From Microbacterium sp. 11MF (lineage in GTDB: Bacteria > Actinomycetota > Actinomycetes > Actinomycetales > Microbacteriaceae): a DNA stretch of 64,000 bases. This document shows, one piece after another, positions 1-64,000 of this stretch. The notes under the pieces are model-generated. The model was not told the DNA's origin, made no database searches, and saw only the letters and a list, made by a program, of their open reading frames with translations. The position numbers and the translations under genes were made by a program. How positions within the stretch are numbered: position 1 is the stretch's first letter; each line of letters opens with the position of its first letter. The DNA is taken from NCBI RefSeq assembly GCF_000383475.1, contig NZ_KB911460.1, forward strand, positions 434,001 to 498,000, written 5' to 3'.

Positions 1-103
1 GTACCGCGAGGCGCCCGAGACGGCCGAAGCGGATGCGGCGCCCCCGGCACCCGGCATCCCGTCGTCGTCGCGCGAAGCGGCGGGAGGCGTCGCGGGCGAC
101 TGA
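1..103 (+). CDS. C-terminal fragment of an unidentified protein
   Basis: An open frame (reading frame 2) enters from the left edge and stops at TGA 101-103, giving 33 residues rich in Ala, Pro, Glu and Ser. The composition looks like a disordered C-terminal tail, so no family can be assigned. The strand is inferred from the clean stop followed immediately by a strong hairpin that would end transcription from both this gene and the convergent gene at 172-1584. Confidence 0.45.
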   Translation, partial: YREAPETAEADAAPPAPGIPSSSREAAGGVAGD

Positions 104-118
104 CGGCGCCGGAAACGG

Positions 119-158
119 CTTCGGCGCCCGAGCCCCCCAGAGAGCCCAGGCGCCGAAG
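119..158. terminator. Bidirectional hairpin terminator
   Basis: Perfect 10-bp inverted repeat (cttcggcgcc / ggcgccgaag, arms 119-128 and 149-158) with a 20-nt loop, located between two convergent reading frames. There is no T-run, which is common for GC-rich actinobacterial terminators. Confidence 0.6.
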
Positions 159-171
159 TGGCGTTCCGACG

Positions 172-1584
172 TCAGGCGTCGGTGGCGCGGATGCCGGCGA
201 CGCCGGCGATGACGGGGCGCATCTTCTTCTCGAGCGCCTCGAAGAACATCGACAGCGGGAACTCGTCGTCGAGGACCGCGTCGGTGTACCCCTTCGGCGG
301 GCCGGCGAGGATCTCGTCGGACAGTCCGCGGGCCCACTGCGACGCGGGGTGGGGCGTGACGGTCTGACGGACCAGGTCGTAAGCGGCGAGCCAGTGCGCG
401 ACCTTGGGGCGGTCGATCGACTCCCAGTAGAGCCGGTCGATCGCGTCGCTCAGGGCGATGACGGCGTCGGCGACGCGGTCCCACTCGAACGCGAGCGATG
501 TGTCGGTCCAGTGCAGGACGCCGCGCTGGTGCAGCCAGGCGAACAGCAGCTGCCCGCCCAGGCCGTCGTAGTTGCGGACCCGGGTGCCGGTGATCGCGAA
601 GCGGAAGATGCGGTCGAACAGCACGGCGTACTGCACGAGGCCGGCGTGCTCGAGCATCTCGCCCTCGGCATCCGTCAGCTGTGCCTTCGCCGACAGGTCC
701 TTCTCGATCGCCACGCACTCGCGGAAGGCGGTCAGGTCGCAGCGGAGCTCTTCGAGCGAGTACAGGAAGAACGGCATCCGCTGCTTGATCATGAACGGGT
801 CGAACGGCAGGTCACCGCGCATGTGGGTGCGGTCGTGGATGAGGTCCCACATGACGAACGTCTTCTCGGCCAGACGCTGGTCGTCGAGCAGGCGAGCGGC
901 GGCCTCGGGCAGGTCGAGACGGGTGATCTCGGATGCCGCGCGCACGACGCGCCGGTAGCGTGCGGCCTCGCGGTCCTGGAAGATCGCGCCCCACGTGAAG
1001 GTCGGGACTTCGCGCATGGCGACCGTCTCGGGGAAGAGGACAGCCGAGTTCGTGTCGTACCCGGGCGTGAAGTCCAGCAGGCGGAAGGAGACGAACAGAC
1101 GGTTCGTGTAGGTCTGCTCGAGTTCGGCGATGAACTCCGGCCAGATCGTCTCGACGAGGACGGCCTCGACCTTGCGGTCGCGGGTGCCGTTCTGCGTGTA
1201 CATCGGGAACACGACGAGGTGTCGGAGGCCGTCGATGCGGTTCTCCTGCGGCTGGAACGCCATGAGCGAATCGAGGAAGTCCGGGACGCCGAAGCCCTCC
1301 GAGACCCAGCGGTCGAAGTCCGCGACGCTCGCCTCGAGATAGGCGGCATCGTGCGGGAAGGCGGGGGAGAGGGCGCGGATGCCGGCCGTGATCGCCTCGA
1401 CGTGCTCGCGGGCGGCATCGTGGTCGGTGGCGTCGGGCACAGACCCGTCGGTGATCTGCAGATCGTGGAGGGCGGTCGCGGCATCCCGCAGCATCGCCCA
1501 GGCGGCGGAGGTCTCGGCCCGGCGGGCGTCCTCGACGACCTCGGGCATTCCGATGATCGTCGACGCGGTGGTGACGGTGCTCAT
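172..1584 (-). CDS. DUF6421 family protein
   Basis: A 470-residue soluble protein without signal peptide or membrane segment that resembles the actinobacterial DUF6421 family, which has this usual length. Its function is unknown. The ATG at 1584 has a textbook ribosome site AGGAGG six bases upstream. A plausible promoter lies on the same strand: TAGGCT (1655-1650) with TGCACA 17 bp further upstream. The divergent neighbour is an AsnC/Lrp regulator whose two candidate operators sit just upstream of this -35 box, the usual position for an activator of this class. I infer that the gene answers to an amino-acid or related effector, but no catalytic motif is recognisable. Family assignment is from memory of the sequence pattern. 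Confidence 0.75.
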   Translation of the reverse strand: MSTVTTASTIIGMPEVVEDARRAETSAAWAMLRDAATALHDLQITDGSVPDATDHDAAREHVEAITAGIRALSPAFPHDAAYLEASVADFDRWVSEGFGVPDFLDSLMAFQPQENRIDGLRHLVVFPMYTQNGTRDRKVEAVLVETIWPEFIAELEQTYTNRLFVSFRLLDFTPGYDTNSAVLFPETVAMREVPTFTWGAIFQDREAARYRRVVRAASEITRLDLPEAAARLLDDQRLAEKTFVMWDLIHDRTHMRGDLPFDPFMIKQRMPFFLYSLEELRCDLTAFRECVAIEKDLSAKAQLTDAEGEMLEHAGLVQYAVLFDRIFRFAITGTRVRNYDGLGGQLLFAWLHQRGVLHWTDTSLAFEWDRVADAVIALSDAIDRLYWESIDRPKVAHWLAAYDLVRQTVTPHPASQWARGLSDEILAGPPKGYTDAVLDDEFPLSMFFEALEKKMRPVIAGVAGIRATDA

Positions 1585-1649
1585 GGTGGACCTCCTATCG
1601 GTTCCTCACGGCTTCCTCGCGCCATGGCGGGAAGAATTCCTGTGTTTCC

Positions 1650-1706
1650 AGCCTAAGGCCGTAAGGATCGCGTGTGCAAGGCGGCTGCGGTACCGCTGCG
1701 GTACCG
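1650..1706. promoter_or_regulatory. Divergent promoter region with two AsnC-type operator repeats
   Basis: Two direct copies of TGCGGTACCG (1686-1695 and 1697-1706), each containing the palindrome CGGTACCG, are 11 bp apart, so they lie on the same helix face. TACCGT (1702-1707) is also a -10 box six bases before GTG 1714, so binding here would repress the regulator gene. The same sites sit upstream of the minus-strand promoter (TAGGCT at 1655-1650) of the DUF6421 gene. Confidence 0.55.
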
Positions 1707-1713
1707 TCGAGGC

Positions 1714-2172
1714 GTGCCCGCAGACGAGACAGACCCCGCCGATTCCGCGATCATCGCCGCACTGTCGGGCAACGCCCGCGCGACGCTCGCGGAACTCTCC
1801 GCCGTCGCGGGGCTGTCGGTGTCGGCGACGCAGGCCCGCGTCCGCCGGCTCGAGGCACGCGGCCTGATCTCCGGCTACCGCGCGGTCATCGACCCTGAGG
1901 TCGCGGGCAAGCCGCTCGCCGCCTTCGTCGAGATCACGCCGCTCGATCCCGCTCAGCCCGACAACGCTCCCGAGCTCATCGCGCACCTCGACGAGATCGA
2001 GGCGTGCCACTCGATCGCGGGCGACGCGGCCTACATGCTGTTCGTGCGCGTCGCGACGCCGCGCGACCTCGAGCGGTTGATCCGCGACATCCGTGCCGCA
2101 GCCTCGGTGAACACCCGCACGACCGTCGTCCTGCAGACCTTCTTCGAGCACCGCCCGATCTCGCCCGCCTGA
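1714..2172 (+). CDS. Lrp/AsnC family transcriptional regulator
   Basis: 152 residues. The N-terminal winged helix-turn-helix (about residues 8-55, ARATLAELSAVAGLSVSATQ and following) is followed by an RAM/ACT-like effector domain (about 65-145) containing GDAAYMLFVRV, as in Lrp/AsnC proteins that bind small amino-acid-like ligands and form octamers. An upstream in-frame GTG at 1672 exists, but translating from it would run through the TACCGT -10 box and both operator copies. GTG 1714 sits six bases after that box and fits a leaderless start. It is divergent from the DUF6421 gene and probably controls that gene and itself. Confidence 0.85.
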   Translation: MPADETDPADSAIIAALSGNARATLAELSAVAGLSVSATQARVRRLEARGLISGYRAVIDPEVAGKPLAAFVEITPLDPAQPDNAPELIAHLDEIEACHSIAGDAAYMLFVRVATPRDLERLIRDIRAAASVNTRTTVVLQTFFEHRPISPA

Positions 2173-2254
2173 GCGCCGCACCCGAGGGGCGTGTCAGCCC
2201 GAGGTATGTGTCAAGGGGAGGCGGTCCCGCCCCGCCCTGCATAGCGTGGGAGGC

Positions 2255-3196
2255 ATGACCGACACCCCCATCGGCGGCGAGGTCCTCGTCGTCGCGAACA
2301 GCCGCTCCGGCGCCTCGCTCGGCCGTCCCGACCGCGTCCCCGACGTCCGCAGGCGGATGCCGGGTGCGACCGTGCGCGAACTCGGCGAGAGCGAGACCCT
2401 CGACGACGTCGTGGCCGACGCGATGGTCGGCGAGAACCCGCCGAGCGTGCTGGCGATCCTCGGCGGTGACGGTTCGGTCTCTCGAGCGGCGCACCTCGCG
2501 CGCCGCCACGACCTGACCCTCCTCGTCCTCCCGAACGGCACCTTCAACCACTTCGCGCGGTCGGTCGGCATCCCCGACGTCGACGCCGGGCTCGACGCGT
2601 ATGCCGCGGCGAACGTCCGACCCGTCGCCGTCGCCGAGGCCTCGGTGGACGACGGGGAACCGGTCACGGTGCTGAACGCCGTCTCACTCGGGGCGTACCC
2701 CGAGTTCCTGGCCGAGCGCGAACGCCGCACCAGCCTCGGCAAATGGTGGGGCGGTGCCGTCGCCGCCTGGCGCGAGATGCACGGCGCCCACGCGGTGGAC
2801 GTCGTGAGGGGCGGCAGACGCGCCTCGGTCTGGTCGGTTTTCGCCGGCGTCGGCCCCAACGACCCCGACCGCATCGCCACGATGCAGCGCGCCACGCTCG
2901 ACGAGCCGGTCATCGACGTCCGCGTGCACCACGCCCGCGGCACGCGCGCCCGCGCCATCGCCTCGCTCGCGTTCGGCGAGAAGACCGTCGCGGTCCTCCG
3001 TGCGCTCCGGGTGATGCCCCCGGCATCCGACATCGAACGGATCCTCGACGAGGACTTCGAGATCGAGGTCCGCGCCGGCAGCGCCCCTGACATCTGGGTG
3101 CACGACGGCGAGCTCGAAGAGGTCGGGGAGGACGGCTTCCGTCTGCGGGTGCGCGCCGTCGGCGACGGTCTCCGGGTCTACCTGCCCGCCCGGTAG
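2255..3196 (+). CDS. Diacylglycerol kinase-like lipid kinase family protein
   Basis: 313 residues. The DAGK catalytic fold is recognised by GGDGSVSRAAH (nucleotide loop, about residue 75) and LPNGTFNHFARSVGIP (about 97-112), followed by the beta-sandwich C-terminal half typical of DgkB/YegS-type lipid kinases. The substrate is unknown, and the second loop reads NGTFNHFA rather than the usual GTGNDFA. ATG 2255 is chosen because a TAGCGT -10 box (2242-2247) ends seven bases before it, fitting a leaderless transcript; the in-frame GTG at 2246 would overlap that box. A second, more canonical member of the family lies at 39933-41102. Confidence 0.8.
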   Translation: MTDTPIGGEVLVVANSRSGASLGRPDRVPDVRRRMPGATVRELGESETLDDVVADAMVGENPPSVLAILGGDGSVSRAAHLARRHDLTLLVLPNGTFNHFARSVGIPDVDAGLDAYAAANVRPVAVAEASVDDGEPVTVLNAVSLGAYPEFLAERERRTSLGKWWGGAVAAWREMHGAHAVDVVRGGRRASVWSVFAGVGPNDPDRIATMQRATLDEPVIDVRVHHARGTRARAIASLAFGEKTVAVLRALRVMPPASDIERILDEDFEIEVRAGSAPDIWVHDGELEEVGEDGFRLRVRAVGDGLRVYLPAR

Positions 3197-3254
3197 GGCC
3201 GGATACATCGCGAGACGGATGCCCCGTCCCACCCCGACCGCGTAGCGTTCAAGG

Positions 3255-4454
3255 GTGTTCCGCCCGCTCCGCCCCTACCAGGTCGCCGTCGACGCGGCCG
3301 TCGCGGTGCTGTTCGCGCTGGTGTCCCTGCCCTATGAGCTGAACACATCGACCAGTTCGTCCTACGACATCGGCCCGGTGTCGGCGATCCCGGTCGTGCT
3401 GCTCATGGCCGGCGCGCTCGGACTCCGCCGCTACTCGCCCGGCCTCGCCCTGGGTGTCGCCTGGCTCGGGGCCATCGTGCAGATGGGCTTCGGTCGCGGT
3501 CCCGGGTTCGCCGACATCGCGATTTTCGCCGTCCTCTTCGCCACCGCGGCCTACGGGTCCCGGCTCGTGTTCTGGCTCGGTTTCACCTCGGTCATCGTCG
3601 GCTCCGGCACCATCACGATCTACCTCTTCCGGTGGGCGTTCGTCGGGAGCGGTGCGCTCTCCGACGTCCCGACGCTGATCTTCGTCCTGCTCGCGGCACT
3701 GTTCGCACTGGGGCTCTCGTGGACGGCCGGTGCGCTCGTCCGCACTGCGATGCGCGCCCGCGCCAACCGTGCCGCGCAGTCACGCGCCGAGGAGCAGACG
3801 GTCGCCGAGCAGGAGCGCACGCGCATCGCCCGCGACATGCACGACATCGTCGCCCACTCGCTCGCGGTCATCATCGCGCAGTCGGACGGCGCGCGGTACG
3901 CCGCGGCATCCGATCCCGAGGCCCAGGCCGCGGCGCTCGGCACGATCTCCTCGACGGCGCGCTCAGCCCTCTCGGACGTGCGCCTGCTCCTCACACAGCT
4001 CCGCCACTCCCAGGCGGAGGGCCCGCAGCCGACGCTCGCCGACCTCGAGCAGCTCTACGCCCAGGTGCGAGCGGCAGGCGTCGAGCTGAGCGTGGACGTC
4101 GACCCCGCGCCGCGCGGCGAGGTCGCGGCATCCGTGCAGCTGTCGGTCTACCGCATCCTGCAGGAGGCGCTCACGAACGCCCTCCGCCACGGCGCCCCCA
4201 CCGGTGTGGACGTCTCGCTGGCGTGGCACCCCGACCGCGTCGACCTGCGCGTCCGCAACGACGTCGCTCCCGTCCCCGACGGAGCGGAACGCCGCACCGG
4301 CGGACACGGCCTGATCGGCATGCGCGAGCGCGCGCAGCTGATCGGCGGTCGATTGGATGCCGCGGCCGCAGACGGCGTCTTCACCGTCGAGGCGTCCCTG
4401 CCGACCGGAGCCGCGTCCGAGAACCCCGACCCCCTCGAGAGGAGCGCTCGGTGA
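3255..4454 (+). CDS. Sensor histidine kinase (HisKA_3/NarL type)
   Basis: 399 residues. The N-terminal half has about five hydrophobic membrane segments (about residues 13-160) and short loops, so the sensor probably reads a signal in or at the membrane. The dimerisation/phosphoacceptor helix contains ERTRIARDMHDIVAHSLAVI with the likely phosphorylated His196. The HATPase_c domain follows, with RILQEALTNALRHG (about 301-314) and GGHGLIGMRERA. GTG 3255 follows TAGCGT (3243-3248) by six bases, a leaderless arrangement. It overlaps the response regulator gene by four bases (GTGA), so the two are translationally coupled, and probably governs the ABC exporter just downstream. Confidence 0.93.
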   Translation: MFRPLRPYQVAVDAAVAVLFALVSLPYELNTSTSSSYDIGPVSAIPVVLLMAGALGLRRYSPGLALGVAWLGAIVQMGFGRGPGFADIAIFAVLFATAAYGSRLVFWLGFTSVIVGSGTITIYLFRWAFVGSGALSDVPTLIFVLLAALFALGLSWTAGALVRTAMRARANRAAQSRAEEQTVAEQERTRIARDMHDIVAHSLAVIIAQSDGARYAAASDPEAQAAALGTISSTARSALSDVRLLLTQLRHSQAEGPQPTLADLEQLYAQVRAAGVELSVDVDPAPRGEVAASVQLSVYRILQEALTNALRHGAPTGVDVSLAWHPDRVDLRVRNDVAPVPDGAERRTGGHGLIGMRERAQLIGGRLDAAAADGVFTVEASLPTGAASENPDPLERSAR

Positions 4455-5092
4455 GCGTTATCCGCGTCGTCCTCGTCGACGATCAGTCCCTGTTCCGCGC
4501 CGGCATCCGCATGGTCGTCGCCTCGCAACCCGACCTCGAGGTCGTGGGGGAGGCCTCCGACGGTGCGCAGGCGATCGAGGTCGTCCGCCAGACGCGCCCC
4601 GACGTCGTCCTCATGGACATCCGGATGCCGGTGATGGACGGGCTCGCCGCGACCGAGGCCCTGCTGGCCGACGCCGATCCGCCGAAGGTGGTCATGCTGA
4701 CGACCTTCGACCTCGACGAGGCCGCGGCCCGCGCCATCCAGCGCGGAGCGAGCGGGTTCCTCCTGAAGGACGCCGATCCCGAGTTCCTGCTCGCCGCCAT
4801 CCGCACGGTGCACGCGGGATCGTCGGTCATCGCGGCGGCCGCGACCCGGGAGCTCTTCGCCCAGCTGAACGAACCCGTCCGCGCCGTCCCGGCGACGTTC
4901 GGCGAGCTCACCGACCGCGAGCGCGAGATCTTCGCGCTCGCCGCCCGGGGGCTCTCGAACGCCGAGATCGCCGCGCGGGAGTTCCTCTCGGAGGCGACCG
5001 TGAAGACCCACGTCTCGCGCATCCTCGCGAAGCTGTCGCTCCGCGACCGCGTGCAGCTGGTGGTCTTCGCCTTCGAGCACGGCCTCGCCTGA
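4451..5092 (+). CDS. LuxR/NarL family response regulator
   Basis: 213 residues. The receiver domain (1-120) has the acidic pair D10/D11, phosphoacceptor D56 in VVLMDIRMPVMDG, and conserved T/K (LLKD, about 104). A LuxR-type helix-turn-helix (about 148-208) contains LTDREREIFALAARGLSNAE and ATVKTHVSRILAKL. GTG 4451 overlaps the kinase stop and is preceded by GAGAGGAG. Partner of the kinase at 3255-4454. The most likely target is the MacB/FtsX-like exporter that starts 89 bp downstream, as in other kinase-regulator-exporter cassettes responding to cell-envelope stress or peptides; the inducer cannot be read from the sequence. Confidence 0.93.
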   Translation: MSVIRVVLVDDQSLFRAGIRMVVASQPDLEVVGEASDGAQAIEVVRQTRPDVVLMDIRMPVMDGLAATEALLADADPPKVVMLTTFDLDEAAARAIQRGASGFLLKDADPEFLLAAIRTVHAGSSVIAAAATRELFAQLNEPVRAVPATFGELTDREREIFALAARGLSNAEIAAREFLSEATVKTHVSRILAKLSLRDRVQLVVFAFEHGLA

Positions 5093-5107
5093 TCGGCGCG
5101 CGCACCG

Positions 5108-5174
5108 TCATCCTTCCGATGTAGACGGTCGCGACGAGCGGCCGACGCGGCGCCCCGGGGGTACTCCGTAGCGT
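5108..5174 (+). promoter_or_regulatory. Promoter of the ABC exporter with candidate response-regulator site
   Basis: TAGCGT (5169-5174) ends seven bases before ATG 5182 and fits a leaderless -10 box. Upstream, the imperfect inverted repeat TCATC-N5-GATGT (5108-5122) is a candidate binding site for the adjacent NarL-type regulator. The -10 box is well supported by its recurrence in this window; the operator is speculative. Confidence 0.35.
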
Positions 5175-5181
5175 CGGAGAC

Positions 5182-5943
5182 ATGCAAATCACGACCACCG
5201 AGATGGGCCTCGCCGCCCGCGTCCAGAACCTCACGAAGACCTACGGCGGCGGCGAGAACGCCGTCCGCGCGCTCGACGACGTCACCGTCGGCATCCGTCG
5301 TGGCGAGTTCACCGCCATCATGGGCCCGTCGGGCTCGGGCAAGTCGACGCTCATGCACATCATGGCCGGCCTCGATGCGCCGGCCTCCGGCTCGGTCTGG
5401 ATCGGCGACACCGAGATCACCGGCCTCTCGGACGTCGAGCTGACCATCCTCCGCCGCCGGCGGGTCGGCTTCGTCTTCCAGTCGTTCAACCTCGTCCCGA
5501 CCCTCGACGCGATCGGCAACATCCTGCTGCCCTTCGACCTCGACGGCCGGCGTCCCACGTCCCAGGAGAGGACGCGCATCGACGGCCTCGTCGCGACCCT
5601 CGGCCTCGGGCCGCGCCTGCGCCACCGTCCGCACCAACTGTCGGGCGGCCAGCAGCAGCGCGTCGCGATCGCCCGCGCCCTCGCGACGGCGCCCGACCTC
5701 GTCTTCGCCGACGAGCCCACGGGAAACCTCGACTCACGGTCGGGCCGCGAGGTGCTGTCCCTCCTCGCCGCCGCCAGTCGCGAACACGGTCAGTCGATCG
5801 CCATGGTCACCCACGACCCCGTGGCCGCGTCGTACGCCGACCGCGTGCTGTTCCTCGGCGACGGGCGCATCGTCGCCGACAAGCCCCGTCAGACCGCCGA
5901 GCAGATCTCCGCTCACATGCTCAGCACCGAGGTGTCCGCGTGA
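5182..5943 (+). CDS. ABC exporter ATP-binding protein (MacB/LolD type)
   Basis: 253 residues, a single nucleotide-binding domain. Walker [10 protein letters not shown] (48-56), Q-loop FQSFN, signature [15 protein letters not shown] and Walker [14 protein letters not shown] are all intact. The sequence after the Walker B ([14 protein letters not shown]) and the short length are typical of the MacB/LolD/SalX subfamily, which pairs with FtsX-like permeases and exports lipids, peptides or antibiotics using a mechanotransmission mechanism. It overlaps the permease start by four bases. Located directly after a two-component system, so a bacitracin/antimicrobial-peptide defence role is plausible but unproven. 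Confidence 0.93.
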
Positions 5944-7406
5944 CCGCCCTCGCCCCGTCCGCCGTGCACACGATCGTCCCCGAACCCGCACGGACGTCGC
6001 GGTTCGCGTGGCTGCGCGAGCGCGGCATGGGCGCGACGATCCTCGTCTCGGCCATCTCGACGGCCTTCGGTGTCGCGCTTTTGTCGGCGACGGGGTACCT
6101 CTCCGTGGTGCTCGCCGCGAACCCGATGTACGGCTCGTCCGACACCTTGACGATCGTCCTGATGCTGCTGAGCGGCATCCTGCTCGCCGTCGCGGTCTAC
6201 GTCGCCGCGATCGTCACCGCGAATACGTTCTCGACGATCATCGCGGGGCGCACCCGCATGATCGCTCTCATGCGTCTGATCGGCGCGACCGCGCGGTCGC
6301 AGCGCAGCGAAGTCGCGACGCAGGGGCTCGTCGTCGGCGCGATCGGCGCGGTCCTCGGGCTGGTGGCGACGACGCTCGCCATGGTCGCGGCGGTGCCGCT
6401 GCTCGATCGCGCACTCGGGGTGGCCACGGACTGGTCTCCGGTCCAGGCCGCCCTCCTCCTGCCGGCGGTCGCGGTGGCGCTCACGACCTGGATCGCGGCA
6501 TGGTCGGGGTCGCGTCGGGTTCTCGCGGTCACGCCGCTCGAGGCCCTCGGCGGCTCGGTAGAGCGATCCCGCGAGGAGATCGCCGGTAAGCGCGGCCGGC
6601 GGGCGGGCGCCGTGGTCCTCGGTGTGATCGGTGCCGTGCTGCTGGGCGGTGGACTCCTCCTCGGCCTCGTGAGCCCCGCCGGCGTGCTCGTCGCGTTCTT
6701 TGGCGGTCTCTTCTCCTTCACCGCCGTCTCGATCAGTGCGGTCTCGATCATGCCGCCGCTCCTGAAAGCCACCGGGCGGCTGTTCGGAAAGTCCGTGACC
6801 GCACGCCTGGCCGCAGAGAACGCGGTCCGCTACCCGGAGCGCTCGAGCCGCATGGCGATCGGCGTGGTCATGGGGGTCGCGCTCGTCGTGATGTTCGCGG
6901 TGGCCGCCGAGTCGGCCAAGTCCCTTGTGACCGCATCGAGCGGCGGCGAGCCCGACCCCGCATTCAATCAGATGATGGACAGCTTCTCGACGGTCATGAT
7001 GTGTCTCGTCGCCGTGAGCGCCGTGATCGCCGCCGTCGGCCTCGTGAACCTCCTCACGATCGGCATCGTCCAGCGGAAGCGGGAGTTGGGTCTCCTGCGC
7101 GCTCTCGGCCTCACTGCCGCACAGATCCGTCGGATGGTCCTCATCGAGGCAGCGCACGTCACCGTCACCGCGTTGCTGTTCGGACTGACCCTCGGCGTCC
7201 TTTACGGCTGGGTCGCGGCGCAGTCCCTCCTCGGCTCCGTTGCGATGCCGCCGCTGTGGATGTCGCCGACGTTCGTCGCCCCCGCGATCCCGCTGCTCCC
7301 GGTGGTGATCGTGATCGTCGCGACCGCGGTGCTCACCCTCGGTGCGGCGGTCGCACCGACGCGGATCGCCACGCGATCGGCGCCCGTCGAGGCCCTGTCG
7401 GAGTAA
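5940..7406 (+). CDS. FtsX-like permease of the ABC exporter
   Basis: 488 residues starting at GTG 5940, which overlaps the ATPase stop. There are two FtsX core regions. The first runs from about residue 80 to 190, with MRLIGATARSQRSEVATQGL as the coupling element. The second runs from about 340 to 480, with LLTIGIVQRKRELGLLRALG followed by three membrane segments. About eight to ten transmembrane helices are predicted, with no large extracellular domain as in true MacB. That fits SalY/BceB-like or simplified lipid/peptide exporters. Probably forms the exporter with the preceding ATPase and is controlled by the kinase/regulator pair upstream. Confidence 0.9.
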   Translation: MTALAPSAVHTIVPEPARTSRFAWLRERGMGATILVSAISTAFGVALLSATGYLSVVLAANPMYGSSDTLTIVLMLLSGILLAVAVYVAAIVTANTFSTIIAGRTRMIALMRLIGATARSQRSEVATQGLVVGAIGAVLGLVATTLAMVAAVPLLDRALGVATDWSPVQAALLLPAVAVALTTWIAAWSGSRRVLAVTPLEALGGSVERSREEIAGKRGRRAGAVVLGVIGAVLLGGGLLLGLVSPAGVLVAFFGGLFSFTAVSISAVSIMPPLLKATGRLFGKSVTARLAAENAVRYPERSSRMAIGVVMGVALVVMFAVAAESAKSLVTASSGGEPDPAFNQMMDSFSTVMMCLVAVSAVIAAVGLVNLLTIGIVQRKRELGLLRALGLTAAQIRRMVLIEAAHVTVTALLFGLTLGVLYGWVAAQSLLGSVAMPPLWMSPTFVAPAIPLLPVVIVIVATAVLTLGAAVAPTRIATRSAPVEALSE

Positions 7407-7413
7407 CGCCCTG

Positions 7414-7451
7414 CCGCCCCTTCACGCCCTCGATGGAGGGCGAAGGGGCGG
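7414..7451. terminator. Strong bidirectional terminator hairpin
   Basis: An almost perfect 17-bp stem (CCGCCCCTTC.CGCCCTC pairing with GAGGGCG.AAGGGGCGG, loop about 4 nt) between the convergent ends of the FtsX gene (7406) and the minus-strand gene ending at 7461. Confidence 0.8.
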
Positions 7452-7460
7452 TATCCGTCG

Positions 7461-7967
7461 TCAGTGGTCCTCGGCGGCGGGCGGCTCGTACGACCACGTC
7501 GGTGCGAGTGAGCGCAGGCGCATGCCGCGGTACTGCCACGCCGCCCACAGGACGGGCCACAGCGGCAGGGCCGCGGCTCCGCCGATCGTGAGGCGATCGC
7601 GCCAGAGCGTCCGCGCGGGATCACCCGGCAGCGGGCTCACCGCCATCTGGTGGTCCCAGACGTCGAGGGCGGCGAGTGCACCGGTCAGCGGGATGCCGCT
7701 GTCGCGGAAGATCCGCACCGGACCGTTCGTGTCCTCGGTGTACCGGTCGCTCGCGTGGATGAGCTGCTGGCCGGCGGGGATGATCCCGAGGGCGCGGATC
7801 TCGACCGGCACGTCGGTCCCCGGCTCGAACGAGGTCGGGAGCTCGCCGGCCATCGGCGCCATCGCGAGCAGCGGGCCGTAGAGCTCGGTGACCGCACGAG
7901 GCGAGTGAAGGGCTCGCCAGGCGGCATCCGCGGTGCAGTCGAGTTCGAGCTTCAAGAGGATCCGCAT
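7461..7967 (-). CDS. SRPBCC (START-like) superfamily protein, putative
   Basis: 168 residues. The opening MRILLKLELDCTADAAWRALHSP resembles the first strand and helix of SRPBCC/START-fold proteins, which bind hydrophobic ligands, and the later LWRDRLTIGGAAALPLWPVLWAAWQYRGMRLR resembles their long C-terminal helix; assignment is by fold pattern only. No signal peptide. Upstream on its strand is GAGAGTGG, a possible ribosome site. It is divergent from the beta-glucosidase gene, and the CebR-type operator at 8006-8019 lies between them, but about 40 bp from this start, so shared control is only possible. Confidence 0.5.
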   Translation of the reverse strand: MRILLKLELDCTADAAWRALHSPRAVTELYGPLLAMAPMAGELPTSFEPGTDVPVEIRALGIIPAGQQLIHASDRYTEDTNGPVRIFRDSGIPLTGALAALDVWDHQMAVSPLPGDPARTLWRDRLTIGGAAALPLWPVLWAAWQYRGMRLRSLAPTWSYEPPAAEDH

Positions 7968-8000
7968 CGGACCACTCTCGCATTCCTCCGCGGCACTCGA

Positions 8001-8019
8001 TACGTTGGGAGCGCTCCCA
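8001..8019 (+). promoter_or_regulatory. CebR-type operator and -10 box of the beta-glucosidase operon
   Basis: TGGGAGCGCTCCCA (8006-8019) is a perfect 14-bp palindrome identical to the operator known for CebR, the LacI-family cellobiose/cello-oligosaccharide repressor of Streptomyces and relatives. TACGTT (8001-8006) directly precedes it and may be the -10 box, which would place the operator over the transcription start. The repressor itself is not encoded in this window. Confidence 0.8.
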
Positions 8020-8058
8020 CTCTCTCGGCGTCATCGTCGACCCCTCGGAAAGACCGCT

Positions 8059-10518
8059 ATGCCTCTCGAACCCGCCATCGAATCCGGCGACCGCTCGCAC
8101 ACCCTGGCCCCCGTCGAGTCGGTCGCGCAGATCTCCTCGATGCTGCTCGACACCGATCCGACACTCGATCCGGCCCTCGCCGAGAAGGCCCGGGTCGCCG
8201 CCGCCGAAGGCGTCGTCCTCCTGACGAACGATGGCACGCTTCCGCTGGGGAAGCGCCCGGTCGCCGTCTTCGGCCGTGTTCAGATCGACTGGTTCGCCGT
8301 CGGCTACGGCTCGGGTGGCGACGTGAAGGTGCCCTACATCTGGAACCTGCTGGCCGGTCTCCGCGACGCCGGTGTCCGCGTCGACGACGAGCTCGCGACG
8401 CGGTACTCGACGTGGTCCGCCGCGAATCGCCCCGCCTTCGCCGCCACGTGGGGCGAGTGGCCGCACCACTTCCCCGAGATGGCGATCGACGCGGCGGATG
8501 TCGCAGCCGCGGCATCCCGGGCGGACACGGCCGTCGTCGCGATCGGTCGCGCCGCCGGCGAAGCGCGCGACAGCATCCTCGAGCCCGGCAGCTACTACCT
8601 CACCGCCGACGAGAGGACGCTCCTCGACACCGTCACGGCGCACTTCTCGCGGACCGTCGTCGTCGTCGACGCGGGCAACGTCATGGACCTGTCGTGGGTC
8701 GCCGACTACGGCGACCGGATAGGCGCCGTCCTGTTCGCGTGGCAGGGCGGCATGGAGGGCGCTCGAGCCGTCGCCGGTGTGCTCGCGGGCGAGCAGGCGC
8801 CGAGCGGCAAGCTCACCGACACGATCGCACGGAGCTACGAGGACTATCCGAGCGCACCCAACTTCGGCCATCTCGACGTCAACGTCTACGCCGAGGACGT
8901 CTTCGTCGGCTACCGGTACTTCGAGACCTTCGCCCCCGACCGGGTGCTGTTCCCCTTCGGGCACGGGCTGTCCTACACGACGTTCGAGCTGACGACCGAG
9001 GCGACGACGGATGCCGCGGCCCTCCGCCTCGAGGTCGTCGTCACCAACACCGGCGCCCGAGCCGGCAAGGAGGTCGTGCAGGTCTACACCGGGGCGCCCG
9101 ACGGTGCCCTCGGCAAGCCGGCACGTCACCTCGCGGCCTTCGCCAAGACGCGTCTGCTCGCCCCCGGCGAGAGCGAGACGGTGCGCCTCGACGTGCACCT
9201 CGACGACCTCGCGTCGTACGACGACGGCGGGGCGACAGGGCACCGGAGCGCGTGGGTCCTGGAGGCCGGTGCGTATCCCGTCTTCGTCGGGACCGACGTG
9301 CGCCGTGCGGCGGAGGTCGCCGCGTTCGAGGTGCCCGAGACTCAGGTCGTGCGGCACGCCACCGAGGTCGCCGCGCCCGCCCACGCGTTCGATCGGCTCG
9401 TCCAGCGTCGCGGCGACGACGGTTCCGCCGTCGCCTCGCGCGAGCCCGTCCCCACGCGCACCGTCGCGCGCGCCGAGCGGGTGCTCGGATCGCTGCCGGC
9501 CGAGCTCGCGCCGACCGGGGACCGGGGCATCGACCTCGCCGACGTCGCACGCGGCGCGGCATCCCTCGACGACTTCGTCGCCCAGCTCACCGACGAGGAG
9601 CTGTCGCTCCTCGCCCGCGGGGACGTCACGATGGACAGCCCGCTGGGTGCTCCCGGCAATGCGGGCGTGCTCGGCGGGGTCTCGGCGTCGCTGCGCGCGA
9701 AGGGCGTGTCGCCCGTCACGACGACCGACGGGCCGAGCGGCATCCGTCTGTCGGCGTACGCGTCGCTGCTCCCCTCGGGAACGGCGCTCGCGTCGACGTG
9801 GAACACGGCCCTCATCGAGGAGCTTGCCGCACTGCACGGGCAGGAGATGATCCGGAAGGGCTCCGACGTCCTGCTGAGCCCGGGCATGAACATCCACCGC
9901 GACCCGCTGTGCGGCCGCAACTTCGAGTACTTCAGCGAGGACCCGGTCGTCACCGGACGGATCGCCGCGGCGGTCGTGCGCGGGGTGCAGAGCACGGGAC
10001 TGTCGGCATGCCCCAAGCACTTCGCCGCGAACAACCAGGAGACCAACCGCACCCGCAACGACTCGCGCGTCTCCGAGCGGGCGCTCCGCGAGATCTATCT
10101 GCGCGGGTTCGAGATCTGCGTCCGCGAGGCCGCTCCCCGCACGATCATGACGTCCTACAACCAGATCAACGGCGTGTGGGCGCACTACCACCACGACCTC
10201 GCCACCGTCGTCCTCCGGGACGAGTGGGGCTACGAGGGGGTCGTCATCACCGACTGGTGGATCGAGAATGCCGTCGACCCGGACTTCCCCGCCCTCGAGG
10301 ACAACGCCTACCGCGTCCGTGCGCAGGTCGACGTCCTCATGCCGGGCGGTGTGAAACGGGATGCCGCGCCTCAAGCGCAGGCCGACACGACGATCCTCGA
10401 CTCCCTCGCCCGTGAAGGCGGGATCACCCGCAGCGAACTCCAGCGGACGGCCCGGAACGTCCTCGGTCTCGTCATCTCGCTGAAGCCGATCGTCGACGCT
10501 CGTACGCTGGAGGGATGA
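8059..10518 (+). CDS. Glycoside hydrolase family 3 beta-glucosidase, permuted domain order
   Basis: 819 residues, cytoplasmic (no signal peptide). The usual C-terminal GH3 domain comes first (about 40-300), then a fibronectin-III-like domain (about 310-395, VTNTGARAGKEVVQVYTG), then the catalytic (beta/alpha)8 domain (about 500-770). The catalytic domain shows NFEYFSEDP, KHFAANNQETNR and VVITDWW, with D732 as the expected nucleophile. This swapped order is known from a minority of GH3 enzymes, such as those of Ruminococcus albus and Butyrivibrio. ATG 8059 has GGAAAG five bases upstream. The CebR-type operator implies induction by cellobiose and hydrolysis of imported cello-oligosaccharides, though other beta-glucosides are possible. 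The stop overlaps the ComB-like gene. Confidence 0.9.
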   Translation: MPLEPAIESGDRSHTLAPVESVAQISSMLLDTDPTLDPALAEKARVAAAEGVVLLTNDGTLPLGKRPVAVFGRVQIDWFAVGYGSGGDVKVPYIWNLLAGLRDAGVRVDDELATRYSTWSAANRPAFAATWGEWPHHFPEMAIDAADVAAAASRADTAVVAIGRAAGEARDSILEPGSYYLTADERTLLDTVTAHFSRTVVVVDAGNVMDLSWVADYGDRIGAVLFAWQGGMEGARAVAGVLAGEQAPSGKLTDTIARSYEDYPSAPNFGHLDVNVYAEDVFVGYRYFETFAPDRVLFPFGHGLSYTTFELTTEATTDAAALRLEVVVTNTGARAGKEVVQVYTGAPDGALGKPARHLAAFAKTRLLAPGESETVRLDVHLDDLASYDDGGATGHRSAWVLEAGAYPVFVGTDVRRAAEVAAFEVPETQVVRHATEVAAPAHAFDRLVQRRGDDGSAVASREPVPTRTVARAERVLGSLPAELAPTGDRGIDLADVARGAASLDDFVAQLTDEELSLLARGDVTMDSPLGAPGNAGVLGGVSASLRAKGVSPVTTTDGPSGIRLSAYASLLPSGTALASTWNTALIEELAALHGQEMIRKGSDVLLSPGMNIHRDPLCGRNFEYFSEDPVVTGRIAAAVVRGVQSTGLSACPKHFAANNQETNRTRNDSRVSERALREIYLRGFEICVREAAPRTIMTSYNQINGVWAHYHHDLATVVLRDEWGYEGVVITDWWIENAVDPDFPALEDNAYRVRAQVDVLMPGGVKRDAAPQAQADTTILDSLAREGGITRSELQRTARNVLGLVISLKPIVDARTLEG

Positions 10519-11174
10519 CCGCGAGCCCGTTCGATCAGTCCCGCTACCAGCTGCGCTTCGACTGGGGGCGGGACGGCCTGACCCGTCTCGCGCCCGCGGA
10601 CGTCGTCGTCGTCGTCGACGTGTTGAGGTTCTCGTCGACGGTGTCGGCGCGGGTTGCGGGCGGCGAGACGGTGGCCCACGACGAGGCCGCCCACGCCGTG
10701 TCGCGCAACGGCGCGGCCGTCGCCTCGGCTGCCGCGGCGACGGGCGCCGTCGTGTTCCTCGGGAGCCTGCGCAATGCCACCGCCGTCGCGCAGGCGGTGC
10801 TCGCCGAGCAGAACCGCCGCGCGGCCCGCACGAGCGTGAGCATCATCGCCGCCGGCGAGCTGAACGGGCCGGGGGATGCCGCGGTCCTGCGCTTCTCCGT
10901 CGAGGATCAGCTCGGTGCCGGGGCGGTCTTCGCGGCGCTCGAGGCGATCGGCCTCGACCACTCCTCGCCGGAGGCCGCAGCGGCATCCGAGGCGTTCCGG
11001 GGTCTGCGATCCGCGGTCCGCCACCTCCTCACGGCGAGCGGCTCGGGACAGGAGCTCCTCGACGCCGGTCGTCGCGACGAGGTGCTCGCCGCCGCGGTCC
11101 ATGACGCCGATGAGACGGTCCCCGTCCTCCGCGACGGCGTGTGGCGCGCCTACGAGGCGATCAACGCGGAGTGA
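10515..11174 (+). CDS. ComB-like 2-phosphosulfolactate phosphatase family protein
   Basis: 219 residues. VVVVVDVLRFSSTVSA (about 30-45, with D35 and R38) and the SIIAAGE loop (about 109-115) are hallmarks of the ComB family, magnesium-dependent phosphatases first described in coenzyme M synthesis. Bacteria outside the methanogens carry homologues of uncertain substrate; here it may hydrolyse some other 2-phospho-hydroxyacid. ATG 10515 overlaps the GH3 stop (ATGA), and TACGCT (10503-10508) six bases before it could also give a separate leaderless transcript. Its 3' end overlaps the convergent SprT-like gene by 14 bp. Confidence 0.8.
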   Translation: MTASPFDQSRYQLRFDWGRDGLTRLAPADVVVVVDVLRFSSTVSARVAGGETVAHDEAAHAVSRNGAAVASAAAATGAVVFLGSLRNATAVAQAVLAEQNRRAARTSVSIIAAGELNGPGDAAVLRFSVEDQLGAGAVFAALEAIGLDHSSPEAAAASEAFRGLRSAVRHLLTASGSGQELLDAGRRDEVLAAAVHDADETVPVLRDGVWRAYEAINAE

Positions 11175-11649
11175 GGGCCTCGCGCCGGGTCGCGGCGGTG
11201 ATCTCGCGCCGTCGCCAGGTGATCAGGTGGCGCTCATCGAACGTCGGCGCGCACCGCGCGCACGAGGTCGCCCGTGTCGCCTTGCGGTGACGGTACGCGA
11301 CGTGTCCGGCGGGACACACGCCGACCCAGGGCGCGAGCTCCGTGGCCGTCTCGCCGCGGTGGGTGACGCCGCCCGTGTAGCCGAGCGACCGCGCGACGCG
11401 CTTCCACTCCGCGCCGTGCCCCGCGGCCGAGCCCGCGATCGCGTGCGCGATCTCGTGCAGGATCGTCTGGCGGTTGGTCTCGGCGTCGTACCGGGCGGCG
11501 AGATAGCGCGAGAGCGTGATGCGCTTGCGCAGATAGTCGCACGCGCCGGCACGGCGTTTGGCGTTGTCGTACGCGAAGCTCCACGAGTCGTCGAGCAGCT
11601 GCCGCAGCAGTGACTCCGCCTCGCGGCGCACGTCGATGAGGTCGCTCAT
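11161..11649 (-). CDS. SprT-like zinc metalloprotease domain protein
   Basis: 162 residues. The zincin motif HEIAH (65-69) with a downstream His (GHGAEW, H78) and the C-terminal ribbon with C113, C132 and C135 (VGVCPAGH, SCARC) match SprT/Spartan-like proteins, which are thought to bind and cut DNA-associated proteins. The ATG at 11649 is preceded on its strand by TATCGT six bases upstream, supporting a leaderless start; a longer frame upstream has low-complexity sequence and is not credible. Actual proteolysis is unproven. Confidence 0.85.
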   Translation of the reverse strand: MSDLIDVRREAESLLRQLLDDSWSFAYDNAKRRAGACDYLRKRITLSRYLAARYDAETNRQTILHEIAHAIAGSAAGHGAEWKRVARSLGYTGGVTHRGETATELAPWVGVCPAGHVAYRHRKATRATSCARCAPTFDERHLITWRRREITAATRREALTPR

Positions 11650-11692
11650 GCCAGCACGATAGGACGCAGGTACGACACTCGGGCCGATGGCC

Positions 11693-12220
11693 TCAGCCGG
11701 CGACCGTCGTGCTGTTGCGACGTCGGTCGACGGCGTCGATGGCGAGCAGCGTCGACTCGAGCTGATCCTCGGGAGCACCCGCCTCCTGCCGCAGGAACAG
11801 CGCCTTCTTGAAGTCGGCGCGCGCCGCGGCGTCGTCGTGCGCGTCGAAGTGGACCTTGCCGCGGTGCTGGCAGCCGAAAGCGGCGACCGCCGACCACCCC
11901 TGCCCCTCGGCCTCCTCGACGCACGTATTCAGCTCGTGGATCGCGGCGGCGTATGCGCCGCGGAACTGCTGGACGGTGGCGTGCAGCATCCGGGCGCGCA
12001 GCAGGTCCTTGCGGGTGCCCGCCATCCGGGCGAGGCGCACCGACTCCTCCGAGACGACGAGCGCCTCGTCGAGGCGGCCCAGCACCTTCAGCAGCCAGAC
12101 CTTCTCGAGCATGGCGGCCAGACTCCGCTGGTCGCCGAGCTCGGTGAGCCGGGTCTGGCATTCGTCGAGGTCGACGATCTCTCGGAGAGTCTCCGGGTCG
12201 TATCCCTTGATGAAGCCCAC
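11693..12220 (-). CDS. Tetratricopeptide-like helical protein of unknown function
   Basis: 175 residues, almost entirely helical. The middle reads as two to three TPR-like units (LLKVLGRLDEALVVSEESV; QQFRGAYAAAIHELNTCVEEA; ARADFKKALFLRQEA), which usually mediate protein-protein contacts. The start is GTG 12220, chosen because GGAAGGA lies about six bases upstream; the frame continues further but without a ribosome site. Starts with GFIKGYDPETLREIVDLDECQ, a pattern I have seen in actinobacterial hypothetical proteins. No partner can be named from the neighbours. Confidence 0.6.
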   Translation of the reverse strand: MGFIKGYDPETLREIVDLDECQTRLTELGDQRSLAAMLEKVWLLKVLGRLDEALVVSEESVRLARMAGTRKDLLRARMLHATVQQFRGAYAAAIHELNTCVEEAEGQGWSAVAAFGCQHRGKVHFDAHDDAAARADFKKALFLRQEAGAPEDQLESTLLAIDAVDRRRNSTTVAG

Positions 12221-12308
12221 AGCTGTTCCTTCCGACCCCACGACGTGTGTCTCCAGTGTCGCCGCGCCTGGCCCGGAATGGGCTGAGGGCGCGCCGCGCG
12301 TCGTGCGC

Positions 12309-13172
12309 TCAGCGATCGAAGACGGATGCCGCGGGCGCCGGCGACGGGGTCGAATCGGCATCCGTCATGATCCGCGCATCGCGCGCGAACGCCTCGAGCT
12401 CGGCGCCGTGGGCGACCTTCGCGGGGTGGGGACCGGCCGCCATCAGACGCGGCAGCCACTCCATCGGCAGCTCGGAGGGCGACGCCGCGATGACGATGTT
12501 CCCGAACCGGCCACTCTTGAGCGTTCCCACCTCGGCGAGGATCACGACGTGCTCGAGGACCGAGCGCACGGTCGCGACCTGACGGCGGGCGAAGGCGAGG
12601 CCGCTGCCGTCGGCGATGTTGACGAGCAGGATGCCGGTCGGCGCGAGCAGCCCGGCGAGGATCCGGTAGTACTCGACGCTCGTGATGTGGGCGGGCGTCT
12701 GCGCCCCCGCGAACACGTCCGAGACGACGAGGTCCGCCTTGCCGACGATGCCCGGGGGGAGGCGTCCCGCGACGTCGCGCGCGTCGCCGATCCGCACGCG
12801 CAGCTGGCCCGTGCGCGGCAGCGGCAGGTGCTCGCGCACGAGGTCGACGAGCGCCTGCTCGAGTTCGATGACCTGCTGCCGCGACCCCGGTCGGGTGTGC
12901 TCGACGTAGCGGGGGAGGGTCATGGCGCCCGCGCCCAGGTGCACCGCGGTGAGGGGTTCCCCCGGCATCCCGATCTGGTCGATCACGGCGCCCATGCGGG
13001 CGACGTACTCGAAGTGGAGGTGCGACGGATCGTTGAGATCGACGTGCGACTGCGGGGTGGTCTCGACGACGAGCTCCCAGCCGCCCGCGAACCGGCCGGG
13101 GATGATGCGCGCCTGCCTCCCGTCGGACAGTCTGGCGACAGGCGGGTCGAGGGGGGCGCGGGAACGGGCCAT
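12309..13172 (-). CDS. Spermidine synthase-like class I methyltransferase fold protein
   Basis: 287 residues. A Rossmann-type fold is indicated by AVHLGAGAMTLPRYVEHTRPGSRQQVIELE (nucleotide/SAM loop and acidic end of strand 2), RIGDARDV and ADLVVSDVFAG, as in the SpeE-like proteins that are common in actinobacteria. Such proteins often do not make spermidine, and polyamine residues cannot be confirmed here. The ATG at 13172 has TACCGT six bases upstream on its strand, so it is probably leaderless. It is divergent from the peptide importer operon, with about 148 bp between. Confidence 0.75.
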   Translation of the reverse strand: MARSRAPLDPPVARLSDGRQARIIPGRFAGGWELVVETTPQSHVDLNDPSHLHFEYVARMGAVIDQIGMPGEPLTAVHLGAGAMTLPRYVEHTRPGSRQQVIELEQALVDLVREHLPLPRTGQLRVRIGDARDVAGRLPPGIVGKADLVVSDVFAGAQTPAHITSVEYYRILAGLLAPTGILLVNIADGSGLAFARRQVATVRSVLEHVVILAEVGTLKSGRFGNIVIAASPSELPMEWLPRLMAAGPHPAKVAHGAELEAFARDARIMTDADSTPSPAPAASVFDR

Positions 13173-13320
13173 CCGACTACGGTAGCCCGCAGGAAGAAAC
13201 ACGATCGAGATACAGCTGTAACCGCTTACCGGCAGTGTGGACGGTAGCGTCAGCCGCATCCCTTCGGCAGCGCCGCCTCCTCGCGCGCCGCCGACGAGCC
13301 CCATCGGAAGGTGCACAGCA

Positions 13321-14991
13321 ATGCTCCCCATTTCCCGGAAGCGGGTGTTCGCGGCCGCCGCGACGCTCGCCATCGGTGCGCTCGCGCTCAGCGCGTGCGC
13401 CAGTCAGCGCGGCGGCGACGACAACGCGGAAGGATCCGCGGACGTAGACGGCACGTTCGTCTTCGCGGCGTCGTCGGATCCCGCGAGCCTCGACCCCGCC
13501 TTCGCCCAGGACGGCGAGACGTTCCGCGTCTCGCGCCAGATCTTCGAGGGCCTCGTGGGCACCAAGCCCGGCACGGCCGACCCCGCCCCGCTCCTCGCCG
13601 AGTCGTGGGAGACGTCGGACGACGCGCTGAGCTACACGTTCGCGCTCAAGAAGGACGTCACGTTCCAGGACGGCACCCCGTTCAACGCCGAGGCCGTCTG
13701 CTACAACTTCGACCGCTGGTACAACTGGGAGGGCCTGGCCGCCAGCGAGGCGCTCGGCTACTACTACAACAAGCTCTTCAAGGGCTACGCCTCGAGCCCC
13801 GACTCGGCCGTGTACGACTCGTGCGCCCCCGATGGTGACTCCTCGGTCACCGTGAAGCTCAAGAAGCCCTTCGCCGGGTTCGTCGCCGCGCTGTCGCTTC
13901 CCGCGTTCGGGATGCAGTCGCCGAAGGCGCTCGCGGACTTCAAGGCCGACGAGGTCGGCGGTACCGCCGAGGCTCCGACCCTGAGCGAGTACGCCACCGG
14001 ACACCCGGTCGGCACCGGCCCCTACAAGTTCGACGAGTGGTCGCGCGGCGAGCAGGTCACCCTGAGCTCCTACGCCGACTACTGGGGCGACAAGGGCCAG
14101 ATCGACAAGATCATCTTCCGCACGATCGACGACCCGACCGCACGCCGTCAGGCTCTCGAGTCCGGCTCGATCGACGGCTACGACCTCGTCGGTCCCGCCG
14201 ACACCGGCGCGCTCGATGACGCCGGCTTCACGATGGTCTCGCGCCCGCCCTTCACGATCCTGTACCTCGCCTTCAACCAGGCGGTCAAGGAACTGCAGGA
14301 CCCCAAGGTCCGCGAGGCCCTCTCGTACGCCGTCGACAAGGACGCGCTCATCTCGCAGGTCCTCCCCGAGGGCACCGAGAAGGCGACGCAGTTCATGCCG
14401 CCGAGTGTGAACGGCTGGAACGCCGACGTCACGACGTACGACTACGACCCCGAGAAGGCCAAGGCGCTCCTCGCCGAAGCCGGCTACACCGAGGCCAACC
14501 CGCTGAAGCTCACCTTCAACTACCCGGTCAACGTCTCGCGTCCCTACATGCCGGACCCCGAGCAGATCTTCACGGTCCTGTCGTCGCAGCTGAAGGCCGT
14601 CGGAGTCGAGGCCACGCCGAAGTCGAACGAGTGGGGCGAGTACCTCGACCTCATCACGGGCGGCACGGATCACGGCATCCACCTGCTCGGCTGGACCGGT
14701 GACTACAACGACACCGACAACTTCCTGGGCGTCTTCTTCGGTCAGAAGTCGGCGGAGTGGGGCTTCGACAACCCCCAGCTCTTCAAGGACCTCACCGATG
14801 CCCGCGGCATCGCGGACCTCGACGAGCAGACGAAGCTCTACTCGGAGATCAACGAAGAGGTCGCGAAGTTCATCCCCGGCGTCCCGCTGGCCCACCCGGC
14901 TCCCACGCTGGCCTTCGACCCGCGCGTCGAGAGCTACCCGGCGAGCCCCGTGAACGACGAGGTGTTCAACCAGATCGTCCTCACGAAGTAA
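13321..14991 (+). CDS. ABC transporter substrate-binding lipoprotein (SBP family 5)
   Basis: 556 residues. A lipoprotein signal with lipobox LSAC (Cys26) is followed by the family 5 fold (DppA/OppA/NikA): DPASLDPAFAQDGETFRVSRQIFEGL near the N-terminus, then ESWETSDDALSYTFALKKDV and HPVGTGPYKFDEW. It should bind peptides, oligosaccharides or nickel complexes outside the membrane for the importer at 15077-18949; the ligand cannot be told. ATG 13321 has GGAAGG nine bases upstream. A TAGCGT box (13245-13250) gives a likely 5' leader of about 65 nt. A 15-bp hairpin follows the stop. Confidence 0.93.
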   Translation: MLPISRKRVFAAAATLAIGALALSACASQRGGDDNAEGSADVDGTFVFAASSDPASLDPAFAQDGETFRVSRQIFEGLVGTKPGTADPAPLLAESWETSDDALSYTFALKKDVTFQDGTPFNAEAVCYNFDRWYNWEGLAASEALGYYYNKLFKGYASSPDSAVYDSCAPDGDSSVTVKLKKPFAGFVAALSLPAFGMQSPKALADFKADEVGGTAEAPTLSEYATGHPVGTGPYKFDEWSRGEQVTLSSYADYWGDKGQIDKIIFRTIDDPTARRQALESGSIDGYDLVGPADTGALDDAGFTMVSRPPFTILYLAFNQAVKELQDPKVREALSYAVDKDALISQVLPEGTEKATQFMPPSVNGWNADVTTYDYDPEKAKALLAEAGYTEANPLKLTFNYPVNVSRPYMPDPEQIFTVLSSQLKAVGVEATPKSNEWGEYLDLITGGTDHGIHLLGWTGDYNDTDNFLGVFFGQKSAEWGFDNPQLFKDLTDARGIADLDEQTKLYSEINEEVAKFIPGVPLAHPAPTLAFDPRVESYPASPVNDEVFNQIVLTK

Positions 14992-15020
14992 GCCGATCGA
15001 GGCGGCTCCGGCCGTCTGAC

Positions 15021-15055
15021 CGGTGCGGGGCGGGATGACCTCCCGCCCCGCACCG
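15021..15055 (+). terminator. Intra-operon attenuator hairpin
   Basis: Perfect 15-bp stem (CGGTGCGGGGCGGGA pairing with its complement at 15041-15055) and 5-nt loop between the binding-protein gene and the first permease gene. Such hairpins commonly cause partial termination or protect the upstream message, so the binding protein is made in excess over the permeases. Confidence 0.7.
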
Positions 15056-15076
15056 ACCTCCACGAAAGCGACACCC

Positions 15077-16081
15077 GTGCTGCGAACCATCGGCAAAAGG
15101 CTCCTGCTGCTGATCCCCACCCTCCTCGGTCTGAGCATCCTGCTCTTCTGGTGGGTCCGAACACTTCCCGGCGGTCCCGCCCAGGCACTCCTGGGCGAGA
15201 AGGCCACCCCCGAAGCCGTCGCTCGGATCAACGAGCTCTACGGCTTCAACCGTCCTCTGATCGAGCAGTACTTCACCTGGATCGGGCGACTGCTCTCGGG
15301 CGACTTCGGCACCTCGCTGCGCACCAGCCAGCCGGTGCTCGACGAGTTCCTCCGCCGGTTCCCGGCGACGATCGAACTCTCGGTCGCGGCGCTCATCATC
15401 GCCGTCGGCGTCGGTGTGCCCCTCGGCTACTGGGCCGCGCGGCGTCACGGCAAGGCCGCCGACAGCACCGCCGTCGTCTTCAGCCTTCTGGGGATCGTCG
15501 TCCCGGTGTTCTTCCTGGCCTTCATCCTCAAGTACGTGTTCGCGGTCCAGCTCGGCTGGCTCCCGTCCGACGGCCGCCAGGACCCCCGCATCGAAGCCAC
15601 CCACTACACGAACTTCTACGTGCTCGACGGGCTGATCACCGGCGAATTCGACGCCGCGTGGGACGCGATCCTGCACCTGATCCTGCCGGCCATCGCGCTC
15701 GGCACGATCCCTCTCGCGATCATCGTGCGCATCACCCGGGCATCCGTCCTCGAAGTGCAGAACGCCGACTACGTCCGCACCGGAAAAGCGAAGGGCGTGC
15801 CGGGGTCGCTGCTGCGCAACCGGTTCATCCTGCGGAACGCCATGCTCCCCGTCATCACGACGATCGGCCTGCAGGCGGGCCTGCTGCTCTCGGGCGCGAT
15901 CCTCACCGAGACCGTGTTCGCGTTCCCGGGGATCGGATCGTTCCTCTCCGGCGCGATCTTCAACCGCGACTTCGCCGTCCTGCAGGGCTTCATCATCTTC
16001 ATCGCGATCGTCTACGCGCTCATCAACCTGCTCGTCGATGTCTCGTACAGCCTGATCGACCCGAGAGTGAGGGTCTCATGA
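15077..16081 (+). CDS. ABC transporter permease, DppB/OppB type
   Basis: 334 residues with an N-terminal membrane helix (LLLLIPTLLGLSILLFWWV) followed by the binding-protein-dependent permease domain, about six helices in all. The coupling EAA region reads TGKAKGVPGSLLRNRFILRNAMLPVIT. This is the first half of the transmembrane channel, paired with the DppC-type protein whose start overlaps this stop (ATGA at 16078). GTG 15077 is chosen because GAAAG lies eight bases upstream and the longer frame overlaps the attenuator hairpin. Confidence 0.92.
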   Translation: MLRTIGKRLLLLIPTLLGLSILLFWWVRTLPGGPAQALLGEKATPEAVARINELYGFNRPLIEQYFTWIGRLLSGDFGTSLRTSQPVLDEFLRRFPATIELSVAALIIAVGVGVPLGYWAARRHGKAADSTAVVFSLLGIVVPVFFLAFILKYVFAVQLGWLPSDGRQDPRIEATHYTNFYVLDGLITGEFDAAWDAILHLILPAIALGTIPLAIIVRITRASVLEVQNADYVRTGKAKGVPGSLLRNRFILRNAMLPVITTIGLQAGLLLSGAILTETVFAFPGIGSFLSGAIFNRDFAVLQGFIIFIAIVYALINLLVDVSYSLIDPRVRVS

Positions 16082-17037
16082 GCACCGTCCTTCCCCCCGC
16101 AGCCGGCGGCAGCGCCGCTGATGACTCCACCGTCGCCGTGCTCACCGCGGGCACCGGCGGCGCCCCGCGCGGCGGTTTCTGGCACGACGTCTTCCGCCGC
16201 CTGCGACGAAGCCCCACCGCGTGGGTGGGCCTGGCGATCGTTCTGCTGTTCGTCGTGGTCGCCCTCCTCGCTCCCGTGCTCGCGCCGTACCCCGAGACGG
16301 ACCTCCCCGGTGCTCGGGACATCACCCCGACGTACATCCCCGGGCCCGGTGAGATCGCCGCGTTCCCGCTCGGCCTCGACCGCTTCGGCGGCGACGTGGT
16401 GTCGAAGCTCATCTGGGGAGCCCAGGCATCCCTCCTCATCGGCGTCGTGTCGACGGCCTACGGCCTCATCGGCGGCATGCTGCTGGGCCTCGTCGCCGGC
16501 ACGTTCGGCGGCTGGGTCGACAACGTCATCATGCGCCTCGTCGACATCCTGCTGTCGGTGCCGAGCCTGCTGCTGGCGGTCTCGATCGCCGCGATCCTCG
16601 GCCAGAACCAGAACTCGGTCATGATCGCCATCGGTGTCGCGCAGGTGCCGATCTTCGCGCGCCTGCTGCGCGCCTCGATGCTGCAGCAGCGCTCGGCCGA
16701 TTACGTCCTCTCGGCGCAGACCCTCGGCCTCGGCCGCGGACGCATCACCATGACTCACGTCCTCCCGAACGCGGTCGGGCCGGTCATCGTTCAGGGCACG
16801 CTGTCGCTCGCGACGGCCGTCATCGACGCGGCGGCGCTGTCGTTCCTCGGCCTCGGCGGCGGGCGCCCCGAGACAGCGGAGTGGGGACGCATGCTCACCT
16901 ACGCGCAGGCCGAACTCGCCATCGCGCCGTGGCTCGCGTTCCTGCCCGGCATCTGCATCGCCATCACCGCGCTCGGGTTCACGCTGTTCGGCGAGGCGCT
17001 GCGCGAGGCCATGGACCCGCGGACCCGCGGGCGCTGA
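16078..17037 (+). CDS. ABC transporter permease, DppC/OppC type
   Basis: 319 residues. A cytoplasmic N-terminus, one helix (WVGLAIVLLFVVVALLAPVLAPY), then a short periplasmic-side region with LGLDRFGGDVVSKLIWGAQASLLIG, which is typical of DppC/NikC, and five further helices. The coupling region reads AQTLGLGRGRITMTHVLPNAVGPVIVQ. Forms the channel with the DppB-type protein. The fused ATPase expected for this importer is encoded convergently at 17288-18949. Confidence 0.92.
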   Translation: MSTVLPPAAGGSAADDSTVAVLTAGTGGAPRGGFWHDVFRRLRRSPTAWVGLAIVLLFVVVALLAPVLAPYPETDLPGARDITPTYIPGPGEIAAFPLGLDRFGGDVVSKLIWGAQASLLIGVVSTAYGLIGGMLLGLVAGTFGGWVDNVIMRLVDILLSVPSLLLAVSIAAILGQNQNSVMIAIGVAQVPIFARLLRASMLQQRSADYVLSAQTLGLGRGRITMTHVLPNAVGPVIVQGTLSLATAVIDAAALSFLGLGGGRPETAEWGRMLTYAQAELAIAPWLAFLPGICIAITALGFTLFGEALREAMDPRTRGR

Positions 17038-17039
17038 CC

Positions 17040-17147
17040 ATGAGCCGGCGGGTGCTCCTCGTCGTGATCGTGCTGCTCGTCGTCGTGGTCGTCGCGCTGG
17101 TCGCGGGATACGGTGCGGGCTGGTTGGGCAACGCCGCCGTTCCGTGA
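17040..17147 (+). CDS. 35-residue single-span membrane peptide
   Basis: An ATG two bases after the DppC stop opens a 35-codon frame: three basic residues (MSRR), then about 20 Val/Leu/Ile residues forming one membrane span, then GYGAGWLGNAAVP. The positive start and the pure hydrophobic span look selected rather than random. Small membrane proteins often modulate transporters or sensors. No ribosome site is visible, so it would depend on translational coupling to the permease gene. Function unknown. Confidence 0.4.
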   Translation: MSRRVLLVVIVLLVVVVVALVAGYGAGWLGNAAVP

Positions 17148-17169
17148 GCGGGGTGGGTGGGACGGTGTG

Positions 17170-17261
17170 CCGTATTCAGTCCCTACGACGAGCCACCGGG
17201 GCGCCCACTGCACGATTCCGGGCCTGCGGCTGGCGCGCGATGGTGCGGGGACTGAATACGG
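17170..17261. repeat. Inverted-repeat element with 14-bp perfect ends
   Basis: CCGTATTCAGTCCC (17170-17183) and its exact complement (17248-17261) enclose 64 bp in the gap between two convergent operons. The arms are AT-richer than the surroundings and there is no T-run. It could be a transcription terminator, a structured RNA or a copy of a dispersed palindromic repeat. Confidence 0.55.
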
Positions 17262-17287
17262 AACGTGGACGGGCCCCGGCGCGCGGG

Positions 17288-18949
17288 TCAGACGGCGATG
17301 TCGAGCTCGTTGCCGGGGATCGAAGAGAGCAGGTTGCGCGTGTACGGGTCGCGCGGGTTGGTGAAGATCTCCTCGCTCGAGGCGGCCTCGACGAGCGCAC
17401 CGTCCTTCATGACGCAGACGTAGTCGCTGATCAGCCGCACGACGGCGAGGTCGTGCGAGATGAAGAGGTAGCTGAGGCCGTACTCGGTCTGCAGGTCGCG
17501 GAGCAGGGTCAGGATCTGGTCCTGCACGAGCACGTCGAGCGCCGACACCGGCTCGTCGCAGACGATGAGCTCGGGCGAGAGCGCGAGGGCGCGCGCGATC
17601 GCGACGCGCTGACGCTGACCGCCCGAGAGCTCCGACGGGTACCGACGCAGCGCCGACTCGGGCAGGGCGACGTCATCGAGGAGCTTCCGCACCCGGGCCG
17701 CACGGTCCTTCGCCGACCCCCGGTGGTAGAAGTCGAGCGGCTCCTGGACGATGCGCTCGATCGTGAACATGGGGTTCAGTGACGAGTACGGGTCCTGGAA
17801 GATCGGCTGAACCTTCTGGCGGAACTCGCGCAGCTGACGTCCCTTGAGGGATGCCACGTCCGTGCCGTCGTAGCGGATGACACCCTCCGTGGGGTCCACG
17901 ACCTTCAGCAGCATCCGCGCGGTCGTCGTCTTGCCCGAGCCCGATTCGCCGACGATCGCGACGGTCTCGCCGCGCGGGATCGAGAACGACACGTCTTTGA
18001 CCGCGGCGAAGTCCTCTTTCTGGCCGCGGACGTTGTAGAGCTTGGTGAGCCCCTCGACCTCGACGATGTTGTCGACCGGCTTCGGTGCGGCATCCGGAGT
18101 CGGCGCGCTGAAGGCCTCGGGGCGCAACCGCGCGACGGCGACCGAGGGCGCCGCCTGGACGAGGGACTGCGTGTAGGGATGCTGCGGGTCCTCGAGGATC
18201 TGTCGTGCCGGACCCTGCTCGACGATGCGTCCGCGGTGCATGACGACGACGCGCGCGGCGCGCTCTGCGGCGAGCCCCAGGTCGTGCGTGATGAGGAGGA
18301 CCGAGGTGCCGAGCTCGGTGGTCATACGCCCGAGTTGGTCGAGGATCGTCTTCTGGACCGTCACATCGAGCGCGCTCGTGGGCTCGTCGGCGATGAGCAG
18401 GCGCGGGTTGCAGGCGAGGCCGATCGCGATGAGTGCGCGCTGGCGCATGCCGCCCGAGAACTCGTGCGGGTACTGCTTCGCGCGGTCCTCGGCGTTCGGG
18501 AGGCCCGCGGCGGCGAGGGTCTCGACGACCTTGCGGTCGACGTCCTTCTTGGTGGCCAGACCGTGGGCGAGCAGCGTCTCGGCGACCTGCGTGCCGATCC
18601 TCGACGTCGGGTTGAGGTTCGACATCGGGTCCTGCGGGACGAGCCCGATCTGGGCGCCGCGGACGCCGCGCATCGTCGACTCGGAAGCGCCGACGAGCTC
18701 CTGGCCGTCGAGACGGATGCTGCCCTGCGCGACGCGGCCGTTGCCGGCGAGCAGCCCGATCACGGCCATCGCCGTCGTCGACTTGCCCGAGCCGGACTCG
18801 CCGACGATCGCGACGGTCTCACCGGCGGCGAGGTCGAGGTCGACGCCCTCGACCGCCCGCACGGAACCGTCGATGGTCTGGAACTCGACGGCGAGGTCGC
18901 GGACCTGCAGGAGGGGCGCGCCGGCGGCGGGGGAGGTCTGGAAGGGCAT
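17288..18949 (-). CDS. Fused two-domain ABC ATPase for peptide/nickel import (DppD-DppF type)
   Basis: 553 residues containing two complete nucleotide-binding domains, about 10-275 and 290-553. Each has Walker A (GESGSGKST, GESGSGKTT), signature ([30 protein letters not shown]) and Walker B (LLIADEPTSALD, LIVCDEPVSALD), with oligopeptide-type C-terminal extensions between (HPYTQSLVQAAPSVA). It supplies both ATPase sites for the permeases at 15077-17037 although it is transcribed toward them. Upstream of the ATG on its strand, CAGGAT lies six bases before the start, a variant of the leaderless box seen elsewhere in the window. Confidence 0.93.
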   Translation of the reverse strand: MPFQTSPAAGAPLLQVRDLAVEFQTIDGSVRAVEGVDLDLAAGETVAIVGESGSGKSTTAMAVIGLLAGNGRVAQGSIRLDGQELVGASESTMRGVRGAQIGLVPQDPMSNLNPTSRIGTQVAETLLAHGLATKKDVDRKVVETLAAAGLPNAEDRAKQYPHEFSGGMRQRALIAIGLACNPRLLIADEPTSALDVTVQKTILDQLGRMTTELGTSVLLITHDLGLAAERAARVVVMHRGRIVEQGPARQILEDPQHPYTQSLVQAAPSVAVARLRPEAFSAPTPDAAPKPVDNIVEVEGLTKLYNVRGQKEDFAAVKDVSFSIPRGETVAIVGESGSGKTTTARMLLKVVDPTEGVIRYDGTDVASLKGRQLREFRQKVQPIFQDPYSSLNPMFTIERIVQEPLDFYHRGSAKDRAARVRKLLDDVALPESALRRYPSELSGGQRQRVAIARALALSPELIVCDEPVSALDVLVQDQILTLLRDLQTEYGLSYLFISHDLAVVRLISDYVCVMKDGALVEAASSEEIFTNPRDPYTRNLLSSIPGNELDIAV

Positions 18950-19029
18950 TCCCCCATCCTGCCCTCCGCCCGCCGCCTGCGCACGGGTGGATCGCCCGGC
19001 TTTACCCAGCCGTAACGACCCGGGGGTGT

Positions 19030-20204
<1,175 letters not shown>

Positions 20205-20208
<4 letters not shown>

Positions 20209-21395
20209 AGGGTGACTCCTTCGATGGCGGTGCGGAGGCGCGCGGCGGCGTCCTCCGGGGGGACGTCGCCGATCCAGGCGCCCATGGCGGCCTCGGATCC
20301 GGCGAGGAACTTGAGCTTGTCGGCGGCGCGACGCGGGCTCGTCAGCTGCAGGCTGAGGCGCACGGTGTCACGGCCGACGTGGACGGGCGCCTGGTGCCAG
20401 GCGGCGATGTACGGCGTCTCGGACTCGTAGAGCGCGTCGACTCCGCGCAGCAGGCGCAGGTACAGCGGGGCGAGTTCGTCCTTCTCTTCGCCGGTCAGGC
20501 CGGCGAAGTCGGCGACGTGGCGGTGCGGGAGCATGTGGATCTCGAGCGGCCAGCGGGCGGCGAACGGCACGAACGCGGTCCAGTGCTCGCCGCGGAGGAG
20601 GACGCGGGGCCCGGCCTGCTCGAACTCGAGGATGCGCTGGAACAGATCGGGGGCGGTCCGATCGATCGAGTCGAGCAGGCGGGTCGTCCGGGGCGTGACG
20701 TACGGGTAGGCGTAGATCTGCCCGTGCGGGTGCTGCAGGGTCACGCCGATCGCCTCGCCGCGGTTCTCGAACGGGAAGACCTGCTCGATGCCGGGGAGGG
20801 CCGAGAGGGCCGCGGTGCGGTCGGCCCACGCCTCGATGACGGTGCGAGCACGTGTCACGGACTGGGTGCCGAACGAGCCGGTGCGCTCGGGCGAGAAGCA
20901 GACGACCTCGGTGCGGCCGACGCTCGTGCGGGTGCGGCCGAGGCCGAGGTGCGTGAGGTCGTCGAGGCCGCGCGGCGGGTCGATCGCCGCCGGCACGTCG
21001 TCCGTGGCCTCGGCGAGGGCGGGGCCGAACGACGGCGACTTGTTCTCGAAGACGGCGACGTCGTACACCGAGGGGATCTCGGAAGGGTTCGTATCGGTCT
21101 GCGGCGCGAGCGGGTCGAGCTCGGCGGGCGGCAGGAACGCGCGGTTCTGCCGGTTCGCGGCGACCGAGACCCAGTCGCCGGTGAGGATGTCCTGCCGCAT
21201 CGTGGCGGTCTCGGGCCGCCCACCCAGGTCGCGGGTGTCGACGGCGCGGTCGGCGCCGAGGGTCGTCCCGGGATCGTCGAAGTAGATCAGCTCGCGGCCG
21301 TCGGCCAGGCGGGTGCTGCGCTTGACGACGCCGGCGCCGAGGTCACTCGTCTCGGCAGGGGCGTGCGTCGGCGTGCCGTTCTCCGGTGTGTTCAC
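20205..21395 (-). CDS. galT: Galactose-1-phosphate uridylyltransferase
   Basis: 396 residues. It exchanges UMP between UDP-glucose and galactose-1-phosphate. The active-site HPHGQ (222-226, catalytic His224) and the C-terminal HMLPHRHVADF match the class I enzyme. First gene of a galT-galK operon. The GTG start at 21395 follows TACCGT by six bases, a leaderless start, and both the box and the start codon lie inside a near-palindromic LacI-type operator (21388-21403). The first 20 residues are poorly structured, which is common in actinobacterial GalT. Confidence 0.96.
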
Positions 21396-21433
21396 GTCAA
21401 CACGGTAGCCGACCGGCTATGTTATCGTCAACA
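21388..21433. promoter_or_regulatory. Divergent gal operators and promoters
   Basis: GTGTTCACGTCAACAC (21388-21403) is a 16-bp near-palindrome centred on CG, overlapping the galT start and its TACCGT box (21402-21407, minus strand). TGTTATCGTCAACA (21420-21433) is a weaker copy sharing GTCAACA and lies by the plus-strand -10 candidate TATGTT (21418-21423) of the regulator gene. The layout fits a LacI-family repressor controlling galTK and itself. Confidence 0.65.
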
Positions 21434-21498
21434 TGACGCGAGCCTCCGGAGTTCAGCGCGCATTCGCGGGAGCGAGATCCGGGGCGGGAGGGGATGCC

Positions 21499-22455
21499 GT
21501 GCAGCGACGCGTCTCAATGGCCGACGTGGCCGCGGCTGCCGGCGTCTCGGGGCAGACCGTCTCACGCGTCGTCAACGGCAGCCCGCGCGTCGACCCCGAG
21601 ACCCGCACCCGCGTCGAGGCCGCGATGTCGGACCTCGGCTACCGACCGCACCGCGCCGCCCGGACTCTGCGCACGGGGCGCTCGGGCACGATCGGCGTGA
21701 TCGTGGCGACCCTCGCGACCGTCGGCAACTCGCGGATGCTCGAGGCCGTGGCATCCGCCGCCGCCCGTCGCGAACTCGCGGTCACCCTCGTCACCCTCAC
21801 CGGGCCCGCCGACATCGCCGCCGCGTTCGACCGCCTGCACGACCTCGGCGTCGACGGTGCGATCGTGCTCAACGAGGCGACGGCGATCGCCGAGGGCGTC
21901 ACGCGGCCCGAGGGCCTCGCCCTCGTCGCGGTCGACTCGCCCGGCGGAGGGTTCGCGACGGTCCAGTCCGATCACGCGGGAGGCGCCGAGGCGGCCACCC
22001 GACGGTTGCGGGATGCCGGGCGTCGCACGATCGCGCACGTCGCCGGCCCCGCGGGCTCCTTCGCAGCGGACGAACGCGAGCGGGGCTGGCGCGCGGCGCA
22101 CGACGGTGCGCGCGTGCCCGAACCGCTGCGGGGGGACTGGGGCGCGGCATCCGGTCACGCGGCGGGCCGGGCGCTCGCGGCGGATCCCGCCGTGGACGCC
22201 GTGTTCGCCGCGAACGACCAGATGGCGCTCGGCGTGCTGCGCGCGCTCGCGGAAGCCGGTCGCGACGACGTCGCCGTCATCGGGTTCGACGACGTCGCGG
22301 ATGCCGCCGACTACCGTCCCCCGCTCACGACCGTCCGCCAGGACTTCGACGCCCTCGGCGAGGCCGCCGTCGCCGCACTGGCGGCGACGCTGGACGGCGC
22401 GCCCGCGACGCGGACCGTCGTCCCGACCATGCTCATCGCCCGCGCATCGGGCTGA
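21499..22455 (+). CDS. LacI family regulator of the galactose genes
   Basis: 318 residues. The LacI helix-turn-helix reads VSMADVAAAAGVSGQTVSRVVNGSPRVD (about residues 4-31), followed by a hinge with HRAARTLRTGRSGTIGVI and a periplasmic-binding-protein-like sensor domain to the end. GTG 21499 is chosen over ATG 21433 because GGGAGGGG sits five bases upstream and the extra 22 residues precede the normal LacI N-terminus. Divergent from galT-galK and next to galE, so galactose or a galactoside is the likely inducer. Convergent with galE with only 19 bp between. Confidence 0.88.
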   Translation: MQRRVSMADVAAAAGVSGQTVSRVVNGSPRVDPETRTRVEAAMSDLGYRPHRAARTLRTGRSGTIGVIVATLATVGNSRMLEAVASAAARRELAVTLVTLTGPADIAAAFDRLHDLGVDGAIVLNEATAIAEGVTRPEGLALVAVDSPGGGFATVQSDHAGGAEAATRRLRDAGRRTIAHVAGPAGSFAADERERGWRAAHDGARVPEPLRGDWGAASGHAAGRALAADPAVDAVFAANDQMALGVLRALAEAGRDDVAVIGFDDVADAADYRPPLTTVRQDFDALGEAAVAALAATLDGAPATRTVVPTMLIARASG

Positions 22456-22474
22456 CGCGGGCGACCGGGAGCGG

Positions 22475-23452
22475 TCAGCCCGCGTTGCGGCGGGCTTCCC
22501 AGCCGCTCTGCACCATCTCGTCGAGGGTGTAGCGCATCTGCCAGTCCAGGTCGCGGGCGGCGAGCTCGCCGGTGGCGACGATGCGGTCGGGGTCGCCGGC
22601 GCGGCGGGGGGCGATCTCGGGTGTGAAGTCGATGCCGGTGACGCGGGCGACGGCATCCATGATCTCGCGGACCGACAGACCGTTCTGCGACCCCAGGTTG
22701 TAGGCCGGCTCGACCGGCTCGCCGGCGCTCAGGCGCTGAGCGGCGACGACGTGCGCTGCGGCGATGTCCGACACGTGGACGTAGTCGCGGACGTTCGTGC
22801 CGTCGGGGGTGTCGTAGTCGTCGCCGTTGATGCGCGGTGTCTTCCCCTCGAGGAGCATCTCGAACACGATCGGGAACAGGTTGTGCGGGCTCATGTCGTA
22901 CACGGACGGGTCTCCCGAGCCGACGACGTTGAAGTACCGCAGCGCCGTGTGGCGCAGGGGCGAATCGGATGCCGCCGTGGCGACGCCCTGCGCGGCGAGG
23001 AGCCACTCGCCGATGAGCTTCGACTCCCCGTAGGGCGAGGCGGGACGCTTGGGCAGATCCTCGGTCACGAGCGCCACGTCGGGGGTGCCGTACACCGCGG
23101 CGCTGGAGGAGAACACGATGTTCGAGACACCGGCATCCGCCATCGCCGCGAGGACGACGCGAGTGCCCTCGACGTTCTGCTCGTAGGTGTGGAGGGGGCG
23201 CTGCACCGAGACGCCCGCGTACTTGAAGCCGGCGACGTGGATGACACCCTCGGCGCCGTGCTCGCGCAGGGTGTTCGCGACGAGCTCGCGGTCGAGGATC
23301 GTGCCCTCGACGAAGGGCACCCCCTGGGGGACGAACGAGGCGTCCCCGCTCGAGAGGTCGTCGAGGACGACCGGGTCGAGACCCGCCTCGGCGAGAGCGC
23401 GGACGATGTGCGCGCCGATGTACCCGGCGCCTCCGGTGACGAGCCAACTCAT
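22475..23452 (-). CDS. galE: UDP-glucose 4-epimerase
   Basis: 325 residues, short-chain-dehydrogenase fold. NAD-binding TGGAGYIGAH (6-15), Ser/Tyr/Lys catalytic set with SSSAAVYG (about 115-122) and YGESK (Tyr141, Lys145), and the GalE-specific DGTNVRDYVHVSDIA and YNLGSQNGLSVREIMDA. It interconverts UDP-galactose and UDP-glucose, closing the Leloir cycle with galK and galT, and also supplies UDP-galactose for glycans. Own promoter: TAGGCT ends seven bases before the ATG on its strand, so the gene is probably leaderless and expressed separately from galTK. Confidence 0.96.
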   Translation of the reverse strand: MSWLVTGGAGYIGAHIVRALAEAGLDPVVLDDLSSGDASFVPQGVPFVEGTILDRELVANTLREHGAEGVIHVAGFKYAGVSVQRPLHTYEQNVEGTRVVLAAMADAGVSNIVFSSSAAVYGTPDVALVTEDLPKRPASPYGESKLIGEWLLAAQGVATAASDSPLRHTALRYFNVVGSGDPSVYDMSPHNLFPIVFEMLLEGKTPRINGDDYDTPDGTNVRDYVHVSDIAAAHVVAAQRLSAGEPVEPAYNLGSQNGLSVREIMDAVARVTGIDFTPEIAPRRAGDPDRIVATGELAARDLDWQMRYTLDEMVQSGWEARRNAG

Positions 23453-23491
23453 GATCCCGAGCCTACTGGCGCGGGACCGGCCGACCGGACG

Positions 23492-23534
23492 TCAGGAACC
23501 CAGCGCCGCGGGCCTCACGAACCCAGCGCTGCGG
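23492..23534 (-). repeat. Tandem duplication of the pgm 3' end
   Basis: Two 20-bp units (23492-23511 and 23515-23534) with a 23-bp period and two mismatches. The second carries the pgm stop codon and last codons; the first is a decayed copy just beyond the stop. Looks like a small replication-slippage duplication. Confidence 0.7.
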
Positions 23535-25155
23535 CGACGACCTTCCGAGCCTCCTCCTGCACCTGCGCGAGGTGCTCGGGGCCCTTCAGGCTCTCGGCGT
23601 AGAGCTTGTACACGTCCTCGGTGCCCGAGGGGCGCGCGGCGAACCAGGCGAACTCGGTCTGCACCTTGAGGCCGCCAATCGCGGCACCGTTGCCCGGGGC
23701 GTGCGACAGCTTCGCCGTCACCGGGTCGCCGGCGAGTTCGCTCGCCGACACGGCGTCGCCCGACAGCTTCGACAGCGCAGCCTTCTGCTCGGGAGAGGCG
23801 GGGGCGTCGACGCGCTGATAAGCGGATGCCCCGAACTCGGCCTCGAGCTCGGCGTAGCGCTGCGAGGGGGTCTTGCCCGTGACTGCGAGGATCTCGGCGG
23901 CGAGCAGGCACAGCAGGATGCCGTCCTTGTCGGTCGTCCAGACCGTGCCGTCCTTGCGGAGGAACGAGGCGCCGGCCGACTCCTCGCCGCCGAAGGCGAC
24001 GGAGCCGTCGAGGAGCCCCGGGACGAACCACTTGAACCCGACGGGGACTTCGAGAAGGGTCCGACCGAGGGACGCGGCGACGCGGTCGATGATCATCGAG
24101 GAGACGAGGGTCTTGCCGATCGCGGCATCCTGCGGCCATCCCTCGCGGTGCGCGTACAGGTAGTCGATCGCGACGGCGAGGAAGTGGTTCGGGTTCATGA
24201 GGCCGGCGTCGGGCGTGACGATGCCGTGGCGGTCGGCGTCGGCGTCGTTCCCCGTCAGGATGTCGAACTCGTCGCGGCGGGCGACGAGGGAGGCCATCGC
24301 CGAGGGCGAGGACGGATCCATGCGGATCTTCTCGTCCCAGTCGAGCGTCATGAACTTCCACGTCGGGTCGACCTCGGGGTTCACGACCGTCAGGTCGAGG
24401 CCGTAGCGCTCGCCGATGAGGGCCCAGTACTCGACCGAGGCGCCGCCGAGCGGGTCGGCGCCGATCCGGACGCCCGCGCGGGCGATCGCCTCGACGTCGA
24501 TGATCGAGGCGAGGTCGGCGACGTAGCCCTCGCGGAAGTCGTACTCGCCGAGGGTCGAGTCGTCGATGTCCGCGTGGCGGACCCGCTTGACGCCCTCGAG
24601 GCCCGCCTCGATGAGCTCGTTCGCGCGGTCGGCGATCCAGCCGGTCGCGTCGGTGTCGGCCGGGCCGCCGTGCGGCGGGTTGTACTTGAACCCGCCGTCG
24701 CGCGGCGGGTTGTGCGAGGGGGTGACGACGATGCCGTCGGCACGACCGGCATCCGCCTCGTCCCGTCCCCGGTTGTAGGTGAGGATCGCGTGGCTGAGGG
24801 CCGGCGTCGGCACCCAGGAGTCACGGCTGTCGACGCGCACGTCGACGCCGTTCGCGACGAGGACCTCGATCGCGGTGTGCTCCGCGGGCAGCGAGAGTCC
24901 GTGCGTGTCGCGACCGAGGAAGAGAGGACCCGAGATGCCCTGCGCGGCGCGGTAGTCGACGATGGCCTGCGTCGTGGCGAGGATGTGGACCTCGTTGAAG
25001 CTGCGCGACAGTGAGGAGCCGCGGTGGCCGCTCGTGCCGAACGCGACCCGTTGGGCGGCGACGGCGGGGTCGGGCTTCAGGTCGTAGTACGCGTTGATCA
25101 GCGCGTCCACATCGATGAGATCAGAGGATTCGGCGGGCTGTCCTGCGCGGCTCAT
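23515..25155 (-). CDS. pgm: Phosphoglucomutase (alpha-D-glucose phosphate-specific)
   Basis: 546 residues, the length of bacterial Pgm. It interconverts glucose-1-phosphate and glucose-6-phosphate, linking the galactose pathway to glycolysis. The phosphoserine loop is [11 protein letters not shown] (Ser147), the metal loop [13 protein letters not shown], and the sugar/phosphate loops [15 protein letters not shown] and [15 protein letters not shown] are present. [11 protein letters not shown] near the N-terminus is typical. The ATG at 25155 follows CAGACT by six bases on its strand, a leaderless arrangement. Confidence 0.96.
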
Positions 25156-25217
25156 CCGCCCAGTCTGCCAGGGAACGCGGCGACGGCGCCTGCGTGTCGC
25201 GGATCCGCACCGGCTGC

Positions 25218-26153
25218 TCAGGCTGGCAGGCGTCCCGAGTCGGTCGTCATACCCGCTGCGTGCTCGGCCAGTTCGTCGAGCACCGTCCGGAGGGCCGGCG
25301 AGTCCGCCATCGTCCGCCGGTGGATCGCCGACACCTCGCGGATCGACTCGGGCGAGACGGTGGGGATCGCGACGAGGTCCGGCCCGAGCGGCGGGCGCCC
25401 CAGTCGCGGGACGAGTGCGACGGCGATGCCCGCGCGGGCGATCTCGAGGTGGTTCTCGAACTCCATCGACTCGTGCACGATCCTCGGCGCTCCACCCACG
25501 CCGTCGAACAGGCGGCGCAGCCACTGACGGCAGATGGTCGACTCGAACGTCGCGACCCACGGTTCGCCGCCGATCTCCTCGGGCCGCAGTTCGGCACGGG
25601 CCGCGAGCGGGTGGTCGCGGTGAAGGATCACATCGGCGACGTCGGTGAACAGTGGAACCTCGACGAGGTGGTCGGGGATCGCGAGAGCCACATTCCCCCA
25701 GCGGTGCACGATGCCGAGGTCCCGCTGGCCCGATGCGACGAGGGCGACCGTCTCCCAGGGCTCGCTCTCGCGCAAGGGGAGGCGGAGGTCGGGATGCCGC
25801 CGGCCGAGGTCCGCCAGCAGAGGCACCATGACGCCACGCACGACCGTCGAGAAGGCCCCGATACGGATCTCGCCGGCGACCCGGTCGGGTTCACCGGCGC
25901 CGTGGAGGTCGGCGCGCACCCGCTCGAGGTCGGCGAGGATCGGCGTCGCCGAGACGACGAGACGCGTCGCGGACTCGGTGAGGACGACACCGCGGCCGAC
26001 GCGCTCGAGCAGCGGAACGCCGGTGTCGCGTTCGAGGCGCTTGATCTGCTGCGAGACCGCCGACGGGGTGAAGCCGAGCGCCGCGGCCGCGGCGGCGACG
26101 CTGCCCTCGGTCGCCACGGCGCGCAGCGAGACGACGGCCTCCAGATCGATCAT
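25218..26153 (-). CDS. LysR family transcriptional regulator
   Basis: 311 residues. N-terminal winged helix (1-60, [20 protein letters not shown] and [22 protein letters not shown]) and a type 2 periplasmic-binding-fold effector domain (about 90-300). The ATG at 26153 follows TAGCAT by six bases, so it is probably leaderless. It is divergent from an EamA-type exporter with a 16-bp palindrome between, the usual LysR layout in which the regulator controls the neighbouring exporter and itself. The effector is unknown; related pairs respond to amino acids. Confidence 0.92.
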
Positions 26154-26159
26154 GAAGCG

Positions 26160-26184
26160 ATGCTACCGATTCTGGGCGCAGAAT
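26160..26184. promoter_or_regulatory. LysR operator and regulator -10 box
   Basis: ATTCTGGGCGCAGAAT (26169-26184) is a perfect inverted repeat (6-bp arms, 4-bp centre) between the divergent LysR and exporter genes. The complement of 26160-26165 is TAGCAT, the -10 box of the LysR gene, just four bases from the palindrome. Confidence 0.65.
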
Positions 26185-26226
26185 GATCGCTTGTCCTTCA
26201 TGGATGCCGTGCGGTCGACTGGTCCT

Positions 26227-27150
26227 GTGACCCGCCGTGACATGCTCCTCGCCGCCCTCGTCGCCTCGCTGTGGGGGCTCAACTTCGTCGTCATCGACTG
26301 GGGGATGAGCGGCATCCCGCCCCTGCTGTTCGCCGCGATCCGGTTCGCCGTCGTCGCGCTCGCCGTCCTCGTGGTGCCGAGGCCCCGGACCGGGTGGCGC
26401 GTCATCATCGGCATCGGCCTGTTCATGAGCCTCGGCCAGTTCGCCCTGCTCTACACGTCGCTCGCCCTCGGGCTGAGCCCCGGGCTCGCTGCACTCCTCC
26501 TGCAGGCGCAGGCCGTCTTCACGATCGTGATCGCCGCGATCGCGCTGCGTGAGCGCCCCTCCGTCATGCAGGTCGTCGGCGTGGGTCTCGGCGTCGTCGG
26601 CCTCGCGATCGTGGCTCTCTTCCGCGGCGGCGACGCCCCCGTCCTCGCCGTCTGCCTCGCGCTCGCCGCTGCGCTGTCGTGGGCCGTCGGCAATGTCATC
26701 TCGCGACGCGCCGGCGTCGTCACCGGTGTCGGCCGCGGCGGCACGCTCTCGCTGACGGTCTGGTCGTCGCTCGTCGTGCCGATCCCCGCGCTCGCCCTGT
26801 CGTTCGTCATCGACGGGCCCGTCGCGATCGGTGCCGGGCTCGCTGCCATCGGCCCGCAGGCCGTGATCTCCACCCTCTACACGGCAGGGCTCTGCACCCT
26901 GTTCGCCTACGCGGTGTTCAACGGACTGCTCGGACGCAACCCGTCGGCGGCCGTCGTGCCGTGGATCCTGCTCGCCCCCGTCGTCGCGATGGCCGCGGCC
27001 GCGCTGCTTCTGAGCGAGGCGCCGAGCGTCGGGGAGGTGGTGGGCGGAGCCCTGCTCGTCGCGGGCGTGCTGGTCAGCGGCATCCGTCGTCGCCAGGGTC
27101 AGCCGCGGGCGGTCGTGCCCATGGGGGTGCCCACTAGGCTGTCCGCGTGA
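26227..27150 (+). CDS. EamA/RhaT family metabolite exporter (DMT superfamily)
   Basis: 307 residues with ten hydrophobic segments arranged as two EamA repeats (about 8-140 and 150-290). SLWGLNFVVIDWGMSGIPPLLFAAIRF is the characteristic first repeat, as in RhtA/YdcZ-like amino-acid exporters. GTG 26227 (VTRRDMLLAALVASLWG) is my choice because homologues begin close to the first helix; ATG 26200 would add nine residues and is possible. Probably regulated by the divergent LysR protein. Its stop overlaps the pheA start, so amino-acid export next to phenylalanine synthesis is suggestive but not proof of substrate. Confidence 0.88.
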   Translation: MTRRDMLLAALVASLWGLNFVVIDWGMSGIPPLLFAAIRFAVVALAVLVVPRPRTGWRVIIGIGLFMSLGQFALLYTSLALGLSPGLAALLLQAQAVFTIVIAAIALRERPSVMQVVGVGLGVVGLAIVALFRGGDAPVLAVCLALAAALSWAVGNVISRRAGVVTGVGRGGTLSLTVWSSLVVPIPALALSFVIDGPVAIGAGLAAIGPQAVISTLYTAGLCTLFAYAVFNGLLGRNPSAAVVPWILLAPVVAMAAAALLLSEAPSVGEVVGGALLVAGVLVSGIRRRQGQPRAVVPMGVPTRLSA

Positions 27151-28109
27151 CATCCGAGCCCCCGGCCGCCCCCACCCGTCGCACGTACAGCTTCCTCGGC
27201 CCCGCCGGAACCTTCACCGAGGCCGCCCTCGCGCAGGTCCCCGAAGCCCGCGACCAGAACTGGCGTCCCGTCCGCAACGTCGGCGAAGCACTCGCCGATG
27301 TCATCGACGGGCGATCGGATGCCGCGATGATCGCCATCGAGAACTCGGTCGACGGCGGCGTCTCGACGACGCAGGACGCCCTCGCGACGGTTCCGGGCCT
27401 GCGGATCGTGGGGGAGTACCTCGTCCCCGTCGAGTTCGTGCTGGTCGCGAAGCCTGGCGTCCGGCTCGAGGACGTGTCGGTCATCGCCGCCCACCCGGTC
27501 GCCTACGCGCAGTGCCTTACGTGGCTGACGGCGACCCTTCCCGAGCACTCGCACATCCCGGCTGCCAGCAACGTCGCAGCGGCCGTCGGCGTCGTCGAGG
27601 GCACGATCACCGCGGATGCCGCGATCGCCCCTCCCGGCATCCTGAAGCTCCACGACCTCGAGCTGCTTGCCGACAAGATCGGCGACAACGCCCACGCCGT
27701 CACGCGGTTCGTGCTCGTGAGCCGCACCGCGCCGCCGCCCGCACCGACCGGCGCCGACAAGACGTCGCTCATCGTCGAGTTGCCGGAGGACCACCCGGGT
27801 GCCCTGCTCGAGCTGCTCGAGCAGTTCGCGACGCGGGGGATCAACCTGTCGCTGCTCGCGTCGCGCCCCATCGGGGACGAGCTCGGTCGCTATCGATTCG
27901 TCATCGACGCCGACGGGCACATCGAGGACGAGCGCATGGCCGATGCCCTCCTCGGGCTCCGGCGCTTCTCACCCCGCGTGCTGTACCTCGGCTCGTACCC
28001 CCGCGCCGACCGCGCCATCGTCCGCTACCCCGAGCGGTACTCCGACGAGGTGTTCGTCGAGGCTCGCGACTGGCTGCGCGGCCTCGTCTCGGGCGAGCCC
28101 GGGGCCTGA
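27147..28109 (+). CDS. pheA: Prephenate dehydratase
   Basis: 320 residues. It converts prephenate to phenylpyruvate in phenylalanine synthesis. The dehydratase domain (about 8-190) opens with TYSFLGPAGTFTEAAL and has AMIAIENSVDGGVSTTQDAL; the NAHAVTRFVLVSR block contains the conserved Thr-Arg-Phe. A regulatory ACT domain (about 205-285, SLIVELPEDHPGALLELLEQ; NLSLLASRPIG) is where phenylalanine normally feeds back. Monofunctional type, no chorismate mutase. The GTG 27147 start follows TAGGCT (27135-27140) by six bases and also overlaps the exporter stop, so it may be transcribed alone as well as with it. Confidence 0.95.
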   Translation: MTSEPPAAPTRRTYSFLGPAGTFTEAALAQVPEARDQNWRPVRNVGEALADVIDGRSDAAMIAIENSVDGGVSTTQDALATVPGLRIVGEYLVPVEFVLVAKPGVRLEDVSVIAAHPVAYAQCLTWLTATLPEHSHIPAASNVAAAVGVVEGTITADAAIAPPGILKLHDLELLADKIGDNAHAVTRFVLVSRTAPPPAPTGADKTSLIVELPEDHPGALLELLEQFATRGINLSLLASRPIGDELGRYRFVIDADGHIEDERMADALLGLRRFSPRVLYLGSYPRADRAIVRYPERYSDEVFVEARDWLRGLVSGEPGA

Positions 28110-28133
28110 CCCCGCCCGCCCGCGGCGAGAGGC

Positions 28134-29177
28134 TCAAGCGGCGAGGAGCTCCAGGGTCCGGATGCGGGACGGCGCGGCGTCCATCGGCTCGGCGTCGGTC
28201 GCACCGGCGACGGGCGACACCATGACCTCGTCGACGCCGTGGCGGGCGGCGAACTCGGCGAGCCGCGCACGCACGTCCTGGCCGGTTCCGACGAACCAGC
28301 GCGACATCATCGCGTCGAAGACGGGTGCGGCCAGGCCGTCGGATGCCTCGGCCGAAGCGGCCTGCTCGACGGTCTCGAGCGCCGTGAGCGGCTTGCCGCC
28401 GCGCAGGCGCGCCATCATGCGGGCCTGCGGCAGGGCCGCGGCGCGGGCCTGCTCGTCGGTGTCGGCGACGACGGCGTTGGCCGTAACGAAGGTCCGGGGC
28501 GCCGACAGCGTCTCGGACGGCTGGAACTGACCGCGGTACAGGTCGAGCGCGCGCTCGAGCCCGTCGCCCGAGAAGTGGTTGGCGAAGACGTACGGCAGGC
28601 CCATCCCGGCCGCCAGCTGCGCGGAGTAGTCGCTCGATCCGAGCAGCCACACCTCGGGCGCGCTCGTCGAGGCGGGCGTCGCGTGCACGTCGTAGGTCCC
28701 GCCCGAGGTGAACCGCAGCGTCGCACCCTCGGACGAGACGAGCGAGCGGATGTCGGTGACGTGGTTCGGGAAGCGCTCGACGTCGCTCGTGGTGCCCGAC
28801 TGGCGCAGCAGCTGCGTGATCACCGGGTCGGAGCCGGGCGCCCGTCCGATGCCGAGGTCGATGCGTCCCGGTGCGAGGGCTTCGAGCGCCGCGAACTGCT
28901 CGGCGACGACGAGGGGGGAGTGGTTGGGGAGCATGACGCCGCCCGACCCGACCCGGATGCGGCGCGTGCGGGCAGCGGTCGCGGCGATGAGTACGGGCGG
29001 CGTCGTCGACGCGACGGCCGGCATGTTGTGGTGCTCCGCGAACCAGTAGCGCTGATAGCCGAGGTCGTCGGCGCGCTGCGCCAGCGCGATCGAGGCGGTG
29101 ATCGCCTGGCTGCTGGTCTGTCCCGTGCGGACGGGGACGAGGTCGAGAACGGAAAGGGCCGGGGTCGCAGTGCTCAT
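28134..29177 (-). CDS. LLM-class flavin-dependent oxidoreductase (luciferase-like)
   Basis: 347 residues. Bacterial-luciferase fold with LSVLDLVPVRTGQTSSQAI at the start, YQRYWFAEHHNMPAVASTTP and RIDLGIGRAPGSDP, which mark the large group of alkanal-monooxygenase-like proteins (YhbW type) of unknown physiological substrate. Expected to use reduced FMN or F420. It stands alone on its strand, convergent with pheA. It is clearly different from the NtaA/DszA-type protein at 53823-55211. Confidence 0.88.
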   Translation of the reverse strand: MSTATPALSVLDLVPVRTGQTSSQAITASIALAQRADDLGYQRYWFAEHHNMPAVASTTPPVLIAATAARTRRIRVGSGGVMLPNHSPLVVAEQFAALEALAPGRIDLGIGRAPGSDPVITQLLRQSGTTSDVERFPNHVTDIRSLVSSEGATLRFTSGGTYDVHATPASTSAPEVWLLGSSDYSAQLAAGMGLPYVFANHFSGDGLERALDLYRGQFQPSETLSAPRTFVTANAVVADTDEQARAAALPQARMMARLRGGKPLTALETVEQAASAEASDGLAAPVFDAMMSRWFVGTGQDVRARLAEFAARHGVDEVMVSPVAGATDAEPMDAAPSRIRTLELLAA

Positions 29178-29203
29178 ATCGAGAACTGCAACCCCGGCCG
29201 GGG

Positions 29204-29222
29204 GCGGCGCATTCCGCGCCGC
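29204..29222 (-). terminator. Hairpin terminator of the esterase gene
   Basis: GCGGCGC-ATTCC-GCGCCGC, a perfect 7-bp stem located just after the esterase stop codon (29230 side) on the minus strand. No T-run. Confidence 0.55.
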
Positions 29223-29229
29223 GGTGGAC

Positions 29230-31713
29230 TCAGCGGGCGATCCGCACCGCCTTCGACGTGCGGCTCGACGATTCGTATCCGCCGAGGCTGCCGGTCACCC
29301 GCACCGAGATCGCGTCGCCGCGGTCGGCGGAGGTCACTCGGTAGGTCGCCGCGGTCGCCCCGCGGATCACCGTGCCGTCGTTCAGCCACTGGAACGACAG
29401 GCGCGTCCCCTCGGTCCAGGTGCCGGCGCGCGCCGTCAGCGTCGCGCCGACCTTCGCGGCGCCGGTGATCGTCGGGGTCGCCGCCCGCAGAGTGCCCGCG
29501 GTGACCTTGACGGTCGCGGCCGACGTCTTCGCGGCCGTCGTGTAGCCGGTCAGCGTTCCCGTGACCCGCACCGAGATGCGAGCCCGCAGGTCGGATGCCG
29601 TCAGGCGGTGCGTCGCGGTGACGGCGCCCCTGATCGGCGCACCGTCCCGCATCCACTGGTACGAGAAGGCCGTGCCCTTCGTCCACGTGCCCGGCTTCGC
29701 GGTGAGGGTGGAGCCCACGGTCGTGGTGCCGCCGATGGTCGGGGTGCCGACCGTCAGGGTGACGGGTGCCACGGTGACGGTTCGGTCGACGCGGGCGCGG
29801 TTGCCGGCGGCATCCTCCACCGTGTAGCGGAGGGTGTACGTGCCGAGCTTCTTCGTGTCGACCGTGCCGCGGACCTTCAGTGAAGCCGTCAGGTCGCCGT
29901 CGACCTCGTCGCGCGCGGTCACGCCGGCGAGGGCGTCGAACGTCGATCCGAAGCGGACGGTGGTGGATGCCGGGGCGCTGATCTCGGGCTTCACGTAGTC
30001 CTCGCGCAGGCCCGCCTCACGGAAGTGCGTCGAGTGCATGCCGAACGAGTCCTTCAGGTGCGGCATCCAGCAGGCGTCGTTGTGACGTCCCTCGGGGTAG
30101 ACGGCCCACGTGTGGGGCACGCCCTTGTCGGTGAGGATCGTGTTCATCGAGCGCGCGGCGTCGTCGAAGCGGTACTCGTCGAACTCGCACGCGTCGAAGT
30201 AGAAGTCGAATTTCTTCAGCTGCTTCGTGGTCATGTCGCCGGCCTGCTTCAGCGGCGTGGGCAGAGCCGAGCCGGAGTAGCTCAGCGAGCCGATGTGCGA
30301 CGCGATGGAGGAGAACATCCCCGGGTTCGAGAGGCCGAGCGACCAGGCGCCGAAGCCACCCATCGAGACGCCGGTGAGGGCGCGGAAATCGCGACCTTCG
30401 AGGGTGCGGTACTCCTTGTCGACGAGGGGCACCATCTCGGTGAGGAACATGCTGCGCCACGGCGTGCCGCCGTTCGGCTGGTCGGAGTACCAGAGCGATT
30501 CGCCGTCGGGCATGATGACGATCGATTCGGCGAGACCCTGCTTCCACAGTCCGTCGAGGACGTCGTCGATGTCGCGCGGCTCCCACTCGCGGCTGCCGCC
30601 GTTGATGCCGTGCAGCAGGTAGACGACCGGGTATTCGCGGTTCGGCTCGCTCAGGTAGGACGGGGGCAGGTAGGTCGCGAACTCGCGCGGCTGACCCTCG
30701 AGGTCGGAATCCACCGTCTCGCGGAAGAACCGGGAATCGTTGCCGGTCTCGCGGAGCGTGGTCCCGTCGATGTGGAGGAACTGCTGGGATGCCGGCTGGA
30801 AGGTGTACGGCTCGCCGTCACGCGTGCCCGTGATCGTCCGGTTGGTGTCGACGACGAGGGCGCCGTCCTCGCCGGTGACGACCTCGACCTCGCTGTCGGT
30901 GAGGGTGAGGGAGCCCGACTCCTTCATCCAGTCGCGCAGCTCGCGGGCGCGCCGGTCCTTCGACCGGCCGTCGTGGAAGTAGCTCTTGTCGAGCGTCTTC
31001 AGGTACGCGTCGACATCGCCGGCCGCGAGAGCGGTCTTCTGCGCCTCGAGGACATCCGCCACGGCGGCCGACTGCGCGGCCGAGGCGCGGGGCCCGGTGA
31101 TGCCGTAGACGTTCGCGCGGACGGCATCCTTCGAGTAGATCCCGACGGGTCCTTCGTACCAGCCGCCGCCGCCGTTCATGTCGTACAGGCGCACCGCGAG
31201 GGTGTTCTCGCCGCCGAAGTTCGGTGCGTCGGCCGGAACGGGGTAGAGACGCTTCTCGAACCACTGGCTGCTGGCAGCCGGCGGCATCGTGCCCGAGCCG
31301 CCGATGCGCTGTCCGTTGAGGAAGGCTTCGTCGACGTCGTCGAGGAACCCGAGCGAGGCGACGAGGTTCGTCCCCGAGGCGTCCGCGGGGAGGGTGAAGT
31401 CGAGCCGGTACCAGGCGAAGCCGTCGTAGTCGTCGAAGGGCGTGCCGTCGCCGGGGACGGTGATGTCCTGCCAGGCCGCGTCGTCGAACTCCGGCGACGC
31501 GTAGGACGGGTCGTCCCCCTTCGCGAACTTCCAGGTGCCGGCGAGGTCGAGCGAGACGGTCGAACCGGCGGAGGCGGGAGCGTCGCTGGCTGCCGCGACG
31601 GCGGTCGCCACCGGCGTCGCCGCCGAAGCGGGAACGGCGATGCAGAGGGATGCCGCGACCGCGGCCACTGCGGTGACGGCGGCCAGGCGCCGCCGCGGAA
31701 CGTGAGAATGCAC
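29230..31713 (-). CDS. Secreted multidomain esterase (feruloyl/acetyl esterase-like)
   Basis: 827 residues. A signal peptide is followed by cleavage after ASA (about residue 31). Then come a GH2-like beta-sandwich sugar-binding domain (about 45-185, FAWYRLDFTLP) and an NTF2/SnoaL-like region (about 215-310). The alpha/beta-hydrolase esterase domain (about 325-575) shows YPVVYLLHGINGGSREW, the nucleophile GVSMGGFG, and a late His in YPEGRHNDACW. A DUF5011-like Ig domain (about 580-650) and two tandem repeats of about 85 residues follow. GTG 31713 has AGGAG upstream. Its promoter carries two copies of the operator found at the GH42 operon, so it probably removes acyl groups from a galactose-containing polysaccharide. 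The exact bond is unknown. Confidence 0.85.
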   Translation of the reverse strand: MHSHVPRRRLAAVTAVAAVAASLCIAVPASAATPVATAVAAASDAPASAGSTVSLDLAGTWKFAKGDDPSYASPEFDDAAWQDITVPGDGTPFDDYDGFAWYRLDFTLPADASGTNLVASLGFLDDVDEAFLNGQRIGGSGTMPPAASSQWFEKRLYPVPADAPNFGGENTLAVRLYDMNGGGGWYEGPVGIYSKDAVRANVYGITGPRASAAQSAAVADVLEAQKTALAAGDVDAYLKTLDKSYFHDGRSKDRRARELRDWMKESGSLTLTDSEVEVVTGEDGALVVDTNRTITGTRDGEPYTFQPASQQFLHIDGTTLRETGNDSRFFRETVDSDLEGQPREFATYLPPSYLSEPNREYPVVYLLHGINGGSREWEPRDIDDVLDGLWKQGLAESIVIMPDGESLWYSDQPNGGTPWRSMFLTEMVPLVDKEYRTLEGRDFRALTGVSMGGFGAWSLGLSNPGMFSSIASHIGSLSYSGSALPTPLKQAGDMTTKQLKKFDFYFDACEFDEYRFDDAARSMNTILTDKGVPHTWAVYPEGRHNDACWMPHLKDSFGMHSTHFREAGLREDYVKPEISAPASTTVRFGSTFDALAGVTARDEVDGDLTASLKVRGTVDTKKLGTYTLRYTVEDAAGNRARVDRTVTVAPVTLTVGTPTIGGTTTVGSTLTAKPGTWTKGTAFSYQWMRDGAPIRGAVTATHRLTASDLRARISVRVTGTLTGYTTAAKTSAATVKVTAGTLRAATPTITGAAKVGATLTARAGTWTEGTRLSFQWLNDGTVIRGATAATYRVTSADRGDAISVRVTGSLGGYESSSRTSKAVRIAR

Positions 31714-31762
31714 GGACTCCTACTTCCTTGTGGGATGCCGGGCGTCTCTGCCCGGCTGTGAC

Positions 31763-31842
31763 TGTGCACGTTCACGGAATCACCGATGAGAATGCTGTGA
31801 ACGTGCACACAGAGAGTCGCACCGTCACGTCGGCGATGTCAA
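31763..31842 (-). promoter_or_regulatory. Esterase promoter with two LacI-type operators
   Basis: On the minus strand, TTGACA (31842-31837) is followed 18 bp later by GACTCT (31818-31813). Two operators follow: TGTGAACGTGCACA (plus-strand 31796-31809) over the start region and TGTGCACGTTCACG (31763-31776). Their centres are 33 bp apart, about three helical turns. The architecture mirrors the GH42 promoter at 33032-33119. A 7-bp hairpin (31737-31756) sits in the leader. Confidence 0.75.
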
Positions 31843-31878
31843 CGCGATGCGCGCCTCATGCGCAAACGTGCACGCCGG

Positions 31879-32913
31879 TCAGGCTGAGTCGCGCCAGACC
31901 ACGGGGCAGTCGAGGACACGCCCGCCGTTGCCGGGGTCCTCGCCGCGGAGCTGACGGAGGACGGATTCCGCCGCGGCGCGTCCGAGCTCGTCAGCCGGCT
32001 GATGCACGGTGGACAGCGGGGGATCGCAGCGCAACGCCCACGAGCTGTCGTCGAACCCGACGATGCCGACGTCGTCGGGGATGACGCGACCGGCGGCCTG
32101 CAGGACGTCCATCGCGCCCGCGGCGACGGCGTCGCTCGAGGCGAAGACGCCGTCGATGTCGGGTGCACGTTCGAGCAGCGCACGCATGCCCGCCTGTCCG
32201 TCCGAGTACGAGTACAGCGGCACCGGCTCCACGAGCTGCGGGTCGAAGCGGCTGCCGAGGGCGTCGACGAAACCCGCCAGGCGGTCGGAACCCGAGTCGC
32301 GGTCGAGGGCCGACGCGATCATCCCGATCCGCGAGCGACCGGTGTCCATCAGTCGGCGCGTGATCTCGCGTGCCGCGCCCCGGTTGTCGATGGCCACGTA
32401 GGCCGCGTCGCCGATGTCGCGCGGGTGGCCGACGAATGCGGCTGGCAAGCCCAGGTCGGCGATCGCCCGTGTGATCGGGTCGCCGACGCGCGCCGAGACG
32501 ATGATGACGCCGTCGATCAGTCCGCCGCTCAGATAGCGCGCGAGTCGCTCGATGTCGCGGGTGGTGTCGGCGATCATGAACGACAGCTGGTAGTCGGCCT
32601 CCGACAGCGCCGCGTTCGCGCCGAGCAGGATCGAGCCGATGTTGGGGTCTTCGACGAAGAGCGAGTGCGGCTCGTGGACGATCAGTCCGATGGCCTGCGA
32701 GCTCTGCATGACGAGGCTGCGCGCGGCCCGGTTGGGGACGAATCCGACCTTCGCGATCGCGGCTTCGATGGCCTCGCGCGCTTCGTCCGAGACGTACGGC
32801 TGCCCGTTGAGAACCCGGCTGACCGTCCCTCGGGAGACACCCGCCTCGTTGGCGACGTCCTTCACGGTCGCACGCCGACGTCGGCCGATGACATCCGTGC
32901 GGTCGCTGCTCAC
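31879..32913 (-). CDS. LacI family regulator of the beta-galactoside locus
   Basis: 344 residues. HTH VKDVANEAGVSRGTVSRVLNGQPYVSDEAREA (about 14-45), hinge NRAARSLVMQSSQAIGLI, then a sugar-sensing domain ending with FDDSSWALRCDPPLSTVHQP, all typical of LacI/GalR repressors. GTG 32913 is preferred because TACGAT ends six bases before it; the nine extra upstream codons would overlap that box and an operator-like palindrome (32926-32939). Lies between the esterase and the divergent GH42 operon, and the same operator occurs at all three promoters, so it should repress all of them, including itself, until a galactoside is present. Confidence 0.9.
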   Translation of the reverse strand: MSSDRTDVIGRRRRATVKDVANEAGVSRGTVSRVLNGQPYVSDEAREAIEAAIAKVGFVPNRAARSLVMQSSQAIGLIVHEPHSLFVEDPNIGSILLGANAALSEADYQLSFMIADTTRDIERLARYLSGGLIDGVIIVSARVGDPITRAIADLGLPAAFVGHPRDIGDAAYVAIDNRGAAREITRRLMDTGRSRIGMIASALDRDSGSDRLAGFVDALGSRFDPQLVEPVPLYSYSDGQAGMRALLERAPDIDGVFASSDAVAAGAMDVLQAAGRVIPDDVGIVGFDDSSWALRCDPPLSTVHQPADELGRAAAESVLRQLRGEDPGNGGRVLDCPVVWRDSA

Positions 32914-32919
32914 GCGTTC

Positions 32920-32939
32920 ATCGTATGTGCACGCACACA
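32920..32939 (-). promoter_or_regulatory. Autoregulatory operator and -10 box of the LacI gene
   Basis: On the minus strand TACGAT (32925-32920) precedes GTG 32913 by six bases. Directly upstream is TGTGCACGCACACA (32926-32939), an imperfect copy (two mismatches) of the palindrome at the esterase and GH42 promoters. Confidence 0.6.
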
Positions 32940-33031
32940 CGGCTCACACGCACCGCCGCGCCGCCCGCCGAGGGTACGGATGCCCGTGATCCCCGGGATT
33001 CCCGGGAACCCAGGCGCTTTGCGGGGTCGTG

Positions 33032-33119
33032 TTGACATCCGAATCGCGTCTGCCTACTCTGTACACGTTCACAGAGCCTCAACGCGGAGGAACACCGCGC
33101 AGACCTGTGCACGTTCACA
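33032..33119 (+). promoter_or_regulatory. GH42 operon promoter with two LacI-type operators
   Basis: TTGACA (33032-33037) and TACTCT (33055-33060) are separated by exactly 17 bp, the best vegetative promoter in the window. TGTACACGTTCACA (33060-33073) covers the expected start site and TGTGCACGTTCACA (33106-33119) lies in the leader, 46 bp further on. Both are 14-bp near-palindromes centred on CG. Confidence 0.85.
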
Positions 33120-33134
33120 GGATCTGAGGAGAAC

Positions 33135-35150
33135 ATGTCGGCCCCCGCCCGCCCCTTCGCGCACGACGGCATCGCGTTCGGTTGTGACTACAACCCCGAA
33201 CAGTGGACGCCGGACGTCTGGGACGAGGACATCGCGCTGATGCGCGAAGCCGGTGTCGACTTGGTCGCCATCAACATCTTCGGCTGGGCGCACATCGAGC
33301 CGCGCGCCGGCGAGCACGACTTCGCCCGTCTCGACGACATCATCGGGCGCCTCCACGCCGCCGGCATCCGGATCAACCTCGGCACCGGCACCGCTTCCAC
33401 CCCCGCATGGCTGACGACCGCCCACCCCGAGATCCTGCCCGTCGTCGAGGACGGGACGCGCCGGTACCCCGGTGGACGCCAGGCGTGGTGCCCGAGCTCG
33501 CCCGTCTACCGCGAGGCCGCCCTCGCCCTCGTCGACGCCGTCGCAGCACGCTACGGCTCGCACCCGGCCGTCGCGCTCTGGCACGTGTCGAACGAGCTCG
33601 GCTGCCACAACGCGCTCTGCCACTGCGACGAGAGCGCCGCGGCCTTCCGCGAGTGGTTGCAGGCGCGCTACGGCACGGTCGCCGAGGTCAACCGCGCGTG
33701 GGGGACCGCGTTCTGGAGCCAGACCTACTACGAGTGGGACGAGATCCTCACCCCGAAGGCGACGCTCTCCAGCCGCAACCCCGGCCAGGTCCTCGACTAC
33801 CACCGCTTCAGCAGCGACGCCCTCCTGGCTCACTACCGCGCCGAAGCCGACGCCATCCGTGCGCACAGCGATGTCGCGATCACGACGAACTTCATGGTCA
33901 CCGCGCACATCGAGAACCTCGACTACTGGTCGTGGGCGGCCGAGATGGACATCATCGCGAACGACCACTACCTCGACCATCGCCTCGGCGACCCCCGGTC
34001 CGAGCTCGCCTTCGCCGCCGATCTCTCCCGCGGTCTCGCGCAGGGGTCGCCGTGGCTCCTCATGGAGCACTCGACCGGCGCCGTCAACTGGCAGCCGCTC
34101 AACAAGCCCAAGGCTCCGGGCGAGATGATCCGCAACTCGCTCACGCACGTCGCACGCGGCGCCGACGGGGTCTGCTTCTTCCAGTGGCGTGCCTCGGTGC
34201 AGGGCAGCGAGAAGTTCCACTCCGCGATGCTTCCCCACGCCGGCACCGACTCCGCCGTCTGGCGCGAGGTCGTCGAGCTCGGCGGCATCGTCGAGCGCCT
34301 CGGCGAGGTCGCCGGCTCCCGCGTCGTCTCCGACGTCGCCTTCCTCTTCTCGTGGGAGTCCTGGTGGGCGACCCAGAGCGAGACCCGCCCGAGCCAGGCG
34401 TTCGGCTACCTCGACCAGGTCCACGCGGCGCACCGCGCCCTCCACGCGAACGGGCTCACCGTCGACGTGGTGGCGCCGGGCGCCGACCTGTCGGACTACC
34501 GCTTCGTCGTCGTTCCGGGCCTTCATCTCATGACCGAAGCGGATGCCGCGGTCCTCACCTCGTGGATCGCCGACGGCGGCACCGCACTCATCACCTTCTC
34601 GACGGCGATCGTCGACGAGAACGACCGCGTCTACACCGGCGGCTACGCCGGACCCCTCCGCGAGGCGATCGGCCTCCACATCGAGGAGTTCGCCCCCGTC
34701 GCCCCGGAGGCGGCGCTGACCCTGAGTGACGGGTCGACCGCGCGGCTGTGGTCCGAGCGGTCCCGCACCACCACCGCCGAGGTCCAGGCATCCTTCACCG
34801 ACGGTCCCGCCGCCGGAATGCCGGCGCTCACCCGCAACGCCTCGGGCGAGGGTGCGGCCTGGTACCTCGCGACTCTTCCCAGCGAAGCCGACTACCGTGA
34901 CCTCGTCGCGCGCCTCGCCGACGAGGCCGGAGTCGCTCCTGCCGCCGTCGTCGAGCCCCGTACGCGCGATCTCGAGATCGTCCGCCGACGCGGCGAGCTC
35001 GCGTCCTATCTCTTCGTGATCAATCACGGCGAGACCGACGTCCACGTCGACTCCGACGGTGTGGACCTCGTGACCGGCACATCCGTCGCCGGTCGCGCCA
35101 TCGTGCCCGCCGGCGCGGTGCGCATCATCAGAGAGGAGGCGGCCGCATGA
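33135..35150 (+). CDS. GH42 beta-galactosidase
   Basis: 671 residues, cytoplasmic. GH42 features are the opening FGCDYNPEQW, acid/base Glu154 in WHVSNELGCHN, nucleophile Glu311 in LLMEHSTGAVNWQP, and the zinc-type Cys cluster around NALCHCDE. The trimerisation domain (about 395-600, VVAPGADLSDYRFVVVPGLHLM) and a small C-terminal beta domain follow. It hydrolyses beta-galactosides such as galacto-oligosaccharides delivered by the importer encoded next. ATG 33135 has GAGGAG three bases upstream. Overlaps the permease gene by four bases. Galactose produced would enter the galKTE-pgm route encoded at 19-25 kb. Confidence 0.95.
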   Translation: MSAPARPFAHDGIAFGCDYNPEQWTPDVWDEDIALMREAGVDLVAINIFGWAHIEPRAGEHDFARLDDIIGRLHAAGIRINLGTGTASTPAWLTTAHPEILPVVEDGTRRYPGGRQAWCPSSPVYREAALALVDAVAARYGSHPAVALWHVSNELGCHNALCHCDESAAAFREWLQARYGTVAEVNRAWGTAFWSQTYYEWDEILTPKATLSSRNPGQVLDYHRFSSDALLAHYRAEADAIRAHSDVAITTNFMVTAHIENLDYWSWAAEMDIIANDHYLDHRLGDPRSELAFAADLSRGLAQGSPWLLMEHSTGAVNWQPLNKPKAPGEMIRNSLTHVARGADGVCFFQWRASVQGSEKFHSAMLPHAGTDSAVWREVVELGGIVERLGEVAGSRVVSDVAFLFSWESWWATQSETRPSQAFGYLDQVHAAHRALHANGLTVDVVAPGADLSDYRFVVVPGLHLMTEADAAVLTSWIADGGTALITFSTAIVDENDRVYTGGYAGPLREAIGLHIEEFAPVAPEAALTLSDGSTARLWSERSRTTTAEVQASFTDGPAAGMPALTRNASGEGAAWYLATLPSEADYRDLVARLADEAGVAPAAVVEPRTRDLEIVRRRGELASYLFVINHGETDVHVDSDGVDLVTGTSVAGRAIVPAGAVRIIREEAAA

Positions 35151-36082
35151 CCGCCACGGAAGTCCTCGTGACGCGTTCGCAGGCGAAGCCGCCGCGCGCG
35201 AAGCGGATCCCGCGGGCCAAGACCCCGCACAAGGGGGCGATCGCGGTCTTCACCGGACCGTTCGGCATCCTTTTCCTGCTCTTCTACCTGGTGCCGATCG
35301 GCTACGCCATCTGGCAGTCGCTGCTCGTCGTCCAGCGTGACGGGCTCTACGGCGAGCCGACCGAGGTGTTCGGCGGGCTGACGCAGTACATCCAGGTCTT
35401 CCAGAACGCGCCCTTCTGGGAGTCGGTCGGACGCGTGCTGCTGTTCGGCGTCGTGCAGGTGCCGGTCATGCTCGGCCTGGCCCTGCTGTTCGCCCTGCTT
35501 CTGGACTCGCCCGCCCTCAAGGGCAAGCGGTTCTTCCGTCTCGCCTTCTTCGCGCCCTACGCCGTCCCCGGTGTCATCGCGGCGATCATGTGGGGCTTCC
35601 TCTACTCGCCGAACCTGTCGCCGTTCACCGGCCTCACGAACGCCGTCGACTTCCTCTCGCCCGAGATGATCCTCTGGTCGATCGCGAACGTCGTGACCTG
35701 GGTGTTCGTCGGCTACAACATGCTCATCATCTACTCGGCCCTCCTCGCGATCCCCGCCGAGGTCTACGAGGCCGCGCGCCTCGACGGTGCCGGACAGATC
35801 CGCATCGCCTGGTCGATCAAGATCCCCATGGTCGCCCCGGCCATCATCCTCACCGCGGTCTTCTCGATCATCGGAACGCTCCAGCTGCTCGCCGAGCCGC
35901 AGGTCTTCCGTTCGTTCAGCACGGCCGTCAACTCCTCGTTCACGCCGAACATGACGATCTACGCGACCAGCGCGGTGCCGAACCCGTACCTCGCGGCGGC
36001 CTTCTCGGTCGTGCTGGCTCTCGCCACCTGCGTCCTGTCGTTCGCGTTCTTGAAGCTCACCCAGCGGAAGGCCGAGCAATGA
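35147..36082 (+). CDS. Carbohydrate ABC transporter permease (MalF type)
   Basis: 311 residues with about six membrane helices after a basic cytoplasmic N-terminus. The coupling motif YEAARLDGAGQIRIAWSIKIPMVAP identifies a CUT1-type sugar permease. The start overlaps the GH42 stop, so it is in the same operon. Pairs with the MalG-type protein that overlaps its own stop. No ATPase is encoded in the operon. Confidence 0.94.
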   Translation: MTATEVLVTRSQAKPPRAKRIPRAKTPHKGAIAVFTGPFGILFLLFYLVPIGYAIWQSLLVVQRDGLYGEPTEVFGGLTQYIQVFQNAPFWESVGRVLLFGVVQVPVMLGLALLFALLLDSPALKGKRFFRLAFFAPYAVPGVIAAIMWGFLYSPNLSPFTGLTNAVDFLSPEMILWSIANVVTWVFVGYNMLIIYSALLAIPAEVYEAARLDGAGQIRIAWSIKIPMVAPAIILTAVFSIIGTLQLLAEPQVFRSFSTAVNSSFTPNMTIYATSAVPNPYLAAAFSVVLALATCVLSFAFLKLTQRKAEQ

Positions 36083-36978
36083 GCCTCCTCACCCGTACCC
36101 GCGGCGCCACGGCGACCGACCTGCCCTCTACGCGAGGGCCGCGCGAGTCGATCATGTCGCGCACGGCGGCGCTCCTCATCATGGGCGTCTTCACGCTGTA
36201 CTTCCTCGTGCCCATCTGGTGGCTGTTCATCGCCTCCACGAAGGACCGCGGCCAGCTGCTGACGACGAACGCGCTGTGGTTCGCCGACTGGAACCTGTTC
36301 GCCAATATCGGCGACCTCGTCTCGTACAACAACGGCATCTACTTCCGCTGGCTGCTCAACAGCCTCGCCTACGCAGGTCTCGGCGCGCTGCTGGCCACCG
36401 TGTTCGCGGGGATGGCGGGATACGCCCTCGGCAAGTACCGCTTCCGCGGCCGTGAGGCGTTCTTCAACATCGTCCTCGGCGGCGTCCTCGTCCCGGCGAC
36501 GGCGCTCGCCCTGCCCCTGTTCCTGCTGTTCAGCCAGGTGAACCTGACGAACACGTTCTGGTCGGTGCTGCTCCCGAGCATCGTGAGCCCGTTCGGCGTC
36601 TACCTCGCACGCATCTACGCGTCGTCGTCGGTGCCGGATGAGCTCATCGAAGCCGCCCGCCTCGACGGTTCGGGCGAGGTCCGCACGTTCTTCACCGTGT
36701 CGTCGCGGCTCATGGCTCCGGCCCTCGTGACGATCTTCCTCTTCCAGTTCGTGTCCATCTGGAACAACTTCTTCCTGCCGCTGATCATGCTCCGCAGCCA
36801 GGACCTGTTCCCGGTCACCTACGGCCTCTACACGTGGAACACGCAGCTCAACCAGATCCCCGAGCTGCGCACCTACGTCCTGGTCGGCGCGTTCCTGTCG
36901 ATCGTGCCGCTCATCATCGCCTTCCTCTTGCTTCAGCGCTTCTGGCGCAACGGACTCGGCAACGGTTCCGTGAAGTGA
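36079..36978 (+). CDS. Carbohydrate ABC transporter permease (MalG type)
   Basis: 299 residues, six membrane helices, coupling motif IEAARLDGSGEVRTFFTVSSRLMAP and the MalG-like C-terminus LLQRFWRNGLGNGSVK. Second half of the CUT1 sugar channel. ATG 36079 overlaps the preceding stop. Followed by a hairpin and then the binding-protein gene. Confidence 0.94.
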   Translation: MSLLTRTRGATATDLPSTRGPRESIMSRTAALLIMGVFTLYFLVPIWWLFIASTKDRGQLLTTNALWFADWNLFANIGDLVSYNNGIYFRWLLNSLAYAGLGALLATVFAGMAGYALGKYRFRGREAFFNIVLGGVLVPATALALPLFLLFSQVNLTNTFWSVLLPSIVSPFGVYLARIYASSSVPDELIEAARLDGSGEVRTFFTVSSRLMAPALVTIFLFQFVSIWNNFFLPLIMLRSQDLFPVTYGLYTWNTQLNQIPELRTYVLVGAFLSIVPLIIAFLLLQRFWRNGLGNGSVK

Positions 36979-36983
36979 GCTCC

Positions 36984-37006
36984 TGCCGCGGGCGGACCCC
37001 GCGGCA
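36984..37006 (+). terminator. Intra-operon hairpin before the binding-protein gene
   Basis: TGCCGCGGG-CGGAC-CCCGCGGCA, a perfect 9-bp stem in the 80-nt gap between the MalG-type permease and the binding-protein gene. May act as a partial terminator or as an mRNA stability element. Confidence 0.55.
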
Positions 37007-37058
37007 TCCCTGCAGTACCAGTACCTGTCACCCGATCAATGATCAGATTGGAAATCCC

Positions 37059-38396
37059 ATGCGTCACACCAAGAAGGCAGTCGTCGCCGGCGTCGCACTG
37101 CTCACCGCCTTCACTCTCGCCGGCTGCGCCGGCGGCACCGGCGGCAGCGGCAGCGGCAATGCCGCGGACCCGGCTGCCTGCGCTCCCTCCGAGGGCAAGG
37201 TGACCCTGGACTTCACGTCCTGGATCCCCGGCATCGAGGACGTCGCCAAGATCTGGAACGCGGAGAACCCCGACATCCAGGTCAAGGTCCAGACGGGCCC
37301 CAACGGCAACTCCGGCACCTACTCGAGCTTCTTCAGCCAGCTCGAAGCGGGCAACGCCCCCGACCTCGGCCAGATCGAGTACGACGCGCTGTCGAGCTTC
37401 CGTGTGCAGGACGGTCTCGAGGACCTGTCCGCGTGCAAGGACGTCGTCGCCGCGAAGGACAAGTTCATCCCGTGGACCTGGAACCAGGTCACCCTCGGCA
37501 CCGACGGCGTCTACGGCATCCCGCAGGACTCGGGCCCCATGGCGCTGTTCTACCGCTCGGACCTGTTCGAGAAGAACGGCATCAAGGTCCCCACCACGTG
37601 GGCCGAGTACAAGGAAGCCGCCAAGGAGGTCCGCAAGGCCGGTGGCTACATCACCAACTTCTCGACCGCTGACATCAACCAGTTCGCCGGTCTCGTCTGG
37701 CAGACCGGTGGCGACTGGTTCTCCAACGACGGCGACGCCTGGAAGGTCAACCTGACCGGCGACGAGTCCAAGACGGTCGCCGACTACTGGCAGGACCTCA
37801 TCAAGGAAGACCTCGTCTCCACCTACCCGGCGTGGACCGAGGAGTGGAACAACGCCTACAACTCCGGCAAGGTCTGGAGCTGGAACTCCGCCGTCTGGGG
37901 TGCCAACTCGATCTCTTCGGGTGCTCCCGACACGTCGGGCAAGTGGTCGGTCGCTCCGTCGCCGCAGTGGAACGCGGGCGACAAGGCCGCCGGTAACTGG
38001 GGTGGATCCTCGGTCGCCGTCTTCAAGGGCAGCAAGCACCCCTACGAGGCCGCGAAGTTCGCGCTGTGGCTGAACACGTCGGATGAGGCCCTCTCGGCCC
38101 TCAACAAGTCGGCGAACATCTATCCCGCCACCACCGAGGGACTCAAGCTCCCCTCGCTGCAGGAGGGCGTGGAGTTCTACGGCGGACAGAAGATCTACGA
38201 CGTCTTCGCCGAGGCTGCCGCCGAGGTCAACCCCGACTTCGTGTGGGGCCCGACCATGACGCAGACCTACGCCGACGTCTCCGACGGCTTCCAGAAGGCC
38301 GCCAGCGGTCAGGGCACGCTGCTCGAGGCGCTGCAGTCCGCGCAGACCAAGACGGTCGACGCCCTCAAGGCGCAGTCCATCCCCGTCTCCGAGTGA
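37059..38396 (+). CDS. Sugar-binding lipoprotein of the ABC importer (SBP family 1)
   Basis: 445 residues. Lipoprotein signal with lipobox LAGC (Cys23) and a Gly/Ser linker, then the family 1 fold: VTLDFTSWIPGIEDVAKIWNAENPDIQVKV, YGIPQDSGPMALFYRSDLFEKNGIKVPTTWAEYKEAAKEV, and aromatic-rich sugar-site regions. It captures oligosaccharide outside the cell for the permeases just upstream; given the GH42 enzyme in the same operon, galacto-oligosaccharides are the likely ligand. Codon use is the most biased of the window (nearly all C/G third positions), which fits high expression. A strong terminator follows. Confidence 0.94.
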   Translation: MRHTKKAVVAGVALLTAFTLAGCAGGTGGSGSGNAADPAACAPSEGKVTLDFTSWIPGIEDVAKIWNAENPDIQVKVQTGPNGNSGTYSSFFSQLEAGNAPDLGQIEYDALSSFRVQDGLEDLSACKDVVAAKDKFIPWTWNQVTLGTDGVYGIPQDSGPMALFYRSDLFEKNGIKVPTTWAEYKEAAKEVRKAGGYITNFSTADINQFAGLVWQTGGDWFSNDGDAWKVNLTGDESKTVADYWQDLIKEDLVSTYPAWTEEWNNAYNSGKVWSWNSAVWGANSISSGAPDTSGKWSVAPSPQWNAGDKAAGNWGGSSVAVFKGSKHPYEAAKFALWLNTSDEALSALNKSANIYPATTEGLKLPSLQEGVEFYGGQKIYDVFAEAAAEVNPDFVWGPTMTQTYADVSDGFQKAASGQGTLLEALQSAQTKTVDALKAQSIPVSE

Positions 38397-38434
38397 TCAC
38401 TCCCTGACACCCGTCATTCACTGACACCACGCAT

Positions 38435-38477
38435 CCGCGCCGCGGGTCGGGCCTTCGGGCTCCGATCCGCGGCGCGG
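38435..38477 (+). terminator. Strong terminator of the GH42/importer operon
   Basis: An 11-bp perfect outer stem (CCGCGCCGCGG with CCGCGGCGCGG, 38435-38445 and 38467-38477) with an inner GCC-TTCG-GGC tetraloop hairpin. It separates the operon from the convergent photolyase gene. Confidence 0.8.
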
Positions 38478-38493
38478 TCGCGTGTACGGGGGA

Positions 38494-39858
38494 TCACTCC
38501 TGTCGCGAGGCCTGCTTGACCTTCTCGTAGGCGGCGAGCGCGTTCTGCCGGGTCGCCTTCAGATCGACCATCGGCATCGGGGGCTGACCGGCGGCATCCG
38601 TGTACTCGGGCGCCCACCGCCCGATGTACTCGCGGCTCTTGTCGAACTTGTCGGCCTGCAGCTCGGGGTTGAAGACGCGGAAGTACGGTGCGGCGTCCGC
38701 GCCGGAGCCGGCGACCCACTGCCAGTTGAACGTGTTGCTCGCCCCGTCGGCGTCGACGAGGCAGTCCCAGAACCACTCCTCGCCGCGGCGCCAGTCGATC
38801 ATCAGGTTCTTGATGAGGAAGGATGCCGTGATCATCCGCACGCGGTTGTGCATGTAGCCGGTCTCCCAGAGCTCCCGCATGCCGGCATCCACCATCGCGT
38901 ACCCCGTCTGCCCCTTCTGCCAGGCACGGAGGGCGGTCGGCTTGAGACGCGGCCAGGGGAAGGCGTCGAACTCCGGCCGCAGGTTCTTCGTCGCGAGATC
39001 GGGGAAGTGGTACAGCGTGTGCCAGGCGAACTCGCGCCACCCGATCTCGGAGAGGAAGCCCGAGGCGCCCGGGGTCTCGACGGCGGCGTGCCACACGGTG
39101 TGCGGGCTCAGCTCGCCCCAGCGCAGCCGCGGCGACAGCAGCGAGGTCGCTCCCGCCGAGGGACGGTCCCTCGCGTCGTCATAGTGGCCCAGGTCCTCGT
39201 CGAGGAACTCCCTCAGCCGCGCCTGCGCCGCGGGTTCGCCCGGCTCCCACGTGTCGCGAAGGCCCTGCGCCCAGTCGGGCTCGGTCGGCAACAGGTCCCA
39301 GTCGTCCAGGTCGTCCGAGGCGGGATACCGCGACGGTCCCGGCACCTCGCGCGGCTCCGGCAGCGGAGCGCGAGGCGCCGGCTGCGCGAGGCACGCGCGC
39401 CAGAACGGGCTGTAGACCGAGAAGTGCTTCCCCGCTCCGGTGGTGATGGTCCACGGCTCGAAGAGGAGGGATGCCGCGAACGACGCGACCTCCACGTCAC
39501 CCTCCCGCAGGTCCGACTTGAGCGCCGCGTCGATCTCGCGCTCGGGTCCGCCGTAGCGGCGGTTCCAGAAGACCGCCCCCGCACCGGCATCCTCCACCGC
39601 CTCGCGGACGACCCGGTGAGCCGGGCCGCGGCGGAGGATGAGGCGGGAGCCGCGCTCGGCGAGACGCTCGGCGAGGGAGGCGAGCGAATGGTGCAGCCAC
39701 CAGCGTGCCGCGCCGCCGAGCGGACGGATGCCGTCGCTCTCCTCATCGAGCACGTAGAGCCCGATCACCGGCTCGCCCCTGTCGAGGGCGGCACGGAGGG
39801 CCGGGTGATCGGCGAGGCGGAGGTCGTCGCGGAACCAGACGATCGAAGGGGACGGCAT
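38494..39858 (-). CDS. phr: Deoxyribodipyrimidine photolyase (class I CPD type)
   Basis: 454 residues. It repairs UV-induced cyclobutane pyrimidine dimers using blue light. N-terminal Rossmann antenna domain (IVWFRDDLRLADHPAL, 5-20) and C-terminal FAD domain with RLRWGELSP, WREFAWHTLYHFP, ETGYMHNRVRMITASFLIKN and the FAD-binding SNTFNWQWVAGSGADAAPYFRVFNP. The start ATG 39858 has CAGGAT six bases upstream, a leaderless variant. An upstream extension of the frame (113 codons) has shadow-like composition and is rejected. It stands alone; class I CPD versus cryptochrome-like cannot be fully separated by eye. Confidence 0.92.
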   Translation of the reverse strand: MPSPSIVWFRDDLRLADHPALRAALDRGEPVIGLYVLDEESDGIRPLGGAARWWLHHSLASLAERLAERGSRLILRRGPAHRVVREAVEDAGAGAVFWNRRYGGPEREIDAALKSDLREGDVEVASFAASLLFEPWTITTGAGKHFSVYSPFWRACLAQPAPRAPLPEPREVPGPSRYPASDDLDDWDLLPTEPDWAQGLRDTWEPGEPAAQARLREFLDEDLGHYDDARDRPSAGATSLLSPRLRWGELSPHTVWHAAVETPGASGFLSEIGWREFAWHTLYHFPDLATKNLRPEFDAFPWPRLKPTALRAWQKGQTGYAMVDAGMRELWETGYMHNRVRMITASFLIKNLMIDWRRGEEWFWDCLVDADGASNTFNWQWVAGSGADAAPYFRVFNPELQADKFDKSREYIGRWAPEYTDAAGQPPMPMVDLKATRQNALAAYEKVKQASRQE

Positions 39859-39932
39859 CCCTTCATCCTGGCCGTCGGCGCCGGGCGATGCCGCCCCTTG
39901 CAATCCGGCGCCGGATCGCTCAGGGGGCCGGC

Positions 39933-41102
39933 TCAGACGGCGTCGACCGAGTGCCCGCGGGGGATGGCGAGGGTGAGCCCGCCGGCCACGACGCGCACCG
40001 CGATCCGCGTCGCCTCGCCGAATTCGTCGCCGTCGAGCTGCACGGGGTGCGCTTCTTCGGCGGCGAGGTCGATGCCCTTGCCACGCGAATACCGGACGGA
40101 GTTGTCGGCCGTCCGGACGGCGAGGATCTTGCGTCCGGCGCGGAACTTCCGCAGCACGCTGTTGTCCCACGCGAGGCGTCGCCAGACCAGCAGCCACCCC
40201 AGGGCCGTTCGCGGCTGCAGGATGGCGACGTCGAGCTCGCCGTCGGTGATGGATGCCTCGGGGATGAGCTCGAGCCCCGCCTGAAGCGAGCCGCAGTTGG
40301 CGAACAGGACGCTCTGCACGTCCGCGCGGTGGATGCGGTGACCCGGCACCTGGTAGACGACGGGGAACGGCTTGGCCTGCGCGATGGAGCGGGCCGCGCC
40401 GTCGACGTAGGCCACCCAGCCGACCTTCTTCTTGAGGTCGCTGTTCGTGTTCGCGATCATGGCGGCGTCGAGCCCCATGCCGCCCATCACGACGAACGCG
40501 TGCTCGGTGGTCTCGCCCTCGGGCCGCCGCAGCTGAGCGAGACCCACGTCGATCGCGAGGGTGTCGCCGTCGAAGGTCGCGGCGATCATGGCCGACGGGT
40601 CGGTGAGGGGGAGTCGCAGGTTGCGGGCGAGGAGGTTGCCGGTGCCGCTCGGGACGATCGTGAGGGGCACGCTCGAGCCGGTCATGGCCTCGCTGACGGC
40701 GCGGACGGTGCCGTCGCCTCCGGCGACCAGGACCGCGTCGACTCCTTCCGACAGAGCCTGACGTGCGACGTCGTCGCCGAGGTCGTCGACCGTGGTCTCG
40801 TAGAAGAGGGGCTCGGACCAGCCGGCATCCTTCGCCGCCTGCGCCACCTGATCACGGAGCTGATCACCGTCGACCTTGATCGGGTTGTAGACCAGTGCCG
40901 CCTTGGGGCTCGGGCGGCCGTCGACATCGGGCATCGGCTCGGTCGACCCGCTCCGGTCGACGCGACGCGCCTCTCCGGTGTCGCCGTCCTGCGTGTCGGG
41001 TGCGACGTCGTCGGGCTCGCGGATCACGCCGTCGGGTTCGGCCGCGGTCGCCGGATCGTGCGCGTCGTCGGAGCGGTGCGTCGTGCCGGGGTCGGTCGCC
41101 AT
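39933..41102 (-). CDS. Diacylglycerol kinase family lipid kinase
   Basis: 389 residues. An acidic, disordered N-terminal 65 residues (many Asp/Glu/Thr) precede the DAGK catalytic domain: AALVYNPIKVD, VLVAGGDGTVRAVSEAM and IVPSGTGNLLARNL. The C-terminal lipid-kinase domain has the calcium/ligand-type SLQAGLELIPEASITDGELDVAIL. Closer to the canonical DgkB/YegS pattern than the gene at 2255-3196. Such genes often neighbour serS in actinobacteria. The ATG at 41102 follows TATCCT by six bases on its strand (leaderless). It may phosphorylate diacylglycerol or a related lipid; the substrate is unproven. Confidence 0.88.
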   Translation of the reverse strand: MATDPGTTHRSDDAHDPATAAEPDGVIREPDDVAPDTQDGDTGEARRVDRSGSTEPMPDVDGRPSPKAALVYNPIKVDGDQLRDQVAQAAKDAGWSEPLFYETTVDDLGDDVARQALSEGVDAVLVAGGDGTVRAVSEAMTGSSVPLTIVPSGTGNLLARNLRLPLTDPSAMIAATFDGDTLAIDVGLAQLRRPEGETTEHAFVVMGGMGLDAAMIANTNSDLKKKVGWVAYVDGAARSIAQAKPFPVVYQVPGHRIHRADVQSVLFANCGSLQAGLELIPEASITDGELDVAILQPRTALGWLLVWRRLAWDNSVLRKFRAGRKILAVRTADNSVRYSRGKGIDLAAEEAHPVQLDGDEFGEATRIAVRVVAGGLTLAIPRGHSVDAV

Positions 41103-41205
41103 GCGTACAGGATAGGGCCCCGCATCCGTATGGCAGGGCCCCCTTGCGCTCGCGCGTTCCCCGCACCAGGGCTGGGCCCGCAGGGGCCGCGACTAGACTC
41201 GTCGG

Positions 41206-42471
41206 GTGATCGATCTCGCCCTCCTCCGTGACGCCCCTGACCTCGTGAAGCGCTCGCAGGAAGCCCGCGGCGAGTCGCCTGACACCGTCGACGACGCCCT
41301 CGCCGCCGACAAGGAGCGCCGCACGGCGATCACCACCTTCGAGGAGCTCCGCGCCGAGCAGAACGCGCACGGCAAGCGTGTCGCGAAGGCGCCGAAGGAC
41401 GAGAAGGCCGCACTGGTCGCCGAGGCTAAGGACCTCAGCGAGCGGGTGAAGGCCGCGCAGCAGGCCGTGACCGTGGCAGAGGATGCCGCGTCCGCCGCGC
41501 TCGCGCGCATCGAGAACATCGTCATCGACGGCGTCCCGGCCGGTGGTGAGGACGACTTCGTCACCCTCCGCACGCACGGCGAGCCGGTCTCCTTCGACTT
41601 CGAGCCGCGCGACCACCTCGCCCTCGGCGAGATGCTCGGCGCGATCGACACCGAGCGCGGTGCCAAGGTGTCGGGTGCGCGCTTCGCCTTCCTCACCGGC
41701 GTCGGCGCGCGCCTCGAGCTCGCGATCATGAACCTCGGGATGCAGCGGGCCCTCGACGCCGGCTTCATCCCGGTCATCCCGCCGACCCTGGTCCGCGCCG
41801 AGGTCATGCGCGGGACCGGGTTCCTCGGTCAGCACGCCGACGAGGTCTATCGACTCGACGACGACGACCTCTACCTCGTCGGCACGAGCGAGGTGCCCCT
41901 CGCCGGGTACCACATGGACGAGATCCTCGACCTCGAGCGCGGCGCGAAGCGCTACGCGGGCTGGTCGACCTGCTACCGGCGCGAGGCCGGGTCGTACGGC
42001 AAGGACACCCGCGGCATCATCCGGCTGCACCAGTTCAACAAGCTCGAGATGTTCGTCTACACGACGCCCGAGGATGCCGAGGCGGAGCACCTGCGCCTCG
42101 TCGAGATGCAGGAGCGGATGCTGCAGGACCTCGGCCTCTCGTACCGGGTCATCGACGTCGCCGCCGGCGATCTGGGCTCGTCCGCCGCCCGCAAGTACGA
42201 CGTGGAGGCGTGGGTCCCGACCCAGGGCGCGTACCGCGAGCTCACGTCGACGTCGAACTGCACGACGTATCAGGCCCGTCGCCTCGACATCCGTCACCGT
42301 CCGGAGGGCGGTCGCACCGCTCCCGTCGCGACGCTGAACGGCACGCTCGCCACGACCCGCTGGATCGTCGCGCTGCTCGAGACGCACCAGCGCGAAGACG
42401 GCTCGGTCGTCATCCCCGAGGTCCTCCGCCCGTACCTGGGCGGCCTCGAGGTGGCGGAGCCGATCGCGTGA
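41206..42471 (+). CDS. serS: Seryl-tRNA synthetase
   Basis: 421 residues. It charges tRNA-Ser. An N-terminal coiled coil (about 28-100, two long charged helices that grip the long variable arm of tRNA-Ser) is followed by a class II catalytic core. Motif 2 is [24 protein letters not shown] (split here: [10 protein letters not shown] with the ATP-contacting Arg, then IIRLHQF), and motif 3 is [19 protein letters not shown] 41206 follows TAGACT (41194-41199) by six bases, so leaderless. Overlaps the HAD gene by four bases. Two serine tRNA genes lie within the next 3.8 kb. Confidence 0.97.
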
Positions 42472-43337
42472 CGCTGTCTGCAGACGAGGCGGCCGAGGTC
42501 GTCGAGGAGATCGCGACGGATGCCGCCGAGCCCCCGCGCGAGCGGTTGCTCATCGCCCTCGACGTCGACGGCACGATCCTGCTCGAGGACGAGACCTACA
42601 GCCCCGGCGTCGTCGACGCGATCGCCGATGCGCAGAGCGCCGGGCACGAGGTCATGCTCGCGACGGGGAGATCGTGGGAGAGCACGGGCAGGATCATCGA
42701 GCGCCTGGCGATCACGCCCGAGTACGTCGTCTGCTCCAACGGTGCGGTGATCCTGAAGCGCACGGGGCCCATCGACTCACCCGTGTACGACCGGTTCCAC
42801 ACAGAGCAGTTCGATGCCACCGAGGTGCTCACGCTTCTGCGCGATCACCTGCCGACGGCGCGCTACATGGTCGAGCTTCCCAGCGGTCGCCGCCTGTTCA
42901 CGCACCACATGGATGACTGGAACCTCGCGAACGCCGACCGGGTGAGCTTCGAGGAGCTCTCGGCCGACCCCGTCTCGCGTGTCGTCGTCGTTTCGGAGCA
43001 GGACACCGATGAGGACTTCGTCGAGTTGGTCGCGCGCATCGGCCTCAACAAGGTCTCATATGCCGTCGGCTGGTCGGCCTGGCTCGACATCGCCCCGCAG
43101 GGCGTCGACAAGGCGACCGGGCTCGAGCTCGTCCGCGGCTGGCTGGGCATCGAGCCGCAGAACGTCGTCGTCATCGGCGACGGACGCAACGACATCGGCA
43201 TGTTCCGGTGGGCGCGGGCCCATGGCGGACGCGCGATCGCGATGGGCCAAGGCCCCGAAGAGGTGCTGTCCGAGGCGTCGGAGCTCACGGCATCCGTCAC
43301 CGAGGGCGGCGTCACGGCGGTGCTGAAGGCCCTCTGA
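42468..43337 (+). CDS. HAD superfamily hydrolase (Cof/type IIB)
   Basis: 289 residues. Catalytic motif [16 protein letters not shown], motif II in [10 protein letters not shown], and motif [16 protein letters not shown] ... [17 protein letters not shown] are intact. A large cap domain sits between, typical of Cof-type sugar-phosphate or nucleotide phosphatases. GTG 42468 overlaps the serS stop, so it is coupled to it. The substrate is unknown; this serS-HAD order recurs in actinobacteria. Confidence 0.88.
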
Positions 43338-43437
43338 CCTGGCCGTTCAGGCGTCCCCCAGGCGTTCCCGCGAGAATGGACGGGTTCTGGGGTCGGCTAG
43401 ACTCGGCCTGTTCGACCGCTGCCGTTCGGCGGGGTCG

Positions 43438-43522
43438 GGAGGGTTGTCCGAGCGGCCGAAGGATCCGGTCTTGAAAACCGGTGGGCAGCAATGTCCCGTG
43501 GGTTCGAATCCCACACCCTCCG
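43438..43522 (+). tRNA. tRNA-Ser (anticodon UGA)
   Basis: 85 nt. Acceptor stem GGAGGGT pairs with ACCCTCC, discriminator G, anticodon stem CCGGT/ACCGG with loop CTTGAAA (anticodon TGA, 43472-43474), long variable arm and T-loop GGTTCGAATCC. CCA is not encoded (GCA follows). TAGACT (43398-43403) about 35 bp upstream is a likely -10 box. Confidence 0.96.
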
Positions 43523-43542
43523 CACTGTCCGAAAGGTGATCC

Positions 43543-44856
43543 GTGAGCGCTAGGCACGATGCGAAGGCGACGAAGTTCCGCCGCCAACCCGTGGCTCGTC
43601 ACGGTGAGCTGACCTCCCCGCATCCGCTCCGTCAGGTCTTCACGATCCTGGCTGCCGTCGTCGCCGTCGTCCTCGTGAGTACGACGGCGATCGGCGGGTT
43701 CTACGTGTGGGACGCCGCACGCAGCCTCAGCGACAACGGCGTCTCGATCGGCGACGAGGGTTCGGAGCTGCCGCCGCACATCGGTGAGATCGAGGGCGGC
43801 GTCAACATGCTCGTCGTCGGCACCGACTCGTGCGAGGGCCAGGATCTGAAACTGTTCCCGCGCTGCAAGCACGACGACGGCGGTGAGCGCAACGACGTCA
43901 CGATGCTCGTGCACATCAGCGATGCGCCCCGCCGCGTGACCGTCGTCTCGTTCCCCCGCGACATGATCGTGCCCATCCCCTCGTGCCGGAACCCCGAGGG
44001 CGGCTCGTACCCGGCGATGAGCGCGCAGATGATCAACGTCTCCTACAGCTACGGCGGGCTGGGATGCTCGGTCGCCACCGTCGAGGAGCTGACGGGCGTC
44101 GACATCCAGTTCGCGGCGGCGATCCGCTGGACGGGTGTCATCAACATGTCCGATGCCATCGGCGGCGTCGACGTGTGCCTCAGCGACGACATCAAGGACA
44201 AGCACACGGGACTGAACCTCAAGAAGGGCGAGCAGACTCTCGTCGGCGCGCAGGCGCTGCAGTTCCTCCGCATCCGTCACGGCATCGGCGACGGATCGGA
44301 CCTCGGTCGCATCTCCAATCAGCAGCAGTTCATGAGCTCGCTGGTCCGCAAGCTGCAGTCGGGTGCGGTCCTCTCGAACTACCCGGCACTCCTGAACCTC
44401 GCGAACACCGCGATCCGTCAGGTGAACGAGAAGCAGCTCGTCCTGAGCGAATCGCTCACCAACCCGCAGCGCATGGTGCAGATCGCCATGGCCGTCGCCG
44501 ACGTCCCGTACAAGGACATCGTCTTCGTCCAGTACCCCACGGTGTACGCGCCCGGGGGCGCGCGCGTCCTGCCGGTCTCGTCGGCCGCGGACGTGCTGTT
44601 CACGGCGCTGTCCGAGAACAAGCCCATCAGGGTGACCGGTTCGGCCAGCGGCGGCAACGGCGTCGAGGTCGTCGGCGAGGCTGAGGGCGACGGCGGCACG
44701 CCGGGCGCAACCGGCACGCCCGGCGCGACCGACACGCCGACTCCGGGTGCAACCGGGGAGGCCACCCCGGGCGCCGACGACGGCACCGTCGAGCTGCCCG
44801 GCGAGATCACGGGGCAGTCGGCGAACGAAGTGACCTGCACGGTCGCTCAGCGCTGA
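43543..44856 (+). CDS. LCP (LytR-CpsA-Psr) family cell-wall ligase
   Basis: 437 residues. One membrane helix (about 34-56) with a basic cytoplasmic tail, then an extracytoplasmic LCP domain. Recognised by VNMLVVGTDS, RNDVTMLVHIS, VVSFPRDMIVPIP (pyrophosphate-binding Arg/Asp), the A-loop SYSYGGLGCSVATVEELTG and FLRIRHGIGDGSDLGRISNQQQF. These enzymes attach teichoic acids, arabinogalactan or other glycopolymers to peptidoglycan. The C-terminus carries a low-complexity Gly/Thr/Pro tail with repeated GTPGAT units. GTG 43543 has GAAAGGTGAT upstream and begins 20 bp after a tRNA gene. Confidence 0.93.
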   Translation: MSARHDAKATKFRRQPVARHGELTSPHPLRQVFTILAAVVAVVLVSTTAIGGFYVWDAARSLSDNGVSIGDEGSELPPHIGEIEGGVNMLVVGTDSCEGQDLKLFPRCKHDDGGERNDVTMLVHISDAPRRVTVVSFPRDMIVPIPSCRNPEGGSYPAMSAQMINVSYSYGGLGCSVATVEELTGVDIQFAAAIRWTGVINMSDAIGGVDVCLSDDIKDKHTGLNLKKGEQTLVGAQALQFLRIRHGIGDGSDLGRISNQQQFMSSLVRKLQSGAVLSNYPALLNLANTAIRQVNEKQLVLSESLTNPQRMVQIAMAVADVPYKDIVFVQYPTVYAPGGARVLPVSSAADVLFTALSENKPIRVTGSASGGNGVEVVGEAEGDGGTPGATGTPGATDTPTPGATGEATPGADDGTVELPGEITGQSANEVTCTVAQR

Positions 44857-44860
44857 CGGC

Positions 44861-44886
44861 CGGTTCGGTACCGGTCCGCGGAACCG
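44861..44886 (+). terminator. Possible terminator after the LCP gene
   Basis: CGGTTC (44861-44866) and GAACCG (44881-44886) form a 6-bp stem with a 14-nt loop directly after the LCP stop; modest stability. TATGCT (44888-44893) immediately beyond may be the -10 box of the following tRNA gene. Confidence 0.35.
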
Positions 44887-44930
44887 TTATGCTTGCGGGG
44901 TGCATTCGCGCCGTTCGCGGTCGGATGCCT

Positions 44931-45019
44931 GGAGACGTCGCATAGTCAGGCCTAGTGCACCACCCTGCTAAGGTGGAGTCCCCTTACGGGGACCGAGGGT
45001 TCAAATCCCTCCGTCTCCG
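44931..45019 (+). tRNA. tRNA-Ser (anticodon GCU)
   Basis: 89 nt. Acceptor stem GGAGACG pairs with CGTCTCC, discriminator G, anticodon stem CCACC/GGTGG with loop CTGCTAA (anticodon GCT, 44967-44969), long variable arm (AGTCCCCTTACGGGGACC) and T-loop GGTTCAAATCC. CCA not encoded. Followed at once by a strong terminator. Confidence 0.96.
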
Positions 45020-45024
45020 CAGTG

Positions 45025-45050
45025 AAAAGCCCCGGTATACCGGGGCTTTT
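45025..45050. terminator. Canonical bidirectional intrinsic terminator
   Basis: A perfect 26-bp palindrome, with A4 on the left, a GCCCCGGTA arm and T4 on the right (45025-45050), ends both the tRNA transcript and the convergent exporter gene. It is the only terminator here with clear A/T tracts. Confidence 0.9.
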
Positions 45051-45069
45051 CTGTTTCTGCACGTCCGTC

Positions 45070-46533
45070 TCACGGGGCGTCGACGCGCTCGTGCTCGTCT
45101 GTCGTCCTCGCACTGCTCAGGGTGAGCGCCCCGATGAGGGAGATCGCACCGACGGCGATGGCGACCGCGATGAAGGCGATCTGTTCGCCCCGGAAGAACG
45201 TCGATGTCAGCGCCGCGTTCCACGGGCCGTAGGGGAGTGTCGTGGCGACGAGCACCGCGATCATCGTCCCGACGAACGCGGTGCCGATGCTCGAGCCGAC
45301 CTCCTGGGCGGTGTCGTTGAGGGCCGCACCCATCGATGTGCGATTCTCGGGCACGGCCCCGATGAGTGCGACCGCGCAGATGGTCATGACGGTACGCAGG
45401 CCTGCCGTCATGACGACCATCGCGACCGCGATGGCGAGATAGTCCCGTCCGACGGCCCAGGCCATCGCGCCGAGGCCGATCGTGAGGAGCACGGCACCGA
45501 TGACGCAGGCGATGCGGTGTCCGAATCGGCGGATCAGCGCCTCGGTGAGCGGGGTGGCGAGGATCATGGTCAGGATGAGGGGCAGATTGGCGAGCCCCGC
45601 GGCCATCGGGCTCCATCCCCAGGCGTACTGGAAGTGCAGGATGAGCGCGAACATCACGCTCGCCATGGCCACGGAGGTGCCGATCTGCGCGAGCGCCGCA
45701 CCGCGGATCGTGCCCACGGAGAAGAGGGAGAGGTCGATCATCGGGGCCGAGGATCGGCGCTCGTTCACGATGAAGAGAACGATGGATGCCGCGGCGCCGA
45801 TCCCGACGAGCAGTGTGACCGGAGCGAACCATCCGAACTGGACTCCGCTCGTCAGCGCGTAGCAGGAGAGCCCGACGGCCATCACGCTCAACGCCGCCCC
45901 GGTCAGATCGAGGCGGTCTCGCGTCAGTCCGCGCGGGTCGTCGGCGGGGACGCCCAGGCGCACTCCGACTCCGGCGAGGAGGGCGATCGGAGCGTTGATC
46001 AGCAACAGCCACTGCCAGGGCAGGTGCGTGAGGATGGTGCCGCCGAGCAGGGGGCCCACGACGAAGCCCGACATGCCGACGACCATCATGAGGGTGATCG
46101 CCCGCATCCGCAGGGCGGCGTCGTCGAAGAGGCGGAACACGAGCGAGTTCGTGATCGGGGCCATCGCGGCGGCGGCGACGCCGAGCGCGGCGCGGACCGC
46201 GATGAGCCCGCCGATGCTGTTCACGAGGAGGACGGCCAGGCTGACCACGCCGAACGTCGCGAGGCCGATCTGCAGGACCCGCCGCCGGCCGAAGCGATCG
46301 GCGATGGAGCCGGCGGTGAGCAGCAGCCCGCCGAACGTCAGCGAGTACGCCCCGGTGATCCACTGCAATCCCGTCGTGTCCCCGCCGAGGTCTCGGCCGA
46401 TGGTCGGGAGGGCGATGGACAGCAGGGTGTTGTCGACCATCTCTACGAAGAAGGCGAGACAGAGCGCAGCGAGCGGAACCCACGCGGCTCTGAGCGAGGT
46501 GTAGACGCGGGGGGAGGTGGTGGTCACCGTCAT
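45070..46533 (-). CDS. DHA2 family multidrug MFS exporter (EmrB/QacA type)
   Basis: 487 residues with fourteen hydrophobic segments. Motif A GSIADRFGRRRVLQIG, the antiporter motif C GMSGFVVGPLLGG and the family-specific opening LAALCLAFFVEMVDNTLLSIALPTIGRDL are present. Proton-coupled export of toxic organic compounds is the family role; the substrate is unknown. ATG 46533 has AGGAAGAG about five bases upstream. Divergent from a TetR repressor with three tandem operators between, the standard inducible-exporter arrangement. A longer frame upstream would read through those operators and is rejected. Confidence 0.93.
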   Translation of the reverse strand: MTVTTTSPRVYTSLRAAWVPLAALCLAFFVEMVDNTLLSIALPTIGRDLGGDTTGLQWITGAYSLTFGGLLLTAGSIADRFGRRRVLQIGLATFGVVSLAVLLVNSIGGLIAVRAALGVAAAAMAPITNSLVFRLFDDAALRMRAITLMMVVGMSGFVVGPLLGGTILTHLPWQWLLLINAPIALLAGVGVRLGVPADDPRGLTRDRLDLTGAALSVMAVGLSCYALTSGVQFGWFAPVTLLVGIGAAASIVLFIVNERRSSAPMIDLSLFSVGTIRGAALAQIGTSVAMASVMFALILHFQYAWGWSPMAAGLANLPLILTMILATPLTEALIRRFGHRIACVIGAVLLTIGLGAMAWAVGRDYLAIAVAMVVMTAGLRTVMTICAVALIGAVPENRTSMGAALNDTAQEVGSSIGTAFVGTMIAVLVATTLPYGPWNAALTSTFFRGEQIAFIAVAIAVGAISLIGALTLSSARTTDEHERVDAP

Positions 46534-46545
46534 GAGAGCTCTTCC

Positions 46546-46602
46546 TATCGAACAGCGTTCGACTATCGAGCGCCGTTCGATACGATAGAACGATGTTCGA
46601 TA
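46546..46602. promoter_or_regulatory. Three tandem TetR operators
   Basis: Three inverted repeats with consensus TATCGAAC-N3-GTTCGATA: 46546-46564 (spacer AGC, right arm GTTCGACT), 46564-46582 (TATCGAGC-GCC-GTTCGATA) and 46584-46602 (GATAGAAC-GAT-GTTCGATA). Centres are 18 and 20 bp apart, so the sites abut and cover the divergent promoters of exporter and regulator. Confidence 0.85.
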
Positions 46603-46633
46603 GATCACAACACTCGGTTTCCCGTGTGATGTG

Positions 46634-47368
46634 ATGGCTGTCATGACCGAGCAGGCGCAACCACCCCGCCGACGCGCCCGCGCTCCGCGCGGGCGCTCTC
46701 GAACGTCGCATTCCATCGACGCCGTCATCGCCGGCGCGATCGAGATCCTCGACGAGTCGGGATCGCAGGGGCTGACGACGCGGGCGCTGGCGACCCGGCT
46801 CGGCGGCGGGCCCGCGAGCATCTACTGGTACGTCTCGGGACGGGAAGAGCTCCTCGACCTGGCCGCCGATTCCGTGCTCGGGGGCGTCCTGGCCGCCGTA
46901 TCAGACGTGGGTCGCGAGGGGAGCGGCGATCCGATCGAGAACGTGAGGACGATCGCCGTCGCGATGTTCGATGTCATCGTCGATCGCCCCTGGCTCGGGG
47001 CGTATGCCATGCGCAACACGGCGCGACAGGTCCATTCGCTACAGCTGTACGAGAAGCTGGGCGAGCAGATCATGCGCCTGGGGCTCTCGCCGCGGGACTG
47101 CTTCCATGCGACATCGGCGATTGTGGGGTTCGTCATCGGCACCGCCGCCGACATGGGGCAGCAGCTCCCTCCGGAGGTCGCGTCCGGCGACGTGGGCCGC
47201 GACGAGTACCTCGCCGGAGCCGTCCACCAGTGGCGGGCCCTCGATCCCGAGGAGTACCCGTTCATCCACCACATCGTGGACGAATTCGCCGGTCACGACG
47301 ATCGTGACCAGTTCCGGGCAGGGCTCGATCTTCTCCTCGACGGACTCCACCTCAGCGCAGGTCGCTGA
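46634..47368 (+). CDS. TetR family repressor of the MFS exporter
   Basis: 244 residues. A basic, disordered N-terminus (QPPRRRARAPRGRSR), a helix-turn-helix (about 27-73, TRALATRLGGGPASIYWYVSGREELLDL), then a TetR_C_1-type ligand domain with NTARQVHSLQLYEKLGEQIM and EEYPFIHHIVDEFAGHDDRDQFRAGLDLLLDGL. Start choice is uncertain among GTG 46631, ATG 46634 and ATG 46643 because no ribosome site is visible. Divergent from the DHA2 exporter and very probably its drug-responsive repressor. Confidence 0.9.
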   Translation: MAVMTEQAQPPRRRARAPRGRSRTSHSIDAVIAGAIEILDESGSQGLTTRALATRLGGGPASIYWYVSGREELLDLAADSVLGGVLAAVSDVGREGSGDPIENVRTIAVAMFDVIVDRPWLGAYAMRNTARQVHSLQLYEKLGEQIMRLGLSPRDCFHATSAIVGFVIGTAADMGQQLPPEVASGDVGRDEYLAGAVHQWRALDPEEYPFIHHIVDEFAGHDDRDQFRAGLDLLLDGLHLSAGR

Positions 47369-47386
47369 TCGGAGGCGGCGTCGGTG

Positions 47387-47701
47387 TCAGCCGGCGACCG
47401 CTTCGTCCTGATCGGGCTCGGGGACGACCCGCAGCCCGCCGGGCGAGTTCGCCGTCGACATCAGCGCGTCGATCCAGGCCGGGTTGATCGGCCCGATGGC
47501 GCGCGAGTGGTAGCGGATGTCCCAGCTCGTCGACACCCCGACCCAGCGCGAGACTCGCCCGCTGCCCAGGCTGGGGTCGACGGTCCACGTGAGGATGAAC
47601 GGCTCGCGGCGTCGGAGCTTCGCCACCATCACGACCTCGAGATGACCGAGGAGACGGTCATCGAATGTGACCGTCTCGCTGCCGAAGGCCAAGCGTCCCA
47701 T
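47387..47701 (-). CDS. Small DUF7882-like protein
   Basis: 104 residues. MGRLAFGSETVTFDDRLLGHLEVVMVAKLRRREPFILTW is the pattern of a small family abundant in Microbacteriaceae, with several copies per genome, often misnamed ATP-dependent DNA ligase in databases; no ligase motif is present. Function unknown; it is compact and probably cytoplasmic. ATG 47701 follows TAAGCT by seven bases on its strand, suggesting a leaderless start. That box lies inside a perfect 15-bp palindrome next to a divergent TetR gene, so it is probably repressed by that regulator. Confidence 0.7.
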   Translation of the reverse strand: MGRLAFGSETVTFDDRLLGHLEVVMVAKLRRREPFILTWTVDPSLGSGRVSRWVGVSTSWDIRYHSRAIGPINPAWIDALMSTANSPGGLRVVPEPDQDEAVAG

Positions 47702-47708
47702 TTCACCA

Positions 47709-47724
47709 AGCTTACGGCGTAAGC
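47709..47724. promoter_or_regulatory. TetR operator over the DUF7882 promoter
   Basis: GCTTACGGCGTAAGC (47710-47724) is a perfect 15-bp palindrome between the divergent DUF7882-like gene and the TetR gene at 47770. The complement of 47709-47714 is TAAGCT, the -10 box of the DUF7882-like gene, so binding would block it. Confidence 0.75.
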
Positions 47725-47769
47725 AGACAAACGAGTGCGAGAAGAGAGAGGATCGGGAAGGAGGCTCCC

Positions 47770-48474
47770 ATGAGCAATCAGTCCGAGCGGTCATCCGGTG
47801 CGAGGTTGAGTCGCGCCGCCATCATCGATGCAGCGCTGAGCCTCGTCGACCTCAAGGGTCCGGCGGGCCTGTCGATGCGCGCTCTGGGGGCGGAACTGGG
47901 CGTCGAGGCGATGTCGCTCTACCGTCATGTGCACGGCAAAGAGGATCTTCTCGAAGGCGTCGTCGACGAACTGACGGCCGAGCTCGTCGTGGTCATGGAG
48001 CGCGAGGCCGAGGGGCACTGGCAGACCTTCCTTCAGAACGTCGCTCACGCGGTGCGGGACATCGCCGTCGCGCACCCCCGCGCATTCCCGCTGATCGCGA
48101 CCCGGCATCCCGCCGCGCCCTGGCTCAGGCCACCGCTGCGGAGCATCGAGGCGGTGGACATCTTCCTCCGGGTGCTGCTTCAGCACGGCTTCACGGACGA
48201 GCAGGCCGTCGGGGCGTACCGGGGGTTCAGCAGCTTCCTCATCGGTCAGTTGCTGCTGGAGGCAGCCGTGCGCGGTGCCGACGTCGGGGGGACGCTCGCC
48301 GGCCAGGGTGAGACCGGGCCGGTTTCCACCGGCGAGGCGCAGATCGCCTCCCTGGATGATGCCCCCGAGGTGCGGCGCCTGCGACCGCTGCTGAGCGAGG
48401 ACCACAGCAAAGAGGAGTTCGACACCGCCCTCGAGATCCTCCTCGACCGGCTCGAGGTCGACCTCTCGCTGTAG
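47770..48474 (+). CDS. TetR family transcriptional regulator
   Basis: 234 residues. Helix-turn-helix (about 13-60, RAAIIDAALSLVDLKGPAGL; LGAELGVEAMSLYRHVHGKEDLLEGV), then a TetR_C_1-like domain with ATRHPAAPWLRPPLRSIEAVDIFL and a final EEFDTALEILLDRLEVDLSL. ATG 47770 has GGAAGGAGG six bases upstream, the best ribosome site in this part of the window. The palindrome at 47710-47724 is its likely operator. The downstream MetQNI-type operon begins 191 bp later on the same strand; whether this regulator also controls it is open. Confidence 0.9.
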   Translation: MSNQSERSSGARLSRAAIIDAALSLVDLKGPAGLSMRALGAELGVEAMSLYRHVHGKEDLLEGVVDELTAELVVVMEREAEGHWQTFLQNVAHAVRDIAVAHPRAFPLIATRHPAAPWLRPPLRSIEAVDIFLRVLLQHGFTDEQAVGAYRGFSSFLIGQLLLEAAVRGADVGGTLAGQGETGPVSTGEAQIASLDDAPEVRRLRPLLSEDHSKEEFDTALEILLDRLEVDLSL

Positions 48475-48665
48475 CAGCGATGGTGCGCGCACGCGCGATT
48501 AGCACGATCTGCGGGCAGATGTCGATCCGCGATGCGCGCGAACGTCAAGGACGGTAACGACCGGTCACGGAGCGTCTCGCAAGTCGTCCTCGAGGTCGCG
48601 GCGGGCTAGGAATGTCGCAGTCACAGCGAACATCCACGCCCGGCGCACCACGAGGAGACCATCCC

Positions 48666-49652
48666 ATGTCAGACCAGAACCAGACCCCGCAGAGCGACCT
48701 CCGCGCCGCCGTCGCGGGAGACAAGAAGCGCACCCGGATCGGCATCGCGGTCGCGATCGCCGTCGTCGCGGTCGGCGCGATCGTCGGCGGAGTCGCCCTT
48801 GCGCTCCCGGCGCTCCGGCCCGCCGATGCCGCCGCGGCCGGCGGTGCAAGCCCAGCTGAGCCGATCAGCGTCAAGATCGCCGTGTCGGAGGACAGCCCGT
48901 TCCAAGATGCGGTCAAGGAGGTCGCCGCCGAGAAGGGCCTGAACATCGAGTGGGTCAACGTCCAGGACTGGGTCCTGCCCAACACCGAGCTCGCCGCCGG
49001 CACGGTCGACGCCAACGCCTTCCAGCACATCCTGTACCTCAGCGCCTTCAACACCGAGAACGGTTCAGACCTCACCCCCGTCTTCTCGACGCTCATCACG
49101 CAGTGGGGGATCTTCTCCGCGACCGCGAAATCCCTCGACGACATCGGGGACGGCGCGAAGATCGCCATCCCCGACGACCCCTCCAACGGAGGTCGCGCGC
49201 TCAACATCCTCGAGGCCGCCGGCCTCATCACCCTCTCGGCCGACAAGGGCGACTTCCCCGCCGTCGAGGACATCACGGCGAACCCGAAGAAGCTCCAGTT
49301 CACCGAGATCCCCGCGACGTCGATCGCTCAGCAGTTCACCGACCCGAGCCTGGCTGCGGTCGTCGTGGGCACGTCGTACTTCGACCCGAGCCAGAACATC
49401 GGCTCCGACGATGCGCTCTTCCTCGACAAGGCGCTCTCCGAGCAGAACCTGCCGTACGTCAACGTCATCGCCACCCGTGAGGACAACAAGGACAACCCCG
49501 CGTGGAAGATCCTCAAGGACGTCTACGCCGACAAGCGCGTCGCGGCGGCCAACGAGAAGGAGAACCAGGGCTCCGTGGTGCTCGTCGACGTCCCGGTCGA
49601 GCAGCTCCGGACCAAGCTCGCCGACCTCGAGAAGCAGGCCGCGAAGAACTGA
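48666..49652 (+). CDS. MetQ/NlpA family substrate-binding protein, membrane-anchored
   Basis: 328 residues. The NlpA/MetQ fold starts at ISVKIAVSEDSPFQDAVKEVAAEKGLNIEWVNVQDW and includes TVDANAFQHILYLSAFN and ALNILEAAGLITL; family members bind methionine or related sulfur compounds. Unusually there is no lipobox cysteine; a helix at about 24-48 would instead anchor the protein. ATG 48666 has GAGGAG about nine bases upstream. First gene of the operon with metN- and metI-like genes and three flavin enzymes. The 191-bp leader shows no SAM riboswitch that I recognise and contains a small ATCTGC/GCAGAT hairpin. Confidence 0.88.
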   Translation: MSDQNQTPQSDLRAAVAGDKKRTRIGIAVAIAVVAVGAIVGGVALALPALRPADAAAAGGASPAEPISVKIAVSEDSPFQDAVKEVAAEKGLNIEWVNVQDWVLPNTELAAGTVDANAFQHILYLSAFNTENGSDLTPVFSTLITQWGIFSATAKSLDDIGDGAKIAIPDDPSNGGRALNILEAAGLITLSADKGDFPAVEDITANPKKLQFTEIPATSIAQQFTDPSLAAVVVGTSYFDPSQNIGSDDALFLDKALSEQNLPYVNVIATREDNKDNPAWKILKDVYADKRVAAANEKENQGSVVLVDVPVEQLRTKLADLEKQAAKN

Positions 49653-49694
49653 CGGCCGCCGCTCGCGACCGCGCCCGGCTGAGATGAGGAACCC

Positions 49695-50759
49695 ATGAGC
49701 ACCGCCATCGCCTTCGAGAACGTCTCCAAATCCTTCACGTCGAAGGGACGCACGGTCGACGCCCTCCGCGACGTCAGCCTGACGGTCGAGAAGGGCGAGA
49801 TCTTCGGGATCGTCGGCTTCTCGGGCGCCGGCAAATCGACCCTGCTGCGCACGGTCAATGCGCTCGAGCGGCCGACGAGCGGAAGGGTCGTCGTCGACGG
49901 TCGCGAGATCTCAGCCCTCCAGGGCCGTGCCCTGTACGCCGCGCGGCAGCGCATCGGCATGGTGTTCCAGCAGTTCAATCTGCTCGAGTCGCGGAACGTC
50001 TACAAGAACATCGCCTACCCGCTGCGGCTGGCGGGCCTGTCCGAGGCCGAGACCCTCGACCGCGTCGAGGAGCTGCTGCGGTTCGTCGGGCTCACCGACA
50101 AGGCGCTCGCGTACCCGTCGCAGCTGTCGGGCGGCCAGAAGCAACGCGTGGGCATCGCTCGCGCGCTGGCCACCCGGCCCGACGTCCTCATCTCGGATGA
50201 GGCGACGAGCGCACTCGACCCGCAGACGACGGGTGAGGTCCTGGCCCTCCTCCGGCGGGTGAATGAGGAGTACGGCGTCACCATCCTGCTCGTCACCCAC
50301 GAGATCGACGTGGTCCGCGAGCTCGCTCACAAGGTCGCGGTCATGGAGGACGGCGCGGTCGTCGAGCACGGCAGCATCTACGACGTCTTCTCCTCGCCGC
50401 GGCATCCGACCACCCGACGATTCGTGTCGTCGGTGCTGCACCACATCCCGTCCGCCGAGGCGCTCGCGAAGATCCGCGCCGTCCATCGCGGACGCCTCGT
50501 CCAGCTGCACGTCGAGGACCGTGACACCAACCACCCGTTCCTCTCGCAGGTCGCCCGCGCGCACGACGTCGACGTCAACGTCGTCTTCGGGGGCGTCGAC
50601 GAGCTGCAGGGGCGGTTGTTCGGCAGCTTGACGGTGGAGCTCCTCGGGACGGATGCCGCCGTGGCTGCCGCCATCGAGGGTCTCCGCGAGACGACCACCG
50701 TCTCCGAGCTGCCGGAACCGGACGCCCGGGTGATCGAGAAGGAGGCCGTTCATGCGTGA
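49695..50759 (+). CDS. MetN-type ABC importer ATPase with NIL domain
   Basis: 354 residues. ATPase domain (1-245): Walker A GFSGAGKST, Q-loop FQQFN, signature LSGGQKQRVGIARALATRPDVLISDEATSALDPQTTGEVL. A C-terminal ferredoxin-like NIL domain (about 268-345, RLVQLHVEDRDTNHPFLSQVARAHDVDVNVVFGGVDELQGRLFGSLTVELL, quoted in parts) normally binds methionine and shuts transport when it is plentiful. Overlaps metI-like gene by eight bases. The linked monooxygenases suggest that the cargo is an organosulfur compound rather than simple methionine. Confidence 0.92.
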   Translation: MSTAIAFENVSKSFTSKGRTVDALRDVSLTVEKGEIFGIVGFSGAGKSTLLRTVNALERPTSGRVVVDGREISALQGRALYAARQRIGMVFQQFNLLESRNVYKNIAYPLRLAGLSEAETLDRVEELLRFVGLTDKALAYPSQLSGGQKQRVGIARALATRPDVLISDEATSALDPQTTGEVLALLRRVNEEYGVTILLVTHEIDVVRELAHKVAVMEDGAVVEHGSIYDVFSSPRHPTTRRFVSSVLHHIPSAEALAKIRAVHRGRLVQLHVEDRDTNHPFLSQVARAHDVDVNVVFGGVDELQGRLFGSLTVELLGTDAAVAAAIEGLRETTTVSELPEPDARVIEKEAVHA

Positions 50760-51417
50760 CTTCGACCCGAACGCCTTCTTCCCCCGCTTCTGGGTCGCCG
50801 TCGGCGAGACCGGGCTCATGGTGGTCGTCGCCTTCGCGGGAGCCGCCGTCATCGGCGTGCTGCTCGGGCTGCTGCTCTACGCGAGCCGCCCCGGCAACCT
50901 CCTGCAGAACCGGGCGATCTTCGCGGTGCTCAACCTCGTCATCAACGTGGTCCGTCCGATCCCGTTCCTGATCGTGGCGATCGCCCTCATCCCGCTCACG
51001 AGGTCCCTCTTCGGCACCGGGCTCGGCCCCCTGCCGCAGACGATCCCGCTCATCATCGTCGCGTGCGTCGCCATCGCCCGCGTCTCGGAATCGAACCTCG
51101 TCGCGGTGAGCCCCGGGTCGATCGAGGCGGGGGCTGCGATGGGCGCGAGTCCCGCCCGGGTGCTCTTCACCATCGTCGTCCCCGAGGCCCTCGGCCCGCT
51201 CACCCTGGGGCTGACCTACATCCTGGTCGCGCTCGTCGACGCGACGGCGGTCGCGGGAGTGCTCGGCGGCGGCGGACTCGGGTCGCTCGCCATGAACTAC
51301 GGATACCAGCGCTTCGACTGGATCTCGGTCGGCATCGTCGTCCTCGCCCTCATCGTGCTCGTCCAGCTCGCCCAGTTCCTCGGCAACGCCGTGGCGCGGA
51401 AGGTGATGCACCGGTGA
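50752..51417 (+). CDS. MetI-type ABC importer permease
   Basis: 221 residues with about five membrane helices. The MetI signature includes NVVRPIPFLIVAIALIPLTR, VSPGSIEAGAAMGASPARVLFTIVVPEAL (coupling region) and LGGGGLGSLAMNYGYQRFDW. It forms the channel for the MetQ-like and MetN-type partners. The start lies inside the end of the ATPase gene, and its stop overlaps the GTG of the first oxygenase gene, so transporter and enzymes are made as one unit. Confidence 0.93.
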   Translation: MRDFDPNAFFPRFWVAVGETGLMVVVAFAGAAVIGVLLGLLLYASRPGNLLQNRAIFAVLNLVINVVRPIPFLIVAIALIPLTRSLFGTGLGPLPQTIPLIIVACVAIARVSESNLVAVSPGSIEAGAAMGASPARVLFTIVVPEALGPLTLGLTYILVALVDATAVAGVLGGGGLGSLAMNYGYQRFDWISVGIVVLALIVLVQLAQFLGNAVARKVMHR

Positions 51418-52595
51418 CCGGGCGGTTCGAGGACCTCCTCGCCCGCGTCGCAGTCGACGCGCCGCAGCGCGAGCGCGAGCGGCGCCTGCTGACCGCGGAG
51501 CTCGCCGAGCTGCGCGAGATCGGCTTCGGCACGTGGCGGGTGCCTGCGGCATCCGGGGGTTCCCCGATCTCGCTGGAGGAGCAGTTCGCCCGCCTCATCC
51601 GGCTGTCCGCCGCGGATGCCAGCCTCGGTCACGTCTGGCGCGGTCACCTCGCGTTCGTCGAGTCGCTCCGGCTGCAGCCGATCGAGCTGGCGCAGCCGTG
51701 GTTCGAGCGGATCCTCGCGGGGGATTTCGTGGGCAACGCGCAGTCCGAACGGCACGACACGGCGCACCTCGAGACGCGGATCGACCGCACGAGCGGCGAG
51801 CCGCTGCTGTCGGGGACGAAGTACTACACGACCGGCAGCATCTACGCGGACTGGATCCACCTCGCGGCCCTCGACGGGGACGAGCGGGTCGCGGTCACGG
51901 TGTCGGCCCACCACCCGGGGGTCCGGTCGACCGACGACTGGGACGGGTTCGGGCAGCTGCTCACGGGAAGCGGGACGACGGTGTTCGATCGCGCGCCGGT
52001 GGCGGACGACGGCATCCTCGTGGCGCCCGCCGAAGGCGCTGAGGCGCGCGGACACCACCTGGGGGCGATCCTCCAGCTCACCCTCCTCGCCGTCATCGCC
52101 GGCATCGCCCAGCGCGCCCTCGACGACACCATCGAGTTCGTGACCCCGCGGCGGCGCACCTTCGGGTTCGCGGGGGAGACACTTCCGCGCGAGGACCCAC
52201 TCGTGCAGCTCGTGGTGGGGGAGCTCGACGTCGTCGCGGCGACGACGCGTCGGCTGGTGCTGTCGGTCGCCGCTGACCTGGGCGCAGCATCCGATCGGGG
52301 AGCGAGCGCGACGGAGATGCGCGAGATCCAGTTCGAGGTCTTCCGACTCCAGGAGCTCGTGCCTCGTCTGGTCCTCGACGCGACGACGCGCTTGTTCGAG
52401 GTGGGCGGCGCATCGGCGGTCGGCACGGGTCGAGCGCTCGACCGTCATTGGCGCAATGTCCGCACGATCGCCTCGCACAATCCGGTCATCCAGCGCACGC
52501 GTGCGCTCGGTCAGGTCGCTCTCACCGGCACGCTGCCGGCGTGGCAGGCGCCGGGAGCGCAGGCGCCCCGTCCTGCGGAGGTCGCGCTCGCATGA
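51414..52595 (+). CDS. Acyl-CoA-dehydrogenase-fold flavoprotein, DszC/SfnB-like (copy 1)
   Basis: 393 residues. Acyl-CoA dehydrogenase fold recognised by LRLSAADASLGHVWRGHLAFVES, the FMN/FAD loop GTKYYTTGSIYADWIHLAA, GSGTTVFDRAPV and the C-terminal LFEVGGASAVGTGRALDRHWRNVRTIASHNPV. That combination marks the group containing DszC and SfnB/SfnC, flavin-dependent monooxygenases of sulfides, sulfoxides or nitrogen compounds, rather than fatty-acid dehydrogenases; no catalytic Glu for acyl-CoA is evident. GTG 51414 overlaps the MetI-type stop. Likely performs an oxygenation step in use of the imported compound. Confidence 0.85.
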   Translation: MTGRFEDLLARVAVDAPQRERERRLLTAELAELREIGFGTWRVPAASGGSPISLEEQFARLIRLSAADASLGHVWRGHLAFVESLRLQPIELAQPWFERILAGDFVGNAQSERHDTAHLETRIDRTSGEPLLSGTKYYTTGSIYADWIHLAALDGDERVAVTVSAHHPGVRSTDDWDGFGQLLTGSGTTVFDRAPVADDGILVAPAEGAEARGHHLGAILQLTLLAVIAGIAQRALDDTIEFVTPRRRTFGFAGETLPREDPLVQLVVGELDVVAATTRRLVLSVAADLGAASDRGASATEMREIQFEVFRLQELVPRLVLDATTRLFEVGGASAVGTGRALDRHWRNVRTIASHNPVIQRTRALGQVALTGTLPAWQAPGAQAPRPAEVALA

Positions 52596-53785
52596 CTCGG
52601 GTCGCCGATGCGGTGGAACGCTTCGCCCCCGTCTTCGACGAGGTGGGGCGGGATGCCGTCGCCCGCGAACTCGCGCGGAGACTGCCGCACGACGAGGTCG
52701 CTCTTCTCCGGCGCGCCGGGTTCACCCGGGTGACGGTGCCCGAGGAGTTCGGCGGCGGCGGTGAGCCGCCATCGGTGCTGTTCGCCCTCCTCGCCGAGCT
52801 CGGCCGTCGTGATCCGAATCTCGCGCAGCTGCTCCGTTCGCATTTCTCCTTCGTCGATCGGACGATCCTGTCGCCCGATTCCGAGGAGCGCTCCCGCAGG
52901 CTCGCCCTGGTGGCCGGCGGCGCCATCATCGGCAACGCGACCCACGAGCGATCGTCGGCGAAGGTCGGCGCGCTGTCGACGACGTTGACGGGGTCGCCCG
53001 ACGGGCTCCGCCTCGACGGCACGAAGTACTACAGCACCGGGACGCTGTTCGCCGATCTCGTCTCCGTCGCCGCGCAGGACGACGACGGGGCTCTCGTCGC
53101 GGCACTCGTGTCGACGGCGGCGGCCGGGGTCGACGTCGTCGACGACTGGCGCGGCTTCGGTCAGCGTCTCACCGGGAGCGGGACGACCGTCTTCCGCTCG
53201 GTCGTCGTCGACGAGGATGCCGTCGCCCGCCGCGTCATCGGCGGTCCGTCGCACGGCGGGGCGTTCGTCCAGCTGGTCCTCCTGGCCGCCGCCGCGGGGA
53301 TCGGGCGCGCGATCGTCGACGACGCGGTCGCGTTCGTGCAGAAGCGCACGCGGACCTACAGTCATGCCTCGGCCGCGACGGCCCGTGAGGACCCACTCGT
53401 GCAGGAGACCGTCGGTCGGCTGTCGGCGCTGTCGTTCACGGCGGATGCCGCGCTCACGGCCGCGGTCGCGGGACTCGACGCGTCGGTCGCCGCCCAGTCC
53501 GCCGGTGTCTCGGGTGATGCGCTGCGCGACGTGATCGCCCCCGTCGAGGCGGCGACGGCCCGCGCGCAGCTCGTCGTCCTCCCCGCCGTGCTCGAGGCGG
53601 CCACTCTGCTCTTCGAGGTCGGTGGGGCCAGTGCGGTCGACACCGACCTCGCCCTGGACCGACACTGGCGTAACGCCCGAACCCTGGCATCCCACAATCC
53701 CCTCGCCTTCAAGGCGCGCGCACTCGGCGACCTGCTGCTCAACGACACCCCCGTGCCCGGGTGGTGGAGCACCGGCGAAGCCTGA
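52592..53785 (+). CDS. Acyl-CoA-dehydrogenase-fold flavoprotein, DszC/SfnB-like (copy 2)
   Basis: 397 residues, paralogous to the preceding gene. It shares the RDPNLAQLLRSHFSFVDR block, GTKYYSTGTLFADLVSVAA, GSGTTVFRSVVV and LFEVGGASAVDTDLALDRHWRNARTLASHNP. It differs in having the normal N-terminal helix bundle with VPEEFGGGGEPPSVLF. ATG 52592 overlaps the previous stop by four bases. Two adjacent copies suggest either successive oxygenations (sulfide to sulfoxide to sulfone) or a heteromeric enzyme. No flavin reductase is encoded in the operon, so reduced flavin must come from elsewhere. Confidence 0.85.
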   Translation: MTRVADAVERFAPVFDEVGRDAVARELARRLPHDEVALLRRAGFTRVTVPEEFGGGGEPPSVLFALLAELGRRDPNLAQLLRSHFSFVDRTILSPDSEERSRRLALVAGGAIIGNATHERSSAKVGALSTTLTGSPDGLRLDGTKYYSTGTLFADLVSVAAQDDDGALVAALVSTAAAGVDVVDDWRGFGQRLTGSGTTVFRSVVVDEDAVARRVIGGPSHGGAFVQLVLLAAAAGIGRAIVDDAVAFVQKRTRTYSHASAATAREDPLVQETVGRLSALSFTADAALTAAVAGLDASVAAQSAGVSGDALRDVIAPVEAATARAQLVVLPAVLEAATLLFEVGGASAVDTDLALDRHWRNARTLASHNPLAFKARALGDLLLNDTPVPGWWSTGEA

Positions 53786-53822
53786 TCCGCAGTGACGCCC
53801 GAAACCTCCAGAAAGGACCCGC

Positions 53823-55211
53823 ATGGCGGAGCGCAAGAAGCTCATCCTGAACCTGTTCGAGATGAACACGGTCAGTCACATCACCCACGGGCTGTGGTCG
53901 TTGCCGGGGAACAACCGGCACCGGATCAACGACATCTCGTACTGGATCGAGCTCGCGCAGATCCTCGAGCACGGCGGATTCGACGGGGTCTTCCTCGCTG
54001 ACGTCGTCGGTGCGTACGACGTGTTCCGGGGCGGCCCCGAGACCGCGATCCGCGAGGGGCTGCAGATCCCCTCGAACGATCCGCTGCTCGTCATCCCCGC
54101 CATGGCGGCCGTGACCGAGCGCCTGGGCTTCGGCGTCACGTTCTCGACCAGCTACGAGCCGCCGTTCTCGTTCGCCCGCCGCATGTCGACTCTCGATCAC
54201 CTCACCCGGGGACGGGTGGGGTGGAACATCGTCACCTCGTACCTGCCGAACGCGGCCCGGAACTTCGGGCTGGCCGATGAGATCCCGCATGATCGCCGCT
54301 ACGCGATCGCCGACGAGTTCCTCGACGTCGTCTACAAGCTGTGGGAGGGCTCGTGGGACGACGATGCGGTCATCGCGGATGCCGCGACCCGGACCTACAC
54401 GGACCCGTCCAAGGTCCGCTACGTCGATCACGTGGGGGAGAACTTCCGCGTCGCGGGTCCCCACCTGAGCCAGCCCTCGCCGCAGCGCACGCCCGTCCTC
54501 TACCAGGCGACCGGATCGCCCGCCGGCATCGAGTTCGCCGGACGCCACGCGGAGCTCGTCTTCACGGGAGGGCGCTCGACGGCGGACTTCATCCGCAACG
54601 TCGAGCAGATGCGGGCGGCGGCCGCCCGCCAGGGGCGCGGCGCAGACGACCTCCGCTTCATCGTGCAGGCGGGCGTCGTCGTCGGTCGCACCGAGGACGA
54701 AGCGGCCGACAAGTGGCGGACGTACCGCGAGAACACGAGCGTCGACGGCATCCTCGCCCACGCCGGGTTCCCCTTCGACCCGACGGCCTTCCCCCGCGAG
54801 ACCCTCGTCCGCGACGCCCTCGCGCAGGCGGGAGTCGCAGCGGATGCGGCGCCGCCGACCGGCCCCGACGCGACGATCGGGGAACTCCTCGACGGGATCG
54901 CCACGGGCCGTGAGGGCCGCTTCTTCGTTGCGGGGACTCCCACCGTCGTCGCCGATGAGATCGAACGGTGGCTCGACGAGGACGGCATCGACGGCATCAA
55001 TCTGCGGCAGTACCACTCCTTCGACACCGCCCGCGATTTCGCCGAGCTCGTCGTGCCCGAGCTGCGCAAGCGCGGTCGCCTCCTCGAGGGCGGTCCGACC
55101 CTGCGCGAGCGTCTGTTCGGGCGCGGACCGCGCCTGCCCGAGAACCACATCGCGGCGCGCTACCGGGGCGGCGCGAACCTCGACGTCCCGGTGGCGCCGC
55201 TGTTCGGGTGA
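53823..55211 (+). CDS. NtaA/SnaA/DszA-type flavin-dependent monooxygenase
   Basis: 462 residues. Luciferase fold of the large NtaA/DszA/DmoA group: opening LILNLFEMNTVSHITHGLW, SYWIELAQILEHGGFDGVFLADVVGAYDVF, FGVTFSTSYEPPFSFARRMSTLDHLTRGRVGWNIVTSYLPNAARNFG (quoted in parts), and FRVAGPHLSQPSPQRTPVLYQATGSPAG. DszA cleaves C-S bonds of sulfones and DmoA cleaves dimethylsulfide, both with reduced FMN. ATG 53823 has AAAGGA upstream. Last gene of the MetQNI-oxygenase operon; together the set reads as uptake, S-oxygenation and C-S cleavage of an organosulfur compound. Nitrilotriacetate-like substrates cannot be excluded. Confidence 0.9.
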   Translation: MAERKKLILNLFEMNTVSHITHGLWSLPGNNRHRINDISYWIELAQILEHGGFDGVFLADVVGAYDVFRGGPETAIREGLQIPSNDPLLVIPAMAAVTERLGFGVTFSTSYEPPFSFARRMSTLDHLTRGRVGWNIVTSYLPNAARNFGLADEIPHDRRYAIADEFLDVVYKLWEGSWDDDAVIADAATRTYTDPSKVRYVDHVGENFRVAGPHLSQPSPQRTPVLYQATGSPAGIEFAGRHAELVFTGGRSTADFIRNVEQMRAAAARQGRGADDLRFIVQAGVVVGRTEDEAADKWRTYRENTSVDGILAHAGFPFDPTAFPRETLVRDALAQAGVAADAAPPTGPDATIGELLDGIATGREGRFFVAGTPTVVADEIERWLDEDGIDGINLRQYHSFDTARDFAELVVPELRKRGRLLEGGPTLRERLFGRGPRLPENHIAARYRGGANLDVPVAPLFG

Positions 55212-55322
55212 GCGCCGGCTGAAAAATTCTCTCGTGCTGCATCCGAGGCGACCTGTCCGGCGGAACACCTAGTAGCGCCCGACATGTCCGCCGGGCGTGA
55301 CTCTTCTCATCGAAGGAGCAAC

Positions 55323-55919
55323 ATGATGAACAAGAAGCTCGGAATCGCCCTCGCCACGGTGGTCGCGGGCGCGCTCGCCCTGACCGCATCCCCTGCCTCG
55401 GCCCATCAGGCGACCGCGCCGAAGGGGACCATCGTCGACGTCGCGGTCGCCGCCTCCGGCGGCGGCACCCCGGACGCGAACGGATCGGACTACGACATCC
55501 TCGTCCAGGCGCTCGTCGCGACCGGTCTCGACAAGACCCTCGACGACCCGAACGCCACCTTCACCGTGTTCGCTCCGAACGACCGTGCGTTCGAGCGTCT
55601 CGTGACCGACCTGACGGGAACGGCGCCCACCTCCGAGAAGGCGGCGCTCACGGCGATCACCTCGACGTTCACGACCGACGAGATCAGCGACATCCTGCTG
55701 TACCACGTGGTCGCGGGCAAGAAGCTCTCGCCCCTCAAGGTCCTCTTCTCGCGCTCGATCGAGATGGCGAACGGCGTCACGATCGAGCCGCGCGGCATCA
55801 TCCTGCGCGACGAGACGCCCGAGCTGAAGAACCCCAAGCTCGTCCTCCGCGCCATCAACATCCAGGCGTCGAACGGCGTCATCCACACGATCGACCGGGT
55901 CCTCGTCCCCGGCGCCTGA
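55323..55919 (+). CDS. Secreted fasciclin (FAS1) domain protein
   Basis: 198 residues. Signal peptide (MMNKKLGIALATVVAGALALTASPASA, cleavage about residue 27) and a single FAS1 domain: DYDILVQALVATGLDKTLDDPNATFTVFAPNDRAFERLVTDL, EISDILLYHVVAGKKLSP and the H2-like NGVIHTIDRVLVP. FAS1 proteins mediate adhesion or surface contacts, as with mycobacterial MPT70, which is controlled by SigK; no sigma or anti-sigma gene is present here. ATG 55323 has GAAGGAG five bases upstream. A double-tier terminator follows. Confidence 0.92.
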   Translation: MMNKKLGIALATVVAGALALTASPASAHQATAPKGTIVDVAVAASGGGTPDANGSDYDILVQALVATGLDKTLDDPNATFTVFAPNDRAFERLVTDLTGTAPTSEKAALTAITSTFTTDEISDILLYHVVAGKKLSPLKVLFSRSIEMANGVTIEPRGIILRDETPELKNPKLVLRAINIQASNGVIHTIDRVLVPGA

Positions 55920-55930
55920 CCGCTTTCCTC

Positions 55931-55973
55931 GAACGGCCCGTCCTCGGTGGAACCCACCGGTGGCGGGCCGTTC
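55931..55973. terminator. Two-tier bidirectional terminator
   Basis: Outer perfect 10-bp stem GAACGGCCCG/CGGGCCGTTC (55931-55940 and 55964-55973) enclosing an inner CGGTGG/CCACCG hairpin, between the fasciclin gene and the convergent hydrolase gene. Confidence 0.8.
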
Positions 55974-55994
55974 GCATGCGCCGGATGCCGGGGG

Positions 55995-56972
55995 TCAGCG
56001 CCCGAGCACGCGCCGCAGCCACCGCACCCGCGCGTCGCGCGCGTCGCGGGAGAGCGCGGCGTCGGGGGCGAGCGCGTCGAAGGCGTGGGCGCCGCCCGGC
56101 CAGACGTGGAGTTCGGCGTCACCGCCGGCGGCCCAGATGCGGCGCGCGTAGTCGACGTCCTCGTCGCGGAAGGTCTCGGCCGACCCGACCTCGATGAAGG
56201 TCGCGGGCAGGCCGCCCAGGTCGGCGGCGAGGGCGGGGGAGGCGTAGGCGGGCACCGCGTCGGCGTCGAGGGCGCCGAGGTAGGCCGCCCAGCCGGTCGC
56301 GTTGGCGCGGCGGTCCCATGCGCCGAGACCTTCCATCTGACGAGCGGATGCCGAGTCGTTGCGGTGGTCGAGCATCGGATACACGAGCATCTGGCCGAGG
56401 GCGGCCGGGCCGCCGTGGTCGCGCGCGCGCAGCACCGCACCGGCAGCCAGTCCGCCGCCTGCGCTCACCCCGTGGACGATGACGCGGGCGGGGTCGAGTC
56501 CCCACGCGGACCCCTCCCGCGCGACCCACTCCCAGCCGGCGTAGACGTCGTCGAGCGGGGCGGGGTAAGGGTTCTCGGGCGCGAGCCGGTACTCGACCGA
56601 GACGATCGCACAGCCGAGGTCGAGCGCCGTCGGTCCCAGGTCGGGGAGGACGTCGTGCGCACCGCCGACGACCATCCCGCCGCCGTGGATGTGGAACACC
56701 ACGGGGAAGGGCCCCGGCTGGTCGCGAGGGGTGAGGACGGTCAGACGCACCTCGGTGCCGTCGGCGGCGACCGTCCGGGCCGCGCGGTCCGCGAAGCGTC
56801 CGCCGAGCGTGTAGGCCTCGCGCGTCGGCGGGACGGCTCCGGCGCGGAGCGCGGTGATCTCGCTCGCGGCGAGACCGACGACGACGTCCTCGCCCTCCTC
56901 GAGCGCCCGGCGGACGTCGGGATCGAACGGGGGGTGCGGGATGCCATGTGCGCTGGGGCTCCGTTGCTCCAT
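55995..56972 (-). CDS. Alpha/beta hydrolase of the hormone-sensitive lipase family
   Basis: 325 residues. Oxyanion motif HIHGGGMVVG (HGGG at 96-99), YRLAPENPYPAPLDD, nucleophile Ser170 in GVSAGGG, Asp in ETFRDEDVDY and His in GGAHAFD complete the HSL/AB-hydrolase-3 triad. Cytoplasmic carboxylesterase, probably on short acyl esters. ATG 56972 has GGAGAGGA five bases upstream. Its promoter carries the 16-bp operator also found in front of the sugar importer at 58340, so it may deacylate imported, acyl-decorated sugars. Annotations as arylesterase or acetyl esterase are equally possible. Confidence 0.92.
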   Translation of the reverse strand: MEQRSPSAHGIPHPPFDPDVRRALEEGEDVVVGLAASEITALRAGAVPPTREAYTLGGRFADRAARTVAADGTEVRLTVLTPRDQPGPFPVVFHIHGGGMVVGGAHDVLPDLGPTALDLGCAIVSVEYRLAPENPYPAPLDDVYAGWEWVAREGSAWGLDPARVIVHGVSAGGGLAAGAVLRARDHGGPAALGQMLVYPMLDHRNDSASARQMEGLGAWDRRANATGWAAYLGALDADAVPAYASPALAADLGGLPATFIEVGSAETFRDEDVDYARRIWAAGGDAELHVWPGGAHAFDALAPDAALSRDARDARVRWLRRVLGR

Positions 56973-57004
56973 GCTGATCCTCTCCACGCGGCGGGTGAGC
57001 CACG

Positions 57005-57031
57005 TGCTAAATCGCGTTAGCTCAGAGAGTA
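57005..57031 (-). promoter_or_regulatory. LacI-type operator and -10 box of the hydrolase gene
   Basis: TACTCT on the minus strand (57031-57026) is a likely -10 box. Just downstream lies TGCTAAATCGCGTTAGCT (plus-strand 57005-57022), whose 16-bp core GCTAAATCGCGTTAGC is the exact reverse complement of the site at 58265-58280. Confidence 0.75.
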
Positions 57032-57056
57032 GCGGATGCCTCGCACCGGTTCGCGT

Positions 57057-58106
57057 TCAGTGCGCGTCGGTGACCGCGCGCACCGAGCCGCGGCTGCGGA
57101 GCGGCATCGGGAGACGCTCGACCGACGCCGGGGACTCCGCGGGCGTGGTGAGCAGCATCTCGACAGCGCGCAGCCCGAGGTCGAAGTGCGGGATGGCGAA
57201 GGTCGTCAGGCCGGGGTGCACCCAGCTCGCGAGCTGGTGGTCGTCGAACGAGACGATCGAGAAGTCGCCGGGCACGGTCAACCCCGCCTCGGACACGGCC
57301 TGGTACGCGCCGAATGCGATGCGGTCGTTGAAGGCGATGATGGCGCCAGAGCGCACGCCGGACGCGATGAGGTCCGCGGTCGCCTTCCAGCCGTCGGCGG
57401 GCAGCCAGATGCTCAGCTTGCGGCCGGAGGCGGGGGAGAGTCCCGCGCCCGTCAGTTCGTCGAGGATCCCCTCGAGGCGTTCCCGCCCGGCGATGGTGCT
57501 GCGGGGCACATCCGCCGGCGTCGGCCCCGCTCCGATGAGGTGGATGTCCCGGTGTCCGCGCTCGAGCAGCAGCCGCGCGGCGCGACGCCCGGCATCCAGC
57601 TCATCCGGGAGTATCGCGTGCGCGTTCTTCGCCGGCCCCTCGGGCAACGTGTTGAGCAGGACGACGTTCCGTCCGGCGAGGGCGGCGGGGACCGGACGCT
57701 CCCGGGTGAACATCGAGGCGAGGATGACGCCGTCGACCTGACGGTCGAGCATCGCGTCGATCAGGCGTTCGCGTTCGGTGTCGTCGCCCTCGTACTCGCC
57801 GATGAACAGCATGTGCCCGTGGCGACGGGCACCCTCGAGGGCGCCCTTGATCATGTCGCCGGCCAGCTGCGACGTCGCGACGGAGTCCGAGATGAACCCG
57901 AGCGTCCGGCTCGTGCCGCTGCGCAGTCCCGCAGAGATCATGTTCGGCCGGTAGCCGAGTTCGGCGGCCACGAGGCGCACGCGTTCCTGCGACGCCTCGG
58001 CGATCCGCATCTCATCGCCTCGGCCCGACAGGACGAGTGACGCGGTCGTGCGCGACACGCCCGCTGCGCGGGCGACGTCGGCGAGTGTCACCCGATTCCT
58101 CGTCAC
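57057..58106 (-). CDS. LacI family regulator of the second sugar locus
   Basis: 349 residues. HTH VTLADVARAAGVSRTTASLVLSGRGDEMRIAEASQERV (6-43, quoted in parts), hinge NMISAGLRSGTSRTLGFI, and a ligand domain with VDGVILASMF, RDIHLIGAG and FSIVSFDDHQLASWVHPGLTTF. GTG 58106 has AGGAGG five bases upstream. Flanked by two identical operators (57006-57021 before the hydrolase gene, 58265-58280 before the importer operon), so it most likely represses both. The inducer should be the sugar carried by the importer at 58340-61488. Confidence 0.92.
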   Translation of the reverse strand: MTRNRVTLADVARAAGVSRTTASLVLSGRGDEMRIAEASQERVRLVAAELGYRPNMISAGLRSGTSRTLGFISDSVATSQLAGDMIKGALEGARRHGHMLFIGEYEGDDTERERLIDAMLDRQVDGVILASMFTRERPVPAALAGRNVVLLNTLPEGPAKNAHAILPDELDAGRRAARLLLERGHRDIHLIGAGPTPADVPRSTIAGRERLEGILDELTGAGLSPASGRKLSIWLPADGWKATADLIASGVRSGAIIAFNDRIAFGAYQAVSEAGLTVPGDFSIVSFDDHQLASWVHPGLTTFAIPHFDLGLRAVEMLLTTPAESPASVERLPMPLRSRGSVRAVTDAH

Positions 58107-58228
58107 GGAGTCCTCCTGTCTCCCGCGATCCTAACGGCGGTGGGGGAGGCGCCGCGGCGCGGGGCCGCAAGCGGATCCCGCCGGCGGATTGCGCGGACAC
58201 GTCTCGGTCACGACACGGCTCCTGCCCA

Positions 58229-58281
58229 TTGACACGTCGGGGATCGGTGGCGCATCATGACCTTGCTAACGCGATTTAGCA
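58229..58281 (+). promoter_or_regulatory. Promoter and operator of the second sugar importer operon
   Basis: TTGACA (58229-58234) and CATCAT (58253-58258) with an 18-bp spacer are followed by TGCTAACGCGATTTAGCA (58264-58281), whose core repeats the hydrolase operator in the opposite orientation. The operator covers the expected transcription start. Confidence 0.75.
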
Positions 58282-58339
58282 CCGACTCACGTCGACGCTT
58301 TTCCTCCCGAACACCGTGGTTCTCTGAAAGGAGACAGTG

Positions 58340-59704
58340 ATGTCTCGACTCACACAGCGCCCCCTCCGCCCGCTCATCCTCGCCGGTGTCCTCACCTCGC
58401 TCGCCGTGGCCGTCACCGCGTGCGCCCCTCCCGGAGGGACCGCGGCACCGCAGGCATCCTCGACCGCCGACTTCGGGGCGAACGGCCCCACGTGCGGTGA
58501 CGAGGACGTCGTCCTCAGCGGCTACTTCGAGACCGGCTTCCCGCTGCCGAAGGACCTCACCGACGAGTTCACGAAGCAGTACCCGAACGTGACCTTCGAC
58601 ATCCGTGAGGACCAGTTCGCCGTCATCACGCAGAACGCACCGCGCGTCCTGCAGGACTCGCCGCCGGACCTCATGCGCCTGCCGCAGATGTCCGAGCTCG
58701 CCACCGACGGGCTCCTCCTCGACCTCGACCCCTACGCCGAAGCATTCGGCTGGACGACGTGGCCCGAGTCGCAGCTCCAGCAGTTGCGGGTCGACGAGAA
58801 CGGTCGTCGCGGCAGCGGCCCGCTCTACGCGCTCGGCCTCAACTACTCGATGACCGGCGTCTTCTACAACAAGAGCCTCGCCGAGAAGATCGGCATGACC
58901 GAGGCTCCGAAGACCCTCGACGAGTTCGACGCCGCTTTGAAGGCGGCGAAGGATGCCGGCATCACGCCGATCACACAGTTCAACGGCGGCGCGACCGGTG
59001 GTCTGGCCTTCCCGCTGCAGGCGCTCATGGCGTCCTATGGCGACCCGGCCAAGATCAACGACTGGATCTTCCAGCAGCCCGGCGCCTCCATCGACACCCC
59101 CGAGAACCTCGAGGCGGCAAAGCACCTCAAGAAGTGGATCGACGAGGGCTTCTTCGCCGACGACATCAACTCGCTCGACTACGCGCAGATGATGAGCCGC
59201 TTCATCGGTGGAGACTCGCTCTTCATGTTCGACGGCGACTGGGAGTCGGGCAACCTCGACACCCAGATGCCCGGCGAGGCCGGCTTCTTCCTCATGCCCC
59301 CGCGTGAAGAGGGCGGCCAGATCGGTGCGATGTCCGCTCCGCTGACCTACGGTGTCGCAGCCACGGCGAAGCACCCCGACTGCGCCGCGTTCTTCCTGAA
59401 CTGGACCGCGACGAACGAGAAGGCCCGCACGATCGGCGTCGAGGTCGGCGGCTCGCACCCGATGGGCCCTGCGGACGCGTTCATGCCTCCCGTCAAGGAG
59501 GGCTCGACCACGGCTGCGACGCTCGCCGCCGGTGCTCAGCTGTCCGAGGCGAACGGTGCGATGGACTTCATCGCCAACGCGACCGGCGCGATCTACGCCC
59601 AGAGCTGGACGCCCAACCTGCAGAAGCTCGTCGCCGGCGAGCAGACCCCCGAGGGCCTGCTGTCGTCCGTGCAGTCCGACTACGAAAGCCAAATCGGGAA
59701 CTGA
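58340..59704 (+). CDS. Sugar-binding lipoprotein (SBP family 1)
   Basis: 454 residues. Lipobox VTAC (Cys28), then a family 1 sugar-binding fold: VVLSGYFETGFPLPKDLTDEFTKQYPNVTFDI, DLMRLPQMSELATDGLLLDLDPYAE, YALGLNYSMTGVFYNKSLAEKIGMTEAPKTLDEFDAALKAAKDAG (quoted in parts). ATG 58340 has AAAGGAG six bases upstream; the in-frame GTG three bases earlier is less likely. Binding subunit of the importer whose permeases follow. The ligand is unknown; the downstream beta-propeller hydrolase suggests an oligosaccharide. Confidence 0.94.
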   Translation: MSRLTQRPLRPLILAGVLTSLAVAVTACAPPGGTAAPQASSTADFGANGPTCGDEDVVLSGYFETGFPLPKDLTDEFTKQYPNVTFDIREDQFAVITQNAPRVLQDSPPDLMRLPQMSELATDGLLLDLDPYAEAFGWTTWPESQLQQLRVDENGRRGSGPLYALGLNYSMTGVFYNKSLAEKIGMTEAPKTLDEFDAALKAAKDAGITPITQFNGGATGGLAFPLQALMASYGDPAKINDWIFQQPGASIDTPENLEAAKHLKKWIDEGFFADDINSLDYAQMMSRFIGGDSLFMFDGDWESGNLDTQMPGEAGFFLMPPREEGGQIGAMSAPLTYGVAATAKHPDCAAFFLNWTATNEKARTIGVEVGGSHPMGPADAFMPPVKEGSTTAATLAAGAQLSEANGAMDFIANATGAIYAQSWTPNLQKLVAGEQTPEGLLSSVQSDYESQIGN

Positions 59705-59707
59705 GTG

Positions 59708-60667
59708 ATGGTCTCTGCTCCTCCCGCTGCTGCGCCGGTGGTCTCCACCGGCGCAGCAGCGCTCGACTCGGGGGCGGCTCAGCGCCGCCGCCGGCGTAAG
59801 TTCCGCGCGAGCCTCGCGGCGTACCTGCTGGTGCTGCCCGCCGCGGGCTTCTACATCTTCTTCGTGCTGCGGCCGATCGCCCTGTCGGCGCAGTACTCGT
59901 TCTACGAATGGAACGGCATCGGCCCGGCGACGTGGGTCGGCTTCGCCAACTACGTCGAGGTCTTCAGCAACCCGAAGCTGACGGGTGCGATCGGCAACGC
60001 GTTCGAGCTGATCATCTACTTCAGCATCATCCCCGTCGGCATCGCCCTCGTGGCCGCCAACATGATCCGCGCGATCGCCGCGAGCCGTCTGGCCGCCATC
60101 TCGCGGACCGTCCTCTTCCTGCCGCAGGTCATCCCGCTCGTTGCCGCCGGCATCATGTGGAGCTGGCAGCTGTCGACCAACGGCCTGGTCAACCAGCTGC
60201 TCGGTCTGTTCGGCCTCGGCGGGGTGACCCGTGCGTGGCTCGGCGACTTCTCGACCGCTCTTCCCGCCGTCGGCGTGATCGGCGCGTGGGTGCAGGTCGG
60301 ACTCTGCCTCGTCCTCATCCTGGCGGGCATGACGAAGATCGATCTCGCGCTCTACGAAGCCGCCCGCATCGACGGCGCCGGTCCCATCCGCGAGTTCTTC
60401 AGCATCACGCTCCCGGGCGTCCGCCAGGAGGTCGCGGTGTGCGTCACGGTCACCGTCATCGCCGCGCTCGCGAGCTTCGACATCATCTACATCGCCACGC
60501 AGGGTGGCCCCGGCGACAGCACTCTCGTCCCGGGCCTCCAGATCTTCTATCTCGCGTTCTACCAGCGCGAGGTCGGAACGGCGTCGGCGTTCGCCATCGT
60601 CCTCATGGCCCTCGTCCTCCTCATCGTCCTGCCGCTGCAGCGCATCCTCCGAGGGAAAGAATCGTGA
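59708..60667 (+). CDS. Carbohydrate ABC transporter permease (MalF/UgpA type)
   Basis: 319 residues. Six membrane helices after an Ala/Arg-rich N-terminus; SFYEWNGIGPATWVGFANYVEVF is the usual extracytoplasmic segment and YEAARIDGAGPIREFFSITLPGVRQE the coupling motif. The start is three bases after the preceding stop, and its own stop overlaps the next permease. CUT1 family. Confidence 0.94.
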   Translation: MVSAPPAAAPVVSTGAAALDSGAAQRRRRRKFRASLAAYLLVLPAAGFYIFFVLRPIALSAQYSFYEWNGIGPATWVGFANYVEVFSNPKLTGAIGNAFELIIYFSIIPVGIALVAANMIRAIAASRLAAISRTVLFLPQVIPLVAAGIMWSWQLSTNGLVNQLLGLFGLGGVTRAWLGDFSTALPAVGVIGAWVQVGLCLVLILAGMTKIDLALYEAARIDGAGPIREFFSITLPGVRQEVAVCVTVTVIAALASFDIIYIATQGGPGDSTLVPGLQIFYLAFYQREVGTASAFAIVLMALVLLIVLPLQRILRGKES

Positions 60668-61488
60668 TCGTCCGCGCACGCGAGAAGTGGCTCGGCCGCG
60701 TCCTCCTGATCGTCCTGATGCTCGTCACGATCATGCCGTTCATCAGCCTGTTCGTGACCGCGCTCCACGCGCCGGGCACCTACCCCAGTGGTCTGGAATG
60801 GCCGCCCGAGCCGCGGTGGGACAACTTCGTCACGGCGTTCCAATCCGCCAACATGGCGGCGCTGCTCGGATCGAGCTTCCTCATCGAGATCGCCGTCGTC
60901 CCGGCTGCCGTGCTGTTCGCGACCCTCGCCGGCTTCGCGCTCGGCCACCTGCGGCCCGCCGGCGGTCGCATCGTGTTCGTCGCGTTCATCCTCGGTCTGA
61001 CGCTGCCGTTCGAGGGGATCATCACGCCGCTGTACTTCCAGATCCGTGAGATGGGCCTGCTGAACACCCGATGGGCGATCATCCTGCCGCTCATCGGGCT
61101 GTTCATGCCCTTCGCCGTGATGTGGATGCGGGCGCATTTCATCACGATGCCGGCCGACCTCTCGGAGGCGGCTCGCATGGACGGCGCGACGACGTGGCAG
61201 CTCTTCTGGCGCATCCACATCCCGCTGTCGGTTCCCGCGCTGTCGTCTCTGGCGATCCTGCTGTTCCTGTGGACCTGGAACCAGTTCCTGCTCGCGATCG
61301 TGCTCGTGAACGATCCCGAGAAGCGCACGATGGCCGGCGCTCTCGGCGCCTTCCAGGGGCAATACGGCACGGACATCCCGCTGCTGTGCGCCGGGTCGCT
61401 GCTCATCCTCACCCCGACGCTGATCATCTTCCTGATCTTCCAGCGGCACTTCGTCTCTGCTCTGATGCAGGGGTCGCTGAAGGGCTGA
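60664..61488 (+). CDS. Carbohydrate ABC transporter permease (MalG/UgpE type)
   Basis: 274 residues, six membrane helices, coupling motif SEAARMDGATTWQLFWRIHIPLSVP and C-terminus LIFQRHFVSALMQGSLKG, typical of CUT1 MalG/UgpE partners. GTG 60664 overlaps the previous stop by four bases. No ATPase follows; the next gene is a glycosidase. Confidence 0.94.
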   Translation: MIVRAREKWLGRVLLIVLMLVTIMPFISLFVTALHAPGTYPSGLEWPPEPRWDNFVTAFQSANMAALLGSSFLIEIAVVPAAVLFATLAGFALGHLRPAGGRIVFVAFILGLTLPFEGIITPLYFQIREMGLLNTRWAIILPLIGLFMPFAVMWMRAHFITMPADLSEAARMDGATTWQLFWRIHIPLSVPALSSLAILLFLWTWNQFLLAIVLVNDPEKRTMAGALGAFQGQYGTDIPLLCAGSLLILTPTLIIFLIFQRHFVSALMQGSLKG

Positions 61489-61489
61489 T

Positions 61490-62413
61490 GTGGCGTTCTC
61501 TCTCGAGGCGCACTGGGTGTGGGACTTCTGGGTCGCTGACGACGGCGAGACGTTCCACCTCTACTACCTGCGCGCGCCGACCTCGCTCGGCGACCCGGAC
61601 CTCCGCCACCGGAATGCGCGGATAGGGCATGCGACCTCAACGGATCTAACCGACTGGGCCGATCACGGCGAGGTGCTCGGCCCGGGGATCGCCGGCGCGT
61701 TCGACGAGACGGCGACCTGGACCGGATGCGTCGTCCACGGCGACGACGGGCTGTGGCGCATGTTCTACACGGGGGCATCCTTCGTCGACGGATCGTCCCC
61801 CCGCAACGTCGAGGCGATCGGCATGGCGACCTCGGTCGACCTGCACACGTGGGACAAGCGCGACGGGTTCGTCCTCCGCGCCGCGGGGGAGTACTACGAG
61901 AGGCTCGGCGACACCTCGTGGCCCGACGAGGCGTGGCGCGATCCGTGGGTGTTCCGCGATCCCGCGGGCGACGGCTGGCACATGCTGATCACCGCACGGG
62001 GGAAGGATGCCGACACCGCGACCGGCGGCGTCGTCGGACACGCGTGGTCGCCCGACCTCGACACCTGGACGGTGCAGCCGCCGCTCACCGATCCGGCGCC
62101 GGCGTTCCCGCACCTCGAGGTGCTGCAGCTCGCTGAGCTCGACGGCGCCCCCGTCCTCCTCTTCTGCGCCACGCGCTCCGACGGGGCCGACGGCGTGTGG
62201 GCGGTGCCCGCCGCGGCCGTGCCTACCGGCATCCGGATCGATGACGCACGGCTGATCCTGCCGGCGCCCGCCTACGCGGGGAGGATCGTCACCGACCGGG
62301 CGGGCATCCCCGTCCTCCTCGCCTTCACGCGCGACGAGACCGGAGCGCCCGTCGGCCTCACCGACCCGGTCGCCGCCGATCCCCTCTGGCGCGCGTCACG
62401 CAGTCTGGGATGA
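61490..62413 (+). CDS. Five-bladed beta-propeller glycosidase (GH32/GH43/GH68-like)
   Basis: 307 residues, cytoplasmic. HWVWDFWVADDGETFHLYYLRAP at the N-terminus (candidate nucleophile Asp in WDFW), WRDPWVFRDP (transition-state Asp) and FPHLEVLQL (candidate acid/base Glu) are laid out as in GH32/GH68 beta-fructosidases, with blade repeats such as IGHATSTDLTDWADHGEVL and IGMATSVDLHTWDKRDG. The EC motif of true GH32 is replaced by EV, so GH43- or GH130-like activity remains possible. GTG 61490 starts just after the permease stop. Presumably cleaves the sugar delivered by the importer. Confidence 0.8.
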   Translation: MAFSLEAHWVWDFWVADDGETFHLYYLRAPTSLGDPDLRHRNARIGHATSTDLTDWADHGEVLGPGIAGAFDETATWTGCVVHGDDGLWRMFYTGASFVDGSSPRNVEAIGMATSVDLHTWDKRDGFVLRAAGEYYERLGDTSWPDEAWRDPWVFRDPAGDGWHMLITARGKDADTATGGVVGHAWSPDLDTWTVQPPLTDPAPAFPHLEVLQLAELDGAPVLLFCATRSDGADGVWAVPAAAVPTGIRIDDARLILPAPAYAGRIVTDRAGIPVLLAFTRDETGAPVGLTDPVAADPLWRASRSLG

Positions 62414-62420
62414 TGGCGGC

Positions 62421-62807
62421 ATGATCATCGCCGGTTTGGTGTTCGCGGCGCTCGGCGCCCTCATCCACGTCTACATCTTCTATCTCGAGTCCATCGCGTG
62501 GACCGGGGCCGCCGCGCGGCGCACTTTCGGGACGACCGACGCGACCGTCGAGATCACCAAGCCCTTCGCCTACAACCAGGGCTTCTACAACCTCTTCCTC
62601 GCGATCGCGGTCTTCCTCGGCATCGTCTTCGTCGCCACGGGCTCCACGGCGATCGGTGCGACGCTCGTGTTCGTCGGAGCCGGGTCGATGGTCGCGGCAG
62701 GGCTCGTGCTGCTGCTCTCGGACCGCTCGAAGGCGCGCGCGGCGCTCATCCAGCTCGCCGCTCCGCTCGTCGGCGTGATCCTGCTCGCGATCGGGCTGGC
62801 CCTCTGA
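62421..62807 (+). CDS. DUF1304 family membrane protein
   Basis: 128 residues with four membrane helices. GALIHVYIFYLESIAWTG and PFAYNQGFYNLFLAIAVFLGIV are the family hallmarks. Function unknown. ATG 62421 is seven bases after the glycosidase stop. GATGAT (62409-62414) ends six bases before it, a possible leaderless box giving independent expression. It is conserved widely and may be unrelated to the sugar genes. Confidence 0.9.
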   Translation: MIIAGLVFAALGALIHVYIFYLESIAWTGAAARRTFGTTDATVEITKPFAYNQGFYNLFLAIAVFLGIVFVATGSTAIGATLVFVGAGSMVAAGLVLLLSDRSKARAALIQLAAPLVGVILLAIGLAL

Positions 62808-62808
62808 G

Positions 62809-63786
62809 GTGAAGCTCGCCGTCGTCGGCGCGGGCAAGATCGTCGCCGAGTTCCTCCCGCACGCCCACGAGGTCCCCGGGCTCACCATCCCGGCCATCGT
62901 CGGACGGGCGGCCAGCCGTGACAAGGCCGACGCCCTGGCGGCGGCCCACGGCATCCCGTTCGTCTACACCGATCTCGACGCCTGTCTCGCGGACCCACGC
63001 GTCGACACCGTGTGGGTCGCCGTGCCGAACGTGCTGCACGCGGATGTCGCCCGCCGCGCCCTTCTCGCCGGAAAGCACGTCGTCTGCGAGAAGCCGTTCG
63101 TGCTGCGCACGGCCGAACTCGCCGAGCTGCGCGTCCTCGCGGAAGATCGAGGCCTGATCCTCGTCGAGGCCATCAGCAACCAGTACCTCGCGAACGTCGC
63201 GTGGATGCGGGACAACGTCGACCGCCTCGGCGAGCTGCGGCTCGTGCAGTGCGAGTACTCGCAGTACTCGTCCCGCTACGACGCCTTCCGCTCCGGCGAG
63301 GTCCCGCCCGCGTTCGACCCGGCCGCGGGCGGCGGGGCCCTGATGGACCTCGGCGTGTACGCCCTGCATCTCGTCGTCGGTCTGCTGGGCGCCCCCGAGA
63401 CGGTGTCGTACACGCCGCGGATGGAGCGGGGTGTCGACACGTCGGGTGTCGCCGTCCTCGGCTACGGCGACGCCACGGCGGTCTGCGTGTGCGCCAAGGA
63501 CTCGCCCGGGCCCTCCCGGACGAAGATCCAGGGAACGGAGGGCGCGATGGTGTTCGACGGCCCGCCGAACGAGATCCCCGTCGTCGAGCTGCATCTGCGC
63601 GACGGAACCCACGAGCGGATCGCCCTCGACCACGATCCGCACCGAATGACGGCCGAGTTCCGGGCGTTCGTCCGCATGATCGCCGAGGCGGACCTCGCCG
63701 AGCGCGATCGCCGCCTCGACCACAGCGCCGCCGTGCTCGACACCGCGGTGCGTGCGCTCGAGTCCGCCGGCATCCGCCTGGGCTGA
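62809..63786 (+). CDS. Gfo/Idh/MocA family NAD(P)-dependent oxidoreductase
   Basis: 325 residues. N-terminal Rossmann domain (KLAVVGAGKIVAEFLPHAHEV, 2-22; DTVWVAVPNVLHADVARRALLAGKHVVCEKPF with the conserved EKP catalytic Lys) and a C-terminal alpha/beta domain with GGGALMDLGVYALHLVVGLLG. Family members oxidise or reduce sugars, inositols and their derivatives. GTG 62809 begins two bases after the DUF1304 stop. In this operon it probably processes the sugar released by the glycosidase. Confidence 0.92.
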   Translation: MKLAVVGAGKIVAEFLPHAHEVPGLTIPAIVGRAASRDKADALAAAHGIPFVYTDLDACLADPRVDTVWVAVPNVLHADVARRALLAGKHVVCEKPFVLRTAELAELRVLAEDRGLILVEAISNQYLANVAWMRDNVDRLGELRLVQCEYSQYSSRYDAFRSGEVPPAFDPAAGGGALMDLGVYALHLVVGLLGAPETVSYTPRMERGVDTSGVAVLGYGDATAVCVCAKDSPGPSRTKIQGTEGAMVFDGPPNEIPVVELHLRDGTHERIALDHDPHRMTAEFRAFVRMIAEADLAERDRRLDHSAAVLDTAVRALESAGIRLG

Positions 63787-63808
63787 CGACGGCCGCTAGC
63801 CTGGCGGC

Positions 63809-64000
63809 ATGAGCGAACCCGTCCGAGCCGTGGCATCCATCGACTGGTCCGAGGGCACCTGGACCACGCCTCCGCGAGCCACGGAAGAACGTGAGGGGAT
63901 GCTGCTGGTCACCGCCGAGGAGGGCAGCGACGCCTGGCGGCTCACCTCCTACGGGTTCGTGCACGACACCGAGCACGCGCTCCTCGCTCCGCTGCCCGAC
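63809..64000 (+). CDS. DUF1349 domain protein, truncated by the window edge
   Basis: The first 64 codons are present. SIDWSEGTWTTPPRA and MLLVTAEEGSDAWRLTSYGFVHDTEHALL match the start of DUF1349, a concanavalin-like beta-sandwich of about 190 residues found in carbohydrate-related loci. ATG 63809 follows TAGCCT (63797-63802) by six bases, a leaderless start, so it may be expressed separately from the sugar operon. Confidence 0.75.
   Translation, partial: MSEPVRAVASIDWSEGTWTTPPRATEEREGMLLVTAEEGSDAWRLTSYGFVHDTEHALLAPLPD

Follow-up and report, generated by a model that had tools for sequence, protein, structure and literature searches.

A conserved operon of Microbacterium sp. 11MF that joins a MetQNI-type importer to predicted flavin monooxygenases and may act on organic sulfur compounds

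Six linked genes at one locus

The stretch of DNA analysed here (the window) comprises 64,000 nucleotides from Microbacterium sp. 11MF. At 48666-55211 it carries six closely linked genes, metQ-metN-metI-fla1-fla2-mono (Table 1), as the original prediction had described. The assigned families and the claimed overlaps of 4-8 bp both hold: metN and metI share 8 bp, metI and fla1 4 bp, and fla1 and fla2 another 4 bp, while gaps of 42 bp and 37 bp separate metQ from metN and fla2 from mono. None of the six genes encodes a flavin reductase, again in line with the prediction; a search of families other than PF03358 found flavin reductase encoded elsewhere in the host, with one candidate beside a CBS-like gene.

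Table 1 Genes of the operon, with positions in the window
Gene	Position	Strand	Product and features
metQ	48666..49652	+	328 aa; MetQ/NlpA-type substrate-binding protein; predicted N-terminal anchor, lipobox absent
metN	49695..50759	+	ATPase with NIL domain
metI	50752..51417	+	Permease
fla1	51414..52595	+	GTG start; predicted group D (acyl-CoA-dehydrogenase-fold) flavin monooxygenase, SfnB/MsuC/DszC relative
fla2	52592..53785	+	Second predicted group D flavin monooxygenase; clade separate from fla1
mono	53823..55211	+	Predicted FMN-dependent (group C) monooxygenase, NtaA/DmoA family

Codon usage marks all six frames as coding, but because these same frames sat in the training set this support is not independent. 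Stronger evidence that the operon is real is that about 11 distinct genomes conserve the block.

Conservation and genomic surroundings

The metQNI-fla1-fla2 block is present in 8 of 199 Microbacteriaceae genomes, its own included, in named records of Microbacterium oleivorans, Plantibacter flavus and Streptomyces sp. NP160, and in two Microbacteriaceae records that break off at contig ends. The synteny search proposed with the original prediction shows that metQNI recurs beside SfnB/DszC and NtaA-type homologues. Both metQ and metI were found in 12 of 80 related loci, three of which hold the same operon, and combinations of MetQNI with SfnB-like and NtaA-type genes, arranged in several different ways, extend over three phyla (Actinomycetota, Pseudomonadota and, with one record, Verrucomicrobiota). 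The coupling of importer and flavoproteins is therefore not unusual, contrary to what had been supposed. The same applies to the side-by-side pair, since the group D oxidases Dms1/Dms2, which have consecutive locus tags, are characterised in Acinetobacter baylyi, as the accessible part of PMC13352529 describes.

The composition of the unit varies. In all three relatives with an insert between fla1 and fla2, an aldo/keto reductase sits there, and in Streptomyces sp. NP160 GNAT, MsnO8-type and YtnJ-like genes adjoin the operon. Genomes G120 and G050 carry the block without an adjacent mono, which counts against the explanation preferred below. Within the open-access literature covered, the accessible parts of PMC11852219 and PMC8557817 gave no sign of such an operon.

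The upstream flank of the operon contains TetR genes and an MFS gene that resembles those for drug efflux. Six neighbours were tested against 89 loci for membership in the unit, and the flanking genes were rejected. The MFS, first TetR, fasciclin, hydrolase and LacI-like genes have counterparts at 80-90% identity in M. oleivorans only, where the entire region is alike. The second TetR gene (47770-48474) has no match at E≤1e-20 across the 89 loci, M. oleivorans included. The hydrolase gene (55995-56987) is an exception, since the sister genomes G127 and G180 have genes about 45% identical to it next to metQ, in divergent orientation. We regarded weak MFS matches (26-35%) in the vicinity of 12 other loci as generic.

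A riboswitch was discarded as a candidate, Rfam having returned two tRNAs only. Sites resembling sigma-70 promoters were absent from a consensus scan, whose single terminator-like hit falls on the opposite strand. The search for a shared operator upstream of metQ yielded perfect 7-base palindromes (gaps ≤8) common to G127 and G180 only, and a motif that we take to be McbR-like was absent from all nine metQ upstream regions. Ten 6-mers occur in at least seven of these nine regions (shuffle mean 3.0) and CGGGCG, counted with its complement, in every one (shuffle maximum 8), but the shuffles held nothing beyond mononucleotide composition constant, and GC-rich DNA like this abounds in words of that kind.

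An altered methionine-type importer

With all three components, a NIL domain and five of seven methionine contacts, the importer resembles the MetQNI methionine importer. It differs in its lack of a lipobox, in two changed contacts and in model scores that lie below the cut-offs for all three proteins. While metQ is well above the cut-off of Pfam Lipoprotein_9 (203.8 bits; cut-off 27), it reaches 156 bits with the MetQ model TIGR00363 (cut-off 228.85). In metN, Pfam recognises ABC_tran (123.9 bits) and NIL (64.8 bits), and the top NCBIfam model is MetN, TIGR02314 (348.9 bits; cut-off 499.7). The corresponding values for metI are 44.2 bits for BPD_transp_1 and 137.3 bits for its top NCBIfam model, MetI NF008049 (cut-off 212).

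In the window MetQ a hydrophobic stretch starts at residue 27, and no cysteine occurs within the first 70 residues of any of the nine operon members. These proteins share an N-terminal anchor whose tail reads S-[DE]-L-R, and the operon MetQ is predicted to carry this membrane anchor in place of a lipoprotein signal; the host's other MetQ has an LAGC lipobox. The methionine contacts of MetQ, as given in the accessible part of PMC6739813, are R156, N213, N238, Y81, F98, H100 and Y103 (N. meningitidis numbering). Compared with that list, the window protein keeps five of seven and has Y81 changed to W and N213 to G, two replacements that are fixed in all nine operon MetQs. R156, N238, F98 and H100 are likewise kept in nine of nine, and Y103 in seven. 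Because five contacts are kept, a methionine-like ligand is plausible; the two replacements could point to a ligand unlike methionine, and this would count against our best explanation. In Rhodococcus IGTS8, the MetQ and MetN proteins were increased on dibenzothiophene, according to the accessible part of PMC8557817.

Three predicted flavoenzymes

The best NCBIfam model of both fla1 and fla2 is SfnB, TIGR04022, which they match with 239.6 and 280.1 bits, below the equivalog cut-off of 430.9. Second comes the DszC model NF043015 with 113.5 and 129.1 bits, far under its equivalog cut-off of 850. The best solved relative of fla1 is the methanesulfinate monooxygenase MsuC (6u76, 111 bits) and that of fla2 a thermophilic DszC (5xb8, 126 bits). 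A nitrososynthase is among the weaker relatives of fla1. Of the named group D relatives of the pair, those with the highest scores oxygenate sulfur; one, 8cda, is labelled only 'probable monooxygenase'. With H92, N129, S163, W205 and H391 taken as the catalytic residues of DszC, the equivalents of H92, N129, W205 and H391 are kept in 12 of 12 fla1 and 12 of 12 fla2 sequences, and S163 is a threonine in all 24. By these residues both proteins fit the group D flavin S-monooxygenases of the DszC/MsuC/SfnB superfamily, with S-oxygenation itself a prediction. A quick tree separates them into two distinct clades (SH-aLRT 97 and 100), each gathering members from metQNI-fla1-fla2 operons. The fla1 clade has one additional row, M. 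sorbitolivorans L057, where metQNI and fla2 were not found.

The third enzyme, mono, had been called DszA/NtaA-type. Its place in the NtaA/DmoA family stands (TIGR03860, 459.7 bits; cut-off 279.7), whereas DszA-type is a loose label, since four enzyme types in the PDB are nearer. The highest scores are those of LadA, an alkane monooxygenase (467 bits), and of dimethyl-sulfide monooxygenase (370). Next come hexachlorobenzene dehalogenase (324) and riboflavin lyase (282), with DszA trailing them at 208 bits. YtnJ, which we take to be CmoJ, is moderately similar at 176 bits.

Sulfur metabolism of the host

No member of the PAPS-reductase family PF01507 was detected in the host by a search that found 14 of 14 controls. 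For the sulfite-reductase family PF01077 (NIR_SIR), there is no host match outside NirB, which at 973.8 bits exceeds its cut-off of 578 and is a nitrite reductase. At E≤1e-30, the host's only match to the alkanesulfonate monooxygenase SsuD (TIGR03565) is its SfnG locus, and none was found in G127, G180, G040, G120 and G050; the SsuD cut-off is strict, since of three controls with a match only two passed it. SfnG itself scores 607.1 bits (cut-off 383), and the host keeps an SfnB-like gene besides. Two MetY genes are present in the host, and MetY is over the cut-off in all six operon genomes tested. The operon genome G127 (99% complete) has no match to either PF01507 or the siroheme-reductase family PF01077. 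G194, another operon genome, counts against the reading preferred below: it has both PF01507 and PF01077 genes, and an SsuD match of 376.7 bits that lies below the cut-off.

We considered missing sulfate reduction as a marker of the operon and rejected it. PF01507 is missing in 161 of 199 sampled Microbacteriaceae genomes, so its absence is a rule of the family and not specific to the operon. PF01507 was found in 7 of 80 genomes with an SfnB-like match (fla2 query, E≤1e-20) versus 31 of 119 without one (Fisher p 0.003, with kinship and genome size ignored). We draw no conclusion from this difference, since it disregards both factors and about a dozen PF01507-positive genomes are ≤2 Mb.

What the operon may do

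Our tentative reading is that the operon serves to take up and cleave an organosulfur compound, most likely a thioether amino acid that resembles methionine, or its sulfoxide, and that sulfur is released at the thiol or sulfenate level. The anchored MetQ variant and MetNI would take up the compound. One or both of fla1 and fla2, as FMNH2-dependent group D oxygenases, would then oxygenate its sulfur or act on successive substrates, with FMNH2 supplied by a reductase encoded outside the operon. Cleavage of the C-S bond by mono would give an aldehyde and sulfur at the thiol or sulfenate level; such an aldehyde would account for the aldo/keto reductase inside the operon of three relatives. The thiol, or a product of the homocysteine or methanethiol type, may finally join metabolism through MetY and reverse transsulfuration.

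A precedent for this chemistry is CmoO/CmoJ in the S-alkylcysteine salvage of Bacillus subtilis, in which, as the accessible part of PMC10863075 describes, a thioether amino acid is converted to a sulfoxide and then to sulfenate and aldehyde, the C-S bond being cleaved by a DszA/YxeK homologue. Such cleavage makes a sulfite reductase unnecessary. The proposed likeness lies in the oxygenation of a thioether amino acid followed by C-S cleavage. The salvage in B. subtilis differs by N-acetylation and deacetylation (PMC10863075), an acetyltransferase being absent among our six genes, and mono is only moderately similar to YtnJ.

A Dsz/Sfn/Dms-like sulfone route, in which fla1 and fla2 form sulfoxide and sulfone, mono releases sulfinate and the sulfur leaves as sulfite, is unlikely as we see it. 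It draws on the SfnB, MsuC and DszC relatives of the flavoproteins, on the host's SfnG and on two precedents. Dms1/Dms2 (ACIAD0427/0428 of A. baylyi ADP1) convert DMS to DMSO to DMSO2 and depend on a separate flavin reductase; relative to sulfate, DMS raises their expression about 1210-fold and 492-fold (accessible part of PMC13352529). In Gordonia alkanivorans 135, SfnB, two acyl-CoA-dehydrogenase-family and NtaA/DmoA proteins were up on dibenzothiophene vs sulfate (accessible part of PMC11852219). Compared by description, the Dms pair resembles fla1/fla2 as an adjacent oxidase pair; it differs in that A. baylyi converts the sulfur to sulfite, from which cysteine is made, and that a term search of the PMC13352529 text found neither MetQ nor 'methionine ABC'. 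With the DszC/DszA 4S pathway the operon shares a group D S-oxygenase and a C-S cleaving enzyme of the NtaA family, but fla1 and fla2 score far below the DszC cut-off, mono is nearer to other family members than to DszA, no DszB-like gene is among the six, and an importer is present.

A Dsz/Sfn route ending in sulfite requires a downstream sulfite reductase, and here the host has NirB only and no PF01507, while G127 lacks PF01077 altogether. These absences, with that of SsuD outside the SfnG locus and the presence of MetY, lead us to favour thiol or sulfenate release, as in CmoO/CmoJ chemistry, over sulfite. They are no proof against sulfite-level chemistry, because the host also keeps SfnG and an SfnB-like gene while having no recognised means of using the oxidised products; sulfite might be reduced by NirB or an unrecognised enzyme. 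Taking the thiol-level and the sulfone readings together, an organosulfur role of some kind is probable.

Just as unlikely as the sulfone route is that the operon imports a compound which is xenobiotic or free of sulfur, to gain carbon or nitrogen or for detoxification, and that the flavoenzymes oxygenate N or C. Some solved relatives of mono are enzymes whose substrates are nitrilotriacetate, EDTA, hexachlorobenzene, riboflavin or alkanes, and such non-sulfur substrates speak for this alternative and weigh against our preferred reading. The nitrososynthase, the altered MetQ pocket and the TetR and MFS genes upstream speak for it as well. Set against this, the group D relatives that score best and bear a name oxygenate sulfur, five of seven methionine contacts are kept, MetQNI and SfnB-like genes recur together, and the upstream genes are shared at high identity with M. 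oleivorans only, the second TetR not even there. A plain second methionine importer with unrelated oxygenase neighbours is highly improbable: methionine contacts have been lost from the other MetQ of the host (F98 to S, N213 to W, N238 to L), so that methionine could enter chiefly through the operon MetQNI, but the 4-bp overlaps of fla1 with metI and fla2 and the conservation of the block argue for one pathway.

Implications

What is supported of the original interpretation is a conserved unit of a methionine-type importer, two SfnB/DszC-like flavoproteins and an NtaA/DmoA-family monooxygenase; its unusual character is not supported, nor is a Dsz/Sfn route that ends in sulfite, and the DszA-type label is loose. 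It is rather doubtful that uptake and thiol-level cleavage amount to a new amino-acid organosulfur salvage in bacteria unable to reduce sulfate or sulfite, combining a modified MetQNI, oxidative dealkylation by two distinct DszC-fold oxygenases and the NtaA/DmoA-family enzyme, and direct use of the thiol by MetY or transsulfuration. DszC/SfnB-type oxygenases are commonly interpreted as opening a pathway that leads to sulfite. What is new here is a conserved operon of such enzymes whose host has no recognised genes for the sulfite part of that pathway. If the product is a thiol, annotations as 'sulfur acquisition oxidoreductase' may have to be reinterpreted, and it becomes possible to test where these bacteria obtain their sulfur. 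The altered, apparently anchored MetQ offers a direct handle on the substrate.

Layout and conservation of the operon

The operon metQ-metN-metI-fla1-fla2-mono of Microbacterium sp. 11MF is real, conserved and of a known kind, set in an unexpected metabolic context. By coordinates taken from the sequence, its six genes lie where the original prediction had placed them, and the overlaps claimed from metN through fla2 are confirmed at 8, 4 and 4 bp; gaps of 42 and 37 bp separate metQ from metN and fla2 from mono. Family searches identify MetQ/NlpA, MetN carrying a NIL domain, MetI, a pair of SfnB/DszC-like flavoproteins and an NtaA/DmoA-family monooxygenase. Of the six proteins, mono exceeds its subfamily cut-off; the importer components and both flavoproteins stay below every NCBIfam cut-off among the models shown.

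Among 199 sampled Microbacteriaceae genomes, a fla2 query finds matches at E<=1e-20 in 80, with at least 56% identity in eight: the host's own, G120, G050, G127, G194, G040, G180 and G099. The weaker matches were read for the top 30, together with roughly 1.5 kb of flanking sequence in each direction. In all eight genomes fla2, fla1 and metI form a single block, and metQ and metN lie upstream in seven, the exception being G099, whose contig ends within metN. An alignment scan of named genome contigs with fla1 gave 567 relatives, and among the best 80 the same gene order recurs in M. oleivorans, P. flavus and Streptomyces sp. NP160 as well as in two records cut at a contig end (L056, L058). Because G050 and L054, and likewise G099 and L056, share sequence, each pair is taken as one genome; merging these duplicates leaves the block in about 11 distinct genomes. 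After fla2 comes mono in all of them except G120 and G050, and an aldo/keto reductase gene stands between fla1 and fla2 in G127, G040 and G180 (253.9, 251.1 and 253.1 bits, Pfam).

A quick 104-row tree, in which long branches make individual placements unsure, puts fla1 and fla2 in two separate clades (SH-aLRT 97 and 100) that are not mutual nearest kin, so the pair does not have the appearance of a recent tandem duplication. M. sorbitolivorans falls in the fla1 clade and carries fla1 and mono without metQNI or fla2.

The surroundings of the operon hold further genes. The DHA2-type MFS gene upstream has Tet(43) efflux as its nearest model (708.9 bits, below the cut-off of 999). Relatives about 45% identical to the downstream hydrolase stand divergently beside metQ in G127 and G180, where they are assigned to Abhydrolase_3.

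Features of the host and of Streptomyces sp. NP160 (G000, host genome with contigs C1 and C2; L handles, extracted loci)
Feature	Position	Strand	Remarks
Operon	window 48666-55211	+	metQ-metN-metI-fla1-fla2-mono
DHA2-type MFS gene	window 45070-48474 (with both TetR genes)		divergent from TetR gene at 46631; second TetR gene at 47770
Alpha/beta-hydrolase-like gene	window 55995-56987		two genes downstream of operon
LacI-type-looking regulator and apparent sugar ABC transporter	window 57057-61488	divergent	downstream of operon; binding protein and two permeases; from translations only
Other metN-metI-metQ of host	G000:C1:1194378-1196665 (L134:2379-4666)
Locus of only PF01613 flavin reductase of host	G000:C2:513870-517307 (L141:8871-12308)	opposite to neighbouring CBS-like gene
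SfnG and divergent SfnB-like gene	G000:C2:546401-549040 (L038:6402-9041)		second organosulfur locus of host
Genes after operon, Streptomyces sp. NP160	L055:12808-17259	opposite	GNAT, MsnO8-type, YtnJ-like, NtaA-like

Importer and its pairing with oxygenases

Excerpts of PMC6739813 give the methionine contacts of N. meningitidis MetQ as R156, N213, N238, Y81, F98, H100 and Y103. Compared with that protein, all nine operon MetQ proteins keep R156, N238, F98 and H100, seven of the nine keep Y103, and all nine replace Y81 by W and N213 by G. A lipobox was found in none of the nine; each has a hydrophobic N-terminal stretch, preceded by an S-[DE]-L-R motif in the seven proteins of the first alignment (window 48666-48760). 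This conserved tail precedes a membrane anchor that stands in place of the lipoprotein signal. The host's other MetQ, encoded upstream of a frame that by eye resembles valyl-tRNA synthetase, has a lipobox and carries S, W and L at positions F98, N213 and N238; it may not be a methionine carrier. The MetQ variant N229A is among the subjects of PMC12357092.

The original prediction had called the coupling of a methionine-type importer to such enzymes unusual. Matches to metQ and metI occur together in 12 of the best 80 of 567 fla1 relatives; three of these loci are the same operon, and the others, in varying gene orders, belong to Microbacteriaceae, Mycobacterium, Micrococcaceae, Microvirga and a Verrucomicrobia record. 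In R. leguminosarum an NtaA-type gene adjoins metI-metN-metQ and msuE, and B. multivorans has metQ-mono-metN-metI followed by a gene 32% identical to fla2. Methionine-type importers therefore pair repeatedly with such enzymes. Many other loci carry, in place of metQNI, pairs of weak metN matches, probably oligopeptide-type ATPases.

Beside the operon of Streptomyces sp. NP160, the GNAT, MsnO8-type and YtnJ-like genes look like a cmo cluster for S-alkylcysteine salvage, in this single case. YtnJ is the nearest relative of one of them (282 bits), and the additional NtaA-like gene scores below its family cut-off.

Oxygenases and flavin supply

Four positions (H, N, W, H) are presumably important in DszC. 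Since their equivalents are present in 12 of 12 fla1 and 12 of 12 fla2 sequences, both proteins look catalytic; the DszC serine position is threonine in all 24. The nearest solved structures to mono are alkane and dimethyl-sulfide monooxygenases. A relative in Komagataeibacter saccharivorans (58.6%) lies between an acyl-CoA-dehydrogenase-family gene and ssuD, near a flavin reductase gene. The host's PF01613 flavin reductase, flanked by a MarR-family gene and by CBS-like and cystathionine gamma-synthase genes, is a candidate for supplying FMNH2, with a link to sulfur amino acids; at least one such reductase occurs in each of nine relatives searched.

Sulfur metabolism and proposed chemistry

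The host genome (99.98% complete) has no match to the PAPS-reductase family PF01507, which matches in 14 of 14 control genomes. For PF01077 (siroheme reductase) the host has one match, and this falls within NirB (973.8 bits against a cut-off of 578), whose gene neighbours a formate/nitrite-transporter-like one. The sole SsuD match at E<=1e-30 (158 bits) is the SfnG locus, where SfnG scores 607.1 bits (cut-off 383) and the SfnB-like gene 280.5. The host also has two genes for MetY, scoring 675.8 and 576.5 bits against a cut-off of 495.1; a gene for cystathionine gamma-synthase reaches 636.7 bits (cut-off 513), and a CBS-like gene stays slightly below its cut-off (487 against 510).

PF01507 is missing from six of the seven other operon genomes, including G099, only 66% complete, and present in G194. 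PF01077 has three matches in G194, none in G127 and the incomplete G099, and one each in G180, G040, G120 and G050, whose frames (876-907 aa) are taken to be putative NirB from their length. PF01507 and several matches to PF01077 are present in G106 and G164, two genomes of the host's genus in which fla2 has no match.

In excerpts of PMC10863075, CmoO/CmoJ convert a thioether amino acid to a sulfoxide and then to sulfenate and aldehyde, the cleavage being due to a DszA/YxeK homologue; in parts of PMC13352529, Dms1/Dms2, a group D pair encoded under consecutive locus tags, take a thioether to its sulfoxide and sulfone. Given these precedents and a host without recognised sulfite use, except perhaps by NirB, the simplest reading is that the operon enzymes would cleave C-S bonds oxidatively to a thiol-level product, which would then be used via MetY or transsulfuration. 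Possibly the host uses sulfite by some unrecognised route, since it retains SfnG without a visible outlet; G194, which combines the operon with sulfate and sulfite genes, also counts against the thiol-level reading.

Other actinobacteria make more MetQ/MetN, and more of the related SfnB-like and NtaA-type proteins, on dibenzothiophene than on sulfate, according to portions of PMC11852219 and PMC8557817; these responses fit sulfur limitation and indicate no particular product. The sfnB regions of Gordonia are among the subjects of PMC9861168.

The host's lack of PF01507 is typical of its family: a match occurs in 38 of the 199 genomes and is absent from 161. It may thus be common for Microbacteriaceae to depend on sulfur in reduced or organic form.
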